Shown in pieces: positions 1 through 64,000 of a stretch of 64,000 nucleotides of DNA. The position numbers were made by a program, and so were the translations under genes. A model generated the notes under the pieces. That model had not been told where the DNA came from, did no database searches, and was given only the letters and a program-made list of their open reading frames with translations. Source of the stretch: Citrifermentans bremense (GTDB lineage: Bacteria > Desulfobacterota > Desulfuromonadia > Geobacterales > Geobacteraceae); contig NZ_AP023213.1 in NCBI RefSeq assembly GCF_014218275.1, positions 1,590,001-1,654,000 of the forward strand. The letters run 5' to 3'. Within the stretch, counting starts at the first letter, position 1; the number at the start of each line of letters is the position of its first letter.

Positions 1-1
1 C

Positions 2-868
2 GCGGTCCGCGCCGTCCTCACCGCTGGTGGGCGTTCCTTCCGCCTGTGGCGGGTCACCGATATCAGGCGGCTGCCGGAGGTGGCGCGAGAGGCGGTGCGG
101 CTCGCCCGGCAGCAGCAGGGAACCGTAGTCGCCGCCGGGGGCGACGGTACCATCAACGCGGTGGTCCAGGAGGTGCTTCCTTCCGGCTGTCCTTTCGGGG
201 TCCTGCCCCAGGGCACCTTCAATTATTTCAGCCGCGCTCACGGAATACCGGTCGATACGAAGGAGGCCTCTGCGCTGCTTTTAAACGGTGTGCTGCGGCC
301 GGTTCAGGTGGGGCTGGTGAACCAGCGCCCTTTCCTGGTGAACGCAAGCCTCGGCCTTTATCCCAAGCTGCTGGAAAGGCGCGAGGTCCACAAGCAGAGA
401 TTCGGGCGCCACCGGCTGGTAGCTTTGCTGTCGGGGTTCGCGACCCTGCTCGCCCCTCCGCCGCAGCTGGTGCTGGCCCTTGACGATGGCGGGGGGAGCG
501 ACGTGATGCACATCTGCACTTTGGTGGTCGACAACAACCCGCTGCAGTTGCGGCAGGTGGGGTTGCCCGAGGAGCGCGCCCTGCAGCACGGGGAGCTGGC
601 GGCCATAGCGGTCAAGGCCCGGGGAGCGGGGCAACTGATCTCAGCCCTCGCGCTTGCCGCACTGGGGAAGCTGGGGGAGGCGGAGGGGGTGGAAGCGTTT
701 GCCTTCAAACGGCTCACGGTGAACCCGCTGCGCCCAAGCAGGCGCATCAAGGTGGCAACGGACGGCGAGGCCAAATGGATGGAGCCCCCGCTCGTGTTCC
801 AGGCGGCGCCCGAGTCGCTGCTGCTACTGGTCCCGCCTTTTGCACCGATGGGGGACGGTGGGGCGTGA
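2..868 (+). CDS. Diacylglycerol/sphingosine kinase-family protein (5' partial)
   Basis: The reading frame is open from the window edge, so the N-terminus is missing. The visible part carries the nucleotide-binding signature GGDGTIN, then a GVLPQGTFNYFSR segment, both typical of the DAGK catalytic domain (DgkB/YegS/BmrU group) that phosphorylates a lipid alcohol with ATP. The C-terminal half fits the beta-sandwich domain of this family. The lipid substrate cannot be read from sequence. Its stop codon overlaps the GTG start of the metallophosphoesterase gene, so the two are translationally coupled. The internal GTG at 80 is not the real start, because conserved sequence runs upstream of it. Confidence 0.85.
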   Translation, partial: AVRAVLTAGGRSFRLWRVTDIRRLPEVAREAVRLARQQQGTVVAAGGDGTINAVVQEVLPSGCPFGVLPQGTFNYFSRAHGIPVDTKEASALLLNGVLRPVQVGLVNQRPFLVNASLGLYPKLLERREVHKQRFGRHRLVALLSGFATLLAPPPQLVLALDDGGGSDVMHICTLVVDNNPLQLRQVGLPEERALQHGELAAIAVKARGAGQLISALALAALGKLGEAEGVEAFAFKRLTVNPLRPSRRIKVATDGEAKWMEPPLVFQAAPESLLLLVPPFAPMGDGGA

Positions 869-1665
869 GCGCCATCCTGCAGATATCCGACACCCACTTC
901 GGCACCCATACGTCTCCCGTGGTGGAGGCGCTGTTGCAACTGGCAGGGGAGCTTTGCCCGGATCTCCTGGTGCTCTCCGGGGACGTCACCCAGCGCGCCC
1001 GCGCCTCGCAGTTCCGGGCAGCCCTCGATTTTCTCAAGCGCATGCCGGTGCCACACCAACTGGTGCTTCCCGGCAACCACGACATCCCTTTTTACAACCT
1101 CCTCGGACGGCTCTTCTCACCCTACGGCAATTTCCAACGCAGCTTCGGCAGCGACCTGGAACCCGTGTTCGAGTCGCAAGATCTCCTGGTGGTGGGGGTT
1201 AACACGACGCGTCCCACACGCCATACGGTCGGCGAAGTTTCGCCGCAGCAGATCGAAGCGGTGGCACGCAGGCTAAAGGGAGCGTCCGTCAAACAACTGC
1301 GCGTCGTGGTGGCGCACCAGCCGGTGCGGGCCACCCGGGACAGCGACGTGAAAAACCTGTTGAGAAACCGCCAGGCCGCCGTCCACGCCTGGGCCCGGGC
1401 CGGCGCCGACCTGATCCTTGGGGGACACGTCCATCTCCCCCACGTGCGCCCCCTGAAGGAGGTCCACGAAATTTCCCGCCCCGTATGGTCCGTCCTTGCC
1501 GGAACCGCCGTCTCCCACCGGGTCCGCGGCGATGTCCCCAACTCCGTCAACCTGATCCGTTACCGAAAGGAAGATGAGCCCCGCAGCTGCCTGATCGAGC
1601 GCTGGGATTACGACGGCCACGGCGCCTTCGTTCTTTTCGAACGGCAGGCACTTCTCCTGCAATAG
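865..1665 (+). CDS. Calcineurin-like metallophosphoesterase
   Basis: A 266-residue protein of the binuclear-metal phosphoesterase superfamily. The metal-ligand motifs appear in order: DTHFG near residue 9, GDVTQ near 36, GNHD near 71 and GGHVH near 192. This resembles the CpdA/Icc-like group of phosphodiesterases, but the natural substrate is unknown. The GTG start is chosen because it overlaps the stop of the upstream lipid-kinase gene (GTGA) and places the first motif right at the N-terminus; longer upstream starts would run through the kinase gene. The coupling suggests a shared lipid or phosphoester-related role, which is inference. Confidence 0.87.
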   Translation: MSAILQISDTHFGTHTSPVVEALLQLAGELCPDLLVLSGDVTQRARASQFRAALDFLKRMPVPHQLVLPGNHDIPFYNLLGRLFSPYGNFQRSFGSDLEPVFESQDLLVVGVNTTRPTRHTVGEVSPQQIEAVARRLKGASVKQLRVVVAHQPVRATRDSDVKNLLRNRQAAVHAWARAGADLILGGHVHLPHVRPLKEVHEISRPVWSVLAGTAVSHRVRGDVPNSVNLIRYRKEDEPRSCLIERWDYDGHGAFVLFERQALLLQ

Positions 1666-1739
1666 GCCTGCTCCTCGGCCGCAGCGCAAAATTGGCATCT
1701 CCCCCGTCCCCTGACCCACGCAAGGGCAGGGGGCGACGC

Positions 1740-1759
1740 CGGCTTCACTGCCGTTTTTT
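1740..1759 (+). terminator. Weak intrinsic terminator candidate
   Basis: CGGC, a six-base loop, GCCG and then six T residues follow the metallophosphoesterase gene. The stem is only 4 bp. A second interrupted GC stem (CCCCTG/CAGGGG) sits about 20 bases before it. Confidence 0.4.
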
Positions 1760-1826
1760 CTCGTCAATGACGGTGCGGCTCGTCTAAAATAGTAGGGCAG
1801 AGAAAGTATGTGGAGAGGGATATTCA

Positions 1827-2258
1827 ATGCGGTACGGCAGAGGGAGGGGACATGTCAGGCAGGTGAAGAACGAGGTGCTGCGCCTGATACTCATAGGCGT
1901 CGGCTGGGTTTCTATTGTCTGCGCCCTTCTTGGGCTGTTTCTTCCACTGGTTCCCAGTGTCCCTTTCCTGCTGCTCGCGGTCTTCTGCTTCTCAAGGAGT
2001 TCTGAAAAGTTTCACCACTGGCTGGTAGAGCATCGGCATTTTGGCCCGCTCTTGAAGGACTACCTTGTGCACGGAGGGATATCGGTCAGGGCAAAGGCCG
2101 CTGCCATCTGCGCCGTCTGGATTTCCTTTCCGGTCTCGGCATTTTGGTTGGTGCAGAGCTCTTGGGCGCAGGTTCTCCTCTTGGCCATTGCGGCGGGAGT
2201 GACCGTCTGCCTGGTGCTTATTCCGACGCTTCCTGCTTCCCTGAAGCGAAAGGGGTAA
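1827..2258 (+). CDS. DUF454 (YbaN-like) inner-membrane protein
   Basis: A 143-residue protein with a hydrophobic segment near residues 20-50 containing the LGLFLPLVPSVPFLLLA pattern typical of DUF454/YbaN. An amphipathic stretch (FHHWLVEHRHFGPLLKDY) and two more membrane segments near residues 88-135 follow. The family is widespread but has no firmly assigned activity. The ATG at 1827 has a GGAGAGGG-type ribosome site about 7 bases upstream. A GTG at 1863 is an alternative start that would remove a basic N-terminal tail. The gene stands alone and ends before a strong hairpin at 2294. Confidence 0.82.
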   Translation: MRYGRGRGHVRQVKNEVLRLILIGVGWVSIVCALLGLFLPLVPSVPFLLLAVFCFSRSSEKFHHWLVEHRHFGPLLKDYLVHGGISVRAKAAAICAVWISFPVSAFWLVQSSWAQVLLLAIAAGVTVCLVLIPTLPASLKRKG

Positions 2259-2293
2259 AGCGGCTCCCTGCGAGGGGAAAAAGAGCGCGCAAA

Positions 2294-2323
2294 AAAGGGC
2301 AACCCGACGCCGGGTTGCCCTTT
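2294..2323. terminator. Bidirectional intrinsic terminator
   Basis: A perfect 13-bp inverted repeat (arms 2294-2306 and 2311-2323, loop ACGC) is flanked by A-runs on the left and T on the right. It sits between the convergent DUF454 and SH3-domain genes and can serve both. Confidence 0.8.
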
Positions 2324-2363
2324 AAAGGGAAATGGCAAGGGCCCTTGAGCCCCGCAACAGAAG

Positions 2364-2834
2364 TTACTTCCTGCGCCGCAAGGTCGACTTGATTTTCCTG
2401 ATCTCCTTGTGCATCTGCTGCATGTCGCGCTCGATGCCGAGGACGTTCAGGCGCAGTTCGGTGATCTGCATGGCGAGCTTCTCGTTGGAGGGGACCTCTT
2501 TCTGCGCTACGGTGGAAGGAGCCGCGTCGCTGACCTGCGTTGCCGGGGCCTCGGCCACCTGGGTCGGGGCGGAGGCGAGCGCCCAGCCGCCTACGTAACC
2601 GTTGAGCTTGCCGTCCTCAGAGGATACTTTAACCCATCCGCCAGAGCACTGCGCCGCCGTCACCTTGGTGTCCTTCTTCAGGATAGCCACCACCTTGGCC
2701 TTCTTGCTGGGGCTCTTCCTGAGCCTCATCTCCGGTGCGGTTATCGTGCAGAGGGTGCTTTCAGCCAGGGCTGGGACTGCAAAGGCGGCGACGGCTGCTG
2801 CTGCAAGTACGATGCTGCGGATGTGTTTTCTCAT
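2364..2834 (-). CDS. Secreted SH3-domain protein with C-terminal coiled coil
   Basis: A 156-residue protein with a clear Sec signal peptide (basic MRKHIR, hydrophobic core, ALA-type cleavage near residue 24). A bacterial SH3 (SH3_3-like) domain spans about residues 25-85 and contains the MRLRKSPSKKAKVVAIL and GWVKV patterns. A linker rich in Ala, Thr and Pro follows, then a heptad-like tail (about 112-150) ending in a basic RRRK. Such proteins usually bind cell wall or envelope components; no catalytic residues are seen. The start at 2834 is chosen over one 20 codons upstream because an AAGGAG site lies 7 bases before it and the signal peptide begins there. Confidence 0.82.
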   Translation of the reverse strand: MRKHIRSIVLAAAAVAAFAVPALAESTLCTITAPEMRLRKSPSKKAKVVAILKKDTKVTAAQCSGGWVKVSSEDGKLNGYVGGWALASAPTQVAEAPATQVSDAAPSTVAQKEVPSNEKLAMQITELRLNVLGIERDMQQMHKEIRKIKSTLRRRK

Positions 2835-3135
2835 GTTTTCTCCTTTGCTATGGGTATGGCAGACCATTCGGTCGATGATGAATAGCGTTTGCAACTGCTT
2901 GGTTTAATTCTCCTGCCAGGCAGGAGGTGTTGTTCTATTGAAACAAAGATTTTTTAATGGTCAAGATAATATCGCCAATATGAGAATTATTCAATAAAAA
3001 TGTTACTCGGCAGCGCTGTCGCAGACAGGGCGGCGGATAAGCCGCGAGCTGCGTTTTGTCCTTTTAGGACTGACATGGCTTTAGGGGCAACTACTGAGAG
3101 TATGTTGCTTAAGCTATGACACGTGCACCGTTTAG
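2835..3135. other. Noncoding gap with a short palindrome
   Basis: About 300 bases without a supported gene, AT-richer than its surroundings. It holds the presumed leader of the SH3-domain gene, including a 17-base palindrome (CTCCTGCC A GGCAGGAG, 2910-2926) whose minus-strand copy overlaps a potential ribosome-site-like sequence. A TTGACC element on the minus strand near 2960 could be part of its promoter. I see no riboswitch consensus here. Confidence 0.4.
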
Positions 3136-3432
3136 CTATCTAAGGCTTGCCTGCTGTACCGCGGCGCCACGCTTGGCCTGCCTTGACTTGATGTGATCTA
3201 TTTGCCGCATGACCCTGTTGTATTGCGCGATGGTGACATGATCCTGGGTAAGTTCCCGCCTTGCCACGGCCGCTATCTCAGCATCATGTTCCATTGCCGT
3301 ATGCAGTTTCGCGTAGTCGTAACTGGAAATTTCACAGTTCTCATGGTCGGCGCTTTTTCTCAAACCAGGGTTTGCAGCTAGCAGCGCAACAATAGAGATG
3401 AACAGTGCCAGGATAAAGGGGGTCTTTTCCAT
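3136..3432 (-). CDS. Small exported or membrane-anchored protein, unknown function
   Basis: A 98-residue protein that I do not assign to a family. Residues 1-20 form a hydrophobic N-terminal segment (TPFILALFISIVALLAA), either a signal peptide or an anchor. The remainder is hydrophilic and mostly helical (SYDYAKLHTAMEHDAEIAAVARRELTQ), with a basic C-terminus and one Cys. The ATG at 3432 is preferred over the one two codons upstream because GGAAGG is then 6 bases away. A good candidate FliA promoter lies about 85 bases upstream, so it may belong to the motility/chemotaxis regulon. The chemoreceptor gene next upstream on the same strand has its own terminator in between. Confidence 0.65.
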   Translation of the reverse strand: MEKTPFILALFISIVALLAANPGLRKSADHENCEISSYDYAKLHTAMEHDAEIAAVARRELTQDHVTIAQYNRVMRQIDHIKSRQAKRGAAVQQASLR

Positions 3433-3518
3433 CTTCATTCCTTCCGACCGGTTCCCAGTGCGGATTTATAGGGAAGCTACGTGTTCTTGCATTCGCTCTT
3501 TCCTACAGTTTTAATGTG

Positions 3519-3545
3519 TTATCGGCCGGTACCTCGGTTACTTAA
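3519..3545 (-). promoter_or_regulatory. Candidate sigma-28 (FliA) promoter for the small exported protein
   Basis: On the minus strand, TTAAGTAA (3545-3538), 11 bases, then GCCGATAA (3526-3519). The -10 half matches the FliA consensus GCCGATAA at 8/8, and the -35 half matches TAAAGTTT at 5/8, with the canonical 11-base spacing. Confidence 0.6.
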
Positions 3546-3553
3546 GAAAAACT

Positions 3554-3601
3554 TTGAAAAAAAACGGCGGCACATTGTGAAATACTCACGGTGCCGCCGC
3601 C
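3554..3601 (-). terminator. Intrinsic terminator of the chemoreceptor gene
   Basis: On the minus strand GCGGCGGCAC pairs with GTGCCGCC around a loop that itself contains GTGA/TCAC, followed directly by a run of eight T residues. It lies about 30 bases after the chemoreceptor stop codon. Confidence 0.82.
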
Positions 3602-3628
3602 ACGATCAGTTCTTCTGGTACGTACTAT

Positions 3629-6600
3629 TTAAAATCGCTCAAAACCGCTGTCATCCTGGTCCAGATCCAGCGACATCCCGACTGCCGTCTTACTGCGCAT
3701 GTCAGCCGGCGGGTTTCCCGCCTGGCTCAGCTTCTTTCCGGCCGGTTTGACGGCTGCCGGCCGCGCGGGTTTCACCAGTTGCTTTTTGGCCGACGCCTCG
3801 ACTCCCGCCACCCTGAAGAACCCGATGGAGTCCTGCAGCTGTTCCGCCTGGCTGGAAAGCTCTTCTGCGGTTGAGGACATCTCCTCCGATGCGGAGGCGT
3901 TTTGCTGGATCACGTGGTCGAGCTGCTGGATCGCCTTGTTGATCTGCTCCGCGCCGGTGTCCTGTTCGCGGCAGGCCGCGCTGATTTCCATCACCAGCTC
4001 GGCCGTTTTCTTGATGTCGGGAACCATCTGGTTCAGCATCTGGCCCGCCCTCTCGGCGATCTCCACGCTGCTAGAGGAAAGCCCGGAGATCTCCGCCGCC
4101 GCCTTCTGGCTGCGTTCTGCCAGCTTGCGCACCTCGGAGGCCACCACCGCGAACCCCTTGCCGTGCTCGCCGGCGCGCGCCGCCTCTATGGCGGCGTTCA
4201 AGGCGAGGAGGTTGGTCTGTCGTGCGATCTCCTCTATGATCGATATCTTCCCGGCGATCTCCTTCATGGCGTTGACGGTATGCTCGACCGCCTTCCCCCC
4301 TTCTTCGGCGTCTTTGGCGGATTTGGACGCTATCTTCTCCGTCTGCAGCGCGTTGTCCGCATTTTGCCTGATGTTGGAGGACATCTCCTCCATCGAGGAA
4401 GAGACCTCTTCCGCGGCCGCCGCCTGCTCGCTTGCCCCCTGCGACATCTGCTCGGAGCTGGAGGAGAGCTCCTGGCTTCCCGCGGCGACGTTGTCGGCTG
4501 CTCCCTTCACCTCGGAAACCACCTCGCTCAGCTTCAGCACCATGGCCTTCAGGGCGATCATCAGCTCGTCCTCGGGGGAGCGCTCCTTTATCTCGACGGT
4601 TAGATCCCCGCGTGCGATCTGCTTGGCCGCCTCGGCGATGTGCCTTGTCGCCTCGACTGAACTGTTGACTGCTGCGGCGATGGTGTCGAAGGTCCGTTTG
4701 GCCTCGTGCGTGTCGGCGTCTGCCGGTTCCGTCTCAAGCGTCACCGTGACGTCCCCCTTGGCGACCTTGTCCAGACCCTCGACCAGTTTCCTCGTTTCGT
4801 TGTTCTGATAGTCCGAGATCTTCTGCGCCTGGCGGGCGGCCTGTTTGATCGAGGTGAGATCGGTGACCACCTCGAGGACCCCAACTACCTTCCCGGCGGC
4901 GTCCTTGATCGGAACGCCGGTGTAGGAGATGTCGAGGTCGAGCCCGCCCGGGTGGGCGTCGGTCTCCCGTGTCGCCTCGCGACCGCCTGTGATCGCCTGG
5001 GCGCAGGCGCAGTTGGCCGTCTTGCAGTCGCTGGTGCAGAAGTGGTCGTAACACTTGGTGCCTAGCACCTGGGCCTGCGTCTTGCTGCCGACCTTGGCCC
5101 CCAGAGCGTTCATGTACAGCACGTTGAAGTCGCTGTCGATGATCATGGCCGGGCTCGGGATGTTGTCCAGGAAGCCGACCATGGTGGCCATGCTGTCGTT
5201 CATGCCCTGCACGATCTCCCGGTAGGCGCCCTGGTGCTTGCCGGCATCGGCGCGCGCGGTGATGCGTCCCTCCTTGGCTGCCTCAACCAGCGATCCCGCG
5301 TCCGCGTTGAGGGTCTTCAGCACCTCGACGCAGGTGTTCACCGCGCCGGCGAGCGACTCGAAGGTCTCCCTGGTCTTGCGGGTGTCCTCGTCACCTGTTT
5401 CCGTCCTGATCTCGAAGTCGATTTCCCCCTTGGCCAGTTTTTCGAGGGCGTGGACCAGTTTATTCGTCTCGCAGTCCTGGTACTCAGCGATCTTTTTGGC
5501 CAGCCGCGCCGCGTTCCTGATCGCGGTCTGGTCAGAAACCACCTCGAAGGCGCCCACGATGCGCCCCGCCTCGTCGCGAAGCGGCGTGCCGGAGTACGCG
5601 ATCTCCAGGTCGACGCCAGGAGCCGGATGCGCGTCCGTTTCGCTGTTGGCCACGGTGCCGCTTTGCATGGCCTTGCCGCAGGCGCAGTTGCCGGTCTTGC
5701 AGTCAGAGGTCTGGAAATGGTCGTGGCATTTCTGCCCCACCACCTGTGACGGCGTCTTGCCACCCACCTTCGCCGCGATCTCGTTCATGTAGAGGACGGT
5801 GAAGTCGGTGTCTATGATCATGGCCGGGGCCGGCATGTTGTCGAGCAGCCCCACCAGCCTGTTGATGGTCCCGTTGAAGCCGTCGATGATCTTTTTGTAT
5901 TCGCCGTGGTGCTGCGAAGCGTCGGCGCGCAGCGAGAGCTTCCCGTCGACCGCGGCCTTGGCAAGCATGTCCGCGTCCCGCGCCATCGCCTTTACCGCGC
6001 CGATGGTGATGTTCAGGTTCTTGGAGAGGACGTCCTGGTCCGACTTTGCCGTCAGTTCGAAGTCCAGGTCTCCGTTGGCGATTTTCTCCGCAGCCTTGGC
6101 CGCTTCGGCGACGTTGCCTATCATCTTGCCGAAGGCGGCGGCGAGCATCCCGGTTTCGTCCTCGGACTCCGCCTTAATCTCCACCTTGACGTCCCCCAGG
6201 GCAAGGGCATCGGCCGCGTCGATGACCTTGGCGATGTTCTTGCTGATCCGGGAGGAAACAAGGGAGCCGAAGCCGATGGCCACGAGGGCGAAGATGAGGG
6301 TCATGGCTGCAAGTTTCCAGCGCATGGCATCTATCACGGCATGCACGTCGTCCATGTACAGGCCGCTTCCGACCACCCAGCCCCAGGGTTTGTAGAGCTT
6401 GACGTAGGAGTCCTTTTCGGTGGCGGCCGTTTCCCCCGGCTTGGGCCAGAAGTAATGGACCATGCCGGATCCCTGGGCCTTGGCTGCGTTTGCCATCTCG
6501 ACGAAGATGGCTTTCCCCTCGGCATCCTTGTAGCCTGTTTGATCCTTACCTTCCAGTTCCGGCTTGATGGGGTGCATGACCATGACGGCGTCGAGCGTGG

Positions 6601-6898
6601 TGATCCAGAAGTACTCCTTCTGGTCGTAACGCATCGCCCTGATGCGGTCCTTGGCGCGCTTCTGGGCTTCCTCAAGGGTGAACTCCCCCTTTTGTGCCCT
6701 TTGATCGTACTCGGCAATCAACTCGTAGGGGAGGTCCACTACCGACTTGAGGGTTGCCTCTCTTTCGTGCAGTATCTCTTTTTCCAGTACAGGCATGAAG
6801 TAGAGGAAATTTATGGCGGTGATCATGACGATCATCACCGCGGAGATGCTCATAACCTTGGTGCCGATCTTCCAGTCCTTGAACTTCTTGATTCTCAT
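3629..6898 (-). CDS. Methyl-accepting chemotaxis protein, Cache-HAMP-PAS-PAS
   Basis: A 1089-residue chemoreceptor. TM1 is at about 13-35, then a single-Cache periplasmic sensor (about 40-190, with [13 protein letters not shown] and a [11 protein letters not shown] end), TM2 at about 197-215, and HAMP-type repeats (about 215-300). Two PAS domains follow (about 350-480 and 575-710), then a cytoplasmic signalling domain (about 790-1050) with the [22 protein letters not shown] hairpin region split across 3' sequence. Both PAS domains carry a Cys cluster (residues 391, 400, 405, 407 and 616, 621, 625, 630, 632). Cache domains in Geobacter receptors often bind small carboxylates; the ligand here is unknown. 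The start at 6898 has GGAGAG about 6 bases upstream. A near-perfect sigma-28 promoter precedes it. Confidence 0.9.
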
Positions 6899-6961
6899 GT
6901 GGGCTCTCCGGTGCTGAGGTTTGATGGTATCTGCAGGCATGGCGCGTGTCAGTCTCATTAA

Positions 6962-6988
6962 ATATCGGCTCGGGGCGGGTGAACTTTA
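6962..6988 (-). promoter_or_regulatory. Candidate sigma-28 (FliA) promoter for the Cache chemoreceptor
   Basis: On the minus strand, TAAAGTTC (6988-6981), exactly 11 bases, then GCCGATAT (6969-6962). Each half differs from the FliA consensus (TAAAGTTT / GCCGATAA) by one base. It lies about 64 bases before the chosen ATG. Confidence 0.78.
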
Positions 6989-7124
6989 TAGGGAAAACGA
7001 AAATTACTTTACAAAAAGGCGCGAAAAATTGGGTGGATGCGGCTATGCGGCGTGCGGGTGGGAAGACGGTTCGGCGAGGGGAGGGTTGATTCGGCGCTGA
7101 GGGAGGAAAAAACGGTGTGCAGGC

Positions 7125-7162
7125 AAGGCCCTGCGGTGACGGTTACGCCACCGCAGGGCCTT
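7125..7162 (-). terminator. Intrinsic terminator after the thioesterase gene
   Basis: A perfect 14-bp inverted repeat (7125-7138 with 7149-7162, 10-base loop) begins 4 bases after the thioesterase stop codon. On the minus strand a T-run (TTTTTTCC) follows about 15 bases further on. Confidence 0.72.
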
Positions 7163-7165
7163 GGT

Positions 7166-7654
7166 TTATTTGCCGGGGATGGTGATGCAGAGGCATTGCG
7201 CCTCGGCGTAGGTCGTCTCCCCGCAGAAGATGCGGCCGTGCACCATGATCTTGCGTCCTTCGACGGAGACAACGCGGCTTTCCACCGTGATCACGCGGCC
7301 CAGGGGGAGCATGTTGCGGAAGCTGACGTTGAGGTTTCCCACCACGATGGAGTACCCTGCCGCCCAACCGGCCAGCCCGAGGGCCTCGTCCATGATCGCT
7401 GCGACCGCACCGCCATGTGCGTGACCCGGGGGACCTTCGGCTTCAGGACCAAGCCAGAACCTCGCGTGGAGGTGCTTTTCGGCGTCGCGGTAGTAGCGGG
7501 CCCGGAAACGGTCTCCGCTTCTGTCGCCGGAGACAAAGCGCAGCGAATCACCCACCAGTGCAGGTGCGTCGAAAGGAGTCCAGCCTGCTTCGCCGCTCAG
7601 GTCGATCTCCGGTTCCATTTCCTCACAGGCTTTCCGTACGGTAGAACTAGGCAC
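7166..7654 (-). CDS. Hotdog-fold (PaaI/4HBT-like) thioesterase
   Basis: A 162-residue protein with a PaaI-type hotdog domain in its C-terminal two thirds. HAHGGAVAAIMDEALG (near residues 78-93) is the active-site helix region, followed by strands with LNVSFRNMLPLG and VVSVEGRKIMVHGRI. Members hydrolyse acyl-CoA thioesters; the acyl chain cannot be predicted. The start is GTG at 7654, with AAGGAG about 8 bases upstream. The gene stands alone with its own terminator. Its position near the acyl-CoA oxidation cluster may be meaningful but is not proof of a link. Confidence 0.82.
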   Translation of the reverse strand: MPSSTVRKACEEMEPEIDLSGEAGWTPFDAPALVGDSLRFVSGDRSGDRFRARYYRDAEKHLHARFWLGPEAEGPPGHAHGGAVAAIMDEALGLAGWAAGYSIVVGNLNVSFRNMLPLGRVITVESRVVSVEGRKIMVHGRIFCGETTYAEAQCLCITIPGK

Positions 7655-7812
7655 TCTGATTTCTCCTTAGCAGTTTTTTGTATACGTCAAGGTGCGGTAC
7701 CTTAGCAGATTTGCCCCTGGAAATAAAGGGGCGCTCCTCCCGCGAAGGCCTCCCCTGTAGGTCAAACTGTTGACATCGTTGAATTCCAGGCGCCGGAACA
7801 GGCGAAATCTAG

Positions 7813-7841
7813 TTGACACTTTCCGCTGCAAGGGGTAAAGA
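7813..7841 (+). promoter_or_regulatory. Candidate sigma-70 promoter of the histidine kinase gene
   Basis: TTGACA (7813-7818), a 17-base spacer and TAAAGA (7836-7841), about 40 bases before the kinase ATG. Confidence 0.5.
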
Positions 7842-7882
7842 AGGCTCACTCATCCTTACCCATTTGAAGCTGGAGCGAAGCC

Positions 7883-9520
7883 ATGCCAGACGACCTGACG
7901 CCGGAGCAGCGGGAGGAATTTCCCAACTCTCCACTCGACATCTCCGGGCTCGATCCCAAGGCCGCCCTGTTACTGCAGGATCTGCAGGGGAGGCTGGCGC
8001 GGGTCGAGGCAGAGAATGCGCAGCTGCGCCGCGTCATCGAATCCGGGCGTTCCGACGAGGATGGCTATCGCACCCTCTACAACGATACCCCCGTGATGCT
8101 GCACTCCATCGACCGCAACGGGCGGATCTTTGGCGTGAGCAACTACTGGGTCGAGGTCCTGGGCTACCAGCGGGAGGAGGCGATAGGGCGCAAATCCACC
8201 GATTTTCTAACCGAGGAGTCGCGCCGCTATGCAGAAGAGGTGGTACTGCCTGAATTCTTCCGCACCGGTTTTTGCCGCAACGTCCAGTACCAGGTGGTGA
8301 AAAAGAACGGCGAGATCCTGGACGTGCTCCTCTTCGCCTCGGCCGAATTCGATGCCAGGGGCGAGGTGCTGCGTTCCCTCGCCGTCATGACTGACGTCAC
8401 CGAGTGGAAGGCAGCGGAAAAGGCCTTGAAGGAAAGCGAAGAGCGCTACCGCATGATAGTCGAGACCTCGCAGGAGGGGATTGTCGCCGTCGATGCCCAG
8501 GGGCGCGTAACCTACGCCAACCTGCAGTTCGCCGAGATGCTGGGCCTTGAGCCCGGCGAGGTAGTCGGTCGTCTTTTCCTGGAGTTCGTCGACGACTGCC
8601 TTCACGACGAGGTAGCTGCCAAAGTGAAGAGCCGGGAGCAGGGGCTCTCCGAGCATTACGAGACCATCCTGCTGCGCAAGGGGGGCACCAGGGTGTGGGC
8701 CAGCGTCTCCGCCATTCCCGTAAAGGGGGTGGACGGGGATTTCACCGGGGCGTTCGCCATGGTGTCGGACGTCACCAAGCGCAAACAGGCGGCCGAGGAG
8801 ATAGAGGTGCTGCACACCCATCTTTCGGCGCGCGCCTGCGAGCTGGAGCTTGCCAACGAGGAACTGGAGGCTTTCAGCTATACGGTTTCCCACGACTTGA
8901 GAAGGCCGCTCACCGCCATCAACGGCTTCAGCCAGGTGCTGCTCGAACTCTACGGTCCGGGGATGGACCCGCAGTGCAGGGAATACCTGCAGGAGATCCT
9001 CAACGGCAGCATCAGGATGAACCACCTGATCGACACGCTGCTCAACTTCTCACGCAGAAGCAAAGCAGAGTCGGCCCGGGAAGAGGTGGAGATAACCCCG
9101 ATGGTGGAGGAACTTTGCGCGGAGCTCAGGCGCGCCGAGCCTCAGCGCAACGTCTCCCTGGCAATCCAGTCCGGAGTGCGCGGCGTTGGCGACGCGCATC
9201 TTTTGCGGGTGGTCCTCGACAACCTGCTGGGCAACGCCTGGAAGTACTCCGCCAAAAAGGATTGCAGCGAGATCGCCTTCGGCACGGTGGAGCACCAGGG
9301 GAAGACCGCCTACTTTGTCAGGGACAACGGGGCCGGTTTCGACATGGCACTGGGGGATCTGCTGTTCAAACCGTTCCAGCGCCTTCACGACGCCCGCGAT
9401 TTCGAGGGGACCGGCATCGGGCTGGCCAGCGTGCAACGCATCATTCAGCGACACGGGGGGCAGATCTGGGCCGAGAGCCAACCCGGAAAGGGTGCGACTT
9501 TCTACTTCACCCTGGGCTAG
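7883..9520 (+). CDS. PAS-PAS sensor histidine kinase (orphan)
   Basis: A 545-residue cytoplasmic kinase with no membrane segment. A short coiled coil lies near residues 30-55. PAS 1 (about 58-175) and PAS 2 (about 185-300) each end in DVT-type linkers. HisKA carries the phospho-acceptor His337 in SYTVSHDLRRPL, and HATPase_c has the N box (DNLLGNAWKYS), G1 (RDNGAGFD) and G2 (EGTGIGLASV) near residues 430-520. The HisKA type resembles the bacteriophytochrome-like group. No cognate response regulator is adjacent, so the partner is unknown. The gene is convergent with the MerR regulator. Confidence 0.9.
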   Translation: MPDDLTPEQREEFPNSPLDISGLDPKAALLLQDLQGRLARVEAENAQLRRVIESGRSDEDGYRTLYNDTPVMLHSIDRNGRIFGVSNYWVEVLGYQREEAIGRKSTDFLTEESRRYAEEVVLPEFFRTGFCRNVQYQVVKKNGEILDVLLFASAEFDARGEVLRSLAVMTDVTEWKAAEKALKESEERYRMIVETSQEGIVAVDAQGRVTYANLQFAEMLGLEPGEVVGRLFLEFVDDCLHDEVAAKVKSREQGLSEHYETILLRKGGTRVWASVSAIPVKGVDGDFTGAFAMVSDVTKRKQAAEEIEVLHTHLSARACELELANEELEAFSYTVSHDLRRPLTAINGFSQVLLELYGPGMDPQCREYLQEILNGSIRMNHLIDTLLNFSRRSKAESAREEVEITPMVEELCAELRRAEPQRNVSLAIQSGVRGVGDAHLLRVVLDNLLGNAWKYSAKKDCSEIAFGTVEHQGKTAYFVRDNGAGFDMALGDLLFKPFQRLHDARDFEGTGIGLASVQRIIQRHGGQIWAESQPGKGATFYFTLG

Positions 9521-9577
9521 CGCCATATTCCTGTCGCCCTGGCCCCAAACAGTACACCGCTTCCACGCCGGCCGGCT

Positions 9578-9982
9578 CTACGCTTGCCCAGACGCAAGAC
9601 GGGTGAGCATCTTCTGCCTGTATTCCACGATTTCCTTCCTAAGCGAGGCGAGCTGCGCCATTTTCCCATCCACCTTGCCGGTGTGCTGCTCCAGAATCTC
9701 TATCAGGCGCGGGATCATCTTCTCCGTGTTCTTCGCCTCGCCATAGGCCAGGTAGAGGTCCTGCATCTCGCGGATGCTCAACCCCAGTTCCTTCAGCCGG
9801 AGGATGAATTTGATCCTTCTGAAGTAATAGGGGGTGAACTCCCGTGCAGCACCGTCCTGCCGCTTAAGCGATTCGATGATTCCCACTTCTTCCCAGTAAC
9901 GCAGGGTTCGGGTGGTCAGCCCGTACTCCTTCGCCAAGTCACCTATCCCCACAGCCGTCTCGCCCTGTCTTAATTCGTTCAT
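9578..9982 (-). CDS. MerR-family transcriptional regulator
   Basis: A 134-residue regulator. The MerR winged HTH occupies about residues 11-80 (IGDLAKEYGLTTRTLRYWEEVGII; YYFRRIKFILRLKELGLSI) and is followed by a dimerisation coiled coil. It has no conserved metal-binding Cys residues and is short, like MerR regulators of acyl-CoA and branched-chain catabolism (LiuR type) rather than metal sensors. It is transcribed away from the IclR/IcmF operon. A palindrome of the ACGTA-N3-TACGT form lies just upstream of its start, and ACGTAAA-type sites occur in the promoters of the two catabolic operons. It is therefore the prime candidate for their local regulator. Effector unknown; an acyl-CoA is likely by family analogy. 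Confidence 0.85.
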   Translation of the reverse strand: MNELRQGETAVGIGDLAKEYGLTTRTLRYWEEVGIIESLKRQDGAAREFTPYYFRRIKFILRLKELGLSIREMQDLYLAYGEAKNTEKMIPRLIEILEQHTGKVDGKMAQLASLRKEIVEYRQKMLTRLASGQA

Positions 9983-9989
9983 GCTTTAC

Positions 9990-10042
9990 CTTTACGTAAA
10001 ATACGTCTGACCACATTTAGACGATCGTTCCGGTTTTGTCAA
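9990..10042 (-). promoter_or_regulatory. Promoter and putative autoregulatory operator of the MerR gene
   Basis: On the minus strand, TTGACA (10042-10037), a 17-base spacer and TAAATG (10019-10014) form a sigma-70-like promoter. Immediately downstream, overlapping the expected transcription start, is the palindrome ACGTA TTT TACGT followed by AAAG (about 10006-9990). It shares ACGTAAA with the operon promoters at 10134 and 19740. Confidence 0.55.
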
Positions 10043-10133
10043 CAGGTCATCCCCTTTGCTTCTTCTTCTCTCCAGCATTTTCCATGAGGAGATCAGATTT
10101 TTGTGGAGACATATAAAAATGTTTTATTTAAGC

Positions 10134-10162
10134 TTGACATGCACGTAAACGAAAGATATTTT
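10134..10162 (+). promoter_or_regulatory. Promoter/operator A of the IclR-symporter-IcmF operon
   Basis: TTGACA (10134-10139), a 17-base spacer and TATTTT (10157-10162). The spacer contains TGCACGTAAACGA, identical to the spacer start of the thiolase-operon promoter at 19740. Identity between the two sites runs 21 bases without a gap, beginning two bases before TTGACA. ACGTAAACG resembles the core of LiuR-type MerR operators. Confidence 0.68.
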
Positions 10163-10381
10163 ATTCGCACCTCCAACCCCGCCCTGACTTCGCGAACCTC
10201 CTTTCTCATTGTTTATCAGCTGTATGGCAGCCAGCGATCCATGCTGCCGCAAAAGACGGATCTCTCGTCTCCGCCAGCGCTGTAGTTGCCCGCTTGGATC
10301 TGGCCCCGGAGAATGAACACCCAGGTGTCTGATGCCGGCAGGCTTTTTCAAAACAAAGGTTTAACTAGAAGAGGAGGGGGG

Positions 10382-11149
10382 ATGAAGAAAAAGCGTCCAA
10401 AAGGGGGAACGCAGCCGCAACGGATGGACATGGCCATGGAGCTCTTGCAGACGCTGGCCGGGGAGGAAAAAACCTGCTCCCTTTCCGCGCTCGCCAGGAG
10501 AGCCGGGATCAGCAGGTATCGGACCAAGCGTCTATTGGAGAGCCTAGAACAGAAGGAGGCGGGGGGAAGTCCGCAGCCGAAGGTGAACGGAGCCGGGCAG
10601 GCACGGGGGGTGATGGAGGCCTTCTATGGCAGCATCGCTAGGGAAGTGCGTCCTGTCATGGAGTCGCTGGCGCGAAAGCACAAAGAGGCGGTGTATATGA
10701 CCTTCCTTAAGGGAGACGAGGTCCTGTTCGTCGACGTGGCCGAGGTCGAGGCCGTTGGGAAGGGGGAGCCCCTTGTAGGTAGAAGGTTCCCCTTCTTCAA
10801 AAACGCCGCCGGCAAGGTGATGCGCGCCATAGACTCCTGGGACCTCTTGGAGAAGATCGGCAAGAGCTGGCGCCGCGGCCGGTTCGGCTTTCCTGAGCTG
10901 TCGGATCTGCGGCGCGAACTTGAGCTGATCCGGGAAAAGGGTTTTGCCGTGGAGTGCGGCGGCATGGGGGAGGGGATCATCACCGTGGCCGTCGCTGTCA
11001 GGGATTACGCGGGCAAGGTGGTCGGCGCGCTCACGCTGTTGGGGCCGTCGGTACGCCTGATCGGCTCGCGTCTGGAAGAGGAGATCATACCCTCGCTGCG
11101 TGTGAGCGGCGAGCTGCTTTCCATGAAATTCGGCTATGCAAGGCCGTGA
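10382..11149 (+). CDS. IclR-family transcriptional regulator
   Basis: A 255-residue regulator. The N-terminal HTH (about residues 14-60: MELLQTLAGEEKTCSLSALARRAGISRYRTKRLLESLEQKE) is interrupted for this note only; the IclR effector domain follows (about 80-250) with EAVGKGEPLVGRRFPFF, AAGKVM and GFAVECGGMGEGI segments. IclR proteins bind small organic acids and control their catabolism. The ATG at 10382 follows a GAGGAGGGGG ribosome site. It is the first gene of the symporter-IcmF operon, so it probably senses the imported acid or a derivative. That ligand is inferred from context only. Confidence 0.83.
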   Translation: MKKKRPKGGTQPQRMDMAMELLQTLAGEEKTCSLSALARRAGISRYRTKRLLESLEQKEAGGSPQPKVNGAGQARGVMEAFYGSIAREVRPVMESLARKHKEAVYMTFLKGDEVLFVDVAEVEAVGKGEPLVGRRFPFFKNAAGKVMRAIDSWDLLEKIGKSWRRGRFGFPELSDLRRELELIREKGFAVECGGMGEGIITVAVAVRDYAGKVVGALTLLGPSVRLIGSRLEEEIIPSLRVSGELLSMKFGYARP

Positions 11150-11218
11150 AGTCGGGGGCGTAACGGCAAGGGGAGCCCGCCCCTTCGCGTGTGCAACCTT
11201 AACCTAAGGAGGAGAGCC

Positions 11219-11527
11219 ATGGCGGAAACGAGTTACGACTGGGAGAAGATAGCAAACAACAGCAAGTTTTTGGAACTGAAGAACAAGAAGAGGAGTTTTC
11301 TGTTCAGCTGGTGGATCATCTCGACCATCTATTACCTGCTTCTCCCGGTCATCTCAGGCTATTTTCCGGAAGCCTTCCGGATAAAGGTGATCGGTCCCAT
11401 CAATTTCGGCTACCTCTTCATCCTCTCCCAGTTCGTGGTCGCAATCGGCGTTGCGGCGTACTACGCCCACGTCGCCAACAAGGATTTCGACCGGCTGACC
11501 AAGCAGCTGCTCGACGTGCTCAATTAA
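11219..11527 (+). CDS. DUF485 small membrane protein (symporter partner)
   Basis: A 102-residue protein with two membrane segments (about 24-44 and 60-82) and a hydrophilic start containing WEKIANNSKFLELKNKK. DUF485 proteins (YjcH type) are almost always encoded directly before an acetate-type SSS symporter, as here with a 14-base gap. The biochemical role is not settled; an accessory subunit is commonly assumed. The start at 11219 has AGGAGGAG about 6 bases upstream. Confidence 0.87.
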   Translation: MAETSYDWEKIANNSKFLELKNKKRSFLFSWWIISTIYYLLLPVISGYFPEAFRIKVIGPINFGYLFILSQFVVAIGVAAYYAHVANKDFDRLTKQLLDVLN

Positions 11528-11541
11528 AAGGAGGGGACAGC

Positions 11542-13524
11542 ATGAAAGGAAGAATCGCCGCTTTAACGCTTACTCTTACGCTCTCCGTCTGCGCCGCCGC
11601 TCCCCTCGCAGCAGCAGCCCAGGCAGGGGCTGCCGCCGCACCCCCATCGCAGGCTGCAGTAGCGCCTGCGGCAAAGGTCACGCCTGCAGCCGCGACCGCG
11701 GCGGCGCCCGCCGCCAAGGCCGCTTCAGCCAAAGTCGACTCCCAACCCGCCAAGGTGACCCCAAACCGCGGCATCACCATCGGCATGTTCGCCCTCATCA
11801 TCGCCATCACCATGGGAGTGGTGGTCTGGGCCGCGAAGAAGACGCAGACGGCGGCCGACTTCTACACCGCGGGGGGCGGGATCACGGGACTGCAAAACGG
11901 CTGGGCCATAGCCGGGGACTACATGTCCGCCGCCTCGTTCCTGGGGATGTCCGGGCTCATCTCGCTCTACGGCATCGACGGCTTCATGTACGCGGTGGGG
12001 CCCATGTTCTCCTTCATCGCCATCCTGCTGGTCATCGCCGAACCCTGCCGCAATGCCGGCAAGTACACGCTGGGTGACATCCTCTCCTTCAGGTCGTCGC
12101 CCAAGGTGGTGCGCGGGGTGGCGGCACTTTCCACCGTCACCGTCTCCATCTTCTACCTGATTGCGCAGATGGTGGGCGCAGGGAAGCTGATGCAGATGCT
12201 GATCGGGATCCCTTACCGCGTTTCCGTCATCGGGGTTGGGGCCCTCATGGTCGCCTACGTCGTCTTCGGCGGCATGAAGGCGACCACCTGGGTGCAGATC
12301 ATCAAAGCCTCGCTTTTGATGGGTGCCACCACGCTCCTCTGCATCCTCGTCGCAGCCAAGGCAGGCTTCAACCCGGTTTCCTTCTTCACCGACATCGTGA
12401 ACAACCCCGCCATCCAGGACCATGTCAGGCTGAACGTGCTGAAGGATGCCGTTCCCAAGGCGGGGATGGATTACGGCCAGCGCTTCCTGGAGCCCGGGCT
12501 CTTCCTGAAAAGCCCGCTGGACCAGATCTCGCTGGGGATTGCCTGGGCGCTCGGCGCCGCCGGCCTGCCGCACATCCTGATGCGCTTTTTCACCGTCCCC
12601 AGCGCCAAGGAGGCGCGCAAGTCGATCATCATCGCACTTTTCCTCAACTCCAGCTTCTTCTTCATGATCAGCATCATCGGCTTCGGCGCGGCACTCTACC
12701 TGACCCCCCAGGGGATCCTGGCGGTGGACAAGGGCGGGAACATGGCGACGCTGCTCCTGGCCCAGCACATGGGTGGCGGGGCCGGAAGCCTCGGGGGAGA
12801 CATTTTCCTCGCCTTCATCTGCGCCGTCGCCTTCGCCACTATCCTCGCCGTGGTCTCTGGCCTCGTGCTCGCGGCCTCCGCGGCCATCGCCCACGACGTC
12901 TACGTGAACATCATCAAGGACGGCAAGGCCGACCAGCACCTGCAGGTGAAGGTTGCCCGCATCACCTCCCTGTTCGTCGGCACCTCCGCTATTCTCATGG
13001 GCCTCGCCGCCGAGAAGGAGAACGTGGTGGCGCTGGTGGCGCTGGCCTTCGCGGTCGCCGCCTCGGGTAACTTCCCGGTGGTCATGCTCTCGCTGTTCTG
13101 GAAGAAGTTCAACACCGCGGGGATCGTCTCCGGCCTGGTAGTCGGGACCGTTACCGCCCTCGCACTGGTGATGGTATCGCCGGTGATGACCTATCCCAAG
13201 AAGGTGGCAGCCGACGCCAAGAAGATCGTCGATACCCTGGAGCAGAAGCAGGCAACCGGCGTGGCGCTGGCGGACAAAGAGCTGAAGACCCTGGAGAAGT
13301 CGCGGGTCGAATATGAGAAGAACAAGAACGGCAGCTCCATGGTAGGCCTCGACAAGCCGATCTTCCCGCTGAAAAACCCGGGGATCGTCTCGGTGCCGCT
13401 GGGCTTCCTGGCCGCAGTCTTTGGTTGCCTCTTGTTCCGCGACCGCCGCGCCGAGGATATGTTCGCCGAGATCGACGTACGGCAGAACACCGGCCTTGGG
13501 ATAGCCAAGGCGAGCGACCACTAG
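11542..13524 (+). CDS. SSS-family cation:monocarboxylate symporter (ActP-like)
   Basis: A 660-residue solute:sodium symporter. Residues 1-26 look like a signal peptide and are followed by an Ala/Pro-rich low-complexity stretch to about residue 75. The transporter core follows, with AADFYTAGGGITGLQNGWAIAGDYMSAASFLG typical of the ActP/acetate branch in its N-terminal helices. Near residues 552-610 a charged, helical, non-membrane loop (AADAKKIVDTLEQKQ...) separates the last two helices. The likely substrate is a short monocarboxylate; with IcmF downstream, butyrate or isobutyrate is as plausible as acetate. The start at 11542 follows AGGAGGGGA. Confidence 0.86.
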   Translation: MKGRIAALTLTLTLSVCAAAPLAAAAQAGAAAAPPSQAAVAPAAKVTPAAATAAAPAAKAASAKVDSQPAKVTPNRGITIGMFALIIAITMGVVVWAAKKTQTAADFYTAGGGITGLQNGWAIAGDYMSAASFLGMSGLISLYGIDGFMYAVGPMFSFIAILLVIAEPCRNAGKYTLGDILSFRSSPKVVRGVAALSTVTVSIFYLIAQMVGAGKLMQMLIGIPYRVSVIGVGALMVAYVVFGGMKATTWVQIIKASLLMGATTLLCILVAAKAGFNPVSFFTDIVNNPAIQDHVRLNVLKDAVPKAGMDYGQRFLEPGLFLKSPLDQISLGIAWALGAAGLPHILMRFFTVPSAKEARKSIIIALFLNSSFFFMISIIGFGAALYLTPQGILAVDKGGNMATLLLAQHMGGGAGSLGGDIFLAFICAVAFATILAVVSGLVLAASAAIAHDVYVNIIKDGKADQHLQVKVARITSLFVGTSAILMGLAAEKENVVALVALAFAVAASGNFPVVMLSLFWKKFNTAGIVSGLVVGTVTALALVMVSPVMTYPKKVAADAKKIVDTLEQKQATGVALADKELKTLEKSRVEYEKNKNGSSMVGLDKPIFPLKNPGIVSVPLGFLAAVFGCLLFRDRRAEDMFAEIDVRQNTGLGIAKASDH

Positions 13525-13530
13525 CCTTGT

Positions 13531-13604
13531 CCGCGCCCCCGGGGGGGAGGGGAGTACCCATTCTTCCACCCTCCCGACCCCTCTGGGGGCAGGAGAGCGG
13601 ACCA
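13531..13604. repeat. GC-rich imperfect palindromic repeat
   Basis: Two C-run/G-run hairpins in tandem (GCGCCCCCGGGGGGGAGGG and CCCGACCCCTCTGGGGG) fill the gap before the DUF6125-like gene. The composition resembles the other intergenic palindromes in the window (for example 51377, 43623). Confidence 0.45.
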
Positions 13605-13623
13605 AAAAGACCAGGAGGTGATC

Positions 13624-14193
13624 ATGACGACAAAGACGGCTTTACAGGAAACACCGGAAACCGTTGCCGGCGACGAGGGCGTCCAGCTCCTCTATTCGCT
13701 GAGCAAGGAGGAACTGGTCCGGATAATCACCGACGACGCCAAGAACTGGCTGGCCCACGACGGGGTCTGGTTCCAGTCGCTGGAGAAGAAGTTCGGCATG
13801 GACGTGGCGGTCGACATCGACACCGACGCCTGGAGGCTTTTTACCGTCATCGAGGCGAAGCGGATCATGGAGCGGCTGGGGCTGAAACCGGGCGGGGGGG
13901 TTCCCGCACTGGTGGAGTGCCTGAAGCACCGCTTTTACGCACGCCTCAACCTGCAGCAATGCCTGGAGGTGACGGAGACCCGGGCCGTCTTTCGCATGAT
14001 CGACTGCCGGGTCCAGTCCGCCCGCAAGCGCAAGGGGCTCCCGGACCATCCCTGCAAATCCGTGGGCATCGTCGAATACTCCGGGTTCGCCAGCACCATC
14101 GACCCGCGCATCCAGACGAAGTGCCTCGCATGCCCCCCGGACGAACATCCGGAGGAGTTCTGGTGCGCCTGGGAGTTCACCCTGAAGCCCTGA
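13624..14193 (+). CDS. DUF6125-like Cys-rich protein
   Basis: A 189-residue soluble protein. I recognise the DUF6125 / L-2-amino-thiazoline-4-carboxylate hydrolase-like pattern: an N-terminal helical half with [20 protein letters not shown], then a conserved C-terminal Cys region ([44 protein letters not shown], residues about 123-186). The Cys set could bind metal or be catalytic. No reaction can be assigned. It lies between the symporter and IcmF in one operon, which ties it to short-chain acid metabolism. The ATG at 13624 is preferred over the GTG at 13618 because AGGAGG is then 5 bases upstream instead of overlapping. Confidence 0.68.
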
Positions 14194-14230
14194 CCCGCTC
14201 GCGACAGATACAACGAAAAGGAGAGAACCC

Positions 14231-17200
14231 ATGCACACCGCAGCCGCGGCGCCCTATAAATCCAAGAACAAGATCCGTTTCGTCACGGCCACGAGCCTCT
14301 TCGACGGCCATGACGCTTCCACCAACATCATCCGGCGGATGCTCCAGGCCTCGGGGGTCGAGGTGATCCACCTGGGGCACAACCGCTCGGTGGAGGCGAT
14401 CGTCTCCGCCGCCATCCAGGAGGACGCCCAGGGGATCGCGGTGAGCTGTTACCAGGGGGGACACATCCCTTTCTTCAAGTACATCCGCGATCTTTTGAAG
14501 GAGCGGGGCGCGGAGCAGGTGAAGGTATTCGGCGGGGGGGGAGGGGTCATCGTCCCGGAGGAGATCAAGGAGATCGAGAGCTACGGGGTCAGCAAGATCT
14601 TCTCGCCGGAAGACGGCCGCCGCATGGGGCTGCAGGGGATGATCAACCACATGCTGGAGCTTTGCGACTTCCACGTGGAGCGCGATCTGCAGGCGGAGAT
14701 AGAGCGGTTGAAGGGGCGGGACGTGCGCGCCGTGAACGCCCTGATCACCCTCGCCGAGCAGGCGGTTCACGAGCATAACCAGGGGTATGGGGTGGTGCGC
14801 GAGACCATCCGCGGCATGGGGCGCGAGGTTCCGACGCTCGGCATCACCGGGACCGGCGGTGCCGGCAAGAGCTCGCTCACCGACGAGCTGGTGCGCCGCT
14901 TCATCAGGGACTTCCCGGACAAAAGCGTGGCCATTCTCGCCGTCGACCCTTCGCGCCAGAGGACCGGCGGAGCGCTTCTGGGGGATCGGATCAGGATGAA
15001 CTCGATCAACACGGACCGGGTCTACATGCGCTCGCTCGCCACCCGCGACTCCCGCTCGGAACTCTCCGCCGCCATCAGCGATGCAATCGACGTGGTACGG
15101 GCGGCTGGGTTCGACCTGATCATCGTGGAAACCTCCGGCATCGGGCAGGGGGACGCGGGAGTGGTCGAGATCTGCGATGTCTCGCTCTACGTCATGACCT
15201 GCGAGTTCGGCGCCCCGACGCAGCTGGAGAAGATCGACATGCTCGATTTCGCCGACCTGGTCGCGCTCAACAAGTTCGAGAGGAAGGGGGCCGAGGACGC
15301 GCTTAGGAACGTGCGCAAGCAGTACCGCCGCAACCGCAACCTCTTCGAGCTCCCCGACGAGGAGCTCCCGATCTTCGGCACCATCGCCTCGCAGTTCAAC
15401 GATCCCGGCACCAACGTCCTCTACCTCGCGGTCTTGAACAGCTTCAACGGGAAGAAGGAGCTTGGCTGGCGCTCGCAGCTCGCCGCGCCCGAAGGCGACA
15501 GCCTGAAGCAGTACATCATCCCGCCGGACCGGATCCATTACCTCGGGGAGATCGTACAGACGGCGCGCAGCTACAGAAAGAACGTGGAGAGCCAGTCGAG
15601 GATCGCCCGGAGCCTGTTCCAGCTCAAGGGGGCCAGGGACCAGGTAAAGGGGGAGGGGACAAAAGACGAGCTGGACCGGCTTATTGCCAGCACGGACGCG
15701 GAGCTGCAGGAGGAGCCCAGGCGCATCATCGAGGGGTGGGCAGAGCTTAAGGCGAGCTACAAGCAGGACGCGCTGGTGACCCGGGTGCGGGACAAGGAAA
15801 TAAGGACCGAGCTTTTCACCAGCTCGCTTTCCGGCTCGCGCATCCCCAGGGTCTGCGTCCCCGATTACGAGGAATGGGGGGAGATCGTCAAGTGGAGCCT
15901 GAAGGAGAACCTCCCCGGCTACTTCCCGTACACGGCGGGGGTCTTCCCCTTCAAGCGCGCGGAGGAGGACCCCAAGCGCCAGTTCGCCGGCGAGGGAACC
16001 CCGGAGCGGACCAACCGCCGCTTCCATTACCTCTGTCAGGACGACGGCGCCAAAAGGCTCTCGACCGCCTTCGACAGCGTGACCCTTTACGGCGAGGACC
16101 CGGACTACCCGCCCGACGTCTACGGAAAGGTGGGGGAAAGCGGGGTCTCGGTCTGCACCGTCGAGGACGTGCAGAAGCTCTACGCCGGGTTCGACCTCTG
16201 CGCCCCCTCCACCAGCGTTTCCATAACCATCAACGGCCCCGCGCCGATGATGCTCGCCATGTTCTTCAACGCCGCCATCGAGCAGCAGGTGGAGAAGTTC
16301 AGGAAGGAGCAGGGGCGCGAGCCGTCGGCGCCGGAGTACCAGGAGATAAAATCCTGCACCCTGAAGACCGTGCGCGGCACGGTGCAGGCGGACATCCTCA
16401 AGGAGGACCAGGGGCAGAATACCTGCATCTTCTCCACGGAATTCGCCCTGAAGATGATGGGGGACATCCAGCAGTACTTCATCGAGCAGCAGGTGAGAAA
16501 CTACTACTCCGTTTCCATCAGCGGCTACCACATCGCGGAGGCGGGGGCGAACCCGATCTCGCAGCTCGCCTTCACCCTCTCCAACGGCTTCACCTACGTC
16601 GAGTATTACCTCTCGCGCGGGATGCACATCGACGATTTCGCCCCCAACCTCTCCTACTTCTTCTCCAACGGCCTCGACCCGGAGTACACGGTGATCGGGC
16701 GGGTGGCGCGGCGGATATGGGCGGTGGTGATGCGGGAGAAGTACGGCGCCAACGAGCGGAGCCAGAAGCTCAAGTACCACATCCAGACCAGCGGCCGGTC
16801 GCTGCACGCGCAGGAGATGGACTTCAACGACATCCGCACCACGCTGCAGGCTCTCATGGCGATCTACGACAACTGCAACTCGCTGCACACCAACGCCTAC
16901 GACGAGGCGGTGACGACCCCCACCGAGGAGTCGGTGCGACGGGCCATGGCGGTACAGATGATCATCACCAAGGAGCTCGGGCTTGCCAGGAACGAGAACC
17001 CGCTACAGGGAGCGTTCATCATCGACGAGCTGACTGATCTCGTGGAGGAGGCTGTCCTTGCCGAGTTCGAGAAGATCGACCAGCGAGGCGGGGTGCTGGG
17101 TGCAATGGAGACCCAGTACCAGCGGAGCAAGATCCAGGACGAATCTATGCTCTACGAGCACAAGAAGCACTCGGGCGAGCTTCCCATCATCGGGGTCAAC

Positions 17201-17479
17201 ACCTTCCTCAACCCTCGCGCGGGGGAGGAGGGGTACCAGGTCCCGGGAGAGCTGGCGCGCGCCACTGCGGAAGAGAAGGAGCAGCAGATCCGGAACCTGC
17301 GCGCTTTCCAGGAGCGGAACAAGGAGAAGGCCCCGCTGGCCCTGAAGCGCCTCCAGGAGGTTGCCGTATCCGGAGGCAACATCTTCGACGAACTGATGGA
17401 GACGGTGAAGGTGGCGTCCTTGGGGCAGATCACCCGCGCGCTGTACCAGGTGGGGGGGGAGTACCGGCGCAACATGTAG
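14231..17479 (+). CDS. icmF: Fused isobutyryl-CoA mutase with G-protein chaperone (IcmF)
   Basis: A 1082-residue adenosylcobalamin enzyme interconverting isobutyryl-CoA and n-butyryl-CoA. Domain order matches IcmF: B12-binding domain (about 15-150, DGHDAS base-off His motif), MeaB-type GTPase (about 200-430: [10 protein letters not shown]-loop, [24 protein letters not shown]) and the TIM-barrel acyl-CoA domain (about 545-1060). F585 (in RQFAG) and Q729 (in [10 protein letters not shown]) replace the Tyr and Arg that bind the carboxylate in methylmalonyl-CoA mutase. The 144-residue spacing equals that of the specificity pair described for IcmF (Phe598/Gln742). Isovaleryl/pivalyl-CoA isomerisation is a known side activity of the family. 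A good AAGGAGAG site precedes the ATG. AdoCbl supply fits the cobalamin adenosyltransferase at 27923. Confidence 0.95.
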
Positions 17480-17585
17480 GATCCAAAGGCATCGCACACA
17501 GATTTGGCGGATGACGCGGATAACGGCGGATCAACCATGGTGGACCCAACGCCAACGGCCGGGCAGGAAGAGAAAAGGAGAACGC

Positions 17586-18170
17586 ATGGACGTATTCGAG
17601 GCGATCAACGGCAGAAGGAGCATCCGGAAATACAAGGACGCTCCGGTCGAATGGGAGAAGGTGGGGCAGGTGCTCGACGCCGCGAGGCTCGCCCCCTCGT
17701 GGAAGAACATGCAGTGCTGGCGCTTCCTGGTGTTGAACTCGGAGGGGAGGAAAAACGCGCTGCTCGACGCCTTCCCGGAGGAGAACCCGGGGAAGAAGGC
17801 TCTGGCCCAGGCACCGGTAATCATAGTGGTATGCGCCGATCCGATCCAGTCCGGCGTGGAGAACGGCATCGAGTACTACGTAGCCGACGCCGCCATCGCC
17901 TTCGAGCACATCTGTCTCGCCGCGCACGGTCTCGGACTTGGCACCTGCTGGATGGGATGGTATGATGAGCCCGCCATCAAGGCGGCGCTGGCCATTCCGG
18001 CCGGGATCAGGGTCATCGGCGTGACGCCGTTGGGGTATCCCGACCAGGAGCCTAAGCCGCGCCCGCGCAAGGAATTGAATGAAATTGCCTACTACAACGA
18101 TTGGGGGGTGACGGATGCTGAAGAGGCAGGAATCGCAGCAGAGAATTGCCAGGCTGCAACAGGAACTTAA
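17586..18170 (+). CDS. Nitroreductase-family FMN oxidoreductase
   Basis: A 194-residue nitroreductase-fold protein. The N-terminal RRSIRKYKD (FMN phosphate contact) is followed by ARLAPSWKNMQCWRF, and further on by a DAAIAFEHICLAAHGLGLGTCWMGW segment typical of the family. It would reduce a substrate with NAD(P)H via FMN; the physiological substrate is unknown. The start at 17586 has AAAAGGAGAA upstream. The last 18 or so codons overlap the start of the M24 peptidase gene by 56 bases; the DWG segment near 18108 would be a more usual family end, so the tail may be a recent extension. Confidence 0.85.
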   Translation: MDVFEAINGRRSIRKYKDAPVEWEKVGQVLDAARLAPSWKNMQCWRFLVLNSEGRKNALLDAFPEENPGKKALAQAPVIIVVCADPIQSGVENGIEYYVADAAIAFEHICLAAHGLGLGTCWMGWYDEPAIKAALAIPAGIRVIGVTPLGYPDQEPKPRPRKELNEIAYYNDWGVTDAEEAGIAAENCQAATGT

Positions 18171-19284
18171 GGCAAAGGGGATCGACGGGGCGCTCTTCAT
18201 CTACCCCATCGACGTCTACTATTTCACCGGCACCCGCCAGAACTCGACGCTCTGGGTCCCGGCCGAGGGGAAACCGCGGCTGATGGTGCGCAAGAGCGTC
18301 TCTAGGGCGGTGAATGAAAGCTGCATCGAGGAGACGGTACCGTTTCCTTCCAGCAAGGAGTTTCCGGGACTGTTCCCGCCCGAACTGCAGAAGATCGGCT
18401 TCACCTTCGACGTGGCGCCGGTACAGCAGTACAACTACTACGCGAAGCTCTTGCCGGGGCGGGAGTTCGTCGACGTCTCCGCGATCAACCGCGAGATCCG
18501 CTCCGTTAAGTCGGAGTGGGAACTTGGGCAGATGAGGGAAAGCGGCGACCGGATCTGCCAGGTCTTCAGGGAGGTCCCGGGGTTCCTGAAGGAGGGGATG
18601 CGCGAGGTGGACCTGGCGGCCGAGTTCGAATGCCGACTCAGGAAAGCGGGGAGCGAAGGTTACGTCCGGATGCGCGCCTTCAACCAGGAGCTGTTCCAGG
18701 GGCTAGCCGTATCTTCCGCAACGGCCTGCGAACCGGGCTTTTTCGACGGCGCCGTCACCGGGCAAGGGATGTCCAGCGCCTCCCCGCATGGCGCTTCCGC
18801 CGCTGTGATCAGCGCCAACGCCCCGGTCCTTGTCGACTATACCGGCATCTTCAACGGCTACATCGTGGACATCACCCGGTTTTTCGTCATAGGGAAGCTG
18901 GCGCCCGAGCTGGAGCACGGCTTTGCCACGGCGCTGGCCATACAGAAATACCTGGTGGACAACCTGAAACCGGGGGCGAGCTGCGAGGAGCTCTTCCTGA
19001 AAGCGGCCGAAATGGCTGAAGAAGCCGGCCTGGCCCGCAACTTCATGGGGGCTCCCGGAGAGAACGCCCGCTTCGTGGGGCACGGTGTGGGGCTGGAACT
19101 GGACGAGTTTCCGGTGCTGGCGCAAGGTTTCAAGGTGCCTCTGCAGGAAGGGCAGACCATAGCGATCGAGCCGAAGTTCGTCTTCCCGGGCCAGGGCGTC
19201 ATAGGGATCGAGAACACCTTTGCCGTCGGCAAAAACGGCGGCGTGAAACTGACCGACATGCCGGACGAGATCGTGTACCTTTAG
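18115..19284 (+). CDS. M24-family Xaa-Pro peptidase-like protein
   Basis: A 389-residue protein with a creatinase-type N-terminal domain (about 1-140) and a pita-bread M24 domain (about 150-389). All five metal ligands of an active enzyme are visible: Asp in VDYTGIF, Asp in IVDITRFF, His in GHGVGLELDEFP, Glu in IEPKFV and Glu in GIENTF. It probably cleaves X-Pro dipeptides or a related bond. The link to the acyl-CoA operon is only positional. A GGGGGTGA ribosome site precedes the ATG at 18115, inside the nitroreductase gene. Confidence 0.87.
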   Translation: MLKRQESQQRIARLQQELKAKGIDGALFIYPIDVYYFTGTRQNSTLWVPAEGKPRLMVRKSVSRAVNESCIEETVPFPSSKEFPGLFPPELQKIGFTFDVAPVQQYNYYAKLLPGREFVDVSAINREIRSVKSEWELGQMRESGDRICQVFREVPGFLKEGMREVDLAAEFECRLRKAGSEGYVRMRAFNQELFQGLAVSSATACEPGFFDGAVTGQGMSSASPHGASAAVISANAPVLVDYTGIFNGYIVDITRFFVIGKLAPELEHGFATALAIQKYLVDNLKPGASCEELFLKAAEMAEEAGLARNFMGAPGENARFVGHGVGLELDEFPVLAQGFKVPLQEGQTIAIEPKFVFPGQGVIGIENTFAVGKNGGVKLTDMPDEIVYL

Positions 19285-19335
19285 CAGGCTCCCGTCCTTC
19301 CGCGCCCGCCGCGGTCATAGCAGCAGATCTTTACA

Positions 19336-19368
19336 GGGGGAGGCTCAGCCAGAGCTTCCCCCGTTTTT
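19336..19368 (+). terminator. Intrinsic terminator of the IcmF operon
   Basis: GGGGGAGGCTC, short loop, GAGCTTCCCCC (one G-T pair), then G and five T residues. It lies about 50 bases after the M24 peptidase stop. Confidence 0.78.
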
Positions 19369-19450
19369 GTATTACCCTCTACGATGAAGAGCCTCGCCCC
19401 CCCCTGCACTTCCAGGACCTGTGGAGAATTAGAGTATCAACTCTCGAGTC

Positions 19451-19530
19451 CCCGCTCCCTCGTTCTTCCCCGCTCCCTCGTTCTTCCCCCCCTCCCGACC
19501 TCCCTCCTCCCGACCTCCCTCTCCTCCAGG
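19451..19530. repeat. Pyrimidine-rich tandem repeats
   Basis: Two adjacent duplications on the plus strand: CTCCCTCGTTCTTCCCC repeated twice (about 19457-19491), then CCTCCCGACCTCCCT repeated twice (about 19492-19522). The strand is almost pure C/T. No coding role is evident. Confidence 0.6.
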
Positions 19531-19567
19531 GGGAGGAGAATGGAACGACTTTGGGCCTTTTGTTTCC

Positions 19568-19612
19568 CGCCCCCGGAGGGGGAGGGGCAGGGAGGGGGAG
19601 GAGATTTGCCAG
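19568..19612. repeat. C/G-rich imperfect palindrome
   Basis: CCCGCCCCCGGAGGGGGAGGGGCAGGGAG followed by GATTTGCC is described here by its parts: a C-run, GGAGG centre and G-run. It resembles the dispersed hairpin family at 51377 and ends in GATTTGCC like the copies at 32081 and 54464. Confidence 0.45.
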
Positions 19613-19739
19613 ATGCTACGCCCGGAAAATTACTCCACGCCCTTGCCTGACAAACGGCTTTATGCAACCTTTTACCGGGACTTCTGGTTGCATCCTGGCC
19701 CGAATTCGCTAATATTGTAAAAACATGTTTTAGAAATGC

Positions 19740-19768
19740 TTGACATGCACGTAAACGACATATATATT
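19740..19768 (+). promoter_or_regulatory. Promoter/operator B of the thiolase (beta-oxidation) operon
   Basis: TTGACA (19740-19745), a 17-base spacer and TATATT (19763-19768), a strong sigma-70 match. The spacer starts TGCACGTAAACGA, the same as promoter A at 10134. It lies 32 bases before the thiolase ATG. Confidence 0.75.
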
Positions 19769-19799
19769 GGCCTCACAAATAACTGCTGTTGGAGGTGAC

Positions 19800-20975
19800 A
19801 TGAAAGACATCTTCGTCGTTGAGTCACAGAGAACCCCGTTTGGCTCTTTTGGCGGCGTTCTTTCCGATGTTGAGGCGACTGTCCTTGGGGGCGGCGCCAT
19901 CAAGGCTCTGCTGGAGCGAACCGGCCTGGACCCGGCAGAAGTCGACGAGGTCATCGCCGGGCAGGTGCTCTCCGGCGGCTGCGGGCAGGCTCCTGCGCGT
20001 CAGGCCATGCGCGGCGCCGGGATCCCCGACAGCGCCCACGCCATGACCATCAACAAGGTCTGCGGCAGCGGATTGAAAGCGATCATGCTGGGAGCAGGTT
20101 CCATCCAGCTGGAAGATTCCGAAATAGTGGTTGCCGGCGGCATGGAAAACATGTCCCTCGCTCCCTTCCTGCTCAAGAAGGCCCGCTACGGCTACCGCAT
20201 GGGGCACGGCGCCCTCGTCGACCTGATGATTTACGACGGCCTGCAGGACCCGTATTCGGGGCGTCACATGGGGGAGATAGCCGAGGCTGCGGTCAAAAAG
20301 CATGGCCTCACCCGTGAGGCGCAGGATGAATTCACGCTGCGCTCCTACAAGCTGGCGCAGGAGGCAGTGCGCGGCGGGGTCTTCAAGGACGAGATCGCGC
20401 CGGTGGTGAAAAAGGGGCGCAAGGGGGACGAGGTGGTCTCGGATGACGAGGAGCCATTCAAGGTCGACTTCGACAAGCTGACGCAGTTGAGACCGGTGTT
20501 CAGCAAGGACGGGACCATCACAGCCGCCAACGCCTCCAGCATCAACGACGGCGCGGCTTTCACGCTCCTCGCGGGGGGGGCGGCGCTCAAGCGCTGCAAT
20601 CTCGCCCCAAAGGCGCGCGTCGTTGCCTACGCCACCGGAAGCCTGCACCCGGAGCTCTACACCGAAGCCCCGGTGACGGCGATCCAGGCCGCATGCGCCA
20701 GGGCTGGGCTAAGAGTCGGCGATATCGATCTCTTCGAAGTAAACGAGGCCTTCGCCGCGGTCACCATGATCGCCATGAAGGAGCTCGATCTCGATCCCGG
20801 CAAGGTGAACGTCAACGGGGGAGCCTGCGCCCTGGGCCATCCTATTGGAGCCAGCGGCGCCAGGCTCGCAGGGACCGTGATCAGGGAGCTGCACAAGCGG
20901 CAGGCGCGCTACGGGCTCGCGACCCTCTGCATCGGGGGCGGCGAGGCGGTCGCGGTGATTTTCGAAAGGGTTTAG
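19800..20975 (+). CDS. Acetyl-CoA C-acyltransferase (thiolase)
   Basis: A 391-residue thiolase that cleaves acetoacetyl-CoA (or longer 3-ketoacyl-CoA) with CoA into acetyl-CoA units. Catalytic residues are in place: nucleophile Cys88 in NKVCGSG, NEAFA motif, His347 in GHPIGASG and Cys377 in CIGGGEA. The length is normal for the family. It is the first gene of the operon, with GGAGGTGA 6 bases before the ATG, and is followed by the dehydrogenase and hydratase of the same spiral. Confidence 0.93.
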   Translation: MKDIFVVESQRTPFGSFGGVLSDVEATVLGGGAIKALLERTGLDPAEVDEVIAGQVLSGGCGQAPARQAMRGAGIPDSAHAMTINKVCGSGLKAIMLGAGSIQLEDSEIVVAGGMENMSLAPFLLKKARYGYRMGHGALVDLMIYDGLQDPYSGRHMGEIAEAAVKKHGLTREAQDEFTLRSYKLAQEAVRGGVFKDEIAPVVKKGRKGDEVVSDDEEPFKVDFDKLTQLRPVFSKDGTITAANASSINDGAAFTLLAGGAALKRCNLAPKARVVAYATGSLHPELYTEAPVTAIQAACARAGLRVGDIDLFEVNEAFAAVTMIAMKELDLDPGKVNVNGGACALGHPIGASGARLAGTVIRELHKRQARYGLATLCIGGGEAVAVIFERV

Positions 20976-20998
20976 ACACTTTCTCTGGGGAGGCTTAC

Positions 20999-21844
20999 AT
21001 GTTCAAGACAGTCGGTGTTTTAGGAGCAGGGCAGATGGGGAGTGGAATCGCCCACGTCTTCGCGCAGCACGCTTACCAGGTCCTGGTCTACGACATCTCC
21101 GAGGTGCAACTTTCGAAGGCGCTCAAGTCGATCGAGCAGAACCTGGAGCGGCAGGCGAAGAAGGGGGTCATCTTCGACACCAGCATCCAGGGGATCATGG
21201 CCCGCATTACGGTCACCAAGGATCTGAAGGAGTTCTCCGGCTGCGACCTCGTCATCGAAGCGGCAACGGAGAACGAGGCGCTCAAGTTCGACCTTTTCCG
21301 AAAGCTCGACGAGGTGGTCAAGAAGGAGGCCATCCTCGCCTCCAATACCTCCTCCATCTCCATCACCCGCATCGCCGCGGTAACGAAGAGGCCGGAGCAG
21401 GTGATCGGGATGCACTTCATGAACCCCGTGCCGGTGATGCAGCTCGTCGAGGTGATCCGCGGCATCGCCACCAGCGACGAGACCTTCGAGGCGATAGGTC
21501 ACCTGGTAGGCCTTTTGAACAAGCAGATGGCCGTATCCCAGGACTACCCGGGCTTCATCGTCAACCGGGTGCTGATCCCGATGATCAACGAGGCCGTCTT
21601 CGCCTTGTACGAAGGGATAGCTACCGCCGAGGATATCGACAAGGGGATGAAACTCGGTACCAACCAGCCGATGGGGCCCCTGCAGTTGGCCGACTTCATC
21701 GGCCTCGACACGGTGCTCGCCATCTGCAACGTGCTGCACGACGGCTTCAAGGACCCCAAGTACCGCCCCTGTCCGCTCCTGGTGAAGATGGTCGACGCCG
21801 GCTACCTCGGCAAGAAGTCCGGCAAGGGCTTTTACAACTATTAG
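20999..21844 (+). CDS. 3-hydroxybutyryl-CoA dehydrogenase
   Basis: A 281-residue NAD-dependent dehydrogenase of 3-hydroxyacyl-CoA. The Rossmann motif GVLGAGQMGSGIA starts at residue 5 and is followed by D in VYDIS, ENEALK, and the catalytic His in GMHFMNPVPVM. The C-terminal helical domain (about 185-281) includes FIVNRVLIPMINEA and ends with LGKKSGKGFYNY, typical of the short (non-fused) HBD form. Interval to thiolase 23 bases, to crotonase 21 bases; same operon. Confidence 0.94.
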   Translation: MFKTVGVLGAGQMGSGIAHVFAQHAYQVLVYDISEVQLSKALKSIEQNLERQAKKGVIFDTSIQGIMARITVTKDLKEFSGCDLVIEAATENEALKFDLFRKLDEVVKKEAILASNTSSISITRIAAVTKRPEQVIGMHFMNPVPVMQLVEVIRGIATSDETFEAIGHLVGLLNKQMAVSQDYPGFIVNRVLIPMINEAVFALYEGIATAEDIDKGMKLGTNQPMGPLQLADFIGLDTVLAICNVLHDGFKDPKYRPCPLLVKMVDAGYLGKKSGKGFYNY

Positions 21845-21865
21845 CAGCTCTTTGGGGGAGATCTC

Positions 21866-22648
21866 ATGGACGCGAAGAATATCCAGTGTGAAATCAGCGA
21901 AGGGGTGGCTGTGGTGACGGTGAACCGGCCGGAAAGCCTCAACGCCTTGAACAGCGCGGTGCTGGCCGAGTTGGAATGCACCCTGTACGGGATCGAGCAG
22001 GACAGTACCGTCAAGGCTGTCGTCCTCACCGGCGCAGGCGAGAAAGCGTTCGTCGCCGGTGCCGACATCAAAGAGATGGCGGATATGACCTCCTTCGAGG
22101 GGCACCGGTTCGCCCAAAAGGGGCAGCGGTTGATCCTCTTCATCGAGAAGATGAGCAAGCCGGTCATCGCGGCTGTGAACGGCTACGCGCTGGGAGGGGG
22201 GCTGGAACTGGCCCTTGCCTGCGACGTCATCTACGCCTCGGAAAACGCCAAGTTCGGCTTTCCCGAGGTGACCCTGGGGATCATCCCCGGCTTTGGCGGC
22301 ACGCAGAACCTGGCCCGGCTAATCGGCCCGAACCGCGCCAAGGAACTGGTTTTCAGCGGCAGGATCATTCCGGCGGCCAAGGGGCTTGACTGGGGCATCG
22401 CGAACGAAGTTGTCCCGCTTTCAGAGCTGAAGGAGAAGGCCTTAGGCCTCGCCCGGGAGATGGCGAAAAACGGCGCAATCGCCGTGGGTTACGCCAAGGA
22501 CGCCATCGTCAACGGGTTGAACATGACCAAGGAGGACGGCTTCCGCTACGAAAGCTCCCTCTTCGGCGTCCTCTTCGCCACCGAGGACCAGAAGGAGGGG
22601 ATGGGGGCGTTCGTGGAGAAGCGCAAGGCGAAGTTCCAGGGGAAATGA
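21866..22648 (+). CDS. Enoyl-CoA hydratase (crotonase)
   Basis: A 260-residue crotonase-fold hydratase adding water to crotonyl-CoA. The oxyanion-hole segments GADIKEMA and NGYALGGGLELALACD are present. Both catalytic Glu positions expected for hydratases are visible, one in GGGLELALACD and one in FPEVTLGIIPGFGG. Length and layout are standard. Located between the 3-hydroxyacyl-CoA dehydrogenase and the acyl-CoA dehydrogenase in one operon. Confidence 0.93.
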   Translation: MDAKNIQCEISEGVAVVTVNRPESLNALNSAVLAELECTLYGIEQDSTVKAVVLTGAGEKAFVAGADIKEMADMTSFEGHRFAQKGQRLILFIEKMSKPVIAAVNGYALGGGLELALACDVIYASENAKFGFPEVTLGIIPGFGGTQNLARLIGPNRAKELVFSGRIIPAAKGLDWGIANEVVPLSELKEKALGLAREMAKNGAIAVGYAKDAIVNGLNMTKEDGFRYESSLFGVLFATEDQKEGMGAFVEKRKAKFQGK

Positions 22649-22697
22649 CCGGACCGGTGCCAGGGACAGACAACGATTTTTTTCCAAGGGGGATGAT

Positions 22698-23837
22698 ATG
22701 AACTTTGAATTGAGCCAGGACCACAAGGTGCTGAAGGATTCCGTTCGCGATTTCGTGGTCAACGAGATCAAGCCGCTCGCCATGCAGATCGACGAAGAGC
22801 ACATGATTCCCGACTCCCTGGTGCAGAAGATGGGCGAGATGGGTTTCCTCGGCTCCTACTTCCCAGAGGAGTACGGCGGCGCCGGGCTGGACATGCTCTC
22901 CTACGCCATCGTGGTCGAGGAGGTCTCGAAAGCCTGCGGCTCCAGCGGCGTCCTCATCTCGGCCCACACCTCCCTTGCCTGCGGCCCGATTTACACCTTC
23001 GGCACCGAGGAGCAGAAGAAAAAATGGCTCCCGGACCTGAACACCGGCAAGGTCATCGGCTGCTTCCTCTTGACCGAGCCTGACGCGGGCAGCGATGCCG
23101 GGGCCATCTCCACCACCTACAGACGCGACGGCGATCATTTCGTGATCAACGGTTCCAAGATCTTCATCACCAACGGCGGTTACAGGGGGACCGGCGTCCT
23201 CTTCGCCACCTCCGATAAGAGCCTGAAGCACAAGGGTGTCTCCGCCTTCATCATCGACCTGCAGTCCCCGGGGGTCGAGATCCTCAAGAACGAGAAGAAG
23301 CTCGGGATCCGCGGCAGCTACACCACCGCCTTCGCCCTCGACAGCGTGCGCATCCCGGTGGAGAACCTCCTGGGTCAGGAAGGGCAGGGTTTCAAGATCG
23401 CCATGGACACCCTGAACGGCGGCCGTATCGGGATCGCCTCGCAAGCCTTGGGGATCGCGGAAGGTGCCTTCGACCTGGCGCTCGCTTACTCCAAGGAGAG
23501 AAAGCAGTTCGGCCACCCCATCTGCGAGCTGCAGGCGATCCAGTTCAAGCTGGCCGACATGTACGCGAAGATCGAGACCAGCAAGCTCATGACCTACAAG
23601 GCGGCCTGCCTGAAGGACAGCAAGAAGAACTACACCATGGAGTCCGCCATGTGTAAGATGCTCGCCTCTGAGGCGGCCACCTTCGTCACCAAGGAGGCGA
23701 TCCAGATCCACGGCGGCTACGGCTTCATCGTCGATTACGAGGTGGAGCGGATGTACCGCGACGCGAAGATCACCGAAATCTACGAGGGGACCAACGAGGT
23801 TCAGCGCGTGGTGATCTCGAAGATGCTCTTGTCGTAA
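22698..23837 (+). CDS. Short-chain acyl-CoA dehydrogenase (butyryl-CoA type)
   Basis: A 379-residue FAD acyl-CoA dehydrogenase oxidising a saturated short acyl-CoA to the 2-enoyl-CoA and giving electrons to ETF. Visible motifs: LTEPDAGSDAG, GSKIFITNGG, GRIGIASQALG, QFGHPICELQAIQFKLADM and the catalytic-base region YEGTNEVQR with Glu near residue 366. Its place directly after crotonase suggests butyryl-CoA as substrate. It ends 144 bases before the membrane ETF:quinone oxidoreductase; that gap contains a hairpin. Confidence 0.92.
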   Translation: MNFELSQDHKVLKDSVRDFVVNEIKPLAMQIDEEHMIPDSLVQKMGEMGFLGSYFPEEYGGAGLDMLSYAIVVEEVSKACGSSGVLISAHTSLACGPIYTFGTEEQKKKWLPDLNTGKVIGCFLLTEPDAGSDAGAISTTYRRDGDHFVINGSKIFITNGGYRGTGVLFATSDKSLKHKGVSAFIIDLQSPGVEILKNEKKLGIRGSYTTAFALDSVRIPVENLLGQEGQGFKIAMDTLNGGRIGIASQALGIAEGAFDLALAYSKERKQFGHPICELQAIQFKLADMYAKIETSKLMTYKAACLKDSKKNYTMESAMCKMLASEAATFVTKEAIQIHGGYGFIVDYEVERMYRDAKITEIYEGTNEVQRVVISKMLLS

Positions 23838-23844
23838 CTCATCA

Positions 23845-23874
23845 CCCCGGCAAGGTCCTCCCTTGAGGCCGGGG
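23845..23874 (+). other. Intra-operon RNA hairpin
   Basis: CCCCGGC (23845-23851) pairs with GCCGGGG (23868-23874), with an inner AAGG/CCTT. There is no T-run, so it looks like an mRNA stability or processing element between the dehydrogenase and the FeS oxidoreductase genes, not a terminator. Confidence 0.45.
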
Positions 23875-23981
23875 GAGGAGCGCAGCGCAGACTAGATACG
23901 GAAATGGGGGAGCATCGTCAGGCTACCGCCTGGAAGGGTGGCGCTGCCGCAGGGCAGTCAATAAACGCGCAGGAGTCGACC

Positions 23982-26153
23982 ATGGAAGCTACCAGGGAAA
24001 TTTATTGGAATGTCGGACACGGGGTCGTGCTCCCCATGTACCTGCTGACGCTGGTCGCCGTCGCCGCCTGCTGTTACGGCATCTACCAGCGGGTCGAGGT
24101 GTACCGCCAGGGGAAGGAACTGAACCGGCTCGACGCCTTGGGGGAACGGATCCCCTTCCTGCTCAGGAACCTGTTCGGCCAGGCGAAGGTAGTGCGCGTC
24201 GGGGGACCGGGGCTCCCCCACGGCCTCTTCTTCTGGGGCTTCGTCACCCTCTTCATCGGGACGCTGCTGGTGATGCTCCAGGCCGACCTGACCCAGCCTC
24301 TATTCAACCTGGTGATACTCAAGGGGACCTTCTACAAGCTCTATTCCCTGGTGCTCGACCTGGCCGGCGCAGCCGCTTTCCTCATGCTTTTGGGCTTGAT
24401 GCTGCGCCGCTTCGTCTACCGGCCGGAGGGACTCAAGATCACCCGCGACGATTACCTGATGCACGGCCTGTTGACCGCGATCATCTGCACCGGCTTTTTC
24501 GCCGAAGGTGCGCGCATAGCCGCCACCGAACTGCGGATGAACCCTGAACTGGCACGCTGGTCCCCCATCGGGATGTTCGTGGCGAACCAGTTCTCGGCGC
24601 AGGACGACGTCTCCCTCAGGCAGCTGCACACGCTCTGGTGGTGGGGGCATTTCCTCCTAGTCCTCGGCTTAATCGTCTCCATCCCCTGGAGCAAATTCCG
24701 CCACCTGATCACCACGCCGGCCAACTACCTCTTCACCGACCTGCGCCCAAAGGGAAGTATCGCCACCATCAACCTGGAGGAGGAGGGGGTGGAGCAGTTC
24801 GGCGTCGAGAAGGTGTCGGAGTTCTCCTGGAAGGACATCTTCGATGCCGACGCCTGCACCTCCTGCAAGAGGTGCCAGGACCGCTGTCCCGCCCACAACA
24901 CGGAGAAGCCGCTCTCGCCGATGAAGGTGGTGCAGCAGGTAGGCGAGCTCGCTTTCGGCAACCCCGACAAGAGCCTGATCGAGACCGTCGGCAACGACGC
25001 GCTCTGGTCCTGCACCACTTGCCGCGCCTGCCAGGAGATCTGCCCGGCTGATGTGGAGCACGTGAACAAGATCATCGAGATGCGCCGCAACCTGGTGCTC
25101 ATGCAGGGGGAGTTCCCCGGCGAGGAGGTCATGGTCGCCGTCAACAACGTCGAGGTGAACGGCAACCCCTTCGGTCTGGCCTACGCCGGCCGAGGTGACT
25201 GGACCGAGGGGCTGGAGGTGCAGATCCTGTCGGAGGGAGCGGCCGAGGTGGACGTCCTCTACTTCGTCGGCTGCTACGCCTCCTTCGACAAGCGCAACCA
25301 GGAGGTCGCCAAAAGCTTCGTGAAGATCTGCAACGCGGCGGGGATACGGGTGGGGATCCTCGGCAAGGAGGAGAAGTGCTGCGGCGAGCCGGTCAGAAAG
25401 CTCGGCAATGAGTACCTCTACCAGATGATGGCTCAGGAGAACATCGAGCTGATCAACGGTTATGGCATCAAGCAGATCGTCACCACCTGCCCGCATTGCA
25501 TGAACACTCTGGGGCGGGACTACCGGGACCTGGGGCTGGATGCTGAAGTGGAGCACTACACCGTCTTCATCGACCGGCTGCTCAAGGAGGGGACCCTCGT
25601 CATCGACGAGCGGCAGTTCGACTACACCTACCACGATTCCTGCTACCTCGGGCGCTACCAGGACATCATCCAGCAGCCGCGCGATGTACTGCACGCCGCC
25701 GGCGGGCGTATCAACGAGATGAAGAAGTCGGAAAAGGAAAGCTTTTGCTGCGGCGCAGGCGGCGGCAGGATCCTCGCCGAGGAGAAACTGGGGAACAGGA
25801 TCAACGTGAAGAGGGTGCACATGGCGGAGGCGACCGGGGCGCCGGTCCTGGTATCCAACTGCCCCTTCTGCCTCACCATGTTCGAAGACGGCATCAAGAC
25901 CGGGGAGTGCGAAGGGAAGCTGAAGGCGCGGGATCTGGCCGAGATCGTCGTCGAGAGGTTGCAGCCGGCCGCCGACCTCTGCGCGGTGCTTGACACCTTC
26001 CTCCCCACCCCTGCAGTCATCCCCCAGGTCACGGAGACTTCCGCAGCAGGCGGCGAACCGGCGGCAGGCACGGAAACGGTCCTGGCAGACACAGAAAACG
26101 CAGGGGAAGAACCCACGGAGATCGCGGCAGTAAACGGCAAGGACGCTGCCTGA
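23982..26153 (+). CDS. Membrane heme b/FeS ETF:quinone oxidoreductase (EMO-like)
   Basis: A 723-residue protein with a NarI-like membrane domain (about residues 1-250, five to six helices, several His), then two 4Fe-4S motifs (CTSCKRCQDRCP, CTTCRACQEICP, about 288-370). Two CCG (HdrB/D-type) domains follow (GCYASFD with EKCCGEP, and DSCYLGRY with FCCGAGGGR, about 420-660). A polar Ala/Glu/Thr tail of about 60 residues ends it. The layout matches the ETF:menaquinone oxidoreductase proposed for fatty-acid oxidising anaerobes such as Geobacter and Syntrophus. EtfB and EtfA follow directly, which supports electron flow from acyl-CoA dehydrogenases via ETF into the quinone pool. The start at 23982 has AGGAG 7 bases upstream. 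Confidence 0.88.
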   Translation: MEATREIYWNVGHGVVLPMYLLTLVAVAACCYGIYQRVEVYRQGKELNRLDALGERIPFLLRNLFGQAKVVRVGGPGLPHGLFFWGFVTLFIGTLLVMLQADLTQPLFNLVILKGTFYKLYSLVLDLAGAAAFLMLLGLMLRRFVYRPEGLKITRDDYLMHGLLTAIICTGFFAEGARIAATELRMNPELARWSPIGMFVANQFSAQDDVSLRQLHTLWWWGHFLLVLGLIVSIPWSKFRHLITTPANYLFTDLRPKGSIATINLEEEGVEQFGVEKVSEFSWKDIFDADACTSCKRCQDRCPAHNTEKPLSPMKVVQQVGELAFGNPDKSLIETVGNDALWSCTTCRACQEICPADVEHVNKIIEMRRNLVLMQGEFPGEEVMVAVNNVEVNGNPFGLAYAGRGDWTEGLEVQILSEGAAEVDVLYFVGCYASFDKRNQEVAKSFVKICNAAGIRVGILGKEEKCCGEPVRKLGNEYLYQMMAQENIELINGYGIKQIVTTCPHCMNTLGRDYRDLGLDAEVEHYTVFIDRLLKEGTLVIDERQFDYTYHDSCYLGRYQDIIQQPRDVLHAAGGRINEMKKSEKESFCCGAGGGRILAEEKLGNRINVKRVHMAEATGAPVLVSNCPFCLTMFEDGIKTGECEGKLKARDLAEIVVERLQPAADLCAVLDTFLPTPAVIPQVTETSAAGGEPAAGTETVLADTENAGEEPTEIAAVNGKDAA

Positions 26154-26212
26154 GCGGGACCCATGCGCGGCGGCAATGACGCAGCTACCAAAGAGTGAAC
26201 AAGGAGGAAACC

Positions 26213-26995
26213 ATGAAGATACTGGTATGCATCAAGCAGGTTCCGGACATGGAATCGCGGTTCAAGCTCAACAGCGAAGGTACCTGGTACGACGAGGCCG
26301 ACCTCGCTTTCCGGATGAACGAGTACGACGAGTACGCGGTGGAGCAGGCAGTCCAGTTGAAGGAGCGGTTGGCGGGGGAGCCGGAGATAACGGTGCTTTC
26401 CTTAGGTCCGGACCGCGTGGTAGAGGCGCTGAAGAAGGCGCTGGCGATGGGGGCTGACCGGGCGGTTCACGTGAAGGACGACAAGTACTACCAGAAGGAT
26501 CCCTGGCAGGTCGCTTCCGTCATAGCTGGGCACGCGGCGGGGCAGGGGTATGACCTCGTCTTTACCGGGATGCAGTCCCAGGACCGCGGCTCCGCGCAGG
26601 TTGGGGTCACAGTCGCCGAGTTGCTCGGTTTTGGCTGCGCTACCACCTTGGTCGGTTTTGCCTACGAAGCGGGCGTCATCACGGCGAAACGCGAACTGGA
26701 AGGAGGGAGCAAGGGGGTGGTGAAGCTGAAGCTCCCCGCGCTGGTCACCTGTCAGCTGGGGCTCAACACACCCCGGTACCCGACGCTTCCCAACATCATG
26801 AAGGCTAAGAAGAAGGAGATCCTGGTCCAGCCGGTCTCGGAGCTCTTGAAGGAAGCCGAGGTCACCGGGACCGGCGGCATGTACCCTCCAGCGAAGAGGG
26901 GGGGCGGCATCGTCATCGAGGGAGAGGTGAACGATCAGCTCGACAAGCTGATGGGGATTCTCAAGGAAAAGACCACCGTGCTGCGTGCGGCCTGA
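26213..26995 (+). CDS. etfB: Electron transfer flavoprotein beta subunit
   Basis: A 260-residue EtfB that binds AMP and forms the ETF heterodimer with EtfA. Typical landmarks are ILVCIKQVPD at the N-terminus, MNEYDEYAVEQAVQLKE, the FTGMQSQDRGSAQVG nucleotide loop and LPALVTCQLGLNTPRYPTLPNIMKAKKK. AAGGAGG lies 6 bases before the ATG. EtfA follows after 13 bases. With no NADH-linked bifurcation partner nearby and an EMO-type gene upstream, ordinary electron transfer to quinone is the likely role. Confidence 0.94.
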   Translation: MKILVCIKQVPDMESRFKLNSEGTWYDEADLAFRMNEYDEYAVEQAVQLKERLAGEPEITVLSLGPDRVVEALKKALAMGADRAVHVKDDKYYQKDPWQVASVIAGHAAGQGYDLVFTGMQSQDRGSAQVGVTVAELLGFGCATTLVGFAYEAGVITAKRELEGGSKGVVKLKLPALVTCQLGLNTPRYPTLPNIMKAKKKEILVQPVSELLKEAEVTGTGGMYPPAKRGGGIVIEGEVNDQLDKLMGILKEKTTVLRAA

Positions 26996-27008
26996 AAGGA
27001 GAATAGCT

Positions 27009-27926
27009 ATGAAAGCGTTGCTTATTGCGGAATACAGGCAGGGGAAACTGCTGGACACAACATATGAACTGCAGGCCTTTGCCGGGCTTTTAGGCGCGGA
27101 GAGCGCCATGGTGCTGGTGGGAAGTCCCGCCGATCTCCCGAAGTTTTCCGGAAAGCTTTACCTTGCCGACGTTGCCAAGTACGGCGAGTACAACCCCGAC
27201 CTGCACAAGAAGGTGGTGCTGGAGGCGGTCGCCAAGGAGAACCCCGACTACATCGTCTTCGTGCACTCGTCCTACGGCTGGGACCTTGCGCCCCGCGTGG
27301 CCGCCGCCCTCAGGGTGGGCCAGGTGTCCGAGGTGGTGGGGCTTCCCGACGGGAAGTTCGAAGTGACCTGCTGCAACGCCAAGCTGCGCAGGACCGTCGC
27401 CCCCAAGAGCGCCAGGACGGTGATCACCATCCAGGCCGGCGCCTTTTCCCCGCAGGGTGAGCCGCAGGGCGCGCCCCAGGTTGAGGTGATCGACGTGGCG
27501 GACCCCGCCGGGAAGACCGAGTTCGTAGGGTACGAGGCCGCGGAGCAAAAGGACGTCGACCTCACCAGGGCCGAGATCATCGTCAGCGCCGGGCGCGGGG
27601 TGGGGAAGAAGGAGAACGTCCAGGTGATCGCGCAGCTGGCCAAGGCGCTCGGCGGGGAACTGGGCGCGAGCCGTCCCGTGGTCGACGCAGGGTGGGCCCC
27701 CCACAGCCACCAGGTCGGTACCACGGGCCAGACCGTCAGCCCCAAGCTCTACGTCGCCTGCGGCATCAGCGGCGCGATACAGCACCTGGCTGGGATGAAA
27801 AAGGCGGATTTCGTTGTCGCCATCAACAAGGACAAGGATGCGCCTATAGGCGAGATAGCAGACGTGCTGATCGTGGCCGATGTGATGCAGTTCGTCCCGG
27901 CGATGACGGCAAGGTGCGCCAGATGA
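27009..27926 (+). CDS. etfA: Electron transfer flavoprotein alpha subunit
   Basis: A 305-residue EtfA. The FAD-binding C-terminal domain is clear: SAGRGVGKKENVQVI, GASRPVVDAGWAPHSHQVGTTGQTVSPKLY (quoted here only as segments), GISGAIQHLAGM and AINKDKDAPIGEIADV near residues 190-295. The N-terminal domain is shorter and variable as usual. Its TGA overlaps the ATG of the cobalamin adenosyltransferase (ATGA), so that gene is co-translated. Confidence 0.94.
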   Translation: MKALLIAEYRQGKLLDTTYELQAFAGLLGAESAMVLVGSPADLPKFSGKLYLADVAKYGEYNPDLHKKVVLEAVAKENPDYIVFVHSSYGWDLAPRVAAALRVGQVSEVVGLPDGKFEVTCCNAKLRRTVAPKSARTVITIQAGAFSPQGEPQGAPQVEVIDVADPAGKTEFVGYEAAEQKDVDLTRAEIIVSAGRGVGKKENVQVIAQLAKALGGELGASRPVVDAGWAPHSHQVGTTGQTVSPKLYVACGISGAIQHLAGMKKADFVVAINKDKDAPIGEIADVLIVADVMQFVPAMTARCAR

Positions 27927-28453
27927 GCCTGACGGAAGGGAAGGTACAGGTCTACACCGGCAACGGCAAGGGAAAGACCACCGCGGCCCTGGGGCTCGCG
28001 CTCCGTGCGGTGGGGCGGGGGCTCAAGGTCTGCATGGTCCAGTTCATCAAGGGGGGAGGGGAGTACGGCGAGCACCTTGCCGCCGAGCGGCTGGCGCCTC
28101 TTCTGACCATCCACCAGACCGGGCGGGACTGCTGGATCTACAAGGACCGGCTGGACCCGCAGGACGTCGCCATCGCCCGCGGAACGCTGAACCTCGCACG
28201 AGAGACCCTGACCGGCGGACAGTACGACCTGGTCATCCTCGACGAGATCAACGGTGCGGCCTGGTTCGGCCTGATCACGGTCGAGGACATCCTCTCCCTG
28301 ATCAAGCAAAGGCCTGAGCAGGTGGAACTGGTGCTGACCGGGCGCAGCGCCGACCCCAGGGTCATCGAGGCCGCGGACCTGGTCACGGAGATGGTCGAGG
28401 TGAAACACTATTACCAGGCAGGGGTGCCGGCCCGGACCGGAATCGAGAAGTGA
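27923..28453 (+). CDS. cobO: Cob(I)alamin adenosyltransferase, CobO/BtuR type
   Basis: A 176-residue enzyme that transfers adenosyl from ATP to cob(I)alamin to make adenosylcobalamin. The P-loop GNGKGKTTAALG is at residues about 13-24, followed by VQFIKGG, DLVILDEIN and LVLTGRSADP, all typical of the CobA/CobO family. The 4-base overlap with etfA is unusual placement for a cofactor gene. The only evident AdoCbl user in the window is IcmF, so it likely supplies that enzyme as part of the pathway. Confidence 0.92.
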   Translation: MSLTEGKVQVYTGNGKGKTTAALGLALRAVGRGLKVCMVQFIKGGGEYGEHLAAERLAPLLTIHQTGRDCWIYKDRLDPQDVAIARGTLNLARETLTGGQYDLVILDEINGAAWFGLITVEDILSLIKQRPEQVELVLTGRSADPRVIEAADLVTEMVEVKHYYQAGVPARTGIEK

Positions 28454-28483
28454 GTCGGCGTAAACCGTGATGCGGAGGCAGAG

Positions 28484-29641
28484 ATGTTTCTCGAATTAAA
28501 CGAAGAGCAGAAGCTGATCCAGGAGACCGCGCGCGAGTTCGCCAAGGCGGAGCTGGAGCCGCTGGCGGCGAGGCTGGACCGCGAGGACGACCGCCCAGCG
28601 TTCCTCGCCAACCTTAAGAAGCTCGCGGAACTGGGCTTCATGGGACTGAACGTCTCCGCCGAGTACGGCGGATCGGAAGCCGGTGTGGTCGCCTTCAGCG
28701 TGGCCATGACCGAGATAGCCAGGGCCTGCGCCTCCACGGCGGTCACCGTATCCGTCAACAACATGGTCTGCGAGGTGATCCAGGCGGTCGGCTCGGCCGA
28801 GCAGAAGAAGAAGTACATCCCGCGCATCTGTTCGGGAGAGTACGCCGCAGGTGCCTTCGCCCTGACCGAAACCGGTGCGGGTTCCGATCCGGCCGGCATG
28901 ACGACCTGCGCGGTGGCGGAAGGTGACGAGTGGGTGCTGAACGGCTCCAAGATCTTCATCACCAGCGCCCCCTATGCCGGCGTCTTCGTGGTCTGGGCGG
29001 TCACCGACCGGGAGGCCCCCAAGGGAAAGGGGATCAGCTGTTTCCTGGTGGAGCAGGGGGCGCCCGGGCTCGTCATCGGTAAGCAGGAGGAGAAGACGGG
29101 GCAGCATGCCTCCGCCACCTGCGAGGTCATCTTCGACAACTGCAGGATTCCCAGGGACGCCCTGATGGGGAAGCTGAACGACGGTTTCCGCATCGCGGTC
29201 GGCGAGCTCGCCGGCGGTAGGATCGGCATAGGGTCGCTGGGGCTCGGGGTCGGTCTTGCCGCGATGGACTTCGCCACCAGGTACGCGAGCGAAAGGGTGC
29301 AGTTCGGCCAGAAGATCACCAATTTCCAGGCGATCCAGTGGATGGTCGCCGAGGCGTACACCGAGCTTGAGGCGGCGCGCCTGTTGCTGATGCAGGCGGC
29401 GTACAGAAAGGACGCCGGCAAATCCTTCGCGAAGGAAGCCTCCATGGCCAAGATGTACGCCACCGAGGCCGCGAACCGGGCCTGTTACAGCGCGGTGCAG
29501 ATGCTAGGCGGCTACGGCTACACCCGCGACTTCCCCGTCGAGCGTTATGCCCGTGACGCCCGCATCACCGCGATCTACGAAGGGACCAACGAGATCCAGC
29601 GGGTCATCATCGCCAGGGAGATATTGCGCAACTTCAATTGA
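28484..29641 (+). CDS. Second acyl-CoA dehydrogenase
   Basis: A 385-residue acyl-CoA dehydrogenase with the standard motifs LTETGAGSDPAG, GSKIFITSAP, GRIGIGSLGLGVG, QFGQKITNFQAIQWMVAE and IYEGTNEIQR (catalytic Glu near residue 370). It differs enough from the protein at 22698 to suggest another chain (branched short-chain such as isobutyryl-, 2-methylbutyryl- or isovaleryl-CoA), but the substrate is not determinable by eye. It lies 30 bases after the cobalamin adenosyltransferase gene, before the CoA-transferase genes. Confidence 0.9.
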   Translation: MFLELNEEQKLIQETAREFAKAELEPLAARLDREDDRPAFLANLKKLAELGFMGLNVSAEYGGSEAGVVAFSVAMTEIARACASTAVTVSVNNMVCEVIQAVGSAEQKKKYIPRICSGEYAAGAFALTETGAGSDPAGMTTCAVAEGDEWVLNGSKIFITSAPYAGVFVVWAVTDREAPKGKGISCFLVEQGAPGLVIGKQEEKTGQHASATCEVIFDNCRIPRDALMGKLNDGFRIAVGELAGGRIGIGSLGLGVGLAAMDFATRYASERVQFGQKITNFQAIQWMVAEAYTELEAARLLLMQAAYRKDAGKSFAKEASMAKMYATEAANRACYSAVQMLGGYGYTRDFPVERYARDARITAIYEGTNEIQRVIIAREILRNFN

Positions 29642-29708
29642 AGCGTCGGACAGGTCGGGCAGGTCGGACTGCTCGGAGTGACAGTGTGAAGAAAACAGGA
29701 GGGTGTCT

Positions 29709-30671
29709 ATGACTGGCAAGCGCATCACGTTGCAGCAGGCCGCGGAGATCATCAAGGACGGTTCCAGCCTCACCTTTTCCGGCTTCACCATCTGGCGCCG
29801 TCCCTTCGCGCTGGTGTTCGAACTGATCCGCCAGGGGCGCAAGGGGCTGCACCTGATCGAGGTGAACGGCGGCCCCCAGACGGAGTTCCTTGTCGGTGCG
29901 GGATGCGTCGACATCTGGGAGTCGTGCTGGGTGGGGCACGAGCTCTACGGCAAGTACGGCGCCAACCTCTCCAGGAAAGTGGGCAACAAGGAGATCATCG
30001 TCGAGGACTACAGCCACGCGGAGATGATGTTCCGCTTCGCCGCCGCGGCTTCCGGCGCCCCCTACGCGGCGACCCAGACCTCGCTCGGGACCGATCTGCA
30101 CAACCCCGAGTACGACATGCTGGGACGCGCAGGCCTGCGGGACGGCGAGAGGATCCCGAAACACAAGTACGTCTTCACCGAGGACCCCTTCTACGGCGCC
30201 GGAAAACAGGTGCTGGTCCCCGCTGCCAAGGTCGACGTCGCAGTCATGTGCGTGCAGCAGGTGGGGGAGGAGGGGACGGTGCGGGTGAACGGCCAGTTTT
30301 ACTCCGACCCGGAAGCGGCCCGCGCCGCCGACATCACCATCGTCATGGCGGAGGAGATCGTTCCCGAGGAGTACCTGCGCCGGGAGAGCGACCGCAACAC
30401 CATAGCGAGCTTCGAGGTCGATTACATCCTCGAATGCCCCTTCGGCGCCCACCCCACCGGGATGTTCGGGCGCTACGACGTGGACGGAGCCTTTCTCAAG
30501 GATTTCTACGGCCGGACCCGGACCCAGGAAGGGTTCGACGACTTCGCCAAAGAATGGATCCACGGTCAGGACCACCATAGCTACCTGGAAAAACTGGGCT
30601 GGCCGCGCATGCTGAACCTCAAGGCCAACACCGCTCTCAACTACAGCACCGGCGTGAAAAGGGGGCAATGA
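29709..30671 (+). CDS. CoA-transferase family I, subunit A
   Basis: A 320-residue subunit of the glutaconate/3-oxoacid CoA-transferase type (PF01144). SSLTFSGFTIWRRPFALVFELIRQ near residues 18-41 is the alpha-subunit glycine-rich entry, followed by EVNGGPQTEFLVGAG. It would move CoA between an acyl-CoA (for example acetyl-CoA) and the imported acid to activate it without ATP. It overlaps no gene but is one base from subunit B. A GAAAACAGGAGG site lies 6 bases before the ATG. Confidence 0.88.
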   Translation: MTGKRITLQQAAEIIKDGSSLTFSGFTIWRRPFALVFELIRQGRKGLHLIEVNGGPQTEFLVGAGCVDIWESCWVGHELYGKYGANLSRKVGNKEIIVEDYSHAEMMFRFAAAASGAPYAATQTSLGTDLHNPEYDMLGRAGLRDGERIPKHKYVFTEDPFYGAGKQVLVPAAKVDVAVMCVQQVGEEGTVRVNGQFYSDPEAARAADITIVMAEEIVPEEYLRRESDRNTIASFEVDYILECPFGAHPTGMFGRYDVDGAFLKDFYGRTRTQEGFDDFAKEWIHGQDHHSYLEKLGWPRMLNLKANTALNYSTGVKRGQ

Positions 30672-30672
30672 C

Positions 30673-31497
30673 ATGGAACGAAATTACGCAACTCCCGAAG
30701 AATACGGCCTCCCCGACCTTCTCTGCTGCGCCGCCTCCAGGGAGGTGAAGGATAACGAAATCGTCTTCGCCGGCACTGGCCTTCCGATGGTGGCGATCAT
30801 GCTGGCCCAGAAAACCCACGCGCCCAACCTGAAGCTGATCTTCGAGGCGGGGACGCTGGACGGGCGCCCCCCGCAGATCCCCACCTCGGTCGGCGACGCG
30901 CGCTGCGAGATGGGGGCCTCCCGCTCCTCGGGGCTCCACGACGCCTTCAGCGTGGCCCAAAGGGGATACGTCGACCTCGGTTTCCTGGGCGGGGCGGAGG
31001 TGGACGAGTACGGCAACGTGAACACCACCTGCATCGGCAACTACCTGGAACCCGAGCTCCGCCTCACCGGTTCCGGGGGCAACCCGGACATCAACTCCTT
31101 CGCCCGGCGCACCGTCTTCATCATGGTGCACGAGAAACGCCGCTTCACCGAGCAGGTGAGCTACATAACCAGCCCCGGCTGGAAGGTGAAGAAGTGGCCC
31201 GAAGGCACCTTGGTCCACAGAAAGGAACTCTACGGCTCGGCCTACCGTGGCGGCCCCTCGGCAGTCATCAGCACGGCGGGCGTTTTCCGCTTCGACGACG
31301 AAACCGGCCGCATCTACCTCGACACCTGCCACCGGGGGAACACCCCCGAGCAGATCCGCGAGATGTGTCAATTTGATCTTGACATCTCGCGGGTTAGCGG
31401 CGAAACTCTGCCCCCGACCCGGGAGGAGCTGCACTTCATCCACAGTGTGCTCGACCCGGAGCAGATTTTCATTCCCAAGGTGAAGCAGAAAGGGTAG
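30673..31497 (+). CDS. CoA-transferase family I, subunit B
   Basis: A 274-residue beta subunit paired with the protein ending at 30671. It has LKLIFEAGTLDGRPPQIP near residues 54-71, whose Glu is at about the position of the catalytic Glu in this family, then SVGDARCEMGASRS and the GYVDLGFLGGAEVDEYGNVNTT stretch typical of subunit B. Together the subunits form the acyl activation step of the operon. Confidence 0.88.
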   Translation: MERNYATPEEYGLPDLLCCAASREVKDNEIVFAGTGLPMVAIMLAQKTHAPNLKLIFEAGTLDGRPPQIPTSVGDARCEMGASRSSGLHDAFSVAQRGYVDLGFLGGAEVDEYGNVNTTCIGNYLEPELRLTGSGGNPDINSFARRTVFIMVHEKRRFTEQVSYITSPGWKVKKWPEGTLVHRKELYGSAYRGGPSAVISTAGVFRFDDETGRIYLDTCHRGNTPEQIREMCQFDLDISRVSGETLPPTREELHFIHSVLDPEQIFIPKVKQKG

Positions 31498-31499
31498 CA

Positions 31500-31955
31500 A
31501 TGGTTGATTTGAACCCGATGGAGGATTTCCAAAGGGATATCTCCTACCGTTTGTTGAAGCAGGATGACGGCACCGCGAAGCTGACGGCGCTTCTAAAAGA
31601 CAGGTTTCATGACGTGGTGGCCGAAGTCGTGGTCGACGTGGCCACTTTGAAGATACTTTCGGCCAAAGCCGATTTCCACCGCTCCCCCACCTCCGACTGC
31701 GGCAACGTCTCGGCCCGGATGCAGGGGCTGGTGGGGTTCGTCATCGGCAAGGGGCTGCAGCGCAAGCTCACTGAGGTGCTGGGGGGAAGAGAAGGGTGCG
31801 GCAACATGCGCAACCTTTTGCTCGGGCTGCTTCCGCTAGCCCTCAACCTCAAAGCCGCGGCGGGAATAAGCAACGAGCAGGAGATGATGGACGCGATCCA
31901 CGACAAGCTGATCGGTACCTGCGCCGGCTATCTTTCCCCCCGCGAGAAGAACTGA
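31500..31955 (+). CDS. DUF2889 family protein
   Basis: A 151-residue protein matching the DUF2889 pattern: an N-terminal RDISYRLLKQDDGTAKLTALLKDRFHD region, VVVDVATLKILSAKADFHRSP and a C-terminal RKLTEVLGGREGCGNMRNLLLG. The Cys residues in SDCGNV, GREGCGNM and GTCAGY are conserved in my recollection of the family. No function is known. It starts 2 bases after the CoA-transferase B stop, which makes it the last gene of the acyl-CoA operon. Confidence 0.78.
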   Translation: MVDLNPMEDFQRDISYRLLKQDDGTAKLTALLKDRFHDVVAEVVVDVATLKILSAKADFHRSPTSDCGNVSARMQGLVGFVIGKGLQRKLTEVLGGREGCGNMRNLLLGLLPLALNLKAAAGISNEQEMMDAIHDKLIGTCAGYLSPREKN

Positions 31956-31973
31956 CTCATCTCGGGTTTACTC

Positions 31974-32161
31974 GCCCACCGAGCGTTGCACGAGACCTCG
32001 CGTTCCCCTCTTTGCGATGTTTCATTGAAGAATTTCGTGGCACCTGGGATATTTGCCACCAACAACTGCCCTAGAACTAACGTTCCCCCCTTTGCGACGG
32101 GCCTGCGCACCGTAGCGCTTCGGTCCGCGAAGGCGGGAGGGGGGACAGTGGGGATTTGCCT
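31974..32161. repeat. Dispersed intergenic repeat, two partial copies
   Basis: Left part 31974-32017 (CCCACCGAGCGTTGCACGAG, then CGTTCCCCTCTTTGCG) matches the start of the copy at 58635. Right part 32081-32160 combines CGTTCCCCCCTTTGCGA, GGGCCTGCGCACCGTAGCGC and a G-run ending in GGGGATTTGCC. The middle of the right part occurs in reverse complement at 49940. Confidence 0.65.
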
Positions 32162-32218
32162 CGGCGAACCAGCTGAATATCTCCTTTGCATGGGGGAAGT
32201 TAAAACAGGAGACGGAAC

Positions 32219-32512
32219 ATGACCTGGTACCTTTTGACTCTCAACGCTGAGGATGTTGCCGCCGGGAAGATCGCCCCGATAAAGGACGCCTTCACCGCGG
32301 CATTCCGCGCCGCAGGCGGGCCGCGCGCCATGGCCCTGTTCCAGAAGGTAAACGACGTGGGGGGCGTGGAGCTCTTTTTCACCCCTGATTGCGGCAACTT
32401 CGCTTCGGACTTCCTGACTGAAATTGGGGCAACACCTTGCCCGGGGCCGGCGCTGGCCGGCCTGGAACTCCTGGTCGGGCATAACGAAATCACCTATTAC
32501 CTGACCACCTGA
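32219..32512 (+). CDS. Small conserved-looking hypothetical protein
   Basis: A 97-residue soluble protein that I do not recognise. It begins MTWYLLTLNAEDVAAGK and has an alternating helix/strand layout compatible with a small ferredoxin-like alpha/beta domain (AFTAAFRAAGGPRAMALFQK, VELFFTPDCGNFASDFL). Two Cys residues are present and there is no membrane segment. ACAGGAGACG gives a good ribosome site. It stands alone after a repeat-filled gap, so context says little. Confidence 0.62.
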   Translation: MTWYLLTLNAEDVAAGKIAPIKDAFTAAFRAAGGPRAMALFQKVNDVGGVELFFTPDCGNFASDFLTEIGATPCPGPALAGLELLVGHNEITYYLTT

Positions 32513-32657
32513 GCCCGTCTTTAACCTCGCTTCGCAATGGAGGGCGGTGCCTTCGCCGCCTCCGGCTCCCTTTATTCCCATCCCCCCGCTGCAACTCTTT
32601 TTCCATCCTTGCGCTATACTAGGACGGTGTTTTTTTCCCGAAAGCGAGGAGAGAACC

Positions 32658-34229
32658 ATGGGGTGCGGCGTAATACGCAGACTTTTCAGCTGGATAGGCG
32701 GGTTTTCTCCCGCCGCCATCAGTTCAATTTTCGCCTTCAGCAGCTCCTGCTGGGTTCTTCTCGCCCACCTGCTCCTGCGAAGCTTATTCGCGGACCGGGA
32801 ACTCACCTATCTCGCCCTGGTCGTCCTCGACCTCTTCGGGGTCGCCACCATGGCCGTCATCGTCTACCTGTTGAGCGACAAGAGCGAGGCAAGGCACCGT
32901 GCCATCGAGCTGAGCATACGGGAGCAGTCCATCCGCGACGGGCTCACCGGGCTCTACAACCGGCAGGCTTTCGACGATTTCCTGACGCAGTCCATCGAAT
33001 ACGCCAAGCGGCGTTGTGAGTCGGTGGCGCTTTTGTTTCTCGACCTGGATCGGTTCAAATTCGTCAACGACAGGCGGGGGCATTTCGTCGGCGACGCGGT
33101 TCTCGTCGAGACGGCGCGCCGGCTCACCGAATGCGCCAAGCGGGGCGAGGACCTGGTGGCACGGGTAGGCGGGGACGAGTTCGCCATGCTGCTGCGCCAC
33201 CCCGACATGCCGGACGGCCCTGGAGTGGTTGCGAGGCGGGTGCTGGAGGCGTTGTCTGCGCCGGTTCAGGTGGATAGCGAAACGCTCAGGACCAGCATCA
33301 GCATCGGCATCGCCATGTACCCTTCCGACGCCGACGATCCCATGCAGCTCTTCAAGATGGCCGACTTCGCCCTGAACCAGGCGAAGCAGCAGGGACGCTC
33401 CACTTTCTGCTTCTACGGGGGAGAATGGCGGGAAGAACGCGACCACACCCTGCAACTGGAACAGGGGCTCCTGCGGGCAATCAACTACGACGAGCTGTTC
33501 CTGGTTTACCAGCCCAAGCTCGATACCTCGAACATGCGGGTCATCGGGGTGGAGGCGCTGGTGCGCTGGAACCACCCGCACCTGGGGGTGCTCGCGCCGA
33601 CCAGCTTCGTCCCCATCGCGGAGAAGGCGGGGCTCATCTGGCCGCTCACCGAATGGGTGCTGAGGACAGCCTGTTCCCAGGCAGCCCGCTGGTACCGCAA
33701 CGAGGGGCTGGACCTGAACGTCGCAGTAAACCTGTCCCCGTCCGTTTTCTCCCACCAGGACCTGGAAGAGGTGATCGAGAAGTCGCTGAACGACAGCGAC
33801 CTCCCCCCGGACCGGCTCACCCTCGAGATCACGGAACAGTCGCTGATGATCTACGAAGCGGAGGCGCTGGCGGTGCTGGAGCGCCTGCAGCGGATGGGGA
33901 CCAACATCCAGATCGACGACTTCGGCACCGGCTACTCCTCGCTTTCATCCTTGAAGCAGTACCACTTCCAGGCGCTCAAGATAGACAAGTCCTTCGTCAG
34001 CGACGTCGTCACCTCTTCGGACGACGCCGCCATCGCCACCACCATCATGTTCATGTCCAAATGCCTCGACATGGATGCCATCGCCGAAGGTGTTGAATCC
34101 GAAGCCCAAAAGGACTTCCTCGCCTCCATCGACTGCCGCTACATGCAGGGCTTTTATTTCTCCCGCCCCCTGGCCGCCTCAGAAATGGCCGATTTCATAC
34201 GGCGCCTTCCCGACGACAAGAAAGCTTGA
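32658..34229 (+). CDS. Membrane GGDEF-EAL c-di-GMP protein
   Basis: A 523-residue protein with two membrane segments (about 18-40 and 50-73), a short helix, a GGDEF domain (about 88-255) and an EAL domain (about 275-515). The cyclase motif GGDEF is intact at 171-175, and an inhibitory RxxD site (R162-D165) sits five residues before it. The EAL domain keeps EALVRW, NLSP, EITE, DDFGTGYSS and AEGVE, so phosphodiesterase activity is plausible. Which activity dominates cannot be told. No periplasmic sensor of any size. The start at 32658 has GAGGAGAG 5 bases upstream; an ORF start further upstream lacks family support. Confidence 0.9.
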   Translation: MGCGVIRRLFSWIGGFSPAAISSIFAFSSSCWVLLAHLLLRSLFADRELTYLALVVLDLFGVATMAVIVYLLSDKSEARHRAIELSIREQSIRDGLTGLYNRQAFDDFLTQSIEYAKRRCESVALLFLDLDRFKFVNDRRGHFVGDAVLVETARRLTECAKRGEDLVARVGGDEFAMLLRHPDMPDGPGVVARRVLEALSAPVQVDSETLRTSISIGIAMYPSDADDPMQLFKMADFALNQAKQQGRSTFCFYGGEWREERDHTLQLEQGLLRAINYDELFLVYQPKLDTSNMRVIGVEALVRWNHPHLGVLAPTSFVPIAEKAGLIWPLTEWVLRTACSQAARWYRNEGLDLNVAVNLSPSVFSHQDLEEVIEKSLNDSDLPPDRLTLEITEQSLMIYEAEALAVLERLQRMGTNIQIDDFGTGYSSLSSLKQYHFQALKIDKSFVSDVVTSSDDAAIATTIMFMSKCLDMDAIAEGVESEAQKDFLASIDCRYMQGFYFSRPLAASEMADFIRRLPDDKKA

Positions 34230-34253
34230 AATGCAGCACTGCATCGCTATAAT
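34226..34253 (+). promoter_or_regulatory. Candidate sigma-70 promoter of the phosphofructokinase gene
   Basis: TTGAAA (34226-34231), a 16-base spacer and TATAAT (34248-34253), overlapping the stop codon of the GGDEF-EAL gene and about 45 bases before the next ATG. Confidence 0.6.
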
Positions 34254-34298
34254 GGTGAACGTTCTTTAATCTCAATGATCATTAGAAAGGAGTCCGCC

Positions 34299-35471
<1,173 letters not shown>

Positions 35472-35490
35472 TTCCACCCAGGCAGGCACT

Positions 35491-36540
35491 ATGATAGAGA
35501 TCGACGGCAGCGTCGGTGAGGGGGGAGGGCAAGTGCTGCGCAGCGCGCTCAGCCTCTCCTGCCTCACCGGCCAGGGTTTCAGGATCCACAGCATCCGCAA
35601 GAACAGGTCCAAGCCGGGGCTTATGCGCCAGCACCTGATGGCGGTGCAGGCCGCGGCCAGCATCTCTTCCGCTGAGCTTATCGGCGACCGGATCGGCTCA
35701 GGGGAGATCAGCTTCGTCCCCCGCGCCGTCAGGGGTGGCGACTACAGCTTCGATATCGGCACCGCGGGGTCAGCATCCCTCGTGCTGCAGACCGTCATCC
35801 CTGCGCTGCTTTCCGCAGGCCGCAAAAGCAGCGTCACCGTCACCGGCGGCACCCACGTCCCGTTCAGTCCCTGCTGGAACTACCTCTCCGAAATCTTCTG
35901 GCCTGCCGTAACCCGCCTGGGGGTAAAAGGCGGGCTCGACCTGGAGGCTTACGGCTTCTACCCGAAAGGGGGAGGGAGGGTCCGCTGCCGTCTCCATCCG
36001 CTTTCGCGTCCTTCCCCCCTGTCCCTCACCGACCGCGGCCGGCTTTTGCGCATCACCGGCTGCTCGGCGGTCGGCAACCTCCCCCTCTCCATAGCTGAAA
36101 GGCAGCGGTGCTCGGCGCTCGCTGTCTTGCGGCAGGAACTGGGAAGCGAGCTTCCCATCGACCTGGAGGCGCGGGAGGTGCGGGTCTACGGGCAGGGGAC
36201 CTTCATCTTCCTGAAGGGCCATTACGAGCTCGCCGACGCGGGGTTCGCATCCCTGGGCGCCCGCGGGAAGCCTGCGGAGCTTGTCGGGGAGGAGGCGGCG
36301 CGCGAGCTCCTGGAACACCATGGAACCGGGATGCCGGTGGACCCGCACCTGGCGGACCAACTGGTGCTTTACCTGGCGCGGGCCCAACAAGGATCGCGGT
36401 TCGCGACCTCGCGCATCACCTCCCATCTTGCGACCAACCTTCTGGTGGCGGGGTATTTCCTGGAACTGGAAACGAAACTTGGGGGTGCAGAGGGCGCTCC
36501 GGGGGAGGTGCGCATCTTGCCTGGAGGGAACCCGGCATGA
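35491..36540 (+). CDS. rtcA: RNA 3'-terminal phosphate cyclase
   Basis: A 349-residue RtcA-family enzyme that converts RNA 3'-phosphate ends to 2',3'-cyclic phosphates with ATP. Family marks: EIDGSVGEGGGQVLRSALSLS at the N-terminus (as segments), RKNRSKPGLMRQHL, GSASLVLQTVIPALL, FSPCWNYLSEIFWP and the C-terminal TSHLATN segment whose His is the adenylated catalytic residue in RtcA. No RtcB ligase or RtcR regulator gene is adjacent, in contrast to the enterobacterial operon. The gene starts 19 bases after the phosphofructokinase stop. Confidence 0.92.
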   Translation: MIEIDGSVGEGGGQVLRSALSLSCLTGQGFRIHSIRKNRSKPGLMRQHLMAVQAAASISSAELIGDRIGSGEISFVPRAVRGGDYSFDIGTAGSASLVLQTVIPALLSAGRKSSVTVTGGTHVPFSPCWNYLSEIFWPAVTRLGVKGGLDLEAYGFYPKGGGRVRCRLHPLSRPSPLSLTDRGRLLRITGCSAVGNLPLSIAERQRCSALAVLRQELGSELPIDLEAREVRVYGQGTFIFLKGHYELADAGFASLGARGKPAELVGEEAARELLEHHGTGMPVDPHLADQLVLYLARAQQGSRFATSRITSHLATNLLVAGYFLELETKLGGAEGAPGEVRILPGGNPA

Positions 36541-36577
36541 CGAAAGGGATGAGCTGAAGACTGGCGCGCAAACGATG

Positions 36578-36602
36578 AAGGCGGCCCAAGTGGGGCCGCC
36601 TT
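36578..36602. terminator. Intrinsic terminator between rtcA and the 4HB chemoreceptor
   Basis: AAGGCGGCC (36578-36586) pairs with GGCCGCCTT (36594-36602) around a 7-base loop, between convergent genes. The T-run is weak on both strands. Confidence 0.55.
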
Positions 36603-36639
36603 CGTCTGTTCCGGGTTATTTATTTCTTGCCTGCCGCAG

Positions 36640-38811
36640 CTAGTAGCGCTCGAACCCGACCTCCATCAGCTCGGTGTCACACATGTTTATGTGGAGCCCG
36701 GCGCCGGTGGTTAGGGGAGCGCTCCCCGCCTTGGTCATCTTCTTAGGCTGGGCCTGCTGCTTGTGCGCCTTCTTCCCCTGGGGCCTCATCTGGGCGCTGG
36801 TGGCGTTGATCTTGAAGAAAGCGACCGTCCCCTGCAACTGCTCTGCCTGGGAGGCGAGCTCCTCCGCCGTCGAGGCCATCTCCTCGGAGGCCGAGGCGTT
36901 TTGCTGGATCACCTGGTCCAACTGCTGAATCGCCCTGTTGATCTGTTCCGCCCCTGTGTCCTGCTCCTTGCAGGCGGCCGAGATCTCCTGCACCAGCTCG
37001 GCGGTCTTCTGGATGTCAGGGACCAGCTTCATCAGCAGCTCGCCCGCGTGCTCCGCCACTTCCACCGAGGTGAGGGAGAGGTCGCCGATCTCGCCCGCCG
37101 CCTTCTGGCTTCGCTCTGCGAGCTTGCGCACCTCGGAGGCGACAACCGCGAATCCCTTGCCGTGTTCCCCGGCCCGGGCCGCTTCGATGGCGGCGTTCAA
37201 GGCCAGAAGGTTCGTCTGCCGCGCTATCTCCTCGATGATGGAGGTCTTCGAGGCGATCTCCTTCATGGCGTTCACAGTCTTGGCGACGGCGTTGCCGCTT
37301 TCGCCGGCGTCGTCCGCCGACTTTGTCGCTATCTTCTCCGTCTCCACCGAGTTGTCGGCGTTCTGGCGGATGTTCGCCGTCATCTGCTCCATGGAGGAGC
37401 TTGCCTCTTCCGCTGCCGCCGCCTGTTCGCTCGCCCCTTGCGACATCTGCTCCGAGGTGGAGCTCAGCTCCTGGCTCCCGCTGGTGACGTTGTCCGCTGC
37501 CGACTTGACGTCCGCCACCACCTTGGTCAGGTTATGCACCATGGTGGCGAGCGCCTGCATCAGCCCGTCGTTTGCCGAGCGCTGCTTCACCTCCAGCATG
37601 AGGTTCCCTTCCGCGATCTCCTTGGCGAGGTGGGTGGCGTTGTTGTTGGCCTCGATCAGGAGGTTGATGTTGTTCTTGATGTCGTTGAAGTCCCCCTGGT
37701 AGACGTCGGTGATCTTCTCGGGGATGTCACCCTTGGAGATGCGGTCGACGTACTCGGCGGTCATGTTGATGGGTTGAACGAACGCGTCTATCAGCCGGTT
37801 CAGCCCGGTCAGCAATTCGCCCCAGGCCCCCTGGTAGGCTGCGGCGTTGCCGCGCACCTCCAGCTTCCCTTCCTGGATCCCCTTGATCAGGACGTTCATC
37901 TCTTCGGTCATCTTCCCGATGGTGGCGATCATCGCCGTCAGGTTCTTCCCCATGAGATCCCGGTCGGACTTGGGAGTGACCTGCACCGAGAGGTCTCCAT
38001 GCGCCACCATTTCAGCTGCGAGGGAGGCCTCCTTGATGTTGTCGGCCATGTTCTTGAACGACCTTGACAGCATGGCGATCTCGTCTTGCCCGTCGGTTGC
38101 GATCTGGACGTCGACATCCCCCAGGGCGAGCTTGTCGGCGCACCCGGCCAGCGCGTTGACCGGCCTGGTAATGCTGCGGGTGGTGAAGAAGGCGGTGACG
38201 GCGCCGATGATGAGGGCGATGACGGCCATCACCAGTGTGATGGTCATCGACCTGTTCGACACGGCGACCGCACCCTTGTAGCGCTCCTCGATCCCGGACT
38301 CCTGGTACTTCACCAGCTGGTCGAACGAGGCGAAGATGGCGGCGCAAAGCGGGGCGGCTTCCTTCTCGAACACCTCGGCGGCGCGGGCGGTGTTGTTGGC
38401 CATGGCCAACTCGATCACCTGGTTGTTAGCCTTTCGCGCGTTCTCGAGCGACTGCTTGGCGGCGGCGATCAGTTCTTTCCCCTTGTCCGTGGTCTCCAGC
38501 TTCTCCAGGTTGTCCATGGCGGCCTTGTACTTCGCCCTGGCCGCCTCGATCTTCTTCCCTTCCTCCTGCCTGGCCGTGTTGGTGGACTGGAGCATCATGT
38601 TCTGAATGGCGGAGACGATGGCATTCACCTCTTTCGAGGCTTCGTTCGCCTTCTGGATCTTGCCGTAGTCCTTCTCGACGATGGTGTCCATTCCACCATC
38701 GACCTTCATCATGCCGATGACGCCGATGGCGCTGATCGCAAGCAGAAACAGCAGAATCACTCCGAAACCTGCACCTAAGCGTTGCCCGATCTTCATGTCC
38801 TGAACTCTCAT
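36640..38811 (-). CDS. Methyl-accepting chemotaxis protein with 4HB sensor
   Basis: A 723-residue chemoreceptor. TM1 is at about 12-34, a four-helix-bundle (4HB_MCP) periplasmic domain at about 35-188, TM2 at about 190-212, then HAMP repeats (about 213-420) and the signalling domain (about 430-690) with [21 protein letters not shown] region and [16 protein letters not shown]. Its signalling hairpin is close to that of the Cache receptor at 3629. It ends with LMEVGFERY, a short tail similar to the other receptor (DSGFERF); neither has the NWETF-type pentapeptide. The ATG at 38811 has GGAGGG 6 bases upstream. Confidence 0.92.
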
Positions 38812-38906
38812 CACAATCCCTCCGATACATTTAATGGTACGGATTGGCGCGCGGACCGCGGAACTGCCTTAGAGGTTCGACGCCTTCTTGACCGTTCTGA
38901 CACTAA

Positions 38907-38934
38907 AAAAGCACCTGGTGCCGATGGTGCTTTT
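38907..38934 (-). terminator. Intrinsic terminator of the Nudix operon
   Basis: AAAAGCACC and GGTGCTTTT form a 9-bp stem with a 10-base loop. On the minus strand it ends in six T residues. It lies 160 bases after the Nudix stop and may also insulate the chemoreceptor promoter. Confidence 0.65.
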
Positions 38935-39094
38935 CTTTCTTTATCGAACTGGTGTAGGAAAACTTGAAGTTTTTTTTCGTTATAGCCTACTGTCGATATG
39001 GCAGAGGGGGGAGCGGAGCGGCGTTTGTGTCGGCGGAAGGCGCGGTTATGAGAGTAGGGCAGTAGGAAATGGGGCTGCTATGACAGGTCCGGTT

Positions 39095-39553
39095 CTAGTG
39101 ATGGACGAGCAGGCAGAGTTGGTCTATCAGCGGCACCTGCCCCTTCAGTATCTTGACCCTGGCGGCCCCGGGCTCGAACCAGCCGGCCCGGTCCACCTCT
39201 GGGAACTGAACCGTACGTCCCGAGCGAGGGGGCCACTCAAGGGAAAAGGTGTTGCTGCCGAGGGCGGACGGGTCGCAGTCACCGGCAAAGGCCCAGGCCT
39301 TCACCCGTTTTCCACCCGGCTGCCGGATCTCGGCGAGTTCCAGAAAATCCCCCTGCGCCACCAGCCCGGTCTCCTCGGTGAATTCACGCCGGGCCGCCTC
39401 GAGCGGGTCCTCGCCGGGGAGGTACTCCCCCTTCGGTATGGACCAGGCTCCCTCGTCCTTGCGGGCCCAGAAAGGCCCCCCGGGGTGCACCAGGAAAAGT
39501 TCCAGTCGCCCCTCTTTGAACCGGTACATGACGAGCCCGGCGCTTTGCTTCAT
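39095..39553 (-). CDS. Nudix hydrolase
   Basis: A 152-residue Nudix protein. The box GEYLPGEDPLEAARREFTEETGL (residues about 42-64, given as its pattern Gx5Ex7REFxEExG) has all metal-binding Glu residues. The N-terminus SAGLVMYRFKEGRLELFLVHPGGPFW resembles the Ap4A/NTP pyrophosphohydrolase-like group. Substrate unknown. It starts one base after the stop of the UPF0126 gene, so they form one unit. Confidence 0.88.
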   Translation of the reverse strand: MKQSAGLVMYRFKEGRLELFLVHPGGPFWARKDEGAWSIPKGEYLPGEDPLEAARREFTEETGLVAQGDFLELAEIRQPGGKRVKAWAFAGDCDPSALGSNTFSLEWPPRSGRTVQFPEVDRAGWFEPGAARVKILKGQVPLIDQLCLLVHH

Positions 39554-39554
39554 C

Positions 39555-40172
39555 TCAAAGCGCCTGCCCGCGCGGCAACTGCCATCCCTTGATGATAGCC
39601 GCGCATCTGATCAGGATCACGGTGGCGGCGGAGACGGTGAGGTTCACCGTGTTGGGGAGTTCGGTGAAATGCAGGAAGTAGAAGAGGGCGCCGCCGACCA
39701 CGCAGGCCGAGGCGTAGATCTCGCGCTGCAGGATGAGCGGGATCTGGTTGCTTAAAAGGTCGCGCACCAGCCCCCCGCAGGTGGCGGTCATAACCCCCAT
39801 GATGATCGACCCCATGAGCCCCAGGTTGAACTGGAGCGCCTTCGAGGTGCCGATGACCAGGAAGGTCCCAAGCCCCAGGGCGTCCAATAGCAGCATGGCC
39901 CGGTTCATCCTCTCGAAGCTCCTGGGGGTGAGAAAGACGACAACGGAGGCGGTCACGGCCAGGTAGAGGTAGAGCTCGTTCTTGAAGCAAAAAGGCGGGG
40001 TGTCGTTCAAAAGGACGTCGCGGATCACGCCGCCGCCGGTCGCGGTGACGATGCCAAGGACGATGACCCCCAATAGGTCCATGCCGCGGCGCACTCCCGC
40101 AAGCGCTCCCGAGGCGGCGAAGGCGACCGTACCGAGGAGGTCCAGCGCGTAGATGATGGCTTGGTTGTTCAT
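39555..40172 (-). CDS. UPF0126 / YicG-type membrane protein
   Basis: A 205-residue integral membrane protein with six to seven helices arranged as two homologous halves, each containing a Gly-rich TATGGGVIRD or TATCGGLVRD motif. That duplication defines the UPF0126 (PF03458) family, whose fold is that of TRIC-type cation channels and for which glycine transport has been proposed. The substrate here is open. It is followed directly by the Nudix gene. Confidence 0.88.
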   Translation of the reverse strand: MNNQAIIYALDLLGTVAFAASGALAGVRRGMDLLGVIVLGIVTATGGGVIRDVLLNDTPPFCFKNELYLYLAVTASVVVFLTPRSFERMNRAMLLLDALGLGTFLVIGTSKALQFNLGLMGSIIMGVMTATCGGLVRDLLSNQIPLILQREIYASACVVGGALFYFLHFTELPNTVNLTVSAATVILIRCAAIIKGWQLPRGQAL

Positions 40173-40291
40173 TTGCTATGGTTCCTGTCTGTGGGGATCT
40201 GTCTTCGGAGGGACTGCCGTTGAAGGCCCCCCGCGGCAGCAGGGGGGATCGCGCCAGGAAGCGGAAGGGGGGGCGCCTTTCTCTACGTTGG

Positions 40292-41965
40292 CTACTCCTC
40301 GAACTCGTCGTGGTGTTGTCCCGGCGCCTGGTAGTCCTCGACGTCGTGCCAGAAACGTTGCTGCAGCTCCTTTAAAAGGGGCTCCAGGCTCTTGCGGTCG
40401 CCGGCGCTGATGGTGATGGCGCCGTACCTGCGGCCTACCTGGCGCACCTTCATGAACGCGAGTGGGTCCCCCTTCTTGAGTTCCGGGAGGAGGTCCGCCT
40501 TGTTGAAGACCAGAAGCTTCGGCTTCTGCGAGAGCTCCAGCTCAGCGAGGATTGCGTCCACCTGGACGATCTGCTCCTCGAAGCGTGGGTTGCTGCAGTC
40601 CACCAGGTGGATCAGGAGGTCCGCGTCTTTCAGCTCCTCGAGCGTCGCCTTGAACGCGCCAAGGAGCGACTTGGGGAGGCTGCGGATGAAGCCGACCGTG
40701 TCGGTGATGATCACCTCGCGGTCCATGGGGAAGCGGAGCCGGCGCGAGGAGGTGTCGAGAGTGGCGAAAAGGAGGTCCTCGGTGAACACCTCGCTACGGG
40801 TGAGCGTGTTCAAGAGCGTCGACTTCCCGGCGTTGGTGTAGCCTACGATGGAGATGATGGGGATCCCGGCCTTCACCCTCTTCTGGCGGCGCTGGTAGCG
40901 GCCGTTGGAGAGCTCCTTCAGCTCCCGCTCCAGATGGGCGATGCGGTCCCTGATGCGCCTGCGGTCGACCTCGAGCTTGGTCTCGCCCGGCCCGCGCCCG
41001 CCGATCCCCCCCATGAGCCGCGACATCTGCACGCCGCGGCCGATCAGCCTGGGGAGAAGGTACTTGAGCTGGGCGAGCTCCACCTGCACCTTGCCGTCCT
41101 GGCTCGTGGCGCGCCTAGCGAAGATGTCCAGGATCAGCTGGCTGCGGTCGATGACCTTCAGTTCGGTGAGCTCCGAGATGGAGCGGACCTGGGCCGGGGA
41201 GAGCTCCTGGTCGAAGACCAGCATGGTGGCGCCGAACTGCAGCGCCTTGATCAGCACCTCGCGGATCTTCCCCTCCCCCAGGAGGTAGCGGGGGTTGAAC
41301 TCCTTGGGGCGCTGGATCACGGTGTCGAGGACACCGACCCCGGCGGTTCTGGCGAGCTCCTTCAGTTCCTCCATGGAGTCGACCGCCTCTTCCATCGGTC
41401 GCTGGGTCACCGAGATGAGGATGCCGCGCTCCTGCCCCGTGGCGACCAGCGTCCCTTCCTTGAGGCCGCGCTCCAGGGTCTGCTCCAGGGTCTCGACGAA
41501 GGAGCGGAAGTCGAGGTCGAACTTGGCGAAGGGTATAGAGGGCTCCACCTGGTAGGGGAGGTGGTGCCCCTCGGGGGGAACCAGCGCCGCCGTCTGGATA
41601 GAGAATCGGTCCGGGTTCTGGGTAAGCTGCAGGGCCGCGACCATGTCGAGGCGCAAGAGCGAGAGGTCGGTCAGGTCGTCGTCGGAGAGGGGCTCCCCTT
41701 TCAGGTGGGTGTGCACCAGGCGGATGCCGCGCAAAAGCCTGCGCCCAAGCGGGTAATCCTCCAGGTGCGGGATCATCAGGGCGCGCTCGTCGCCGACGAC
41801 GACGTAGGCGATCTCCCCGATGCGGCTCACCAGGATGCCCAGCTGGCGCCTGATCTCCAGGGAGATGTCGGAGAGCTCCCGGGCCAGTTCCAGCGAGATC
41901 ACCTCGCCCGGTTTCACACGGCGGCGGTACAGCCTTTCGAGCCGCTTTACCTGGCTCGACTTCAA
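40292..41965 (-). CDS. hflX: Ribosome-associated GTPase HflX
   Basis: A GTPase that acts on the large ribosomal subunit and can split stalled ribosomes. It is at least 557 residues, longer than the 426 of E. coli because of a long N-terminal region (about 1-175) seen in several deltaproteobacteria. The HflX domain follows with [14 protein letters not shown], then the G domain: [19 protein letters not shown]. The listed end is a TTG; conserved sequence appears to continue about 10 codons upstream, where the frame has no ATG or GTG. AGGAGG sits 6 bases before an in-frame ATC at 41995, just after the fabI stop, so translation may begin there. Confidence 0.88.
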
Positions 41966-41992
41966 CCCTGTCAGATTACCGTGCAGTCCTTT

Positions 41993-42007
41993 GATGGCGC
42001 GCCTCCT
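41993..42007 (-). promoter_or_regulatory. Ribosome binding site pointing to an ATC start for hflX
   Basis: On the minus strand AGGAGG (42007-42002), CGCGCC, then ATC (41995-41993), in frame with hflX. The in-frame stop TAG that ends the upstream open stretch overlaps the fabI stop region, and no ATG, GTG or TTG lies between it and the TTG at 41965. Confidence 0.45.
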
Positions 42008-42010
42008 GTC

Positions 42011-42781
42011 CTAAAGGCCGATGATGTTGTAGCCGCTGTCGACGAAGTGGATCTCCCCGGTGACCCCTGCGGCGAGAGGGCCGGCGAGGTAGAGCGCCGA
42101 GTTGGCGACGTCCTCCTGGGTGATGTTGCGCCTAAGCGGCGCCTTGCCGGCCACGTGGCCGGCGATCTGGCCGAAGCCGCCGATGCCGGCCGAGGCGAGG
42201 GTGCGCAGGGGGCCGGCGGAGATGGCGTTGACCCGGGTCCCTTCAGGGCCCATGGCCTCGGCCAAGTAGCGCACGCTGGCCTCCAGCGCTGCCTTGGCGA
42301 CACCCATGACGTTGTAGTTGGGGAAAACCTTCTGCGCGCCGTAGTAGGTCATGGCGATGATGCTCCCCCCCCGCCCTTGCATGAGCGGCGCGGCCTCCTT
42401 GGCCAGCGCGATCAGGGAGTAGGCGCTGATGTCGAGCGCCGTGGCGAAACCCTCGCGCGTGGTGTTCAGGAAGGAGCCCTTCAACTCGTCCTTATTGGCG
42501 AAGGCCACCGAGTGCACCAGGATGTCCAGCCCGCCCCACTGCTTCGCCACGTCGGCGAAAAGCCTTGCTATGTCCTCGTCGCTTCTCACGTCGCAGGGGA
42601 GAAACATGCTGGCCCCGATGCTCTCGCCCAGGGGGATGACCCTTTTGGCGACGCTCTCTCCGGCGTAGGCGAGGGCGATTTCGGCACCCTCGCGTCTGAA
42701 AGCCTCGGCTACCGCCCAGGCGATGCTTTTGTCGTTGGCAACGCCGAAAATCAGCGCCTTTTTCCCTTCAAGTAAACCCAT
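42011..42781 (-). CDS. fabI: Enoyl-[acyl-carrier-protein] reductase FabI
   Basis: A 256-residue NADH-dependent reductase for the last step of each fatty-acid elongation round. It shows the divergent SDR N-terminus LIFGVANDKSIAWA, the FLPCDV segment, HSVAFA and the FabI-type catalytic pair Tyr-x6-Lys in YNVMGVAKAALE near residues 156-163. ISAGPLRTLA and the C-terminal DSGYNIIGL are also typical. It is upstream of hflX in the same transcription unit with only 15 bases between them. Confidence 0.95.
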   Translation of the reverse strand: MGLLEGKKALIFGVANDKSIAWAVAEAFRREGAEIALAYAGESVAKRVIPLGESIGASMFLPCDVRSDEDIARLFADVAKQWGGLDILVHSVAFANKDELKGSFLNTTREGFATALDISAYSLIALAKEAAPLMQGRGGSIIAMTYYGAQKVFPNYNVMGVAKAALEASVRYLAEAMGPEGTRVNAISAGPLRTLASAGIGGFGQIAGHVAGKAPLRRNITQEDVANSALYLAGPLAAGVTGEIHFVDSGYNIIGL

Positions 42782-43026
42782 GCGTCTTCTCTCCCGGCCT
42801 GTGTCGTCGCATTAGGAATGGTTACTCCGCGACCGACGTACAGCGGCACATAATAATGAAAAAAATTAGAGTTGGCAAGGACTATGGCGGGTTTGCGCCC
42901 TTGCCGGGAGGCGTTTGGCGGCGGCCGGACCGGGTTCGCGGTCACGCTTCTGTCCGGGGCTTGGGGCAATCGCCGCTTGCGCCGCAACCCCGCCCTGGGC
43001 CGCTGGCGCGGCCGGTCCACGGTGCG

Positions 43027-43269
43027 CTACGGCTCCGGGGTGGCTGGGGGATGCTGGTGGTGTTGCGGCTCTGTCGCTTCGACCCTACGGGAGAGTGCCA
43101 GGGTCTGCTCGATCGCCACGAGCCGCTTCTCCATCTCCTCCAGAAGGACCAGGGAGCGGTCCACTTTCCCCTTGATGCTGAGGACCAGGAAGGGGACCAG
43201 GAACCAGATCACCACCAGGAAAAACCCGAGGATGGACATCATCATCATGAAGCCGCCGAAGATTTCCAT
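43027..43269 (-). CDS. Small single-pass membrane protein
   Basis: An 80-residue protein that I do not recognise. A Met-rich start leads into one membrane helix (about residues 8-32, ILGFFLVVIWFLVPFLVLSI), then a cytoplasmic amphipathic helix (DRSLVLLEEMEKRLVAIEQTL) and a His/Pro-rich end. The layout suggests a membrane-anchored coiled-coil partner of a larger complex. It is 10 bases downstream of the TSCPD gene, likely co-transcribed. Confidence 0.65.
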   Translation of the reverse strand: MEIFGGFMMMMSILGFFLVVIWFLVPFLVLSIKGKVDRSLVLLEEMEKRLVAIEQTLALSRRVEATEPQHHQHPPATPEP

Positions 43270-43279
43270 GTTCGCCCCT

Positions 43280-43537
43280 TTACGATGGGATGTTGCCGGT
43301 CTGTGCCTGCTCCAGTGCCCGGGCCAGCTGATCGGGACAGGAGGTGTCCCCCTGGCAGGCGATTCCCTTGAGCCTCTTGACCGCCTCGCTCACCTCCATG
43401 CCGCGTACCAGCGCGGCGACCGCCTGGGTGTTGCCGGCGCAGCCGTCCACGAACGTGGTCTCCACGATCACGCCGTTGTCGATCTCTATCTCGATGCGGG
43501 AGGCGCAGCTCCCTGAAGTCTGGTAGCTGATTTTCAT
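43280..43537 (-). CDS. TSCPD domain protein
   Basis: An 85-residue protein consisting of one TSCPD domain (TIGR03905 type). Marks are CASRIEIEIDNGVI near the start, FVDGCAGNTQAV, and the name-giving TSCPDQLA near residue 66, with four Cys residues. The same fold occurs at the C-terminus of class II ribonucleotide reductases, where it binds metal. The function of the stand-alone form is unknown. Confidence 0.83.
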   Translation of the reverse strand: MKISYQTSGSCASRIEIEIDNGVIVETTFVDGCAGNTQAVAALVRGMEVSEAVKRLKGIACQGDTSCPDQLARALEQAQTGNIPS

Positions 43538-43622
43538 CTGCGTGTAGAGCTCCTTTTTGAAATGTGATGCACCGGCGCCGGCGGCGTCTCTCGCCTCTGT
43601 CCAACTCCCTTAACTCGTCTAT

Positions 43623-43658
43623 CCCCCCTCTCACTCTGGGAGAGGGCCGGGGTGAGGG
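43623..43658. repeat. REP-like hairpin repeat
   Basis: CCCCTCTCACTCTGGGAGAGG followed by GCCGGGGTGAGGG, described by parts: a pyrimidine arm, TCTGGGAGAG centre and a GGTGAGGG tail. It resembles the copy at 51377 and a hairpin class common in many bacterial genomes. Confidence 0.6.
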
Positions 43659-43730
43659 TCGGGTTGAGGGGCGGAGGCGGCGTCGTCCGCGCCGCTGAAG
43701 TGGGCGGTATATCGCGAAGCGGGGAAAAAG

Positions 43731-44240
43731 TCAATCGGCGAGGGCCAGGGCACTGGCCATGGTGAGCCGCTCGGGACCTGGAAACTGCTGCAGGTACAGG
43801 GCGTTGATGGCGGCGAGCATGGTGTTGAGCCGCTCGAGGTCGATGATGGCGCTGCCGGGGATGCTGGAAAGGCCCTTGAAGTTCTCGGGGCAGAAGTCGA
43901 TGCTTTTCTCCCCTTCGCGGGTAAGCATGAGCGGCAGGCCGTGGGTGCGGCAGATCACGGGGCGCGCCTCGTAGAGCAGGCAGAGCCCCTCGTGGAGCAG
44001 TGGGCAGCGGCCGGAGGGGGCGGTTGCGGCCAGTCGGCGGATGCGGTCGGCTTCCTCGGGGGGGCGGCTTTTCAGCGCCGCCCTGAGTGCCGCGGCCTCC
44101 ACAGCGAATACAGAGAGGTGCCGGCAGCAGGCGTCGCATCCGGCGCGGCAGGAGATGTCCCCTGCGAACTGCTGCACCGTCCGGGCGCAGAGTTCGTCGA
44201 TGCGCTCCAAAAGGGCGCGGTAGTTTTCCAGTCCCGGCAT
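43731..44240 (-). CDS. YkgJ-family Cys-cluster protein
   Basis: A 169-residue protein with the zinc/iron chelation pattern of PF03692: CRAGCDACCRH (about residues 31-41), GRCPLL, LCLLYEARPVICRTHG and DFCPENF. The Cys set probably binds a metal or FeS cluster. The biochemical role is not known. Its start lies one base after the stop of the response-regulator gene, so both are co-transcribed. Confidence 0.85.
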   Translation of the reverse strand: MPGLENYRALLERIDELCARTVQQFAGDISCRAGCDACCRHLSVFAVEAAALRAALKSRPPEEADRIRRLAATAPSGRCPLLHEGLCLLYEARPVICRTHGLPLMLTREGEKSIDFCPENFKGLSSIPGSAIIDLERLNTMLAAINALYLQQFPGPERLTMASALALAD

Positions 44241-44241
44241 G

Positions 44242-44655
44242 CTAGCTGTTCTCGCGCAGGCTCTTGCTGAACTCTTCCATCAGCTGCTTGTTGAGGTAGA
44301 AGTAGGGCTTCTCTATGGTGCCGGCAAAGCCGAAGGTCCTGAAATTTATCATCACCGGGTCGTCGGTGCGGCCGCTCGACACGTACCCCTTGGCGTCAGG
44401 GTCGATTTCCAAAAGGCGCTTCATCGCCTCCTGCCCACCCATCCCCCCGGGTATGTTCAGATCCAGTATCACCGCTGCGAAGCACCGCCCCGCCTGGTGC
44501 CGCTCCCGGTACAGCTCGACGGCCTCGCTCCCGTCGATGGCGAACTCGACCTCAAAGCCGTACCTCTTCAGGGTCTCGCCCGCGACGAAACGGACCATTT
44601 CGTCGTCGTCCATGACCAGAACCTTTGCAACTACCTGACCATTGTCGTTTTGCAT
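44242..44655 (-). CDS. Single-domain response regulator
   Basis: A 137-residue receiver domain. The acidic pocket DDD (residues 16-18), the phospho-acceptor Asp in ILDLNIPG near residue 64 and the conserved Lys in IEKPY are present, and SSG gives the switch Ser. There is no output domain, so it acts by protein contact or phosphotransfer. The last 20 residues form an extra helix. No kinase is adjacent; the downstream YkgJ-type gene is its only operon partner. Confidence 0.87.
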   Translation of the reverse strand: MQNDNGQVVAKVLVMDDDEMVRFVAGETLKRYGFEVEFAIDGSEAVELYRERHQAGRCFAAVILDLNIPGGMGGQEAMKRLLEIDPDAKGYVSSGRTDDPVMINFRTFGFAGTIEKPYFYLNKQLMEEFSKSLRENS

Positions 44656-44783
44656 TGGAAGCTTCCCTAGTTACACGGTTGTTAAGCTGCGGCTGACGTG
44701 ATATTAATCTATAGCCGGTATGTTTGCAGCTGGCAAGTCACTTTTTCATGTGAGTGCCAATTCATCCTGAGGAGAATCTGAAC

Positions 44784-45266
44784 ATGGCGAAGGTAAAGTC
44801 GCCGGTCACCGCCGCCGTGCGCGTGCTGCGGCAGGCAGGGGTGGCCTACGGCGAGCACCCCTACCAGTACGAGGAAAAGGGGGGGACAGCCGTCTCGGCG
44901 CGGGAGCTCGGCGTAGACGAGAGATGCGTCATAAAGACCCTGATCATGGAGGACGAGGCCAAGAACCCGCTCGTGGTCCTCATGCACGGAGACCGCCAGG
45001 TCTCGACGAAGGAGCTGGCCCGCGTGATCGGAGTGAAGGCCGTAGCCCCCTGCACCCCCGAGACGGCCAACCGCCACTCCGGGTACCTTGTGGGGGGGAC
45101 CTCCCCGTTCGGCACCAGGAAGCGGATGCCGGTCTACCTGGAAGAAAGCATCCTGGAGCTCCCGCTCATCTACATCAACGGCGGCAGCCGCGGTTTCCTC
45201 GTCTCCATGCCTCCCGCCGAGCTGGTCCGGGCGCTGCAGCCGGTGCCGGTGAAGGTGGGAATCTAG
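44784..45266 (+). CDS. ybaK: Cys-tRNA(Pro)/Cys-tRNA(Cys) deacylase YbaK
   Basis: A 160-residue YbaK/EbsC-type editing enzyme that hydrolyses Cys-tRNA(Pro) in trans. Family marks: HPYQYEEKGG, VIKTLIME with the substrate-contacting Lys, GDRQVSTKELARVIG, PCTPETANRHSGYLVGGTSPFGT and the INGGSRGF near the C-terminus. Length is normal. GAGGAGAA lies about 8 bases before the ATG at 44784. The sirtuin gene starts 9 bases after it. Confidence 0.9.
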   Translation: MAKVKSPVTAAVRVLRQAGVAYGEHPYQYEEKGGTAVSARELGVDERCVIKTLIMEDEAKNPLVVLMHGDRQVSTKELARVIGVKAVAPCTPETANRHSGYLVGGTSPFGTRKRMPVYLEESILELPLIYINGGSRGFLVSMPPAELVRALQPVPVKVGI

Positions 45267-45275
45267 GAGGAGCCG

Positions 45276-46109
45276 ATGGATCTCTCGAGGAGTTTCGAAC
45301 AGGCAGCGGAAATCGTGGCGCAGGCCCAGGCGCTGGTTGTGACCGCCGGAGCCGGCATGGGGGTCGATTCGGGACTCCCAGACTTCCGCGGCGACCAGGG
45401 GTTCTGGACCGCGTATCCCCTGTACCGAAGGCTCGGCATCAGTTTCGTCGACGCGGCAAACCCTGAACATTTCGAGCGCGATCCCAGCTTCGGCTGGGGG
45501 TTCTATGGCCACCGCACCAACCTCTACCGGGAGACGGTCCCGCACCCGGGTTTCCAGCAGCTGCTCCAGTGGGCCGAACGCTACCGGCTCGATTGCTTCG
45601 TCGCCACCTCGAACGTGGACGGCCAGTTCCAGAAGGCCGGTTTCGCCGCAGACGCGGTGCTGGAATTCCACGGCTCGATCCATCACCTCCAGTGCACCCG
45701 CCCCTGCAGCAACACCATCTGGGAAAACCGGGAACAATTCCGGATCGACACCGAGACCATGCGGGCCGACCGGGTACCGCTTTGTCCCCGCTGCGGTGCG
45801 GCCGCACGCCCCAACATCCTCATGTTCGGCGATTACGGCTGGATCTCAGACCGCACCGGGCGCCAGCAGGAGCGCTTCCGGCAGTTCCTCTCCCGTGTCG
45901 GCCAAGGCAGGATCGTGGTGGTGGAGCTGGGAGCCGGGACCGCCATCCCCACCGTGCGCGCCGCCAGCGAGAGGATCGGCGCCCTGGCAAAGGCGCGCGT
46001 CATCAGGATCAACCCGCGCGAGCCGCAGATACACGCGCCGCACCTCTCCCTTCCCTGTGGCGCCCTGGAAGGGGTGCAAGGGATCGAAGAGATGCTCCGC
46101 CGCCGTTAA
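45276..46109 (+). CDS. SIR2-family NAD-dependent deacylase, divergent
   Basis: A 277-residue sirtuin. It has the NAD-binding GAGMGVDSGLPDFRG (about residues 25-39), catalytic His in EFHGS and a Zn site from QCTRPC and LCPRC, then RPNILMFGDYGW, and GAGTAIPTVR. Two usual motifs are altered: TQNID is TSNVD, and FGE is FGD. The protein may therefore have another acyl preference or altered activity. Co-transcription with ybaK looks likely. AGGAGGAG precedes the ATG. Confidence 0.85.
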   Translation: MDLSRSFEQAAEIVAQAQALVVTAGAGMGVDSGLPDFRGDQGFWTAYPLYRRLGISFVDAANPEHFERDPSFGWGFYGHRTNLYRETVPHPGFQQLLQWAERYRLDCFVATSNVDGQFQKAGFAADAVLEFHGSIHHLQCTRPCSNTIWENREQFRIDTETMRADRVPLCPRCGAAARPNILMFGDYGWISDRTGRQQERFRQFLSRVGQGRIVVVELGAGTAIPTVRAASERIGALAKARVIRINPREPQIHAPHLSLPCGALEGVQGIEEMLRRR

Positions 46110-46160
46110 CCCCCTGAAATGAGGGTGCCTCCCTTAGTTGCTCCCGCCGCCAAAAAAACC

Positions 46161-46189
46161 TTGCCTTTCCAATCCCTTATTGCTAGTAT
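46161..46189 (+). promoter_or_regulatory. Candidate sigma-70 promoter of the dus-kinase-regulator genes
   Basis: TTGCCT (46161-46166), a 17-base spacer and TAGTAT (46184-46189), 37 bases before the dihydrouridine synthase ATG. Confidence 0.5.
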
Positions 46190-46225
46190 TGCTCATTTTT
46201 TAGGCAGATAAGGAACGATCGTTCT

Positions 46226-47191
46226 ATGCAAAAAACGGTGGCCCTCGGCCCACTTGTGTTGAAGAATCAGCTATTTCTGGCCCCGATGGCGGGCATCACC
46301 AATCTGCCGATGCGGATCATCTCCCGGGAGGGAGGGGCGTCGTTCGCCTTTACCGAGATGGTCAGCGTGAACGGCCTGACCCGCGAAGGGCGCAAGAGTT
46401 TCGACCTGTTGCAAAGCAGCGCCGAGGACCGCCCCATCGGGATGCAGCTTTTCGGCGACGACCCGGAGATGCTTGCCGAGGCTGCGCGCCTGGTGGAGGA
46501 GTACGGCGAGCTTATCGACATCAACATGGGATGTCCGGTGCGCAAGGTGGTGGGAACCGGCGCCGGAAGCGCGCTGATGAAGGACCCCCTGAAGGTGGGG
46601 CGCATCGTGAGAAGCGTGAGGAAGGCGACGAAGCTTCCCCTCACCATCAAGATCCGCACCGGCTGGGTCTGCGGCGACGACACCTTCATGGAAGTGGGGA
46701 GAATCGCCCAGGAGGAGGGGTGCGACGCAGTTACGCTGCACCCCAGGAGCCGCGCCCAGATGTTCGAGGGGAAGGCGGACTGGTCCCGGATCGGCGAGCT
46801 GAAGAGCGCGCTCAGCATCCCGGTGATCGGCAGCGGCGACCTCTTCAGCGCGGCCGACGCGGTGGGTATGCTGACCCAGACCGGGTGCGATGCCGTCATG
46901 GTCGCCCGCGGCGCCATGGGGAACCCCTGGATCTTCAGGGAGGCGCTCTCGCTTCTGGCCGGGGAGGAGCCGGTTCCGCCGACGGTGAAGGAGAGGCTCG
47001 CGGTCTCACGCAGACACTTGGAGCTTTTCACCGAGTTCGCAGGCGGGCGGGTGGCGCTCATGGAGATGCGCAAGCACCTCTCCTGGTACTCGAAGGGACT
47101 GCCGGGTGCGGCGCAGTTCCGCGCGGCCGTGAACCGAATCGAAAGTACCGCCGAATTGATCGGGGCCATGGAGGAGTTCTTCGATGCCTGA
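46226..47191 (+). CDS. tRNA-dihydrouridine synthase (DusB-like)
   Basis: A 321-residue FMN enzyme reducing uridines in the tRNA D-loop. The barrel start LAPMAGITNLPMR, INMGCPVRKVVGTGAGSALM with the catalytic Cys (near residue 100), KIRTGW, VTLHPRSRAQMFEG and NGDLFS-type IGSGDLFS segments are all present, best fitting the bacterial DusB branch. It overlaps the histidine kinase start by 8 bases, echoing the enterobacterial habit of linking dus to regulatory genes. Confidence 0.92.
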   Translation: MQKTVALGPLVLKNQLFLAPMAGITNLPMRIISREGGASFAFTEMVSVNGLTREGRKSFDLLQSSAEDRPIGMQLFGDDPEMLAEAARLVEEYGELIDINMGCPVRKVVGTGAGSALMKDPLKVGRIVRSVRKATKLPLTIKIRTGWVCGDDTFMEVGRIAQEEGCDAVTLHPRSRAQMFEGKADWSRIGELKSALSIPVIGSGDLFSAADAVGMLTQTGCDAVMVARGAMGNPWIFREALSLLAGEEPVPPTVKERLAVSRRHLELFTEFAGGRVALMEMRKHLSWYSKGLPGAAQFRAAVNRIESTAELIGAMEEFFDA

Positions 47192-48269
47192 GAAACTGGA
47201 GAGTTACTACGCGAACGTGATCGACAGCGTGGGTGACGGCGTCATCGTCCTCGACAACCAGGGAGCCGTGACGCTGATCAACCCCGCCGCCGAGGAACTG
47301 GCCGGCGTTTCCCGCCGCCAGGCCATGGGCGTTCTCTTCAGCGAGATCTTCAAAGGGGAAGGTCCTCTGAACGACATGGTCGCCAAGACCGTGGAGACCG
47401 GGATGTCGGTCTCAGACCACGAGAACATCGTGCTCAAGCGCGGGGGAAAGCTCCTCCCGGTCGGCGCCAGCACCTCGCCGCTTTTAAGCGCGTGCGGCGA
47501 GCGCATCGGCACCATCCTCCTATTGCGCGACCTGACCAACGTGCGCGAGCTCGAGTCGGCCGTGCGCCAGGCGGACCGCCTCTCGGCGCTGGGCGCGCTT
47601 GCCGCGGGGCTCGCCCACGAGATCAAGAACCCGCTCGGTGGGATCAAGGGGGCGGCGCAGCTCCTCGAACTGGAATTCCCCGACAACGAGGACCTGCGCG
47701 AGTACATCCGGGTGATGCTGAAGGAGGTGCAGCGGGTCAACGTCATCGTCGAGGAGCTCCTCGCGCTCGCCTCACCGGGGCGCCTGAAGCTCACCAAGGT
47801 GAACCTGCACCGGGTCCTCTCCGACATCGTCCTGCTGCAGAAAAACGCGAGCGAGGGGAAAGAGGTCTACCTGCAGCAGTACTTCGACCCGAGCATCCCG
47901 CCCATCCTTGGGGACGAGGCGCTTTTGACCCAGCTCTTCCTGAACCTGATCAAGAACGCCCTGGAGGCGGTGGGAAACGGCGGCGTGGTCAAGGTGACCA
48001 GCCGGGTGCTGTCGGACTACAGCATGACCCAGAAGGGGGAGCGGCGGGCCCGCATGGTCGCCATCGACATCGCCGACAACGGCCCGGGGATCGATGCCGA
48101 GGTGCTGGAGAACATGTTCACCCCTTTCTTCACTACCAAGTCGCAGGGGACCGGGTTGGGCCTTGCCATCTGTCAGAAGATCGTTTCCGAGCATCGCGGC
48201 ATGATCAAGGTCGATTCCGACGCCGGGCGCGGCACCGTCTTCACGGTCATGCTGCCGCTGGTGCAATAA
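47184..48269 (+). CDS. NtrB-like PAS sensor histidine kinase
   Basis: A 361-residue soluble kinase: PAS (about 8-118), HisKA with His145 in GLAHEIKNPLGGIKGA, N box in LNLIKNALEAV, G1 in DNGPGID and G2 in GTGLGLAI. Domain order and the HEIKNPLGG motif match NtrB-type kinases that feed sigma-54 activators. The cognate regulator is encoded 223 bases downstream. Neither glnA nor glnB is in the window, so a nitrogen role is not shown and another signal is possible. Confidence 0.9.
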   Translation: MPEKLESYYANVIDSVGDGVIVLDNQGAVTLINPAAEELAGVSRRQAMGVLFSEIFKGEGPLNDMVAKTVETGMSVSDHENIVLKRGGKLLPVGASTSPLLSACGERIGTILLLRDLTNVRELESAVRQADRLSALGALAAGLAHEIKNPLGGIKGAAQLLELEFPDNEDLREYIRVMLKEVQRVNVIVEELLALASPGRLKLTKVNLHRVLSDIVLLQKNASEGKEVYLQQYFDPSIPPILGDEALLTQLFLNLIKNALEAVGNGGVVKVTSRVLSDYSMTQKGERRARMVAIDIADNGPGIDAEVLENMFTPFFTTKSQGTGLGLAICQKIVSEHRGMIKVDSDAGRGTVFTVMLPLVQ

Positions 48270-48271
48270 GA

Positions 48272-48490
48272 AAAAAGTTCAAAGTTCTGAGTTCAAAGTT
48301 CGACTGGCCGCCCCTATCATGGTTAGGTCACCCTGACTTACACCTGTAGCGAACGGACAAGGCAAATCGCGGAGGCCAGTGACCGGTGCCCGCAACGAAC
48401 TTTGAACCCTGAACGTTGAACAGGTTTTGGTTTTAACTCTGAACTCTGAACAGGTTCTGGGTAGAACCTTGAACGGGTTTTAAGGAGTTT
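48272..48490. repeat. GAAC/GTTC repeat array between kinase and regulator genes
   Basis: The 223-base gap is filled by short direct and inverted repeats. GTTCAAAGTTC units lie at 48276-48302, reverse-complement units (CGAACTTTGAAC) at about 48393-48405, and TGAACAGGTT occurs twice (near 48417 and 48446). The left and right units could pair over about 100 bases. Confidence 0.6.
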
Positions 48491-48492
48491 TT

Positions 48493-49926
48493 ATGATCAA
48501 CAACATTCTGGTAGCCGACGACGAAGAGAGCATGCGCTGGGTCCTTTCCAAGGCGCTCAGGAAAAAGGGCTACAACGTGGAGCTTGCCCGCGACGGCAAC
48601 GAGGCTCTCAGGCTGATCCAGCAAAACGTCTACGACCTGGCGCTTCTCGATATCAAGATGCCCGGGATGACGGGGCTGGAGCTGCTGGACCGGGTGAAGG
48701 AGGAGCGCAGCGACCTCTTCGTCGTGATCATGACCGCCGAGGCGAGCATGAAGAACGCGGTCGAGGCGATGAAGCGGGGCGCCTACGACTACCTGACCAA
48801 GCCTTTCGACCTGGGCGTTGTCGACGCGGTGGTCGAGAAGGTAAGCCGGGCGCGCGAGATGACGAGCCAGGTCTCGCTCCTCAAGGAGGAGCTGAAGGAC
48901 CGCTACCAGCTGGAGAAGACCATCATCGGCAACTCGCCGGCCATGCGGGAGGTCTACAAGACCATCGGCAAGGTCGCGCCCAGCGACGTGACGGTGCTGG
49001 TGCAGGGGGAATCGGGAACGGGCAAGGAGTTGATAGCCCGCGCCATCCACTACAACTCGAAGCGCCTGGGCAAGCCCTTCATTCCGCTTAACTGCGCTGC
49101 CATCCCGAAGGAGCTCCTGGAGAGCGAACTCTTCGGCTTCGAGAAGGGGGCCTTCACCGGCGCCACCGAAAGGAAGCTCGGCAAGTTCGAACAGGCCAAC
49201 GGCGGCACCATCTTCCTGGACGAGATCGGCGACATGCCGCTCGACCTGCAGGCGAAGATCCTGAGGGTGCTGCAGGAGCGGGAGATCACCAGGACCGGCG
49301 GGAACCAGAGCATACCGGTCGACGTCAGGGTGGTGGCCGCGACCAACCAGGACCTCGAGGAGAGCGTGCGCAACAAGCAGTTCCGCGAGGACCTCTACTA
49401 TCGCCTGAACGTGATCCCCATCCAGCTGGTGCCGCTCAGGGAGAGGAAGGAGGACGTGCCGCTCCTGGTGCAGTACTTCCTCACCAAGATCTGCGCCGAG
49501 CTAGAGGTGCCGCAGAAGCGCTGCTCCGCAGACGCGATGAAGCTCCTCACCAACTACAACTGGCCGGGCAACATCCGCGAGCTGGAAAACACCATCAAAA
49601 GGGGCGTGATCCTCTCGCCGGACCCGCTTTTGGTCGCCTCCGATTTCCCCGGCCTGCGCAACCGCCAGAGCGAAGGGAAGGGGGAGGAGCTTTCCCTGGA
49701 GGGGATCGTCGACCTGAAACTGCGCGGCTGTTTCAGCAACATGGAGAAGATGGAGAGCGGCGACGTGCACGCCATGGTGCTGGAGCAGGTGGAGCGGCCG
49801 CTGATTCGCTTCGTCCTGGAGAAGACCCGCGGCAACCAGGTCCGCGCCGCCGACATCCTCGGCATCAACCGCAACACCCTGAGGAAAAAGATCACCGAGC
49901 TCGGGATCGAGCTGCGCAAGGAATAG
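48493..49926 (+). CDS. Sigma-54-dependent response regulator (NtrC-like)
   Basis: A 477-residue enhancer-binding protein. The receiver has Asp53 as phospho-acceptor and Lys103 in LTKPFD. The AAA+ domain has Walker A GESGTGKE (172-179), the sigma-54 contact loop GAFTGA (219-224, intact), and DEIGDM. A Fis-type HTH is at the C-terminus (VRAADILGINRNTLRKKI). An additional segment of about 45 residues (about 400-445, SFSNMEKMESG region) separates AAA+ and HTH. Partner of the kinase at 47184. TTAAGGAG is 7 bases before the ATG. Confidence 0.92.
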   Translation: MINNILVADDEESMRWVLSKALRKKGYNVELARDGNEALRLIQQNVYDLALLDIKMPGMTGLELLDRVKEERSDLFVVIMTAEASMKNAVEAMKRGAYDYLTKPFDLGVVDAVVEKVSRAREMTSQVSLLKEELKDRYQLEKTIIGNSPAMREVYKTIGKVAPSDVTVLVQGESGTGKELIARAIHYNSKRLGKPFIPLNCAAIPKELLESELFGFEKGAFTGATERKLGKFEQANGGTIFLDEIGDMPLDLQAKILRVLQEREITRTGGNQSIPVDVRVVAATNQDLEESVRNKQFREDLYYRLNVIPIQLVPLRERKEDVPLLVQYFLTKICAELEVPQKRCSADAMKLLTNYNWPGNIRELENTIKRGVILSPDPLLVASDFPGLRNRQSEGKGEELSLEGIVDLKLRGCFSNMEKMESGDVHAMVLEQVERPLIRFVLEKTRGNQVRAADILGINRNTLRKKITELGIELRKE

Positions 49927-49939
49927 AGCTGGCAACTTA

Positions 49940-49992
49940 CCCCCTCCCGCCTTCGCGGACCGAAGCGCTGCGGCGCGCAGGCCCGCCAGGGT
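49940..49992. repeat. Dispersed repeat module, inverted copy
   Basis: CCCCTCCCGCCTTCGCGGAC, then CGAAGCGCTGCGGCGCGCAGGC: the reverse complement of the central module at about 32098-32142, with a few mismatches. Confidence 0.6.
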
Positions 49993-50017
49993 AGGGAGAA
50001 CATGATAAGGAGTTACC

Positions 50018-50581
50018 ATGACCCTGATGGAGAGATTTTTTCTGGAAAAAGAAAGCGCGCAGCTAGTGGTGGTCGACGTGCAGGAGAAGCTCTGCCGGGC
50101 GATGGACGAGAAGGTGCTGGCAAAGCTCACCGGCAACATCTCCATTCTGCTGGATGCGGCGGCGGAGCTCGGCCTCCCGGCGCTCGCTACCGAGCAGTAC
50201 GTGAAGGGGCTGGGCGAGACGATCCCGGTACTGAAGGAGAAACTCCCGGCGGCGAGCCTGGAGAAGATGACCTTCAGCTGCTGTGGCGGTGAGGGCTTTC
50301 TGGAGGCGTTGGAGAAAAACGGGCGGCGGCAGGTGATACTGGTCGGGATGGAGACCCACGTCTGCGTGCTGCAGACCGCGCTGGAGCTTTTGTCACGCGG
50401 TTACGTGGTGCATCTGGTCTGCGATGCGGTGATGAGCCGCCGCAAGCAGAACTGGGAGATCGCCATCAAGACCATGACGGCGGCAGGGGTGGTGATGACC
50501 TCGACCGAGTCGGTGCTCTTCCAGCTTTTGCGCGTGGCCGGCACCGAGGAGTTCAAGAAGCTCTCTAAACTCGTGCGCTGA
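50018..50581 (+). CDS. Isochorismatase-family hydrolase
   Basis: A 187-residue cysteine hydrolase fold. Catalytic triad candidates: Asp in VVVDVQEKL (near residue 20), Lys in LEKMTFSC (near 84) and Cys in GMETHVCVLQTA (near 117). The family includes isochorismatases, nicotinamidases and ycaC-like proteins; the specific substrate is unclear and no siderophore or NAD genes are nearby. The last 17 bases overlap the 3' end of the convergent receiver-PilZ gene. Confidence 0.87.
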   Translation: MTLMERFFLEKESAQLVVVDVQEKLCRAMDEKVLAKLTGNISILLDAAAELGLPALATEQYVKGLGETIPVLKEKLPAASLEKMTFSCCGGEGFLEALEKNGRRQVILVGMETHVCVLQTALELLSRGYVVHLVCDAVMSRRKQNWEIAIKTMTAAGVVMTSTESVLFQLLRVAGTEEFKKLSKLVR

Positions 50582-51278
50582 CCTTATCCAGGCTGTCGAC
50601 GAAGCGGCCGATCTGCTCCCTTTCGTCTTCGGAGATGAAGAGGAACTCCACGCCGAAGCCAGGCGGCAGCGCCGGTTTCTTCCTGTTTTTGGAGCTGTTC
50701 TGCCAGGCGATGCGCGCCCTGGTCTGGATGATGGTACCGAAGGGCTCGGGGAGGGCGAAGATCAGCTCTACCACGGCATCTTCCTCCAGATCCGCGTCGG
50801 CGGCGACGTACATGCCGTTCTGGCTCAGGTTGGAGGCGAACCCCGAAAGGGTGAGGCCGAAGGCGCGGAACTTGGCGTTGAAGCGGCAGTTCACCCTCCG
50901 GTCGCGCCGGTCGATGGCGGGGAGTAGCTTGCGGGCCGCCTCGAGGAACGCGTGGCGGTCCAGGGGCTTGGTGAGGAAGCCGTCGCACCCGGCCCGAAGG
51001 CAGAGTTGCCGGTCCTCCTCCTTCCCCTCGGAGGTGATCAGGATGACGGCGGTCGACAGCCTTTGGTCCCGCTTGATCTCCCGGCAGCAGTCGGCCCCGT
51101 TCATGAGCGGCATGTGCAGGTCCATGAAGACTAGTTCCGGCCGCTCCAGACGGCAGATCCTGAGCGCCTCCTCGCCGTCGCGCGCGGTCAAGACAGTGAC
51201 GGCTGAGAGCTGCAGGTAGTCCTTCTCCAGTTCGATGAACATGCTCACGTCGTCAACGAGCAGAACCTTGCTTGCCAC
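50565..51278 (-). CDS. Receiver-PilZ protein (c-di-GMP-binding response regulator)
   Basis: A 237-residue two-domain protein. The receiver (about 1-120) has DD at 9-10, phospho-acceptor Asp53 in FMDLHMP and Lys in LTKPLD. The PilZ domain (about 125-230) has the c-di-GMP-binding RRDRRVNCR arginine motif and NLSQNGMYV (the N/DxSxxG motif). It links phosphorylation input to c-di-GMP output, probably for surface or motility control. It starts with ATG near 51278 after a GGGGAAG site. No kinase adjacent. Confidence 0.9.
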   Translation of the reverse strand: MASKVLLVDDVSMFIELEKDYLQLSAVTVLTARDGEEALRICRLERPELVFMDLHMPLMNGADCCREIKRDQRLSTAVILITSEGKEEDRQLCLRAGCDGFLTKPLDRHAFLEAARKLLPAIDRRDRRVNCRFNAKFRAFGLTLSGFASNLSQNGMYVAADADLEEDAVVELIFALPEPFGTIIQTRARIAWQNSSKNRKKPALPPGFGVEFLFISEDEREQIGRFVDSLDKVSARV

Positions 51279-51376
51279 TTCCCCCCCCCGTCATCACATT
51301 GCATAACTTCTGGTGAGCCCGGCAGCACGAATCCCTATGAAAAGTATTCCATCAGGGAATTTCGCGAAACCTGGCG

Positions 51377-51412
51377 TCCCCTCCCCCTCTGGGGGAGGGA
51401 CAGGGTGAGGGC
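51377..51412. repeat. REP-like hairpin repeat
   Basis: TCCCCTCCCCCTCTGGGGGA followed by GGGACAGGGTGAGGG: the same layout as the repeat at 43623, between the receiver-PilZ gene and the 427-residue protein. Confidence 0.6.
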
Positions 51413-51445
51413 CGAATGCCACTTCCCTCACCCCTACGTCCCTTA

Positions 51446-52729
51446 CTACATCTTCGCCAGCGTCTTGGCGATCACGTCGTGGTTCAGCCAGAACACCGGG
51501 GCCTTGGGCTCCCAGGAGCTGTCGAACATCAGCTTCCCTACGCCCTGGAACACACCCTTGGAGAGGACGGCGCAGACGATCTCCTTCGGGTCGGCGTTCA
51601 GGCTGATCAGCTCAGCCGACACGTTCAGCATGTACTCCTGCTGCTGCGGCTTGTTGTGCTGCGGCCAGCTGTCGAAGTCGCGTGTGCTGGTGACGAGCTC
51701 CGAGGTGAGGTAGGTGTTGGCGATGCCGAGCAGCGTGTCGACCGTTGCCCCTTCCTTCAAGAGCCCCTCGCACTCCTTGAGGATCTTCTGCTCTCCTTCG
51801 GCCCTGAGCGCGTCCATCAGCGGGTAGAGGGAGTTTTCGACGCCCAGGAAGAGGGCGCTGGAGTTGGTGAGGATCTCGGGGCAGTTGTAGACGGTCGCCT
51901 TGATCCCTTTTTCCCACGCCTCGATGGCGATGTCTTCCAGGCGGATCTTCGCCCAACCCTGCAGGTAGGGGGTGTAGGACTGCCAGGTGACGACGCCGTC
52001 GATGAGCACGCCGGTGCCGTGGTAGCCGTAGGCCGCGTAGGTCACTTCGAGCTTGTCCCTGAGGCCAGCGGTGGCGTCGATCAGGTAGCGGAAGGTGTCG
52101 GCGGTCACTTCGTTGAAGCTCGCGTCGCAAAGGCGCCCCATGTCGGAGTTCCAGAACGCTTCGGAGGAGAGGAAGCGGTCTCCCTGCCCCTTGAAGAGCT
52201 TGTTGAGGATCGGCATGAAAACGCGCGCCCTGGGGATGCCGCCCGCCATGGTGTGCACCACGAGAAGCCTTCCCTTGGCCGGGAGCATCTTCTCCAGCTC
52301 GGCGACTACCGCCGAAAGGTTCTTGCAGAAGCGCTCGGTGCCGCGCTTTTTGGAGAATTCAACCTCTGCCTGGTCCAGTTTCACCGAGGCCCAGTCGTCC
52401 GGTTTCACCCCTTTGAACCTGTCCACCGGGGCGATGCCGTCGCTCCCCGGCTCCATGTCGAAGCCCGCCTCGAGCGGGATGTTGATGATCTTGCCGCCCA
52501 GGTTCTCTTCCGCCGCTGCGAGTTCCTCGGCGTTCAACGGGCGCAGGGTCCCGTCGTTGTCGCGCCTGCCGACGGTTGCCCCGATGATGGTCATCCCCTT
52601 GGCCCTCGCCTCGTCGACGATGCCGTTGGCGTAGCCGCGGCCGAAGAGCTCGCCGCAGAGAAAAAATACGTCCCCTTCCTTGAATCCGGCAGTAGCGGGG
52701 ATTTCCCGCATTGCATTGTACCTGCTCAT
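51446..52729 (-). CDS. Uncharacterised 427-residue protein
   Basis: I do not firmly recognise this soluble protein. The N-terminus (GDVFFLCGELFGRGYANGIVDEARAKG, followed by MTIIGATVGRRD) looks like a divergent Rossmann-type nucleotide-binding unit; public annotation as a FabMG-type enoyl-ACP reductase family is a possibility from memory only. Further on are LLVVHTMAGGIPRARVFMP, a helical middle, and a C-terminus with WPQHNKPQQQEYMLNVSAELIS. It lacks an SDR Tyr-x3-Lys that I can identify with confidence. The gene stands alone, with GAAAGGAAAC before the ATG, between a REP-like element and dnaB. Confidence 0.72.
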   Translation of the reverse strand: MSRYNAMREIPATAGFKEGDVFFLCGELFGRGYANGIVDEARAKGMTIIGATVGRRDNDGTLRPLNAEELAAAEENLGGKIINIPLEAGFDMEPGSDGIAPVDRFKGVKPDDWASVKLDQAEVEFSKKRGTERFCKNLSAVVAELEKMLPAKGRLLVVHTMAGGIPRARVFMPILNKLFKGQGDRFLSSEAFWNSDMGRLCDASFNEVTADTFRYLIDATAGLRDKLEVTYAAYGYHGTGVLIDGVVTWQSYTPYLQGWAKIRLEDIAIEAWEKGIKATVYNCPEILTNSSALFLGVENSLYPLMDALRAEGEQKILKECEGLLKEGATVDTLLGIANTYLTSELVTSTRDFDSWPQHNKPQQQEYMLNVSAELISLNADPKEIVCAVLSKGVFQGVGKLMFDSSWEPKAPVFWLNHDVIAKTLAKM

Positions 52730-52902
52730 TTAGTTTCCTTTCTTGGTTGAAAATAGGCGCGGGGGCTCTGTTGCCCTCCGCACATGCATGGCGCCAGCCC
52801 TTCATCCGCCCGTCGTGGGAGGGAGGGTAGTCGCCATGAAACGTTTTGCGCCAGCACCGCCGTGCCCTGATGAGGGGAAAACGGAGGGGCGCTTAAGCTG
52901 CG

Positions 52903-54252
52903 TTAGTAATCGTCGCGGCTGCTCAGGTTCTCGAAGCGGGTGAACTCGCCGCGGAAGGCGAGATGAACCGTTCCGGTCGGGCCGCTCCTGTGCTTGCCGA
53001 TGATGACCTCAGCCTTACCCTTGAGGTCCTCTTTATCCTTCTCGTACACCTCTTCGCGGTAGACGAACATGATGATGTCGGCGTCCTGCTCGATGGCGCC
53101 GGATTCCCTCAAGTCGCTCATCATCGGGCGCTTGTCGGAGCGCTGTTCCAGTCCGCGGTTTAGCTGCGAGAGGGCGATGACCGGGATGCTCAGCTCCTTG
53201 GCGAGTCCCTTGAGCGACCGGGAGATCTCGGAGATCTCCTGCTGCCGGCTTTCGGGGTTCGCACCGCCGCGCATGAGCTGCAGGTAGTCGATGACGATGA
53301 GCCCGATGTTGTGCTCCGCCTTCAGGCGCCTCGCCTTGGAGCGTAGCTCCATGATGGTGATCGAAGGGGTGTCGTCGATGAAGATCTTCGCGTCGTGCAG
53401 CTTGCCGCCGGCCTTGATCAGCTTGGGCCAGTCGTTCTCCACCAGGTGACCGCTTCTGAGTCGACTCAGGTCGACCTTCGCCACGGAGCAAAGGAGCCTC
53501 TCCACCAGCTGCTCCTTGGGCATCTCCAGCGAGAACACGGCGGCGGGGTAGGCTTGGTCGGCGTCGATGGCCGCGTACTGGGCCACGTTGAGGGCGAAGG
53601 TGGTCTTTCCCATCGCCGGGCGCCCGGCGATGATGACCAGGTCGCCGGCGTGGAAACCGGCGGTGAGTTTGTCCAGGTCCGTGTACCCCGTCGGGACGCC
53701 GGTCACCAGCTCCTTCTTCTCGTAGAGGAGCTCGATGTTCTTGATGGTGTCCTTGAGGATGTCGCTCACCTGGTAGTAGGCGGGGCGGATCTTGTTCTCG
53801 GAGATCTCGAAGATCACCTTTTGGGCCGCGTCGAGGAGTTCCTCGGTGTCGACCTTGTCCTCGAACCCCTTGCTGACGATGTCGGTCGCGGCGGAGATGA
53901 GCTTCCTGGTGAGCCACTTCTCCTTCACGATCTTGCAGTAGTAGGAGATGTTGGCCGCCATGGGGACGAAGTCCACCAGCGTCGCCAGGTAGGCCCCGCC
54001 GCCGACCTCTTCCAGCTCCCCCTTCTTCCTGAGGATCGTGGTCATGGTGATCAGGTCGCACGGCTCCCCGCGCTCGTTCAACTCGATCATGGCGCGCAGG
54101 ATCTTCCGGTGGCTCTCCCGGTACAGGTCGTCCGGCACCAGGATCTCGAGGACGCGGTTGATCGCCTCGTTGTCCACCAGGATCCCCCCCAGGATGGACA
54201 TCTCCGCCTCAATGCTCTGCGGGGGCAATTTTCTCATGTCCGTTGCGTTCAT
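52903..54252 (-). CDS. dnaB: Replicative DNA helicase DnaB
   Basis: A 449-residue hexameric helicase of the replication fork. The N-terminal primase-binding domain (about 10-112) opens LPPQSIEAEMSILGG. The RecA-like domain has Walker A GRPAMGKTT (210-218), AVFSLEMP, Walker B LIVIDYLQLM and ALSQLNRGLEQR. No intein is present. The start at 54252 has GAGG about 6 bases upstream and gives the usual family N-terminus; the longer ORF is not conserved-looking. It is alone, with no rplI or dna genes next to it. Confidence 0.95.
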   Translation of the reverse strand: MNATDMRKLPPQSIEAEMSILGGILVDNEAINRVLEILVPDDLYRESHRKILRAMIELNERGEPCDLITMTTILRKKGELEEVGGGAYLATLVDFVPMAANISYYCKIVKEKWLTRKLISAATDIVSKGFEDKVDTEELLDAAQKVIFEISENKIRPAYYQVSDILKDTIKNIELLYEKKELVTGVPTGYTDLDKLTAGFHAGDLVIIAGRPAMGKTTFALNVAQYAAIDADQAYPAAVFSLEMPKEQLVERLLCSVAKVDLSRLRSGHLVENDWPKLIKAGGKLHDAKIFIDDTPSITIMELRSKARRLKAEHNIGLIVIDYLQLMRGGANPESRQQEISEISRSLKGLAKELSIPVIALSQLNRGLEQRSDKRPMMSDLRESGAIEQDADIIMFVYREEVYEKDKEDLKGKAEVIIGKHRSGPTGTVHLAFRGEFTRFENLSSRDDY

Positions 54253-54552
54253 GCGAGACCTCGAAGTGACAGTAACCCTTGCCTGTAGTGCAGCGCGGAC
54301 GGCAGTCCGATGGCGCAGTACAGCCGTCGGATAGTACCTGCATCCGCCCCGGCGGTCAACCAAATTTGGTTTATCCGGCGCTTCCTGTTACCTGGGATGT
54401 GGTTCCTGGAATTCGGTCAAACCTGATTGTGTGGTGCCTGTCAGGCGCTTGCACGCGAACTAAAGTTCCCCCCTCTGCGAAGGGCCTGCGCGCCGTAACA
54501 TTCCCCCCTTTGCGAAGGGGGGACAGGGGGGATTTGCCTTTAGGGTGTTTTG
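54253..54552. other. Noncoding gap between recO and dnaB
   Basis: About 300 bases. It contains the dnaB leader, no clear promoter consensus, and the dispersed repeat at 54464-54539. I see no gene in it. Confidence 0.5.
54464..54539. repeat. Dispersed intergenic repeat (two modules)
   Basis: TTCCCCCCTCTGCGAAGGGC, CTGCGCGCCGTAAC, then TTCCCCCCTTTGCGAAGGGG, GGACAGGGGGGATTTGCC. The second half is nearly identical to the copy at 58635; the first half carries the CTGCGCGCCG module also at 32098. Confidence 0.65.
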
Positions 54553-55191
54553 CTACCCCCCGACCTCCTTCAAAAAGGCGAGCGACCTCAGTTCCCGGTC
54601 CAGGTGCAGGTCGATGGCGGGGTTCAAAAGGAGGTCCGCCTCTCGAAGCAGCGGCTCGGGGAACGATATGGCGCCGAAGCGTCCGGTCTGCATGGCGAGC
54701 GCCAGCAGGCGGGCGGTCTCCTCCGAGATCCCCCTGACCCGCAGGTCGGGCTGGTAACCGAGTATCTTGAGGAGGTTCACGGCGAAGAAGCGACGGTCCG
54801 AAGGGGAGGGGGGGGCCTGGTCCAGCCTTTCCAGGTAGCAGTACAAGAGGCGGAACAGGCGGGGAGCCGGCTCCTCGTCGGGGGTGAGCCGCTCCACCAG
54901 TTCGCAGGCATATGCGGCGCATCCTATCTTGACGAGGTCGGCGCGGATGCCGGGGAAGATGCTGACGATGTCGGCTGAGGAGAGGGTGGTGAGGCTTCCT
55001 CCCAGCTGCAGCTGGAGCTTCAGGTGTGCGAACGCCTCCAGGGCCCCGGCGAAGCGCTTCTTGCTCCGCTTGGCCCCGCGCGCCACCCCCTGCAGCTTCC
55101 CCTGTTCCAGGGTGAAGAAGGTGACGATCCGGTCGGCCTCACCGAAGTCGGTGAGCCGCAGCACTATGCCCTCTGCCTCGGCTTTTCGCAT
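54553..55191 (-). CDS. recO: DNA repair protein RecO
   Basis: A 212-residue RecO. The OB-fold N-terminus [21 protein letters not shown] and the helical C-terminal half with [21 protein letters not shown] fit RecO, which helps load RecA on SSB-coated DNA with RecR. The C-terminal zinc Cys pairs of the classical family are missing, which is common in some clades. The start is uncertain: ATG at 55191, ATG at 55206 and TTG at 55221 are in frame, and none has a strong ribosome site. Next gene downstream of the fused dihydrofolate reductase. Confidence 0.88.
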
Positions 55192-55255
55192 CGGTCGAAG
55201 GTACATCGGCCGCAGGATCAAGTCAAGCGGGGAGCGGTGGGAGCAGGAAGCTCCT

Positions 55256-56176
55256 CTACTTGAGGTTCATCCGGTGCAGCATGAGCCCCAGGTACCGGTT
55301 CAGCGGGTGGCTTCTCGGCAGGGACTTGATGGGCTGGAGCTTCCTGGTGCCGCAGCGCGCCAGCTCGGCCAGGAACTCCGGGCCGCCTCCCGCCTTTACC
55401 CCCTTGCGCAGCGTGTCGAGACCCTTGCTCTTGTCGCCGGAGAGGATCAGCACCCTGCCGGTGTTGAGGATGATGCGGATGTTCTTGGGCTCTTGCCACA
55501 GCGCCTTTTCCGCCATTTCCCGCGCCTGGCGCGCTTCGCCGCCGCTTTTGATCAGGCTGAAGGCCAGGTCGGAGGCGGTTTCCGGGTTCTCCTCTAGCGT
55601 CTGTGCCTGTTCGAAGCAGCGCCGGGCGAGGAAGAAGAGCTGGCGGTTCAGCGCCTCCCGTCCCTTGCGGCGCAGCTGCTGGGCGTCCACCCCCGCCTCG
55701 ACCCGTTCCACCTTCTCCATGACCACGAAGGAGGAAGGGGGGGTGGTGTCTGGGAATTCCTCCCGGTGCAGCTCGACGAACCCGGCAGGCAGCTCGGGGA
55801 ATAAGACGTCCCCCTGGTAGTTGCCGTGGACGATGGTCAGGTAGACCCTCTGGCAAAGCGGCAGCGCCTCCTCGAAGACTTCGCCGCCGCCGCAGATGAA
55901 GACCTCCTCCTCGCCCTCAGCCGCGGCGATAGCCGCGTGGAGGTTGCGGGCGATCTCGCACCCCTCGATCTGCGACCCCCTCCTAGTGAGCACGATGTTG
56001 CGGCGCCCGACGAGGGGCTGCCCTATCGACTCGTAGGTCTTCCTCCCCATGATGACGGCATGCCCCATGGTGATGGAGCGAAAGCGCGTCAGGTCGGAGG
56101 GGATATTCCAGGGGAGCCTGCCGTCCGCCCCGATTACCCTGTTGTCAGACATGGCCGCTATGGTCGAGATGATCAT
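55256..56176 (-). CDS. Dihydrofolate reductase fused to a TPR-like tail
   Basis: A 306-residue protein. Residues 1-158 are a complete dihydrofolate reductase ([28 protein letters not shown] with the catalytic acid region, [33 protein letters not shown] end) that reduces dihydrofolate with NADPH. From about 165 on there is a helical tail ([51 protein letters not shown]) of two to three TPR-like repeats, ending [19 protein letters not shown]. Normal FolA stops near 160-170. No stop or frameshift separates the parts. ATG at 56176 has GGAGG 5 bases upstream. No thyA nearby. Confidence 0.9.
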
Positions 56177-56199
56177 CATGACCTCCGGGGTCGTGGAAA

Positions 56200-56235
56200 G
56201 TCCCCCTTTTGGAAAAGGGGATTTAGGGGGATTTA
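56200..56235. repeat. Short hairpin repeat overlapping the mutS2 3' end
   Basis: GTCCCCCTTTTGGAAAAGGGGATTTAGGGGGATTTAA in parts: a CCCCCTTTT arm, GGAAAAGGGG arm and GGGGGATTT tail. It is similar in layout to the C-run/G-run module of the dispersed family and lies between folA-TPR and mutS2. Confidence 0.5.
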
Positions 56236-58584
56236 ACGCAGGGTCACCACCGTCACCCCGTCACCCCCCTCGAACCGCTCGCCGGTGCGGAAGGAGGCTA
56301 CCAGCGGATGGTCGGCCAGGTAGCTTCGCACCCCCTTCATCAGGGCGCCGGTACCCTTGCCGTGGACGATGCGCAGCTCCGAGATCCGGTCCAGCGCCGC
56401 GTGGTTCAAAAACGGTTCCAGGACACCGATCGCCTCCTCCACCCGCATACCCAAAAGGTTGATGGTGGAGGCGGGTTCCGCTTGCTCCTGCTCCTTGGCC
56501 TGCTGCTTCTCGCGGCGCTTCTGTACCTTCTTCGGCTCTTTGCCCTTGGGCTTTAGCAGAGAGGCGACCTGCACCTCCATCTCCATGCTCCCCGCGCGTA
56601 CCCGCGCCTTCCCTGCGCGCGTATCGATGGCGAGGACGGTGGCGTCGCAGTTGAGCGGCTTGACGAAGAGGACGTCCCCGACAGCCACCTTTTCCGGATC
56701 CACGCTCTCCTCGGGGTGCAACTCCTCCAGCGCCTTTTCCACCTCGTTCGCCGCCTGGTCCAGCTTCTCCTTCGCCTCCCGCGTCTTGGCCTTCTCGCGC
56801 TTGGCCTCTTCCAAAAGGGCGGCAACGTCGCGCTTTGCCTTCCAGATGATCTGCTGCGCTTCCAGGTATCCCTTTTCCTTGGCGTCCTTCACCATTTGGG
56901 CCGCCTCCTCGCTTCTGTCCACCAGGTTGCGCTCGGCGCGGGCGACCTTTTCCTCCCTCTCCGCCATGTCCGCCAAGGCGCCCTCCAGTTGGGCCCTCTT
57001 CTCCTTCAGGTCGCGCAAAAGGGCGTGGAAATCGGCCTCCATGGTCCCGATCATACCCCGGGCGAAGCGCACCACGCGCTCGGGAAGCCCGTAGCGGCTG
57101 GCGATCTCGAGGGCGTGCGATTCGCCGGGTTCCCCGACCACCAGCCGGTAGAGCGGCGCCAGCTTGTCGCGGTCAAACGCCATGGCGGCGTTCACCATCC
57201 CCTGTTCGCGCTGCACGAAGCCGATGATCTCGGTCAGGTGCGTGGTGGCGACGACGAGCGCCCCCTGGTTCTGCAGCTCTTTCAGGACGGCGCAGGCGAT
57301 GGCCGCCCCCTGGCCCGGCTCGGTGCCGGTTCCCAGCTCGTCCAGGAGCACCAGCGCGCCCTGGTCGGCCTCCTCGATGATGCTGGAGATCTTCGAGATG
57401 TGGGCGGAGAAGGTCGAGAGGCTCTCCTCTATCGACTGCTCGTCCCCGATGTCCACCAGTATGCTCCGCACCAGGGGGAGCACGGTGCCGGGAAGCGCAG
57501 GGACCGGCATGCCGCAAAGTGCCATGACGCTGAGAAGCCCGGCGCTCTTGATGGCGATGGTCTTGCCGCCGGTGTTGGGGCCGGTGACCACCATGACCCG
57601 GTTCTCTGCGGCAATCTCCAGGTCGAGGGGTACCACCTCCTTACCCAGCAGGGTGAGGATCGGGTGGCGCGCAGATTTCAGCAGTATGGCAGGGGTGGCC
57701 GAGATCACCGGGGTTTCGCACTTGAGCTTGTCGCTCAAGGCGGCGATGCAGTTGAGGATGTCCAGGCGCACCAGCGCCTCGAACTGCTCCTGGATCTGCT
57801 CGGCGTCCTCGCGGATCCAGTTGCAGATCTGCCTGACGATCCTGATCTCCTCGGCCCTCTCGTCGGCTACCAGGTTCTCCAGCTCGTTGGCAAGACCGAT
57901 GATCTCCAAGGGCTCCATGAACGCGGTCTCGCCCGAGTTGGAGACGTCGTGCACGACGCCTGGAACCATTCCCTTCGAGTCCATGCGCACCGGGATGACC
58001 CAGCGACCGGACCTCTGGGTGATGAAGTCGTCCTGCAGGAAGATGGCGGTGTGGCGCTCGCGGACGATCTCCTCCAGCCTCTTCTTGATGCGGGCGGTGA
58101 GCCCTTTCTTGCGGCCGCGGATGTCCGCCAGGAGTCTCGACGCAGTGTCGAGGATCTCACCTTCCTCGTTGACCGTGTGCTCCAGCGGGTTCAAGAGGTC
58201 CGGGAAACCGGTGACGGAGCCCGCCTGCGAGAGAAGCAGCGGGATGTCGGTGCGAAAGCCAAGCTGCGCGGCGATGGCGCCCATCACCCGCAGCGTCGGG
58301 ATGAAGCGCTGCAGCTCCAGCGGCGAGATGACGGCGCCGGTCGGGCGGACCGCTTTCACCTGCGGGGTGATGTCCTCGAACTCAGAGAGCTTTAGCGCTA
58401 TGCCGAGCCGGGTGAGCTTGCGCACCTCTTCGACGAGCCCTAGGCGGAGCTCGATCTCCTGCCGCTCTGCCAGAGGTTTTAAGGATAGCGCCCCGAGGTG
58501 GGAGGCGTCGCAGTGTGCATAAGAGGCGACCGTATCGAGTATCTTGTCGAACTCCAGCCGCTTGAGTGTATCGGTACTGATCAT
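56233..58584 (-). CDS. mutS2: Endonuclease MutS2 (RqcU)
   Basis: A 783-residue MutS2. It has an N-terminal clamp/core region (1-325), ATPase with Walker A GPNTGGKT (335-342), DIGDEQSIEESLSTFSAH, Walker B LVLLDELGTGTEP, then a long coiled-coil and KOW-like segment (about 510-680), and a C-terminal Smr nuclease domain (about 708-783) with INLLGMRVEEA and IVHGKGTGALMKGVR. The Smr residues H and GxG are intact. In Gram-positives the protein splits collided ribosomes; a role in suppressing recombination has been described elsewhere. The start is ATG at 58584. Confidence 0.94.
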   Translation of the reverse strand: MISTDTLKRLEFDKILDTVASYAHCDASHLGALSLKPLAERQEIELRLGLVEEVRKLTRLGIALKLSEFEDITPQVKAVRPTGAVISPLELQRFIPTLRVMGAIAAQLGFRTDIPLLLSQAGSVTGFPDLLNPLEHTVNEEGEILDTASRLLADIRGRKKGLTARIKKRLEEIVRERHTAIFLQDDFITQRSGRWVIPVRMDSKGMVPGVVHDVSNSGETAFMEPLEIIGLANELENLVADERAEEIRIVRQICNWIREDAEQIQEQFEALVRLDILNCIAALSDKLKCETPVISATPAILLKSARHPILTLLGKEVVPLDLEIAAENRVMVVTGPNTGGKTIAIKSAGLLSVMALCGMPVPALPGTVLPLVRSILVDIGDEQSIEESLSTFSAHISKISSIIEEADQGALVLLDELGTGTEPGQGAAIACAVLKELQNQGALVVATTHLTEIIGFVQREQGMVNAAMAFDRDKLAPLYRLVVGEPGESHALEIASRYGLPERVVRFARGMIGTMEADFHALLRDLKEKRAQLEGALADMAEREEKVARAERNLVDRSEEAAQMVKDAKEKGYLEAQQIIWKAKRDVAALLEEAKREKAKTREAKEKLDQAANEVEKALEELHPEESVDPEKVAVGDVLFVKPLNCDATVLAIDTRAGKARVRAGSMEMEVQVASLLKPKGKEPKKVQKRREKQQAKEQEQAEPASTINLLGMRVEEAIGVLEPFLNHAALDRISELRIVHGKGTGALMKGVRSYLADHPLVASFRTGERFEGGDGVTVVTLR

Positions 58585-58634
58585 CTAAATGACTCCGGGG
58601 GTAGCAAGGGTAGATTGAAACTGGGGCAAATTTA

Positions 58635-58699
58635 CCCACCAAGCGTTGCACGAGACCTTACGTTCCCCCCTTTGCGAAGGGGGGACAGGGGGGATTTGC
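58635..58699. repeat. Dispersed intergenic repeat, canonical copy
   Basis: CCCACCAAGCGTTGCACGAG, ACCTTA, then CGTTCCCCCCTTTGCGAAGG, GGGGACAGGGGGGATTTGC. The first 20 bases recur at 31974 (one mismatch) and the hairpin part recurs at 54500. Confidence 0.7.
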
Positions 58700-58717
58700 T
58701 TTTCCTGCTAATCAAAA

Positions 58718-59905
58718 TTACAAAAACCAAGCTACTGGACTGAAAAGCCGCTCCAGTACGCGTACCGACCATCCGCGCTTTTCGTGCTCGTGCAGGACGA
58801 TGCGGCGGGCGCCGGCCAGGTCGAATTCCAGCATCTGCTCAACCTGTGCGCCGAAATTCTGGCTGTCGACGACGACGTTCAACTCGTAGTTGCGGTGGAA
58901 GCTCCTGAGGTCCATGTTGGCGGAGCCGACCATGGTCCAGCTGCCATCTATGAGCAGCACCTTTGCATGCAAGACGGCGGAGTTCATCTCGCAGATCTCG
59001 ATGCCGTTCTTCAGTAGCTGTGCGTAATAGGTCCTGCTGACCAGGCGCACCAGCGGGACGTCGCTTTTGTGAGGCAGGAGCAGCCGCACCCTCACGCCGC
59101 GCCCCGCCGCACGCAAAAGCGAGCGGATCACCCGGGGACCTGGGACGAAGTAGGGGTTCGCTATGGTGACGCTCTCGGAGGCGCCGGCTATGGCGACGCG
59201 GAAGGCGCTCCTGATGAAGCTCCGCTTGTGGTGCGGGCCGCCGTTGATCACCATGACCTTCGCGTCCCCGGCCACCTCCGGCCGCGGGCCGGGATCGCAG
59301 CCGGTGGGGGCGCTGCCGCACTCCCCTGTCCAGGTCTCCTGGAACAGCCTCAAAAGCTCCAGCCCCACATCCCCTTCGATGCGCAGGCCGACGTCGCGCC
59401 ACTTGGTACGCTTCTTCCCGAGGCCCGAATAGACGTTGGCGATGTTCATGCCGCCGGTGAAGACGCACCAACCGTCGATGACCGCGAGCTTTCGATGGTC
59501 CCTCTTGTCGAACCAGGCGAGTCCTTTGCGGAAGGGGGGAGGGTTGAAGGCCCGGCAGCAGACCCCCCCCTTTGAAAGCCTCTTGAAGAAGGCGGCGGGG
59601 GTGTCGAAACAGCCGATGTAGTCGTACAAAAGGTAAACCCGCACCCCCCGGGCCGCCGCGGCCAGGAGCGCCTCCGCCATCAGGCGGCCGGTCTCGTCGT
59701 CGGCAACGGTGTAAAACTCAAGACAGATGCTGGTCGTGGCCTTGGGGATCGCGTCGAAGAGGGCGGGAAAAAAGTCTGAGCCGTAACGATACAGCGTGGC
59801 GCGGTTGCCACCAAAGGAAACAGCCTCCGTGTTCCTCCTGAAGAAGTCGAAGAACTTCTTCGTTTGGAACAGCAACTGCTTTCTTTTTCGCCGGATGCTG
59901 GTCAT
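58718..59905 (-). CDS. Phospholipase D-family cardiolipin synthase-like protein
   Basis: A 395-residue PLD-superfamily protein with two catalytic HKD motifs: DHRKLAVIDG (near residue 136) and HAKVLLIDG (near 314), each followed by a GGMN or GSANMD motif. The layout FEFYTVADDETGR, YDYIG and the second-half NPYFVPGP match bacterial cardiolipin synthases (ClsB-like, without N-terminal membrane helices). It would join two phosphatidylglycerols or transfer phosphatidyl groups. A role in polar lipid synthesis at the membrane is likely; the exact acceptor is unknown. Confidence 0.88.
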   Translation of the reverse strand: MTSIRRKRKQLLFQTKKFFDFFRRNTEAVSFGGNRATLYRYGSDFFPALFDAIPKATTSICLEFYTVADDETGRLMAEALLAAAARGVRVYLLYDYIGCFDTPAAFFKRLSKGGVCCRAFNPPPFRKGLAWFDKRDHRKLAVIDGWCVFTGGMNIANVYSGLGKKRTKWRDVGLRIEGDVGLELLRLFQETWTGECGSAPTGCDPGPRPEVAGDAKVMVINGGPHHKRSFIRSAFRVAIAGASESVTIANPYFVPGPRVIRSLLRAAGRGVRVRLLLPHKSDVPLVRLVSRTYYAQLLKNGIEICEMNSAVLHAKVLLIDGSWTMVGSANMDLRSFHRNYELNVVVDSQNFGAQVEQMLEFDLAGARRIVLHEHEKRGWSVRVLERLFSPVAWFL

Positions 59906-59936
59906 CGTTAGCGAGCCTGCCTTTCCTATAAGCGAA

Positions 59937-59975
59937 GAAGCGCGGAAATAACGTCGATGGCATTACTTCCGCGCT
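59937..59975 (-). terminator. Terminator hairpin after the NifU-C-like gene
   Basis: GAAGCGCGGAAATAA pairs with TTACTTCCGCGCTTC (one mismatch) around an 11-base loop. It follows the NifU-C-like gene on the minus strand by about 30 bases. The T-run is weak. Confidence 0.55.
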
Positions 59976-60004
59976 TCAGGTATTGCGGCTAAGAAGTCGC
60001 TCTG

Positions 60005-60226
60005 TTAGACGGCGACTACTTCCTTGATGCCGGGAACCTTGTCTTTGATGGTTCTTTCGATCCCCATCTTGAGAGTCATGGTGGACATGGGGCAGTGGCC
60101 GCAAGCACCGACGAGGCGCACTTTGACAATGCCGTCTTCCGTAACTTCAACAAGTTCCACGTCGCCGCCGTCTGCCTGCAGTGCGGGACGGATTTGTTCC
60201 AGAATTGCTTTTACTTCTTCGGTCAT
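60005..60226 (-). CDS. NifU C-terminal-like FeS scaffold protein
   Basis: A 73-residue single-domain protein of the NifU-C (Nfu) family. It has the typical [17 protein letters not shown] start and the cluster-binding CGHCP motif (Cys near 42 and 45). Such proteins carry 4Fe-4S clusters between assembly and target proteins. No nif, isc or suf genes flank it. The ATG at 60226 has AGGAGTAA just upstream. Confidence 0.92.
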
Positions 60227-60328
60227 TTACTCCTCCAATTGGTCTGGGTTAGCAACAGGAACGAGTTTATAGGATTTTTTCGCGAAATGCAAAGAAAGGT
60301 GTGTCTAATACTCCCTCCCCCAGCGAAC

Positions 60329-61729
60329 TCAACCCTTGCCGTGTACGCCCGGTGTGGTGAGCGGGAAGGGCGCCAGTACCTGGTCCAGTTCCGCCTCGGT
60401 CAGTATGCCGCGCTCAAGTATCACCTGTCTGATGCTCTTGCCGCTTTTGGCCGACTCCTTGGCGACCTCGGCCGCCGCAGCGTAGCCGATGCTGGGCGCG
60501 AGCACGGTGGCAAGCCCAACCGACTGGTCCAGGTAGTTGCGGCAGCGTTCCTCGTTGGCGCTGATGCCGGCGACGCATAAGGTGGTGAACTGATGCACCA
60601 CGTTCTTCAGTATCTCCAGTGAGAAGAGCGTGTTGAAGGCGATCACCGGCATCATCACGTTCAGCTCCAACTGCCCCGCTTGCGCAGCCATGGCGACGGT
60701 CAGGTCCGCGCCGACCACCTGGAAGCAGACCATGGTTGTCACCTCCGGCATGACCGGGTTCACCTTCCCCGGCATGATGGAGGAGCCGGGCTGCATCGCC
60801 GGGAGGTTGATCTCGCCCAAGCCGGTCCTTGGCCCCGAGGAGAGAAGCCTTAAGTCGTTGGCGATCCGGATCAGGTTGAGAGCGGTTCCCTTCAGGGCGG
60901 AGCTGAGCGCGACGAATGGGTCCATGTTCTGCATCCGCTCGACCAGGTTCCCGCCACGGCTGACCTCCTGCCCGGTCTCGCGGGCGAGCCCCAGCACGAT
61001 TTCGTCGATGAAGGCCTCCTCCGCATTCAAACCGGTGCCGACCGCCGTCCCGCCGATGCCCAGCTCCCTCAGGGCGGGAAGGGCCCGCTCGATGCCGGCG
61101 CGGTTGTTCGCTATGGCCTTGCCATAGGCGGCGAACTCCTGCCCCAGGCGGATGGGGACCGCGTCCTGCAAATGCGTGCGCCCGGACTTGAGTATCCCGT
61201 CGAACTCCTTACCCTTCTGCTCAAAGGCAGCGGAAAGGGCGGAAAGTTCCGTCATCGTCTGCTCGGCCAGTTCCAGCGCGGCAAGCCGCATCGCCGTCGG
61301 GAAGACGTCGTTGGTGGACTGGGCCATGTTGACGTGGTCGTTGGGGTTGACCCGCGAGTAGTCGCCGGGCTTGCTGCCCAGGATCTCAGCGGCGCGGTTT
61401 GCCAGCACTTCGTTCACGTTCATGTTGTGCGAGGTCCCGGCGCCGGCCTGGAAGGGGTCGACCACGAACTGGTCGGCGAACGCCCCGGAAAGGACCTCGT
61501 CTGCCGCCTTTACGATGGCGCCTCCCAACTCGGCGTCGAGCCTGCCGGTCGCCATGTTCGCCCGTGCGGCGCACTTCTTTATCCTCACCGTGGACCGGAC
61601 CAGCGCGCGGTGCGGCTTCAGGCCGGAAATGGGGAAGTTGGCGACGGCCCTCTGGGTCTGGGCCCCGTAATAAGCCCCCTCCGGCACCTCTACCACTCCC
61701 ATGGTGTCTTTTTCGAGTCGTGTTGCCAT
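60329..61729 (-). CDS. aspA: Aspartate ammonia-lyase
   Basis: A 466-residue member of the fumarase/aspartase superfamily. It has the early TMGVVEVPEGAYYGAQTQRAVANFPISG, DQFVVDPFQAGAGTSHNMNVNEVLANRAAE and the catalytic SS loop GSSIMPGKVNPVMPE (near residue 320). The sequence fits AspA (aspartate to fumarate plus ammonia) better than class II fumarase, but eye inspection cannot settle it fully. C-terminal EAELDQVLAPF is standard. Transcribed before the NifU-C-like gene on the same strand, 102 bases apart. Confidence 0.85.
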   Translation of the reverse strand: MATRLEKDTMGVVEVPEGAYYGAQTQRAVANFPISGLKPHRALVRSTVRIKKCAARANMATGRLDAELGGAIVKAADEVLSGAFADQFVVDPFQAGAGTSHNMNVNEVLANRAAEILGSKPGDYSRVNPNDHVNMAQSTNDVFPTAMRLAALELAEQTMTELSALSAAFEQKGKEFDGILKSGRTHLQDAVPIRLGQEFAAYGKAIANNRAGIERALPALRELGIGGTAVGTGLNAEEAFIDEIVLGLARETGQEVSRGGNLVERMQNMDPFVALSSALKGTALNLIRIANDLRLLSSGPRTGLGEINLPAMQPGSSIMPGKVNPVMPEVTTMVCFQVVGADLTVAMAAQAGQLELNVMMPVIAFNTLFSLEILKNVVHQFTTLCVAGISANEERCRNYLDQSVGLATVLAPSIGYAAAAEVAKESAKSGKSIRQVILERGILTEAELDQVLAPFPLTTPGVHGKG

Positions 61730-61756
61730 GTCTGCTCCTTATTTGGGGAGAGGCGG

Positions 61757-62221
61757 CTAGCTGAAACGCCCTTCCAGAAAATTCAGCTTCTCGGAGATCA
61801 CACGCAGGTGCTCTTCCTCCTCGCGGCGCAGGGCCTCCACCATCGTTCTGCCGACGGGGTCGGTGGTCTTGCCCAGCAAATCATCGAAGTAGTCGATCCC
61901 TTTCTGCTCGATTTCCAGGGCCAGGCGCAGCGCCTCGACGTCCCCGGTCTCGAAACCTACTGGGGGCTCTCCGCCAGGGGGGGCAAGTTCGATGGTTGAG
62001 CCTGCGTAAAAGACCCAGCTTCCGCCAGCGTCAAGAGCCTTGTAGATTTCGGCGAGCTTCAGGTAATGAGTCTCCTCGCTGTCGGCGAGCCACCTGAAGA
62101 TCCTTCTGCCTTCGGGATTGAAAGTCTTGTGTGCCGCGTCTACATAGAAGTCGAACGTTTCCTTCTCCATCTCCATCCCGAGCATCAGTGCATCCAGCAT
62201 AGACTTTCTACTTTCACTCAT
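61757..62221 (-). CDS. Ferritin-like di-iron protein
   Basis: A 154-residue four-helix protein of the ferritin-like (rubrerythrin-related) superfamily. Iron-ligand motifs are visible as GMEMEKETFDFY, DSEETHYLKL, ALEIEQKGIDYFD and REEEEHLRV, giving Glu/His pairs in helices 1-4. There is no C-terminal rubredoxin domain. In anaerobes such proteins usually act in peroxide or oxygen defence. It lies 27 bases upstream of the aspartase gene, likely in one operon with it. Confidence 0.87.
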   Translation of the reverse strand: MSESRKSMLDALMLGMEMEKETFDFYVDAAHKTFNPEGRRIFRWLADSEETHYLKLAEIYKALDAGGSWVFYAGSTIELAPPGGEPPVGFETGDVEALRLALEIEQKGIDYFDDLLGKTTDPVGRTMVEALRREEEEHLRVISEKLNFLEGRFS

Positions 62222-62321
62222 AGCGTCTTCTTCCTTTCGCCTTTTTGAGTTCTTGCCGAACGCGCAAAAGAGACACTGCCGGCATCACGTGTCAAGTATT
62301 CTAGCTGACGCGGTTTGCCAG

Positions 62322-62954
62322 TCAATGAGCCAATTGTTCGAGCGTCAGCAGTTCTTCAACTGTTTTGGTTTCGAAGACAGGGCAGCCGATGGATTTGGGA
62401 ACGGAAAGGTCGACTTCATAGCGGTCGCCGACGAAGAGAGCTTCGGCAGGTTTAGCGTCGATCTTGGTGAGAATGTCGGTGATGAGTTTCGGGTCCGGCT
62501 TGGGAAGCCAGTAATCTTCAATGGTGAAGATATCCCGGAAAAGGCCGGTGACGCCCAGCTGGGCCATGATGCGCCCGGAGAGGTCACGGTTGTTGTTGGT
62601 ATAGAGGTAGAGTTGGAAGCGGGTAGCCAAAAGCTTCAGTAGCTTTGGCACCCGCTCGTCCTTTTTCAGCAATTCTTCCGGATGTATATCGAGCGCGAAC
62701 CTGCGGTGCATCTCGGGGAGGTTCCCCCCGAGCGCCACCACGGCTCGGCTCAGGGTGCCGCCGTCTCCGCTCTTGGCGCGGGCACGCTGCAGCATCGCCT
62801 CGGCCTCGGCCATCCCTACCTGCCGTAGCGCTGCCACGTAGCGGATAGCACTCTGGCTCACCTCTTCGCCCAGCCGGTCGTCCCGGTAGAGGGTCCCGTC
62901 CAGGTCGAAGACGATCGCCTTCAGGCTCTCCGGGCGCGGGAGCGGCGAGGTCAC
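62322..62954 (-). CDS. HAD-superfamily hydrolase
   Basis: A 210-residue HAD phosphatase-like protein. Motif I FDLDGTLYRDD contains the Asp nucleophile, motif II is YTNNN, and motifs III/IV give KPDPK and FVGDRYEVD. The small helical cap fits the phosphoglycolate/beta-phosphoglucomutase-like subgroup. Substrate unknown. Start uncertain: GTG at 62954 overlaps the methyltransferase stop (GTGA) and is preferred; an ATG at 62969 would add five residues and overlap more. Confidence 0.85.
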   Translation of the reverse strand: MTSPLPRPESLKAIVFDLDGTLYRDDRLGEEVSQSAIRYVAALRQVGMAEAEAMLQRARAKSGDGGTLSRAVVALGGNLPEMHRRFALDIHPEELLKKDERVPKLLKLLATRFQLYLYTNNNRDLSGRIMAQLGVTGLFRDIFTIEDYWLPKPDPKLITDILTKIDAKPAEALFVGDRYEVDLSVPKSIGCPVFETKTVEELLTLEQLAH

Positions 62955-64000
62955 AGCCCCATCCCCCATTTCCTCATGCAGAGAAGCTGCGGGTTGTCGA
63001 CCCCCTTGGACTGGATCAGCACCTTGAAGGTATCGCCCATCCCACCTTCGGGAAGCATCAGCTTCTTGAGTGCCAGCCGGTGCTTGAGGCTTTCCTGCTC
63101 GTCTTTCGCCTGCGCCTCCAGCCTGATCAGCTCCTCCATGAGCCCCGCGGAGAGAAGGAAGCGGTACTGCTCTCCGTACCACGCCTTCTTGAGCCCCGCC
63201 TCCTCGCCGTCGACGATGAGCTGGCTGAAATTGATGTGGGTCGTGATGTCCTGCTCACCCACCAGCTGGTAGGGGTTCTCGTTGGTGGAGTGCTTGTAGT
63301 AGCAAAGGAGCGTCCCGTTTCTTCGTTGCGGCGCGTACAGTTCCCCCGCGAGGTAGCCGTAGTCGATGGTGAGCACGAAGCCGCGGGTGAGCGTGGCCGC
63401 CGCCTGGGCGATCCAGCCGGAGGCTGCGAGGTTGATCTCCGCGCGCTGCCCCGGCAAAAGCGCTACATCGTACTTGCGCAGGTACTTTTCCAGTTCCGGG
63501 GTGGACGGTGGGAGCAGCCTCTCGACGAAGCCCTTGTCGTTGGCGGATACGTAGACTTCCCGCAGACCCGCCTCGGTCAGCTCCACGATGTGCACCGGCA
63601 TGGCGTCGAACAGTTCGTTGGAGATGATGCAGCCGGTGAAGGAGAGCGTGCCTGCTGCGAGTTCGTCTGGGGAACTCCAGGCGAGCCTGTCGGCGTGGTG
63701 CGACAGGCGCGCGGCCTGGGCCTGCTGCAGGGAAGGTTCTTTCTCTATGAGGCGATAGGTGAGGGCGCGGTAGAACTCAGGCCTTTCCTCGCTGATGCCG
63801 TCCAGTATGTCCTGCGCCAGTTGGCCCCCGCCCGCGCCCGCCTCGGCGATGGTGAAAGAGGCGGGGGAGTCGAGCTGTTCCCAGAAGCGGCAGATCTCGC
63901 GGGCGATGAGCCGTCCGAAAGCGCTGTGGACGTTCATGCTGGTGTAGAAGTCCCCCTCAGCGCCGACCTTGCGGCCTGCCGAGGTGTAGTATCCGAGGCC
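62951..64000 (-). CDS. MidA/NDUFAF7-type SAM methyltransferase (5' partial)
   Basis: The reading frame continues to the window end, so the N-terminus is missing. From 64000 the frame reads GLGYYTSAGRKVGAEGDFYTS before the internal ATG at 63937, and this is the family signature. The SAM site follows (IAEAGAGGGQLAQDIL), then IEKEPSLQQAQ, NELFDAMPVHIV, DYGYLAGELYAP and HINFSQL. The family (COG1565, PF02636) includes the mitochondrial complex I arginine methylase NDUFAF7; the bacterial substrate is not established. Coupled by a short overlap to the HAD gene. Confidence 0.9.
   Translation of the reverse strand, partial: GLGYYTSAGRKVGAEGDFYTSMNVHSAFGRLIAREICRFWEQLDSPASFTIAEAGAGGGQLAQDILDGISEERPEFYRALTYRLIEKEPSLQQAQAARLSHHADRLAWSSPDELAAGTLSFTGCIISNELFDAMPVHIVELTEAGLREVYVSANDKGFVERLLPPSTPELEKYLRKYDVALLPGQRAEINLAASGWIAQAAATLTRGFVLTIDYGYLAGELYAPQRRNGTLLCYYKHSTNENPYQLVGEQDITTHINFSQLIVDGEEAGLKKAWYGEQYRFLLSAGLMEELIRLEAQAKDEQESLKHRLALKKLMLPEGGMGDTFKVLIQSKGVDNPQLLCMRKWGMGL

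Follow-up and report, generated by a model that had tools for sequence, protein, structure and literature searches.

We found that the promoters of two neighbouring catabolic operons of Citrifermentans bremense carry the same 16-bp operator, one half of which is the -35 box itself, and that in related genomes this operator accompanies the gene of a MerR-family regulator. The reading that we favour, at roughly three chances in four, is that of a LiuR-like MerR repressor regulon for butyrate and isobutyrate oxidation, in which the protein encoded at 9578..9982 (minus strand) would control promoters A and B and probably also the merR leader. The operators most likely belong to this neighbouring MerR, a binder that we infer from conserved linkage. 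New here is a second palindrome beside the operator in both promoters. Relatives keep the same promoter arrangement, usually together with this palindrome.

Two promoters with a common operator

Promoter A (TTGACA-17-TATTTT, 10134..10162) and promoter B (TTGACA-17-TATATT, 19740..19768), both on the plus strand, were recognised by direct reading and by a promoter scan. The initial annotation had called them near-identical, and direct reading bears this out: 21 identical bases, GCTTGACATGCACGTAAACGA, are common to 10132-10152 and 19738-19758, TTGACA and the 17-base spacers are as claimed, and the -10 elements are good (TATTTT at 10157-10162, TATATT at 19763-19768). The scan returned three sigma-70-like sites in 9450-20100, against a mean of 1.9 in shuffled sequences; promoter B scored 11 of 12 matches, while promoter A and an unrelated third one, at 17938, scored 10 each; a perfect TTGACA is confined to A and B. 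Allowing up to three mismatches, the 19-mer occurs twice in the window (the whole stretch of 64,000 nucleotides analysed here), against 0.01 expected in shuffles. Within the whole genome (4.46 Mb) the 18-mer TTGACATGCACGTAAACG has exactly two copies, each at an operon of butyrate type; four other places resemble it with three mismatches and none with one or two. A candidate wider motif, AAAACATGTTTT, has its sole exact genome copy at promoter B and, with one mismatch, 16 forward matches versus 7 for the backward control. The 9-mer core ACGTAAACG was discarded as a motif on its own, with 13 places in the genome versus 22 for the backward-read control. Between the two operons lies a terminator-like hairpin (19336..19362, plus strand, 11 pairs and a T tail), one of six such sites in the region, which are no commoner than in shuffles (9.2). 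An Rfam scan of the window gave no match.

The operator is an imperfect inverted repeat, TTGACAT-NN-ACGTAAA, in which the -35 box serves as the left half; it reads TTGACAT-GC-ACGTAAA in both promoters, at 10134..10149 (A) and 19740..19755 (B) on the plus strand. It had been placed in the spacer, which holds in part: the site reaches into the spacer, but the conserved site takes in the -35 box as well. In the consensus, five of seven pairs are complementary, and the two exceptions are precisely the positions at which TTTACG and TTGACA differ; the thiolase site of one relative (L056), TTTACGTTAACGTAAA, is fully symmetric. The genome's only two exact sites are those of the IcmF and thiolase operons, with seven one-mismatch places elsewhere. 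The loose 16-bp pattern TTKACRTNNACGTMAR, searched with one mismatch, shows no genome-wide enrichment, with 14 rows at 10 places compared with 10 for the backward control. Short inverted repeats of 16-17 bp are also bound by MerR regulators of the GlnR/TnrA type, which differ in sequence, effector and targets. The operator may resemble that of LiuR, a likeness already suggested in the initial annotation.

Genes under the two promoters

Operon A opens with an IclR-family regulator (10382..11149; Pfam IclR_C 82.3 bits, HTH_IclR 24.5 bits) and continues, on the plus strand throughout, with a sodium:solute symporter of monocarboxylate/acetate type whose true start is uncertain (11311..13524; Pfam SSF 304.9 bits; NCBIfam MctC 558 bits, below the cut-off of 670), IcmF, the fused isobutyryl-CoA mutase/GTPase (14231..17479; NCBIfam equivalog 1917 bits, cut-off 1500), a nitroreductase-family protein (17511..18170; Pfam 105 bits) and, as last gene, an M24 peptidase-family protein (18115..19284; Pfam 138.5 bits).

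Operon B, on the same strand, starts with an acetyl-CoA acetyltransferase, or thiolase (19800..20975; Pfam 297 bits, TIGR01930 422 bits). It is followed by 3-hydroxybutyryl-CoA dehydrogenase (20972..21844; NCBIfam 433 bits, over the cut-off of 420), enoyl-CoA hydratase (21866..22648; 324 bits, below 394) and an acyl-CoA dehydrogenase of butyryl-CoA type (22698..23837; 477 bits to acryloyl-CoA reductase, below 640). Next come an iron-sulfur oxidoreductase, EtfB and EtfA (23904-26153, 26195-26995 and 26985-27926), the first two below their NCBIfam cut-offs and the third named EtfA because its reading frame adjoins EtfB. The stretch 27692..31497 encodes a CobA cobalamin adenosyltransferase (over the NCBIfam cut-off), a second acyl-CoA dehydrogenase (below it) and a probable CoA-transferase pair, of which subunit B reaches only 29.5 bits. 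We treat each run of genes as presumably one transcript. The shared sites stand before IcmF, thiolase, Hbd, Crt, acyl-CoA dehydrogenase and Etf, the gene content of a butyrate/isobutyrate catabolic regulon, although several of these enzyme names fall below the NCBIfam cut-offs; the two operons probably serve butyrate and isobutyrate oxidation.

Conservation of the operator with merR

Of 60 loci retrieved with nothing but the MerR protein as query, 47 held a site divergent from merR that matched at 13 or more of 15 positions, against one of 1164 control windows; a second MerR-fetched set gave 23 of 29 loci, against none of 487. The 13/15 threshold was picked by eye after the sites had been viewed; the best scores in the 60-locus set split into 13 loci at 8-10 and 47 at 13-15, leaving a gap at 11-12. 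Nine of the 13 relatives lacking a site in the tested region belong to a clade of MerR paralogues, and four (L016, L052, L057 and L059) lie outside it.

In the genomes of the family, 51 motif matches were spread over 29 of 48 genomes (backward control, 4), and 48 of them adjoin a merR orthologue or precede genes of the butyrate/isobutyrate (acyl-CoA) set. A wide scatter upstream of unrelated genes, named beforehand as the outcome that would tell against a local regulon, is not what is seen: there are two copies in this genome, and three of the 51 family matches are off target (G019, G024 and G044). Sites are present in all 25 genomes with a merR orthologue, in one of seven with only the paralogue and in none of 16 with neither (Fisher p 8e-13, relatedness ignored; G019 was put among the paralogue genomes by synteny). 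A phylum-wide composite search in which MerR was not used again found the site, in another family, next to a MerR homologue that is about 50% identical, with EtfB or FeS genes. Taken as sequence evidence, these data speak for the single local regulon tied to MerR that the initial annotation had proposed, with the two operons as members and probably merR too.

Not all thiolase genes fit at first sight. The MerR-fetched loci contain 20 of them; a site lies within 350 bp of 13 but of none of the other seven. However, in five loci (L022, L041, L063, L064 and L065) the thiolase gene starts less than 100 bp after an operon-A gene, and on the divergent side of merR in L061 no recognised gene precedes it, so that only L038 is left unexplained among the seven. 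In one IcmF-bearing genome (G005, 70% complete) neither MerR nor the site was detected, on a contig that ends inside the symporter gene.

For the architecture of the site we collected 79 distinct sites, 59 at merR and 20 at thiolase genes, leaving out those too near a locus end. All pass the 13/15 threshold and some were fetched by the motif itself, so that the near-invariance of the operator is partly built in.

Repression or activation

The regulator itself is a protein of 134 residues with no cysteine. It belongs to the MerR family, with an N-terminal winged HTH (Pfam MerR_1 48.7 bits, cut-off 21.6; MerR 38.3, cut-off 28.2; MerR-DNA-bind 46.5, cut-off 25.4), and is one of five MerR_1 matches in this genome. 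Its best NCBIfam matches are metal sensors, at no more than 56.8 bits versus equivalog cut-offs of at least 143, and its best PDB sequence matches are CadR and CueR; given these low scores and the missing cysteines, it does not belong with the metal-sensing subfamilies (CueR/CadR/ZntR/MerR). Cysteine is likewise absent from 53 of 60 motif-bearing MerR orthologues.

Could this protein activate, rather than repress, at A and B? Well-known members of its family are activators (PMC5045206), and the presence of a second conserved promoter element means that any repressor could be another protein. According to the same source, activators of the family have spacers of 19-20 bp, with the site centred 7-8 bp away from the -35. 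The metal- and redox-sensing activators CueR, CadR, ZntR, MerR and SoxR, which have the HTH and MerR-DNA-bind domains in common with the protein studied here, bind at mid-spacer in such long spacers, whereas here the spacers are of 17 bp, the operator centre lies about 2 bp from the -35 and no cysteine is present. TAnnnT stands at 17 bp in 58 of the 79 sites (the next commonest spacing, 19 bp, in 11), the -35 is near consensus, and distortion of the spacer is therefore not needed. A bound MerR would moreover cover this -35 and most likely repress by blocking RNA polymerase; the 17-bp spacer makes classical MerR activation unlikely and favours steric repression. LiuR, which acts on the branched-chain amino acid (liu/ivd/bkd) operons of proteobacteria, is likewise given as a repressor from the MerR family (PMC3223726). 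We thus regard activation as unlikely, though the best placed of the alternatives.

The comparison with LiuR (for which regulon counts are given in PMC5343134) has its limits. Alike is a MerR-family protein adjoining acyl-CoA catabolic operons, but the targets here are of butyrate/isobutyrate type (IcmF, thiolase, Hbd, Crt, Acd, Etf). Seven plasmid-record regions examined yielded no LiuR gene; they held other genes or no annotation.

Which MerR protein binds

A paralogue of MerR, 67% identical, is encoded at C1:3245169. Its DNA-binding domain is similar, so that it could bind the same sites, alone or with the local MerR, which would then be minor or redundant. One genome (G026), in which only the paralogue was detected, retains both sites, and in another (G072) about 7 kb separate the IcmF site from the closest MerR gene of that stretch. 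However, sites go with the orthologue in the tally of genomes given above and hardly with the paralogue alone, and in 14 rows of the paralogue clade the paralogues' own promoters lack the site and hold another conserved element, AAACRNYGTTTTGTAAA, in 14 of 14. A leading role for the paralogue accordingly seems rather improbable to us. As a residue that would set the two specificities apart, L27 versus I27 was considered and rejected, MerRs of another family having I and keeping the site.

The neighbouring MerR, our preferred binder, may also control its own gene. A possible merR promoter, TTGACA-17-TAAATG (10014..10042, minus strand), was seen by eye; its -10 is weak and the scan missed it. 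Downstream, over the ribosome-binding region, lies TTTACGTAAAGGTAAA (9985..10000, minus strand; one mismatch to TTKACRTNNACGTMAR), a candidate operator in our view better than the palindrome ACGTA-N3-TACGT. The latter had been described as overlapping the merR start, but its position, 9994-10006, puts it 12-24 bp ahead of the start codon, whose first base is 9982, and it was rejected as a conserved merR operator, its outer TACGT half being absent in the nearest relative (L007). Of 77 relatives, paralogues counted among them, 38 have TTTACGT or ACGTAAA close to the merR start (control windows: 10 of 770) and the other 39 lack the leader element; TTTACGT itself is found in only 19 of the 77. Autoregulation through the leader element is possible.

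The second palindrome

Both promoters carry a further palindrome, TAnAA-N5-TTnTA, which ends 7 bp before the -35: TATAAAAATGTTTTA at 10112..10126 (A) and TAAAAACATGTTTTA at 19718..19732 (B), plus strand. It is perfect in 58 of the 79 related sites and has at most one mismatch in 66. It is not a clear global site, TADAANNNNGTTHTA being found at 12 places in the genome versus 9 for the backward control; followed by TTGACA at 7 bp, it occurs only as the two copies in this window. Centred near -50, this conserved element may be a separate second input with a putative binder of its own.

The initial annotation had cast the local IclR protein, whose gene opens operon A in this genome, as a second input. 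The 15-bp format of the palindrome resembles the IclR group-2 consensus, TGRAACAN1-2TGTTYCA (PMC8222616), as a palindrome of the same length with AA and TT pairs spaced alike, but the outer G/C of that consensus is replaced by A/T. An IclR match (E 1e-15) was found within only three of the 60 MerR-fetched loci, and the palindrome is perfect in 13 loci in which the start of IcmF, of the symporter or of an acyl-CoA dehydrogenase lies less than 700 bp from merR. As these 13 loci leave no room for an IclR gene between merR and the next gene, the claim is unsupported, and we consider control of both promoters by the local IclR doubtful. Far less credible still is the idea that the likeness of A and B reflects nothing but a recent duplication or a strong sigma-70 consensus, without operator: TTGACA is that consensus and the 21-bp identity is exact in this genome, but the conservation data already contradict it, ACGTAAAC lying outside any sigma-70 element and yet the full site recurring in 47 of 60 MerR-fetched loci versus 1 of 1164 control windows, and the two promoters of relatives differing yet keeping the motif (for example TTGACATTAACGTAAAC and TTGACTTTAACGTAAAC in G011).

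A model for the regulon

Under MerR repression, a dimer would recognise the 16-bp inverted repeat through half-sites near ACGTAAA/TTTACGT, one of them having been shaped into the -35 hexamer at both catabolic promoters; the sequence taken up by bound MerR at A and B would be TTGACATNNACGTAAA. Upon build-up of a short-chain acyl-CoA or a related metabolite of butyrate or isobutyrate, MerR would be released and both operons would switch on together, operon A providing uptake and interconversion of isobutyryl-CoA and butyryl-CoA (IcmF), and operon B beta-oxidation with electron transfer (thiolase to Etf). Both the role of MerR as a repressor and the identity of the effector are presumptive.

More tentatively, and at somewhat less than even odds, the two-operator cassette (TAnAA-N5-TTnTA, 7 bp, TTGACAT-NN-ACGTAAA, 17-bp-spaced -10) may be a lineage-specific control of short-chain fatty acid oxidation in Geobacteraceae and their kin, where a cysteine-free, acyl-CoA-sensing MerR would repress on the -35 and a second factor upstream would feed in a further signal, such as acetate or respiratory state. 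Chlorobiaceae-labelled genomes likewise have the MerR half of the cassette, with no good copy of the second palindrome, which has 3-4 mismatches at the four merR sites there.

In subsurface settings where Fe(III) is reduced, Geobacter species often predominate, and butyrate, isobutyrate and valerate are known donors of G. bemidjiensis (PMC2996986). Among the top open-literature matches listed, we found neither an account of how Geobacter switches on butyrate/isobutyrate oxidation nor a description of a MerR regulator of these operons. The proposed regulon is concrete and testable, with two or three predicted binding sites and a candidate sensor of short-chain acyl-CoA, and the second conserved palindrome beside the operator adds a question that can be tested cheaply.

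Two operons with near-identical promoters

A two-operon regulon is encoded here, and it is conserved in relatives. The window spans bases 1,590,001-1,654,000 of its genome. As the initial annotation had stated, promoters A (10134-10162) and B (19740-19768) are near-identical: direct reading and a promoter scan gave 21 identical bases, TTGACA and a 17-base spacer in both, with -10 elements TATTTT (A) and TATATT (B). A motif search of the whole genome (4.46 Mb, one contig), which that annotation had proposed, found the 18-mer TTGACATGCACGTAAACG exactly twice, at these promoters; four places have three mismatches and none has one or two. By itself, the core ACGTAAACG turns up at 13 places, against 22 for the motif read in reverse, so the signal resides in the longer site.

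According to profile scans, operon A encodes IclR, a symporter, IcmF (1917 bits, above cut-off), a nitroreductase-family protein and an M24 peptidase-family protein, and is followed by a terminator-like hairpin (19336-19362). Operon B encodes thiolase, 3-hydroxybutyryl-CoA dehydrogenase, enoyl-CoA hydratase, acyl-CoA dehydrogenase, FeS oxidoreductase, EtfB, a putative EtfA, CobA, another acyl-CoA dehydrogenase and a probable CoA-transferase; several of these names score below curated cut-offs, and of the Etf and CoA-transferase pairs the scans covered EtfB and CoA-transferase B. We infer that each operon is a single transcript. Between the hairpin and promoter B lie pyrimidine/purine-rich short repeats (ccctcccgacctccctc and similar, 19440-19605). 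A gene of the nitroreductase family (here 17511-18170) is found in several genomes with the IcmF operon and also with the merR paralogue (L200, L201, L206, L218).

Proteins of the IcmF family interconvert isobutyryl-CoA and butyryl-CoA, and the two operons would thus jointly form a route for isobutyrate and butyrate oxidation. G. bemidjiensis is a relative. Butyrate, isobutyrate and valerate are among its substrates (PMC2996986).

Operator architecture and probable mode of action

The operator consensus was drawn from 79 distinct sites, preselected at 13 or more matches out of 15. Its halves, TTGACAT and ACGTAAA (64 of 79 each), are spaced by two bases, and five of the seven pairs are complementary. 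The other two, G at position 3 and A at position 6, are exactly the changes that TTTACGT needs to match the -35 consensus TTGACA. In locus L056, the site of a thiolase gene has full symmetry (TTTACGTTAACGTAAA). The operator had been placed in the spacer, which holds for the right half only, the left half being the -35 box itself. A -10 of the form TAnnnT follows at 17 bp in 58 of the 79 sites, at 19 bp in 11 and at 15 bp in 9.

MerR-type activators require a 19-20 bp spacer and a mid-spacer operator, as described in PMC5045206, whereas here the spacer is 17 bp and the operator covers the -35. This difference fits steric repression, in which MerR (9578-9982, minus strand) would occupy the operator over the -35. 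Because MerR contains no cysteine, it is unlikely to sense metals or to be a SoxR-type sensor; judging from the target genes, the effector may be a C4 acyl-CoA. A third, autoregulatory site probably lies in the merR leader: TTTACGT or ACGTAAA occurs in 38 of 77 merR leaders, against 10 of 770 controls, as TTTACGTAAA in 18, TTAACGTAAA in 11 and TTGACGTAAA in 5. The element of the present merR (9985-10000) is one of 10 places in the genome within one mismatch of a loose pattern.

Conservation in relatives

Sixty loci were retrieved by the MerR protein only, the closest named relative in the protein scan being Citrifermentans bremense R1 (92% identical). With a threshold of 13 matches out of 15 to TTGACATNNACGTAAAC in the 350 bp divergent from merR, the site is present in 47 of them, against 1 of 1164 control windows drawn from these loci, and best scores form two groups (13 loci at 8-10, 47 at 13-15). 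A second MerR-fetched set gave 23 of 29, against 0 of 487. Among 48 family genomes, 29 contain the degenerate motif, with 51 matches in all; the motif read in reverse has 4. Far from being widespread upstream of unrelated genes, 48 of the 51 forward matches, placed by locus content or merR distance, adjoin a merR orthologue or precede thiolase, symporter/IcmF, M24 or acyl-CoA dehydrogenase/hydratase genes; three are off target (genomes G019, G024, G044). Loci L194 and L195, from G019 and G024, have TTGACACGCACGTAAAC in common, and lack both adjoining recognised acyl-CoA genes and the second palindrome described below.

Thiolase sites lie 56-67 bp upstream of the start codon (20 distinct sites). 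The MerR-fetched loci hold 20 thiolase genes. A site accompanies 13 of these; of the 7 without, 6 are close behind operon-A genes or are the first recognised gene on merR's divergent side. Additional sites precede other acyl-CoA dehydrogenase/hydratase or thiolase genes in L197 and L198 (G027) and L224 (G072), and the regulons of these two genomes are apparently larger.

Across 395 genomes of the phylum, a composite pattern gave 11 sites, spread over 7 genomes, against none for the control. In family f5 (G271, G313, G352), the gene divergent from the site encodes a MerR homologue (about 50% identity), and Etf or FeS genes are close by. Chlorobiaceae-labelled genomes (L056, L063, L064, L065) carry MerR, IcmF and thiolase genes and a divergent MerR-type site, with a poor second palindrome; these copies may reflect transfer or mis-binning.

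MerR or its paralogue

Regulon sites occur in 25 of 25 family genomes with a merR orthologue, in 1 of 7 with the paralogue only and in 0 of 16 with neither (G019 placed by synteny). In the present genome, the paralogue (C1:3245169, 67% identical to MerR) has EtfB/EtfA genes within about 6 kb (L141, C1:3237000-3256000). Its clade (14 rows) is nested among motif-bearing MerRs (support 99/92, deeper forks weak); it lacks the motif studied here, and all 14 aligned loci share a different divergent element, AAACRNYGTTTTGTAAA. The exception, G026 (L193/L219), retains both operators and the second palindrome with only the paralogue found, which suggests that these sites may also be usable by the paralogue. 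Given this case and the tally, MerR is, by linkage, a strong candidate for the binder.

A second element upstream of the -35

Both promoters carry a second palindrome, TAnAA-N5-TTnTA (10112-10126 and 19718-19732), at a constant 7 bp upstream of the -35 and centred near -50. It played no part in site selection; among the 79 sites it is perfect in 58 and within one mismatch in 66, against 18 of 44,800 random 15-mers from the loci and about 1% of shuffled element letters at that threshold. The MerR-fetched set alone gives 29 and 35 of 47, respectively. It is within one mismatch at 31 of 34 family motif matches examined, the exceptions being the three off-target ones. Alone, it is barely enriched genome-wide (12 places, control 9); followed 7 bp later by TTGACA, it occurs only at promoters A and B.

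The palindrome resembles the IclR group-2 operator format (PMC8222616). At 13 loci where it is perfect, the IcmF, symporter or acyl-CoA dehydrogenase gene starts less than 700 bp from merR, leaving no room there for an IclR gene.

The regulon is LiuR-like in logic, LiuR being described in PMC3223726 as a MerR-family repressor. Local MerR-family repressor regulons of this kind are already known; the present case corrects the operator and adds a second conserved palindrome.
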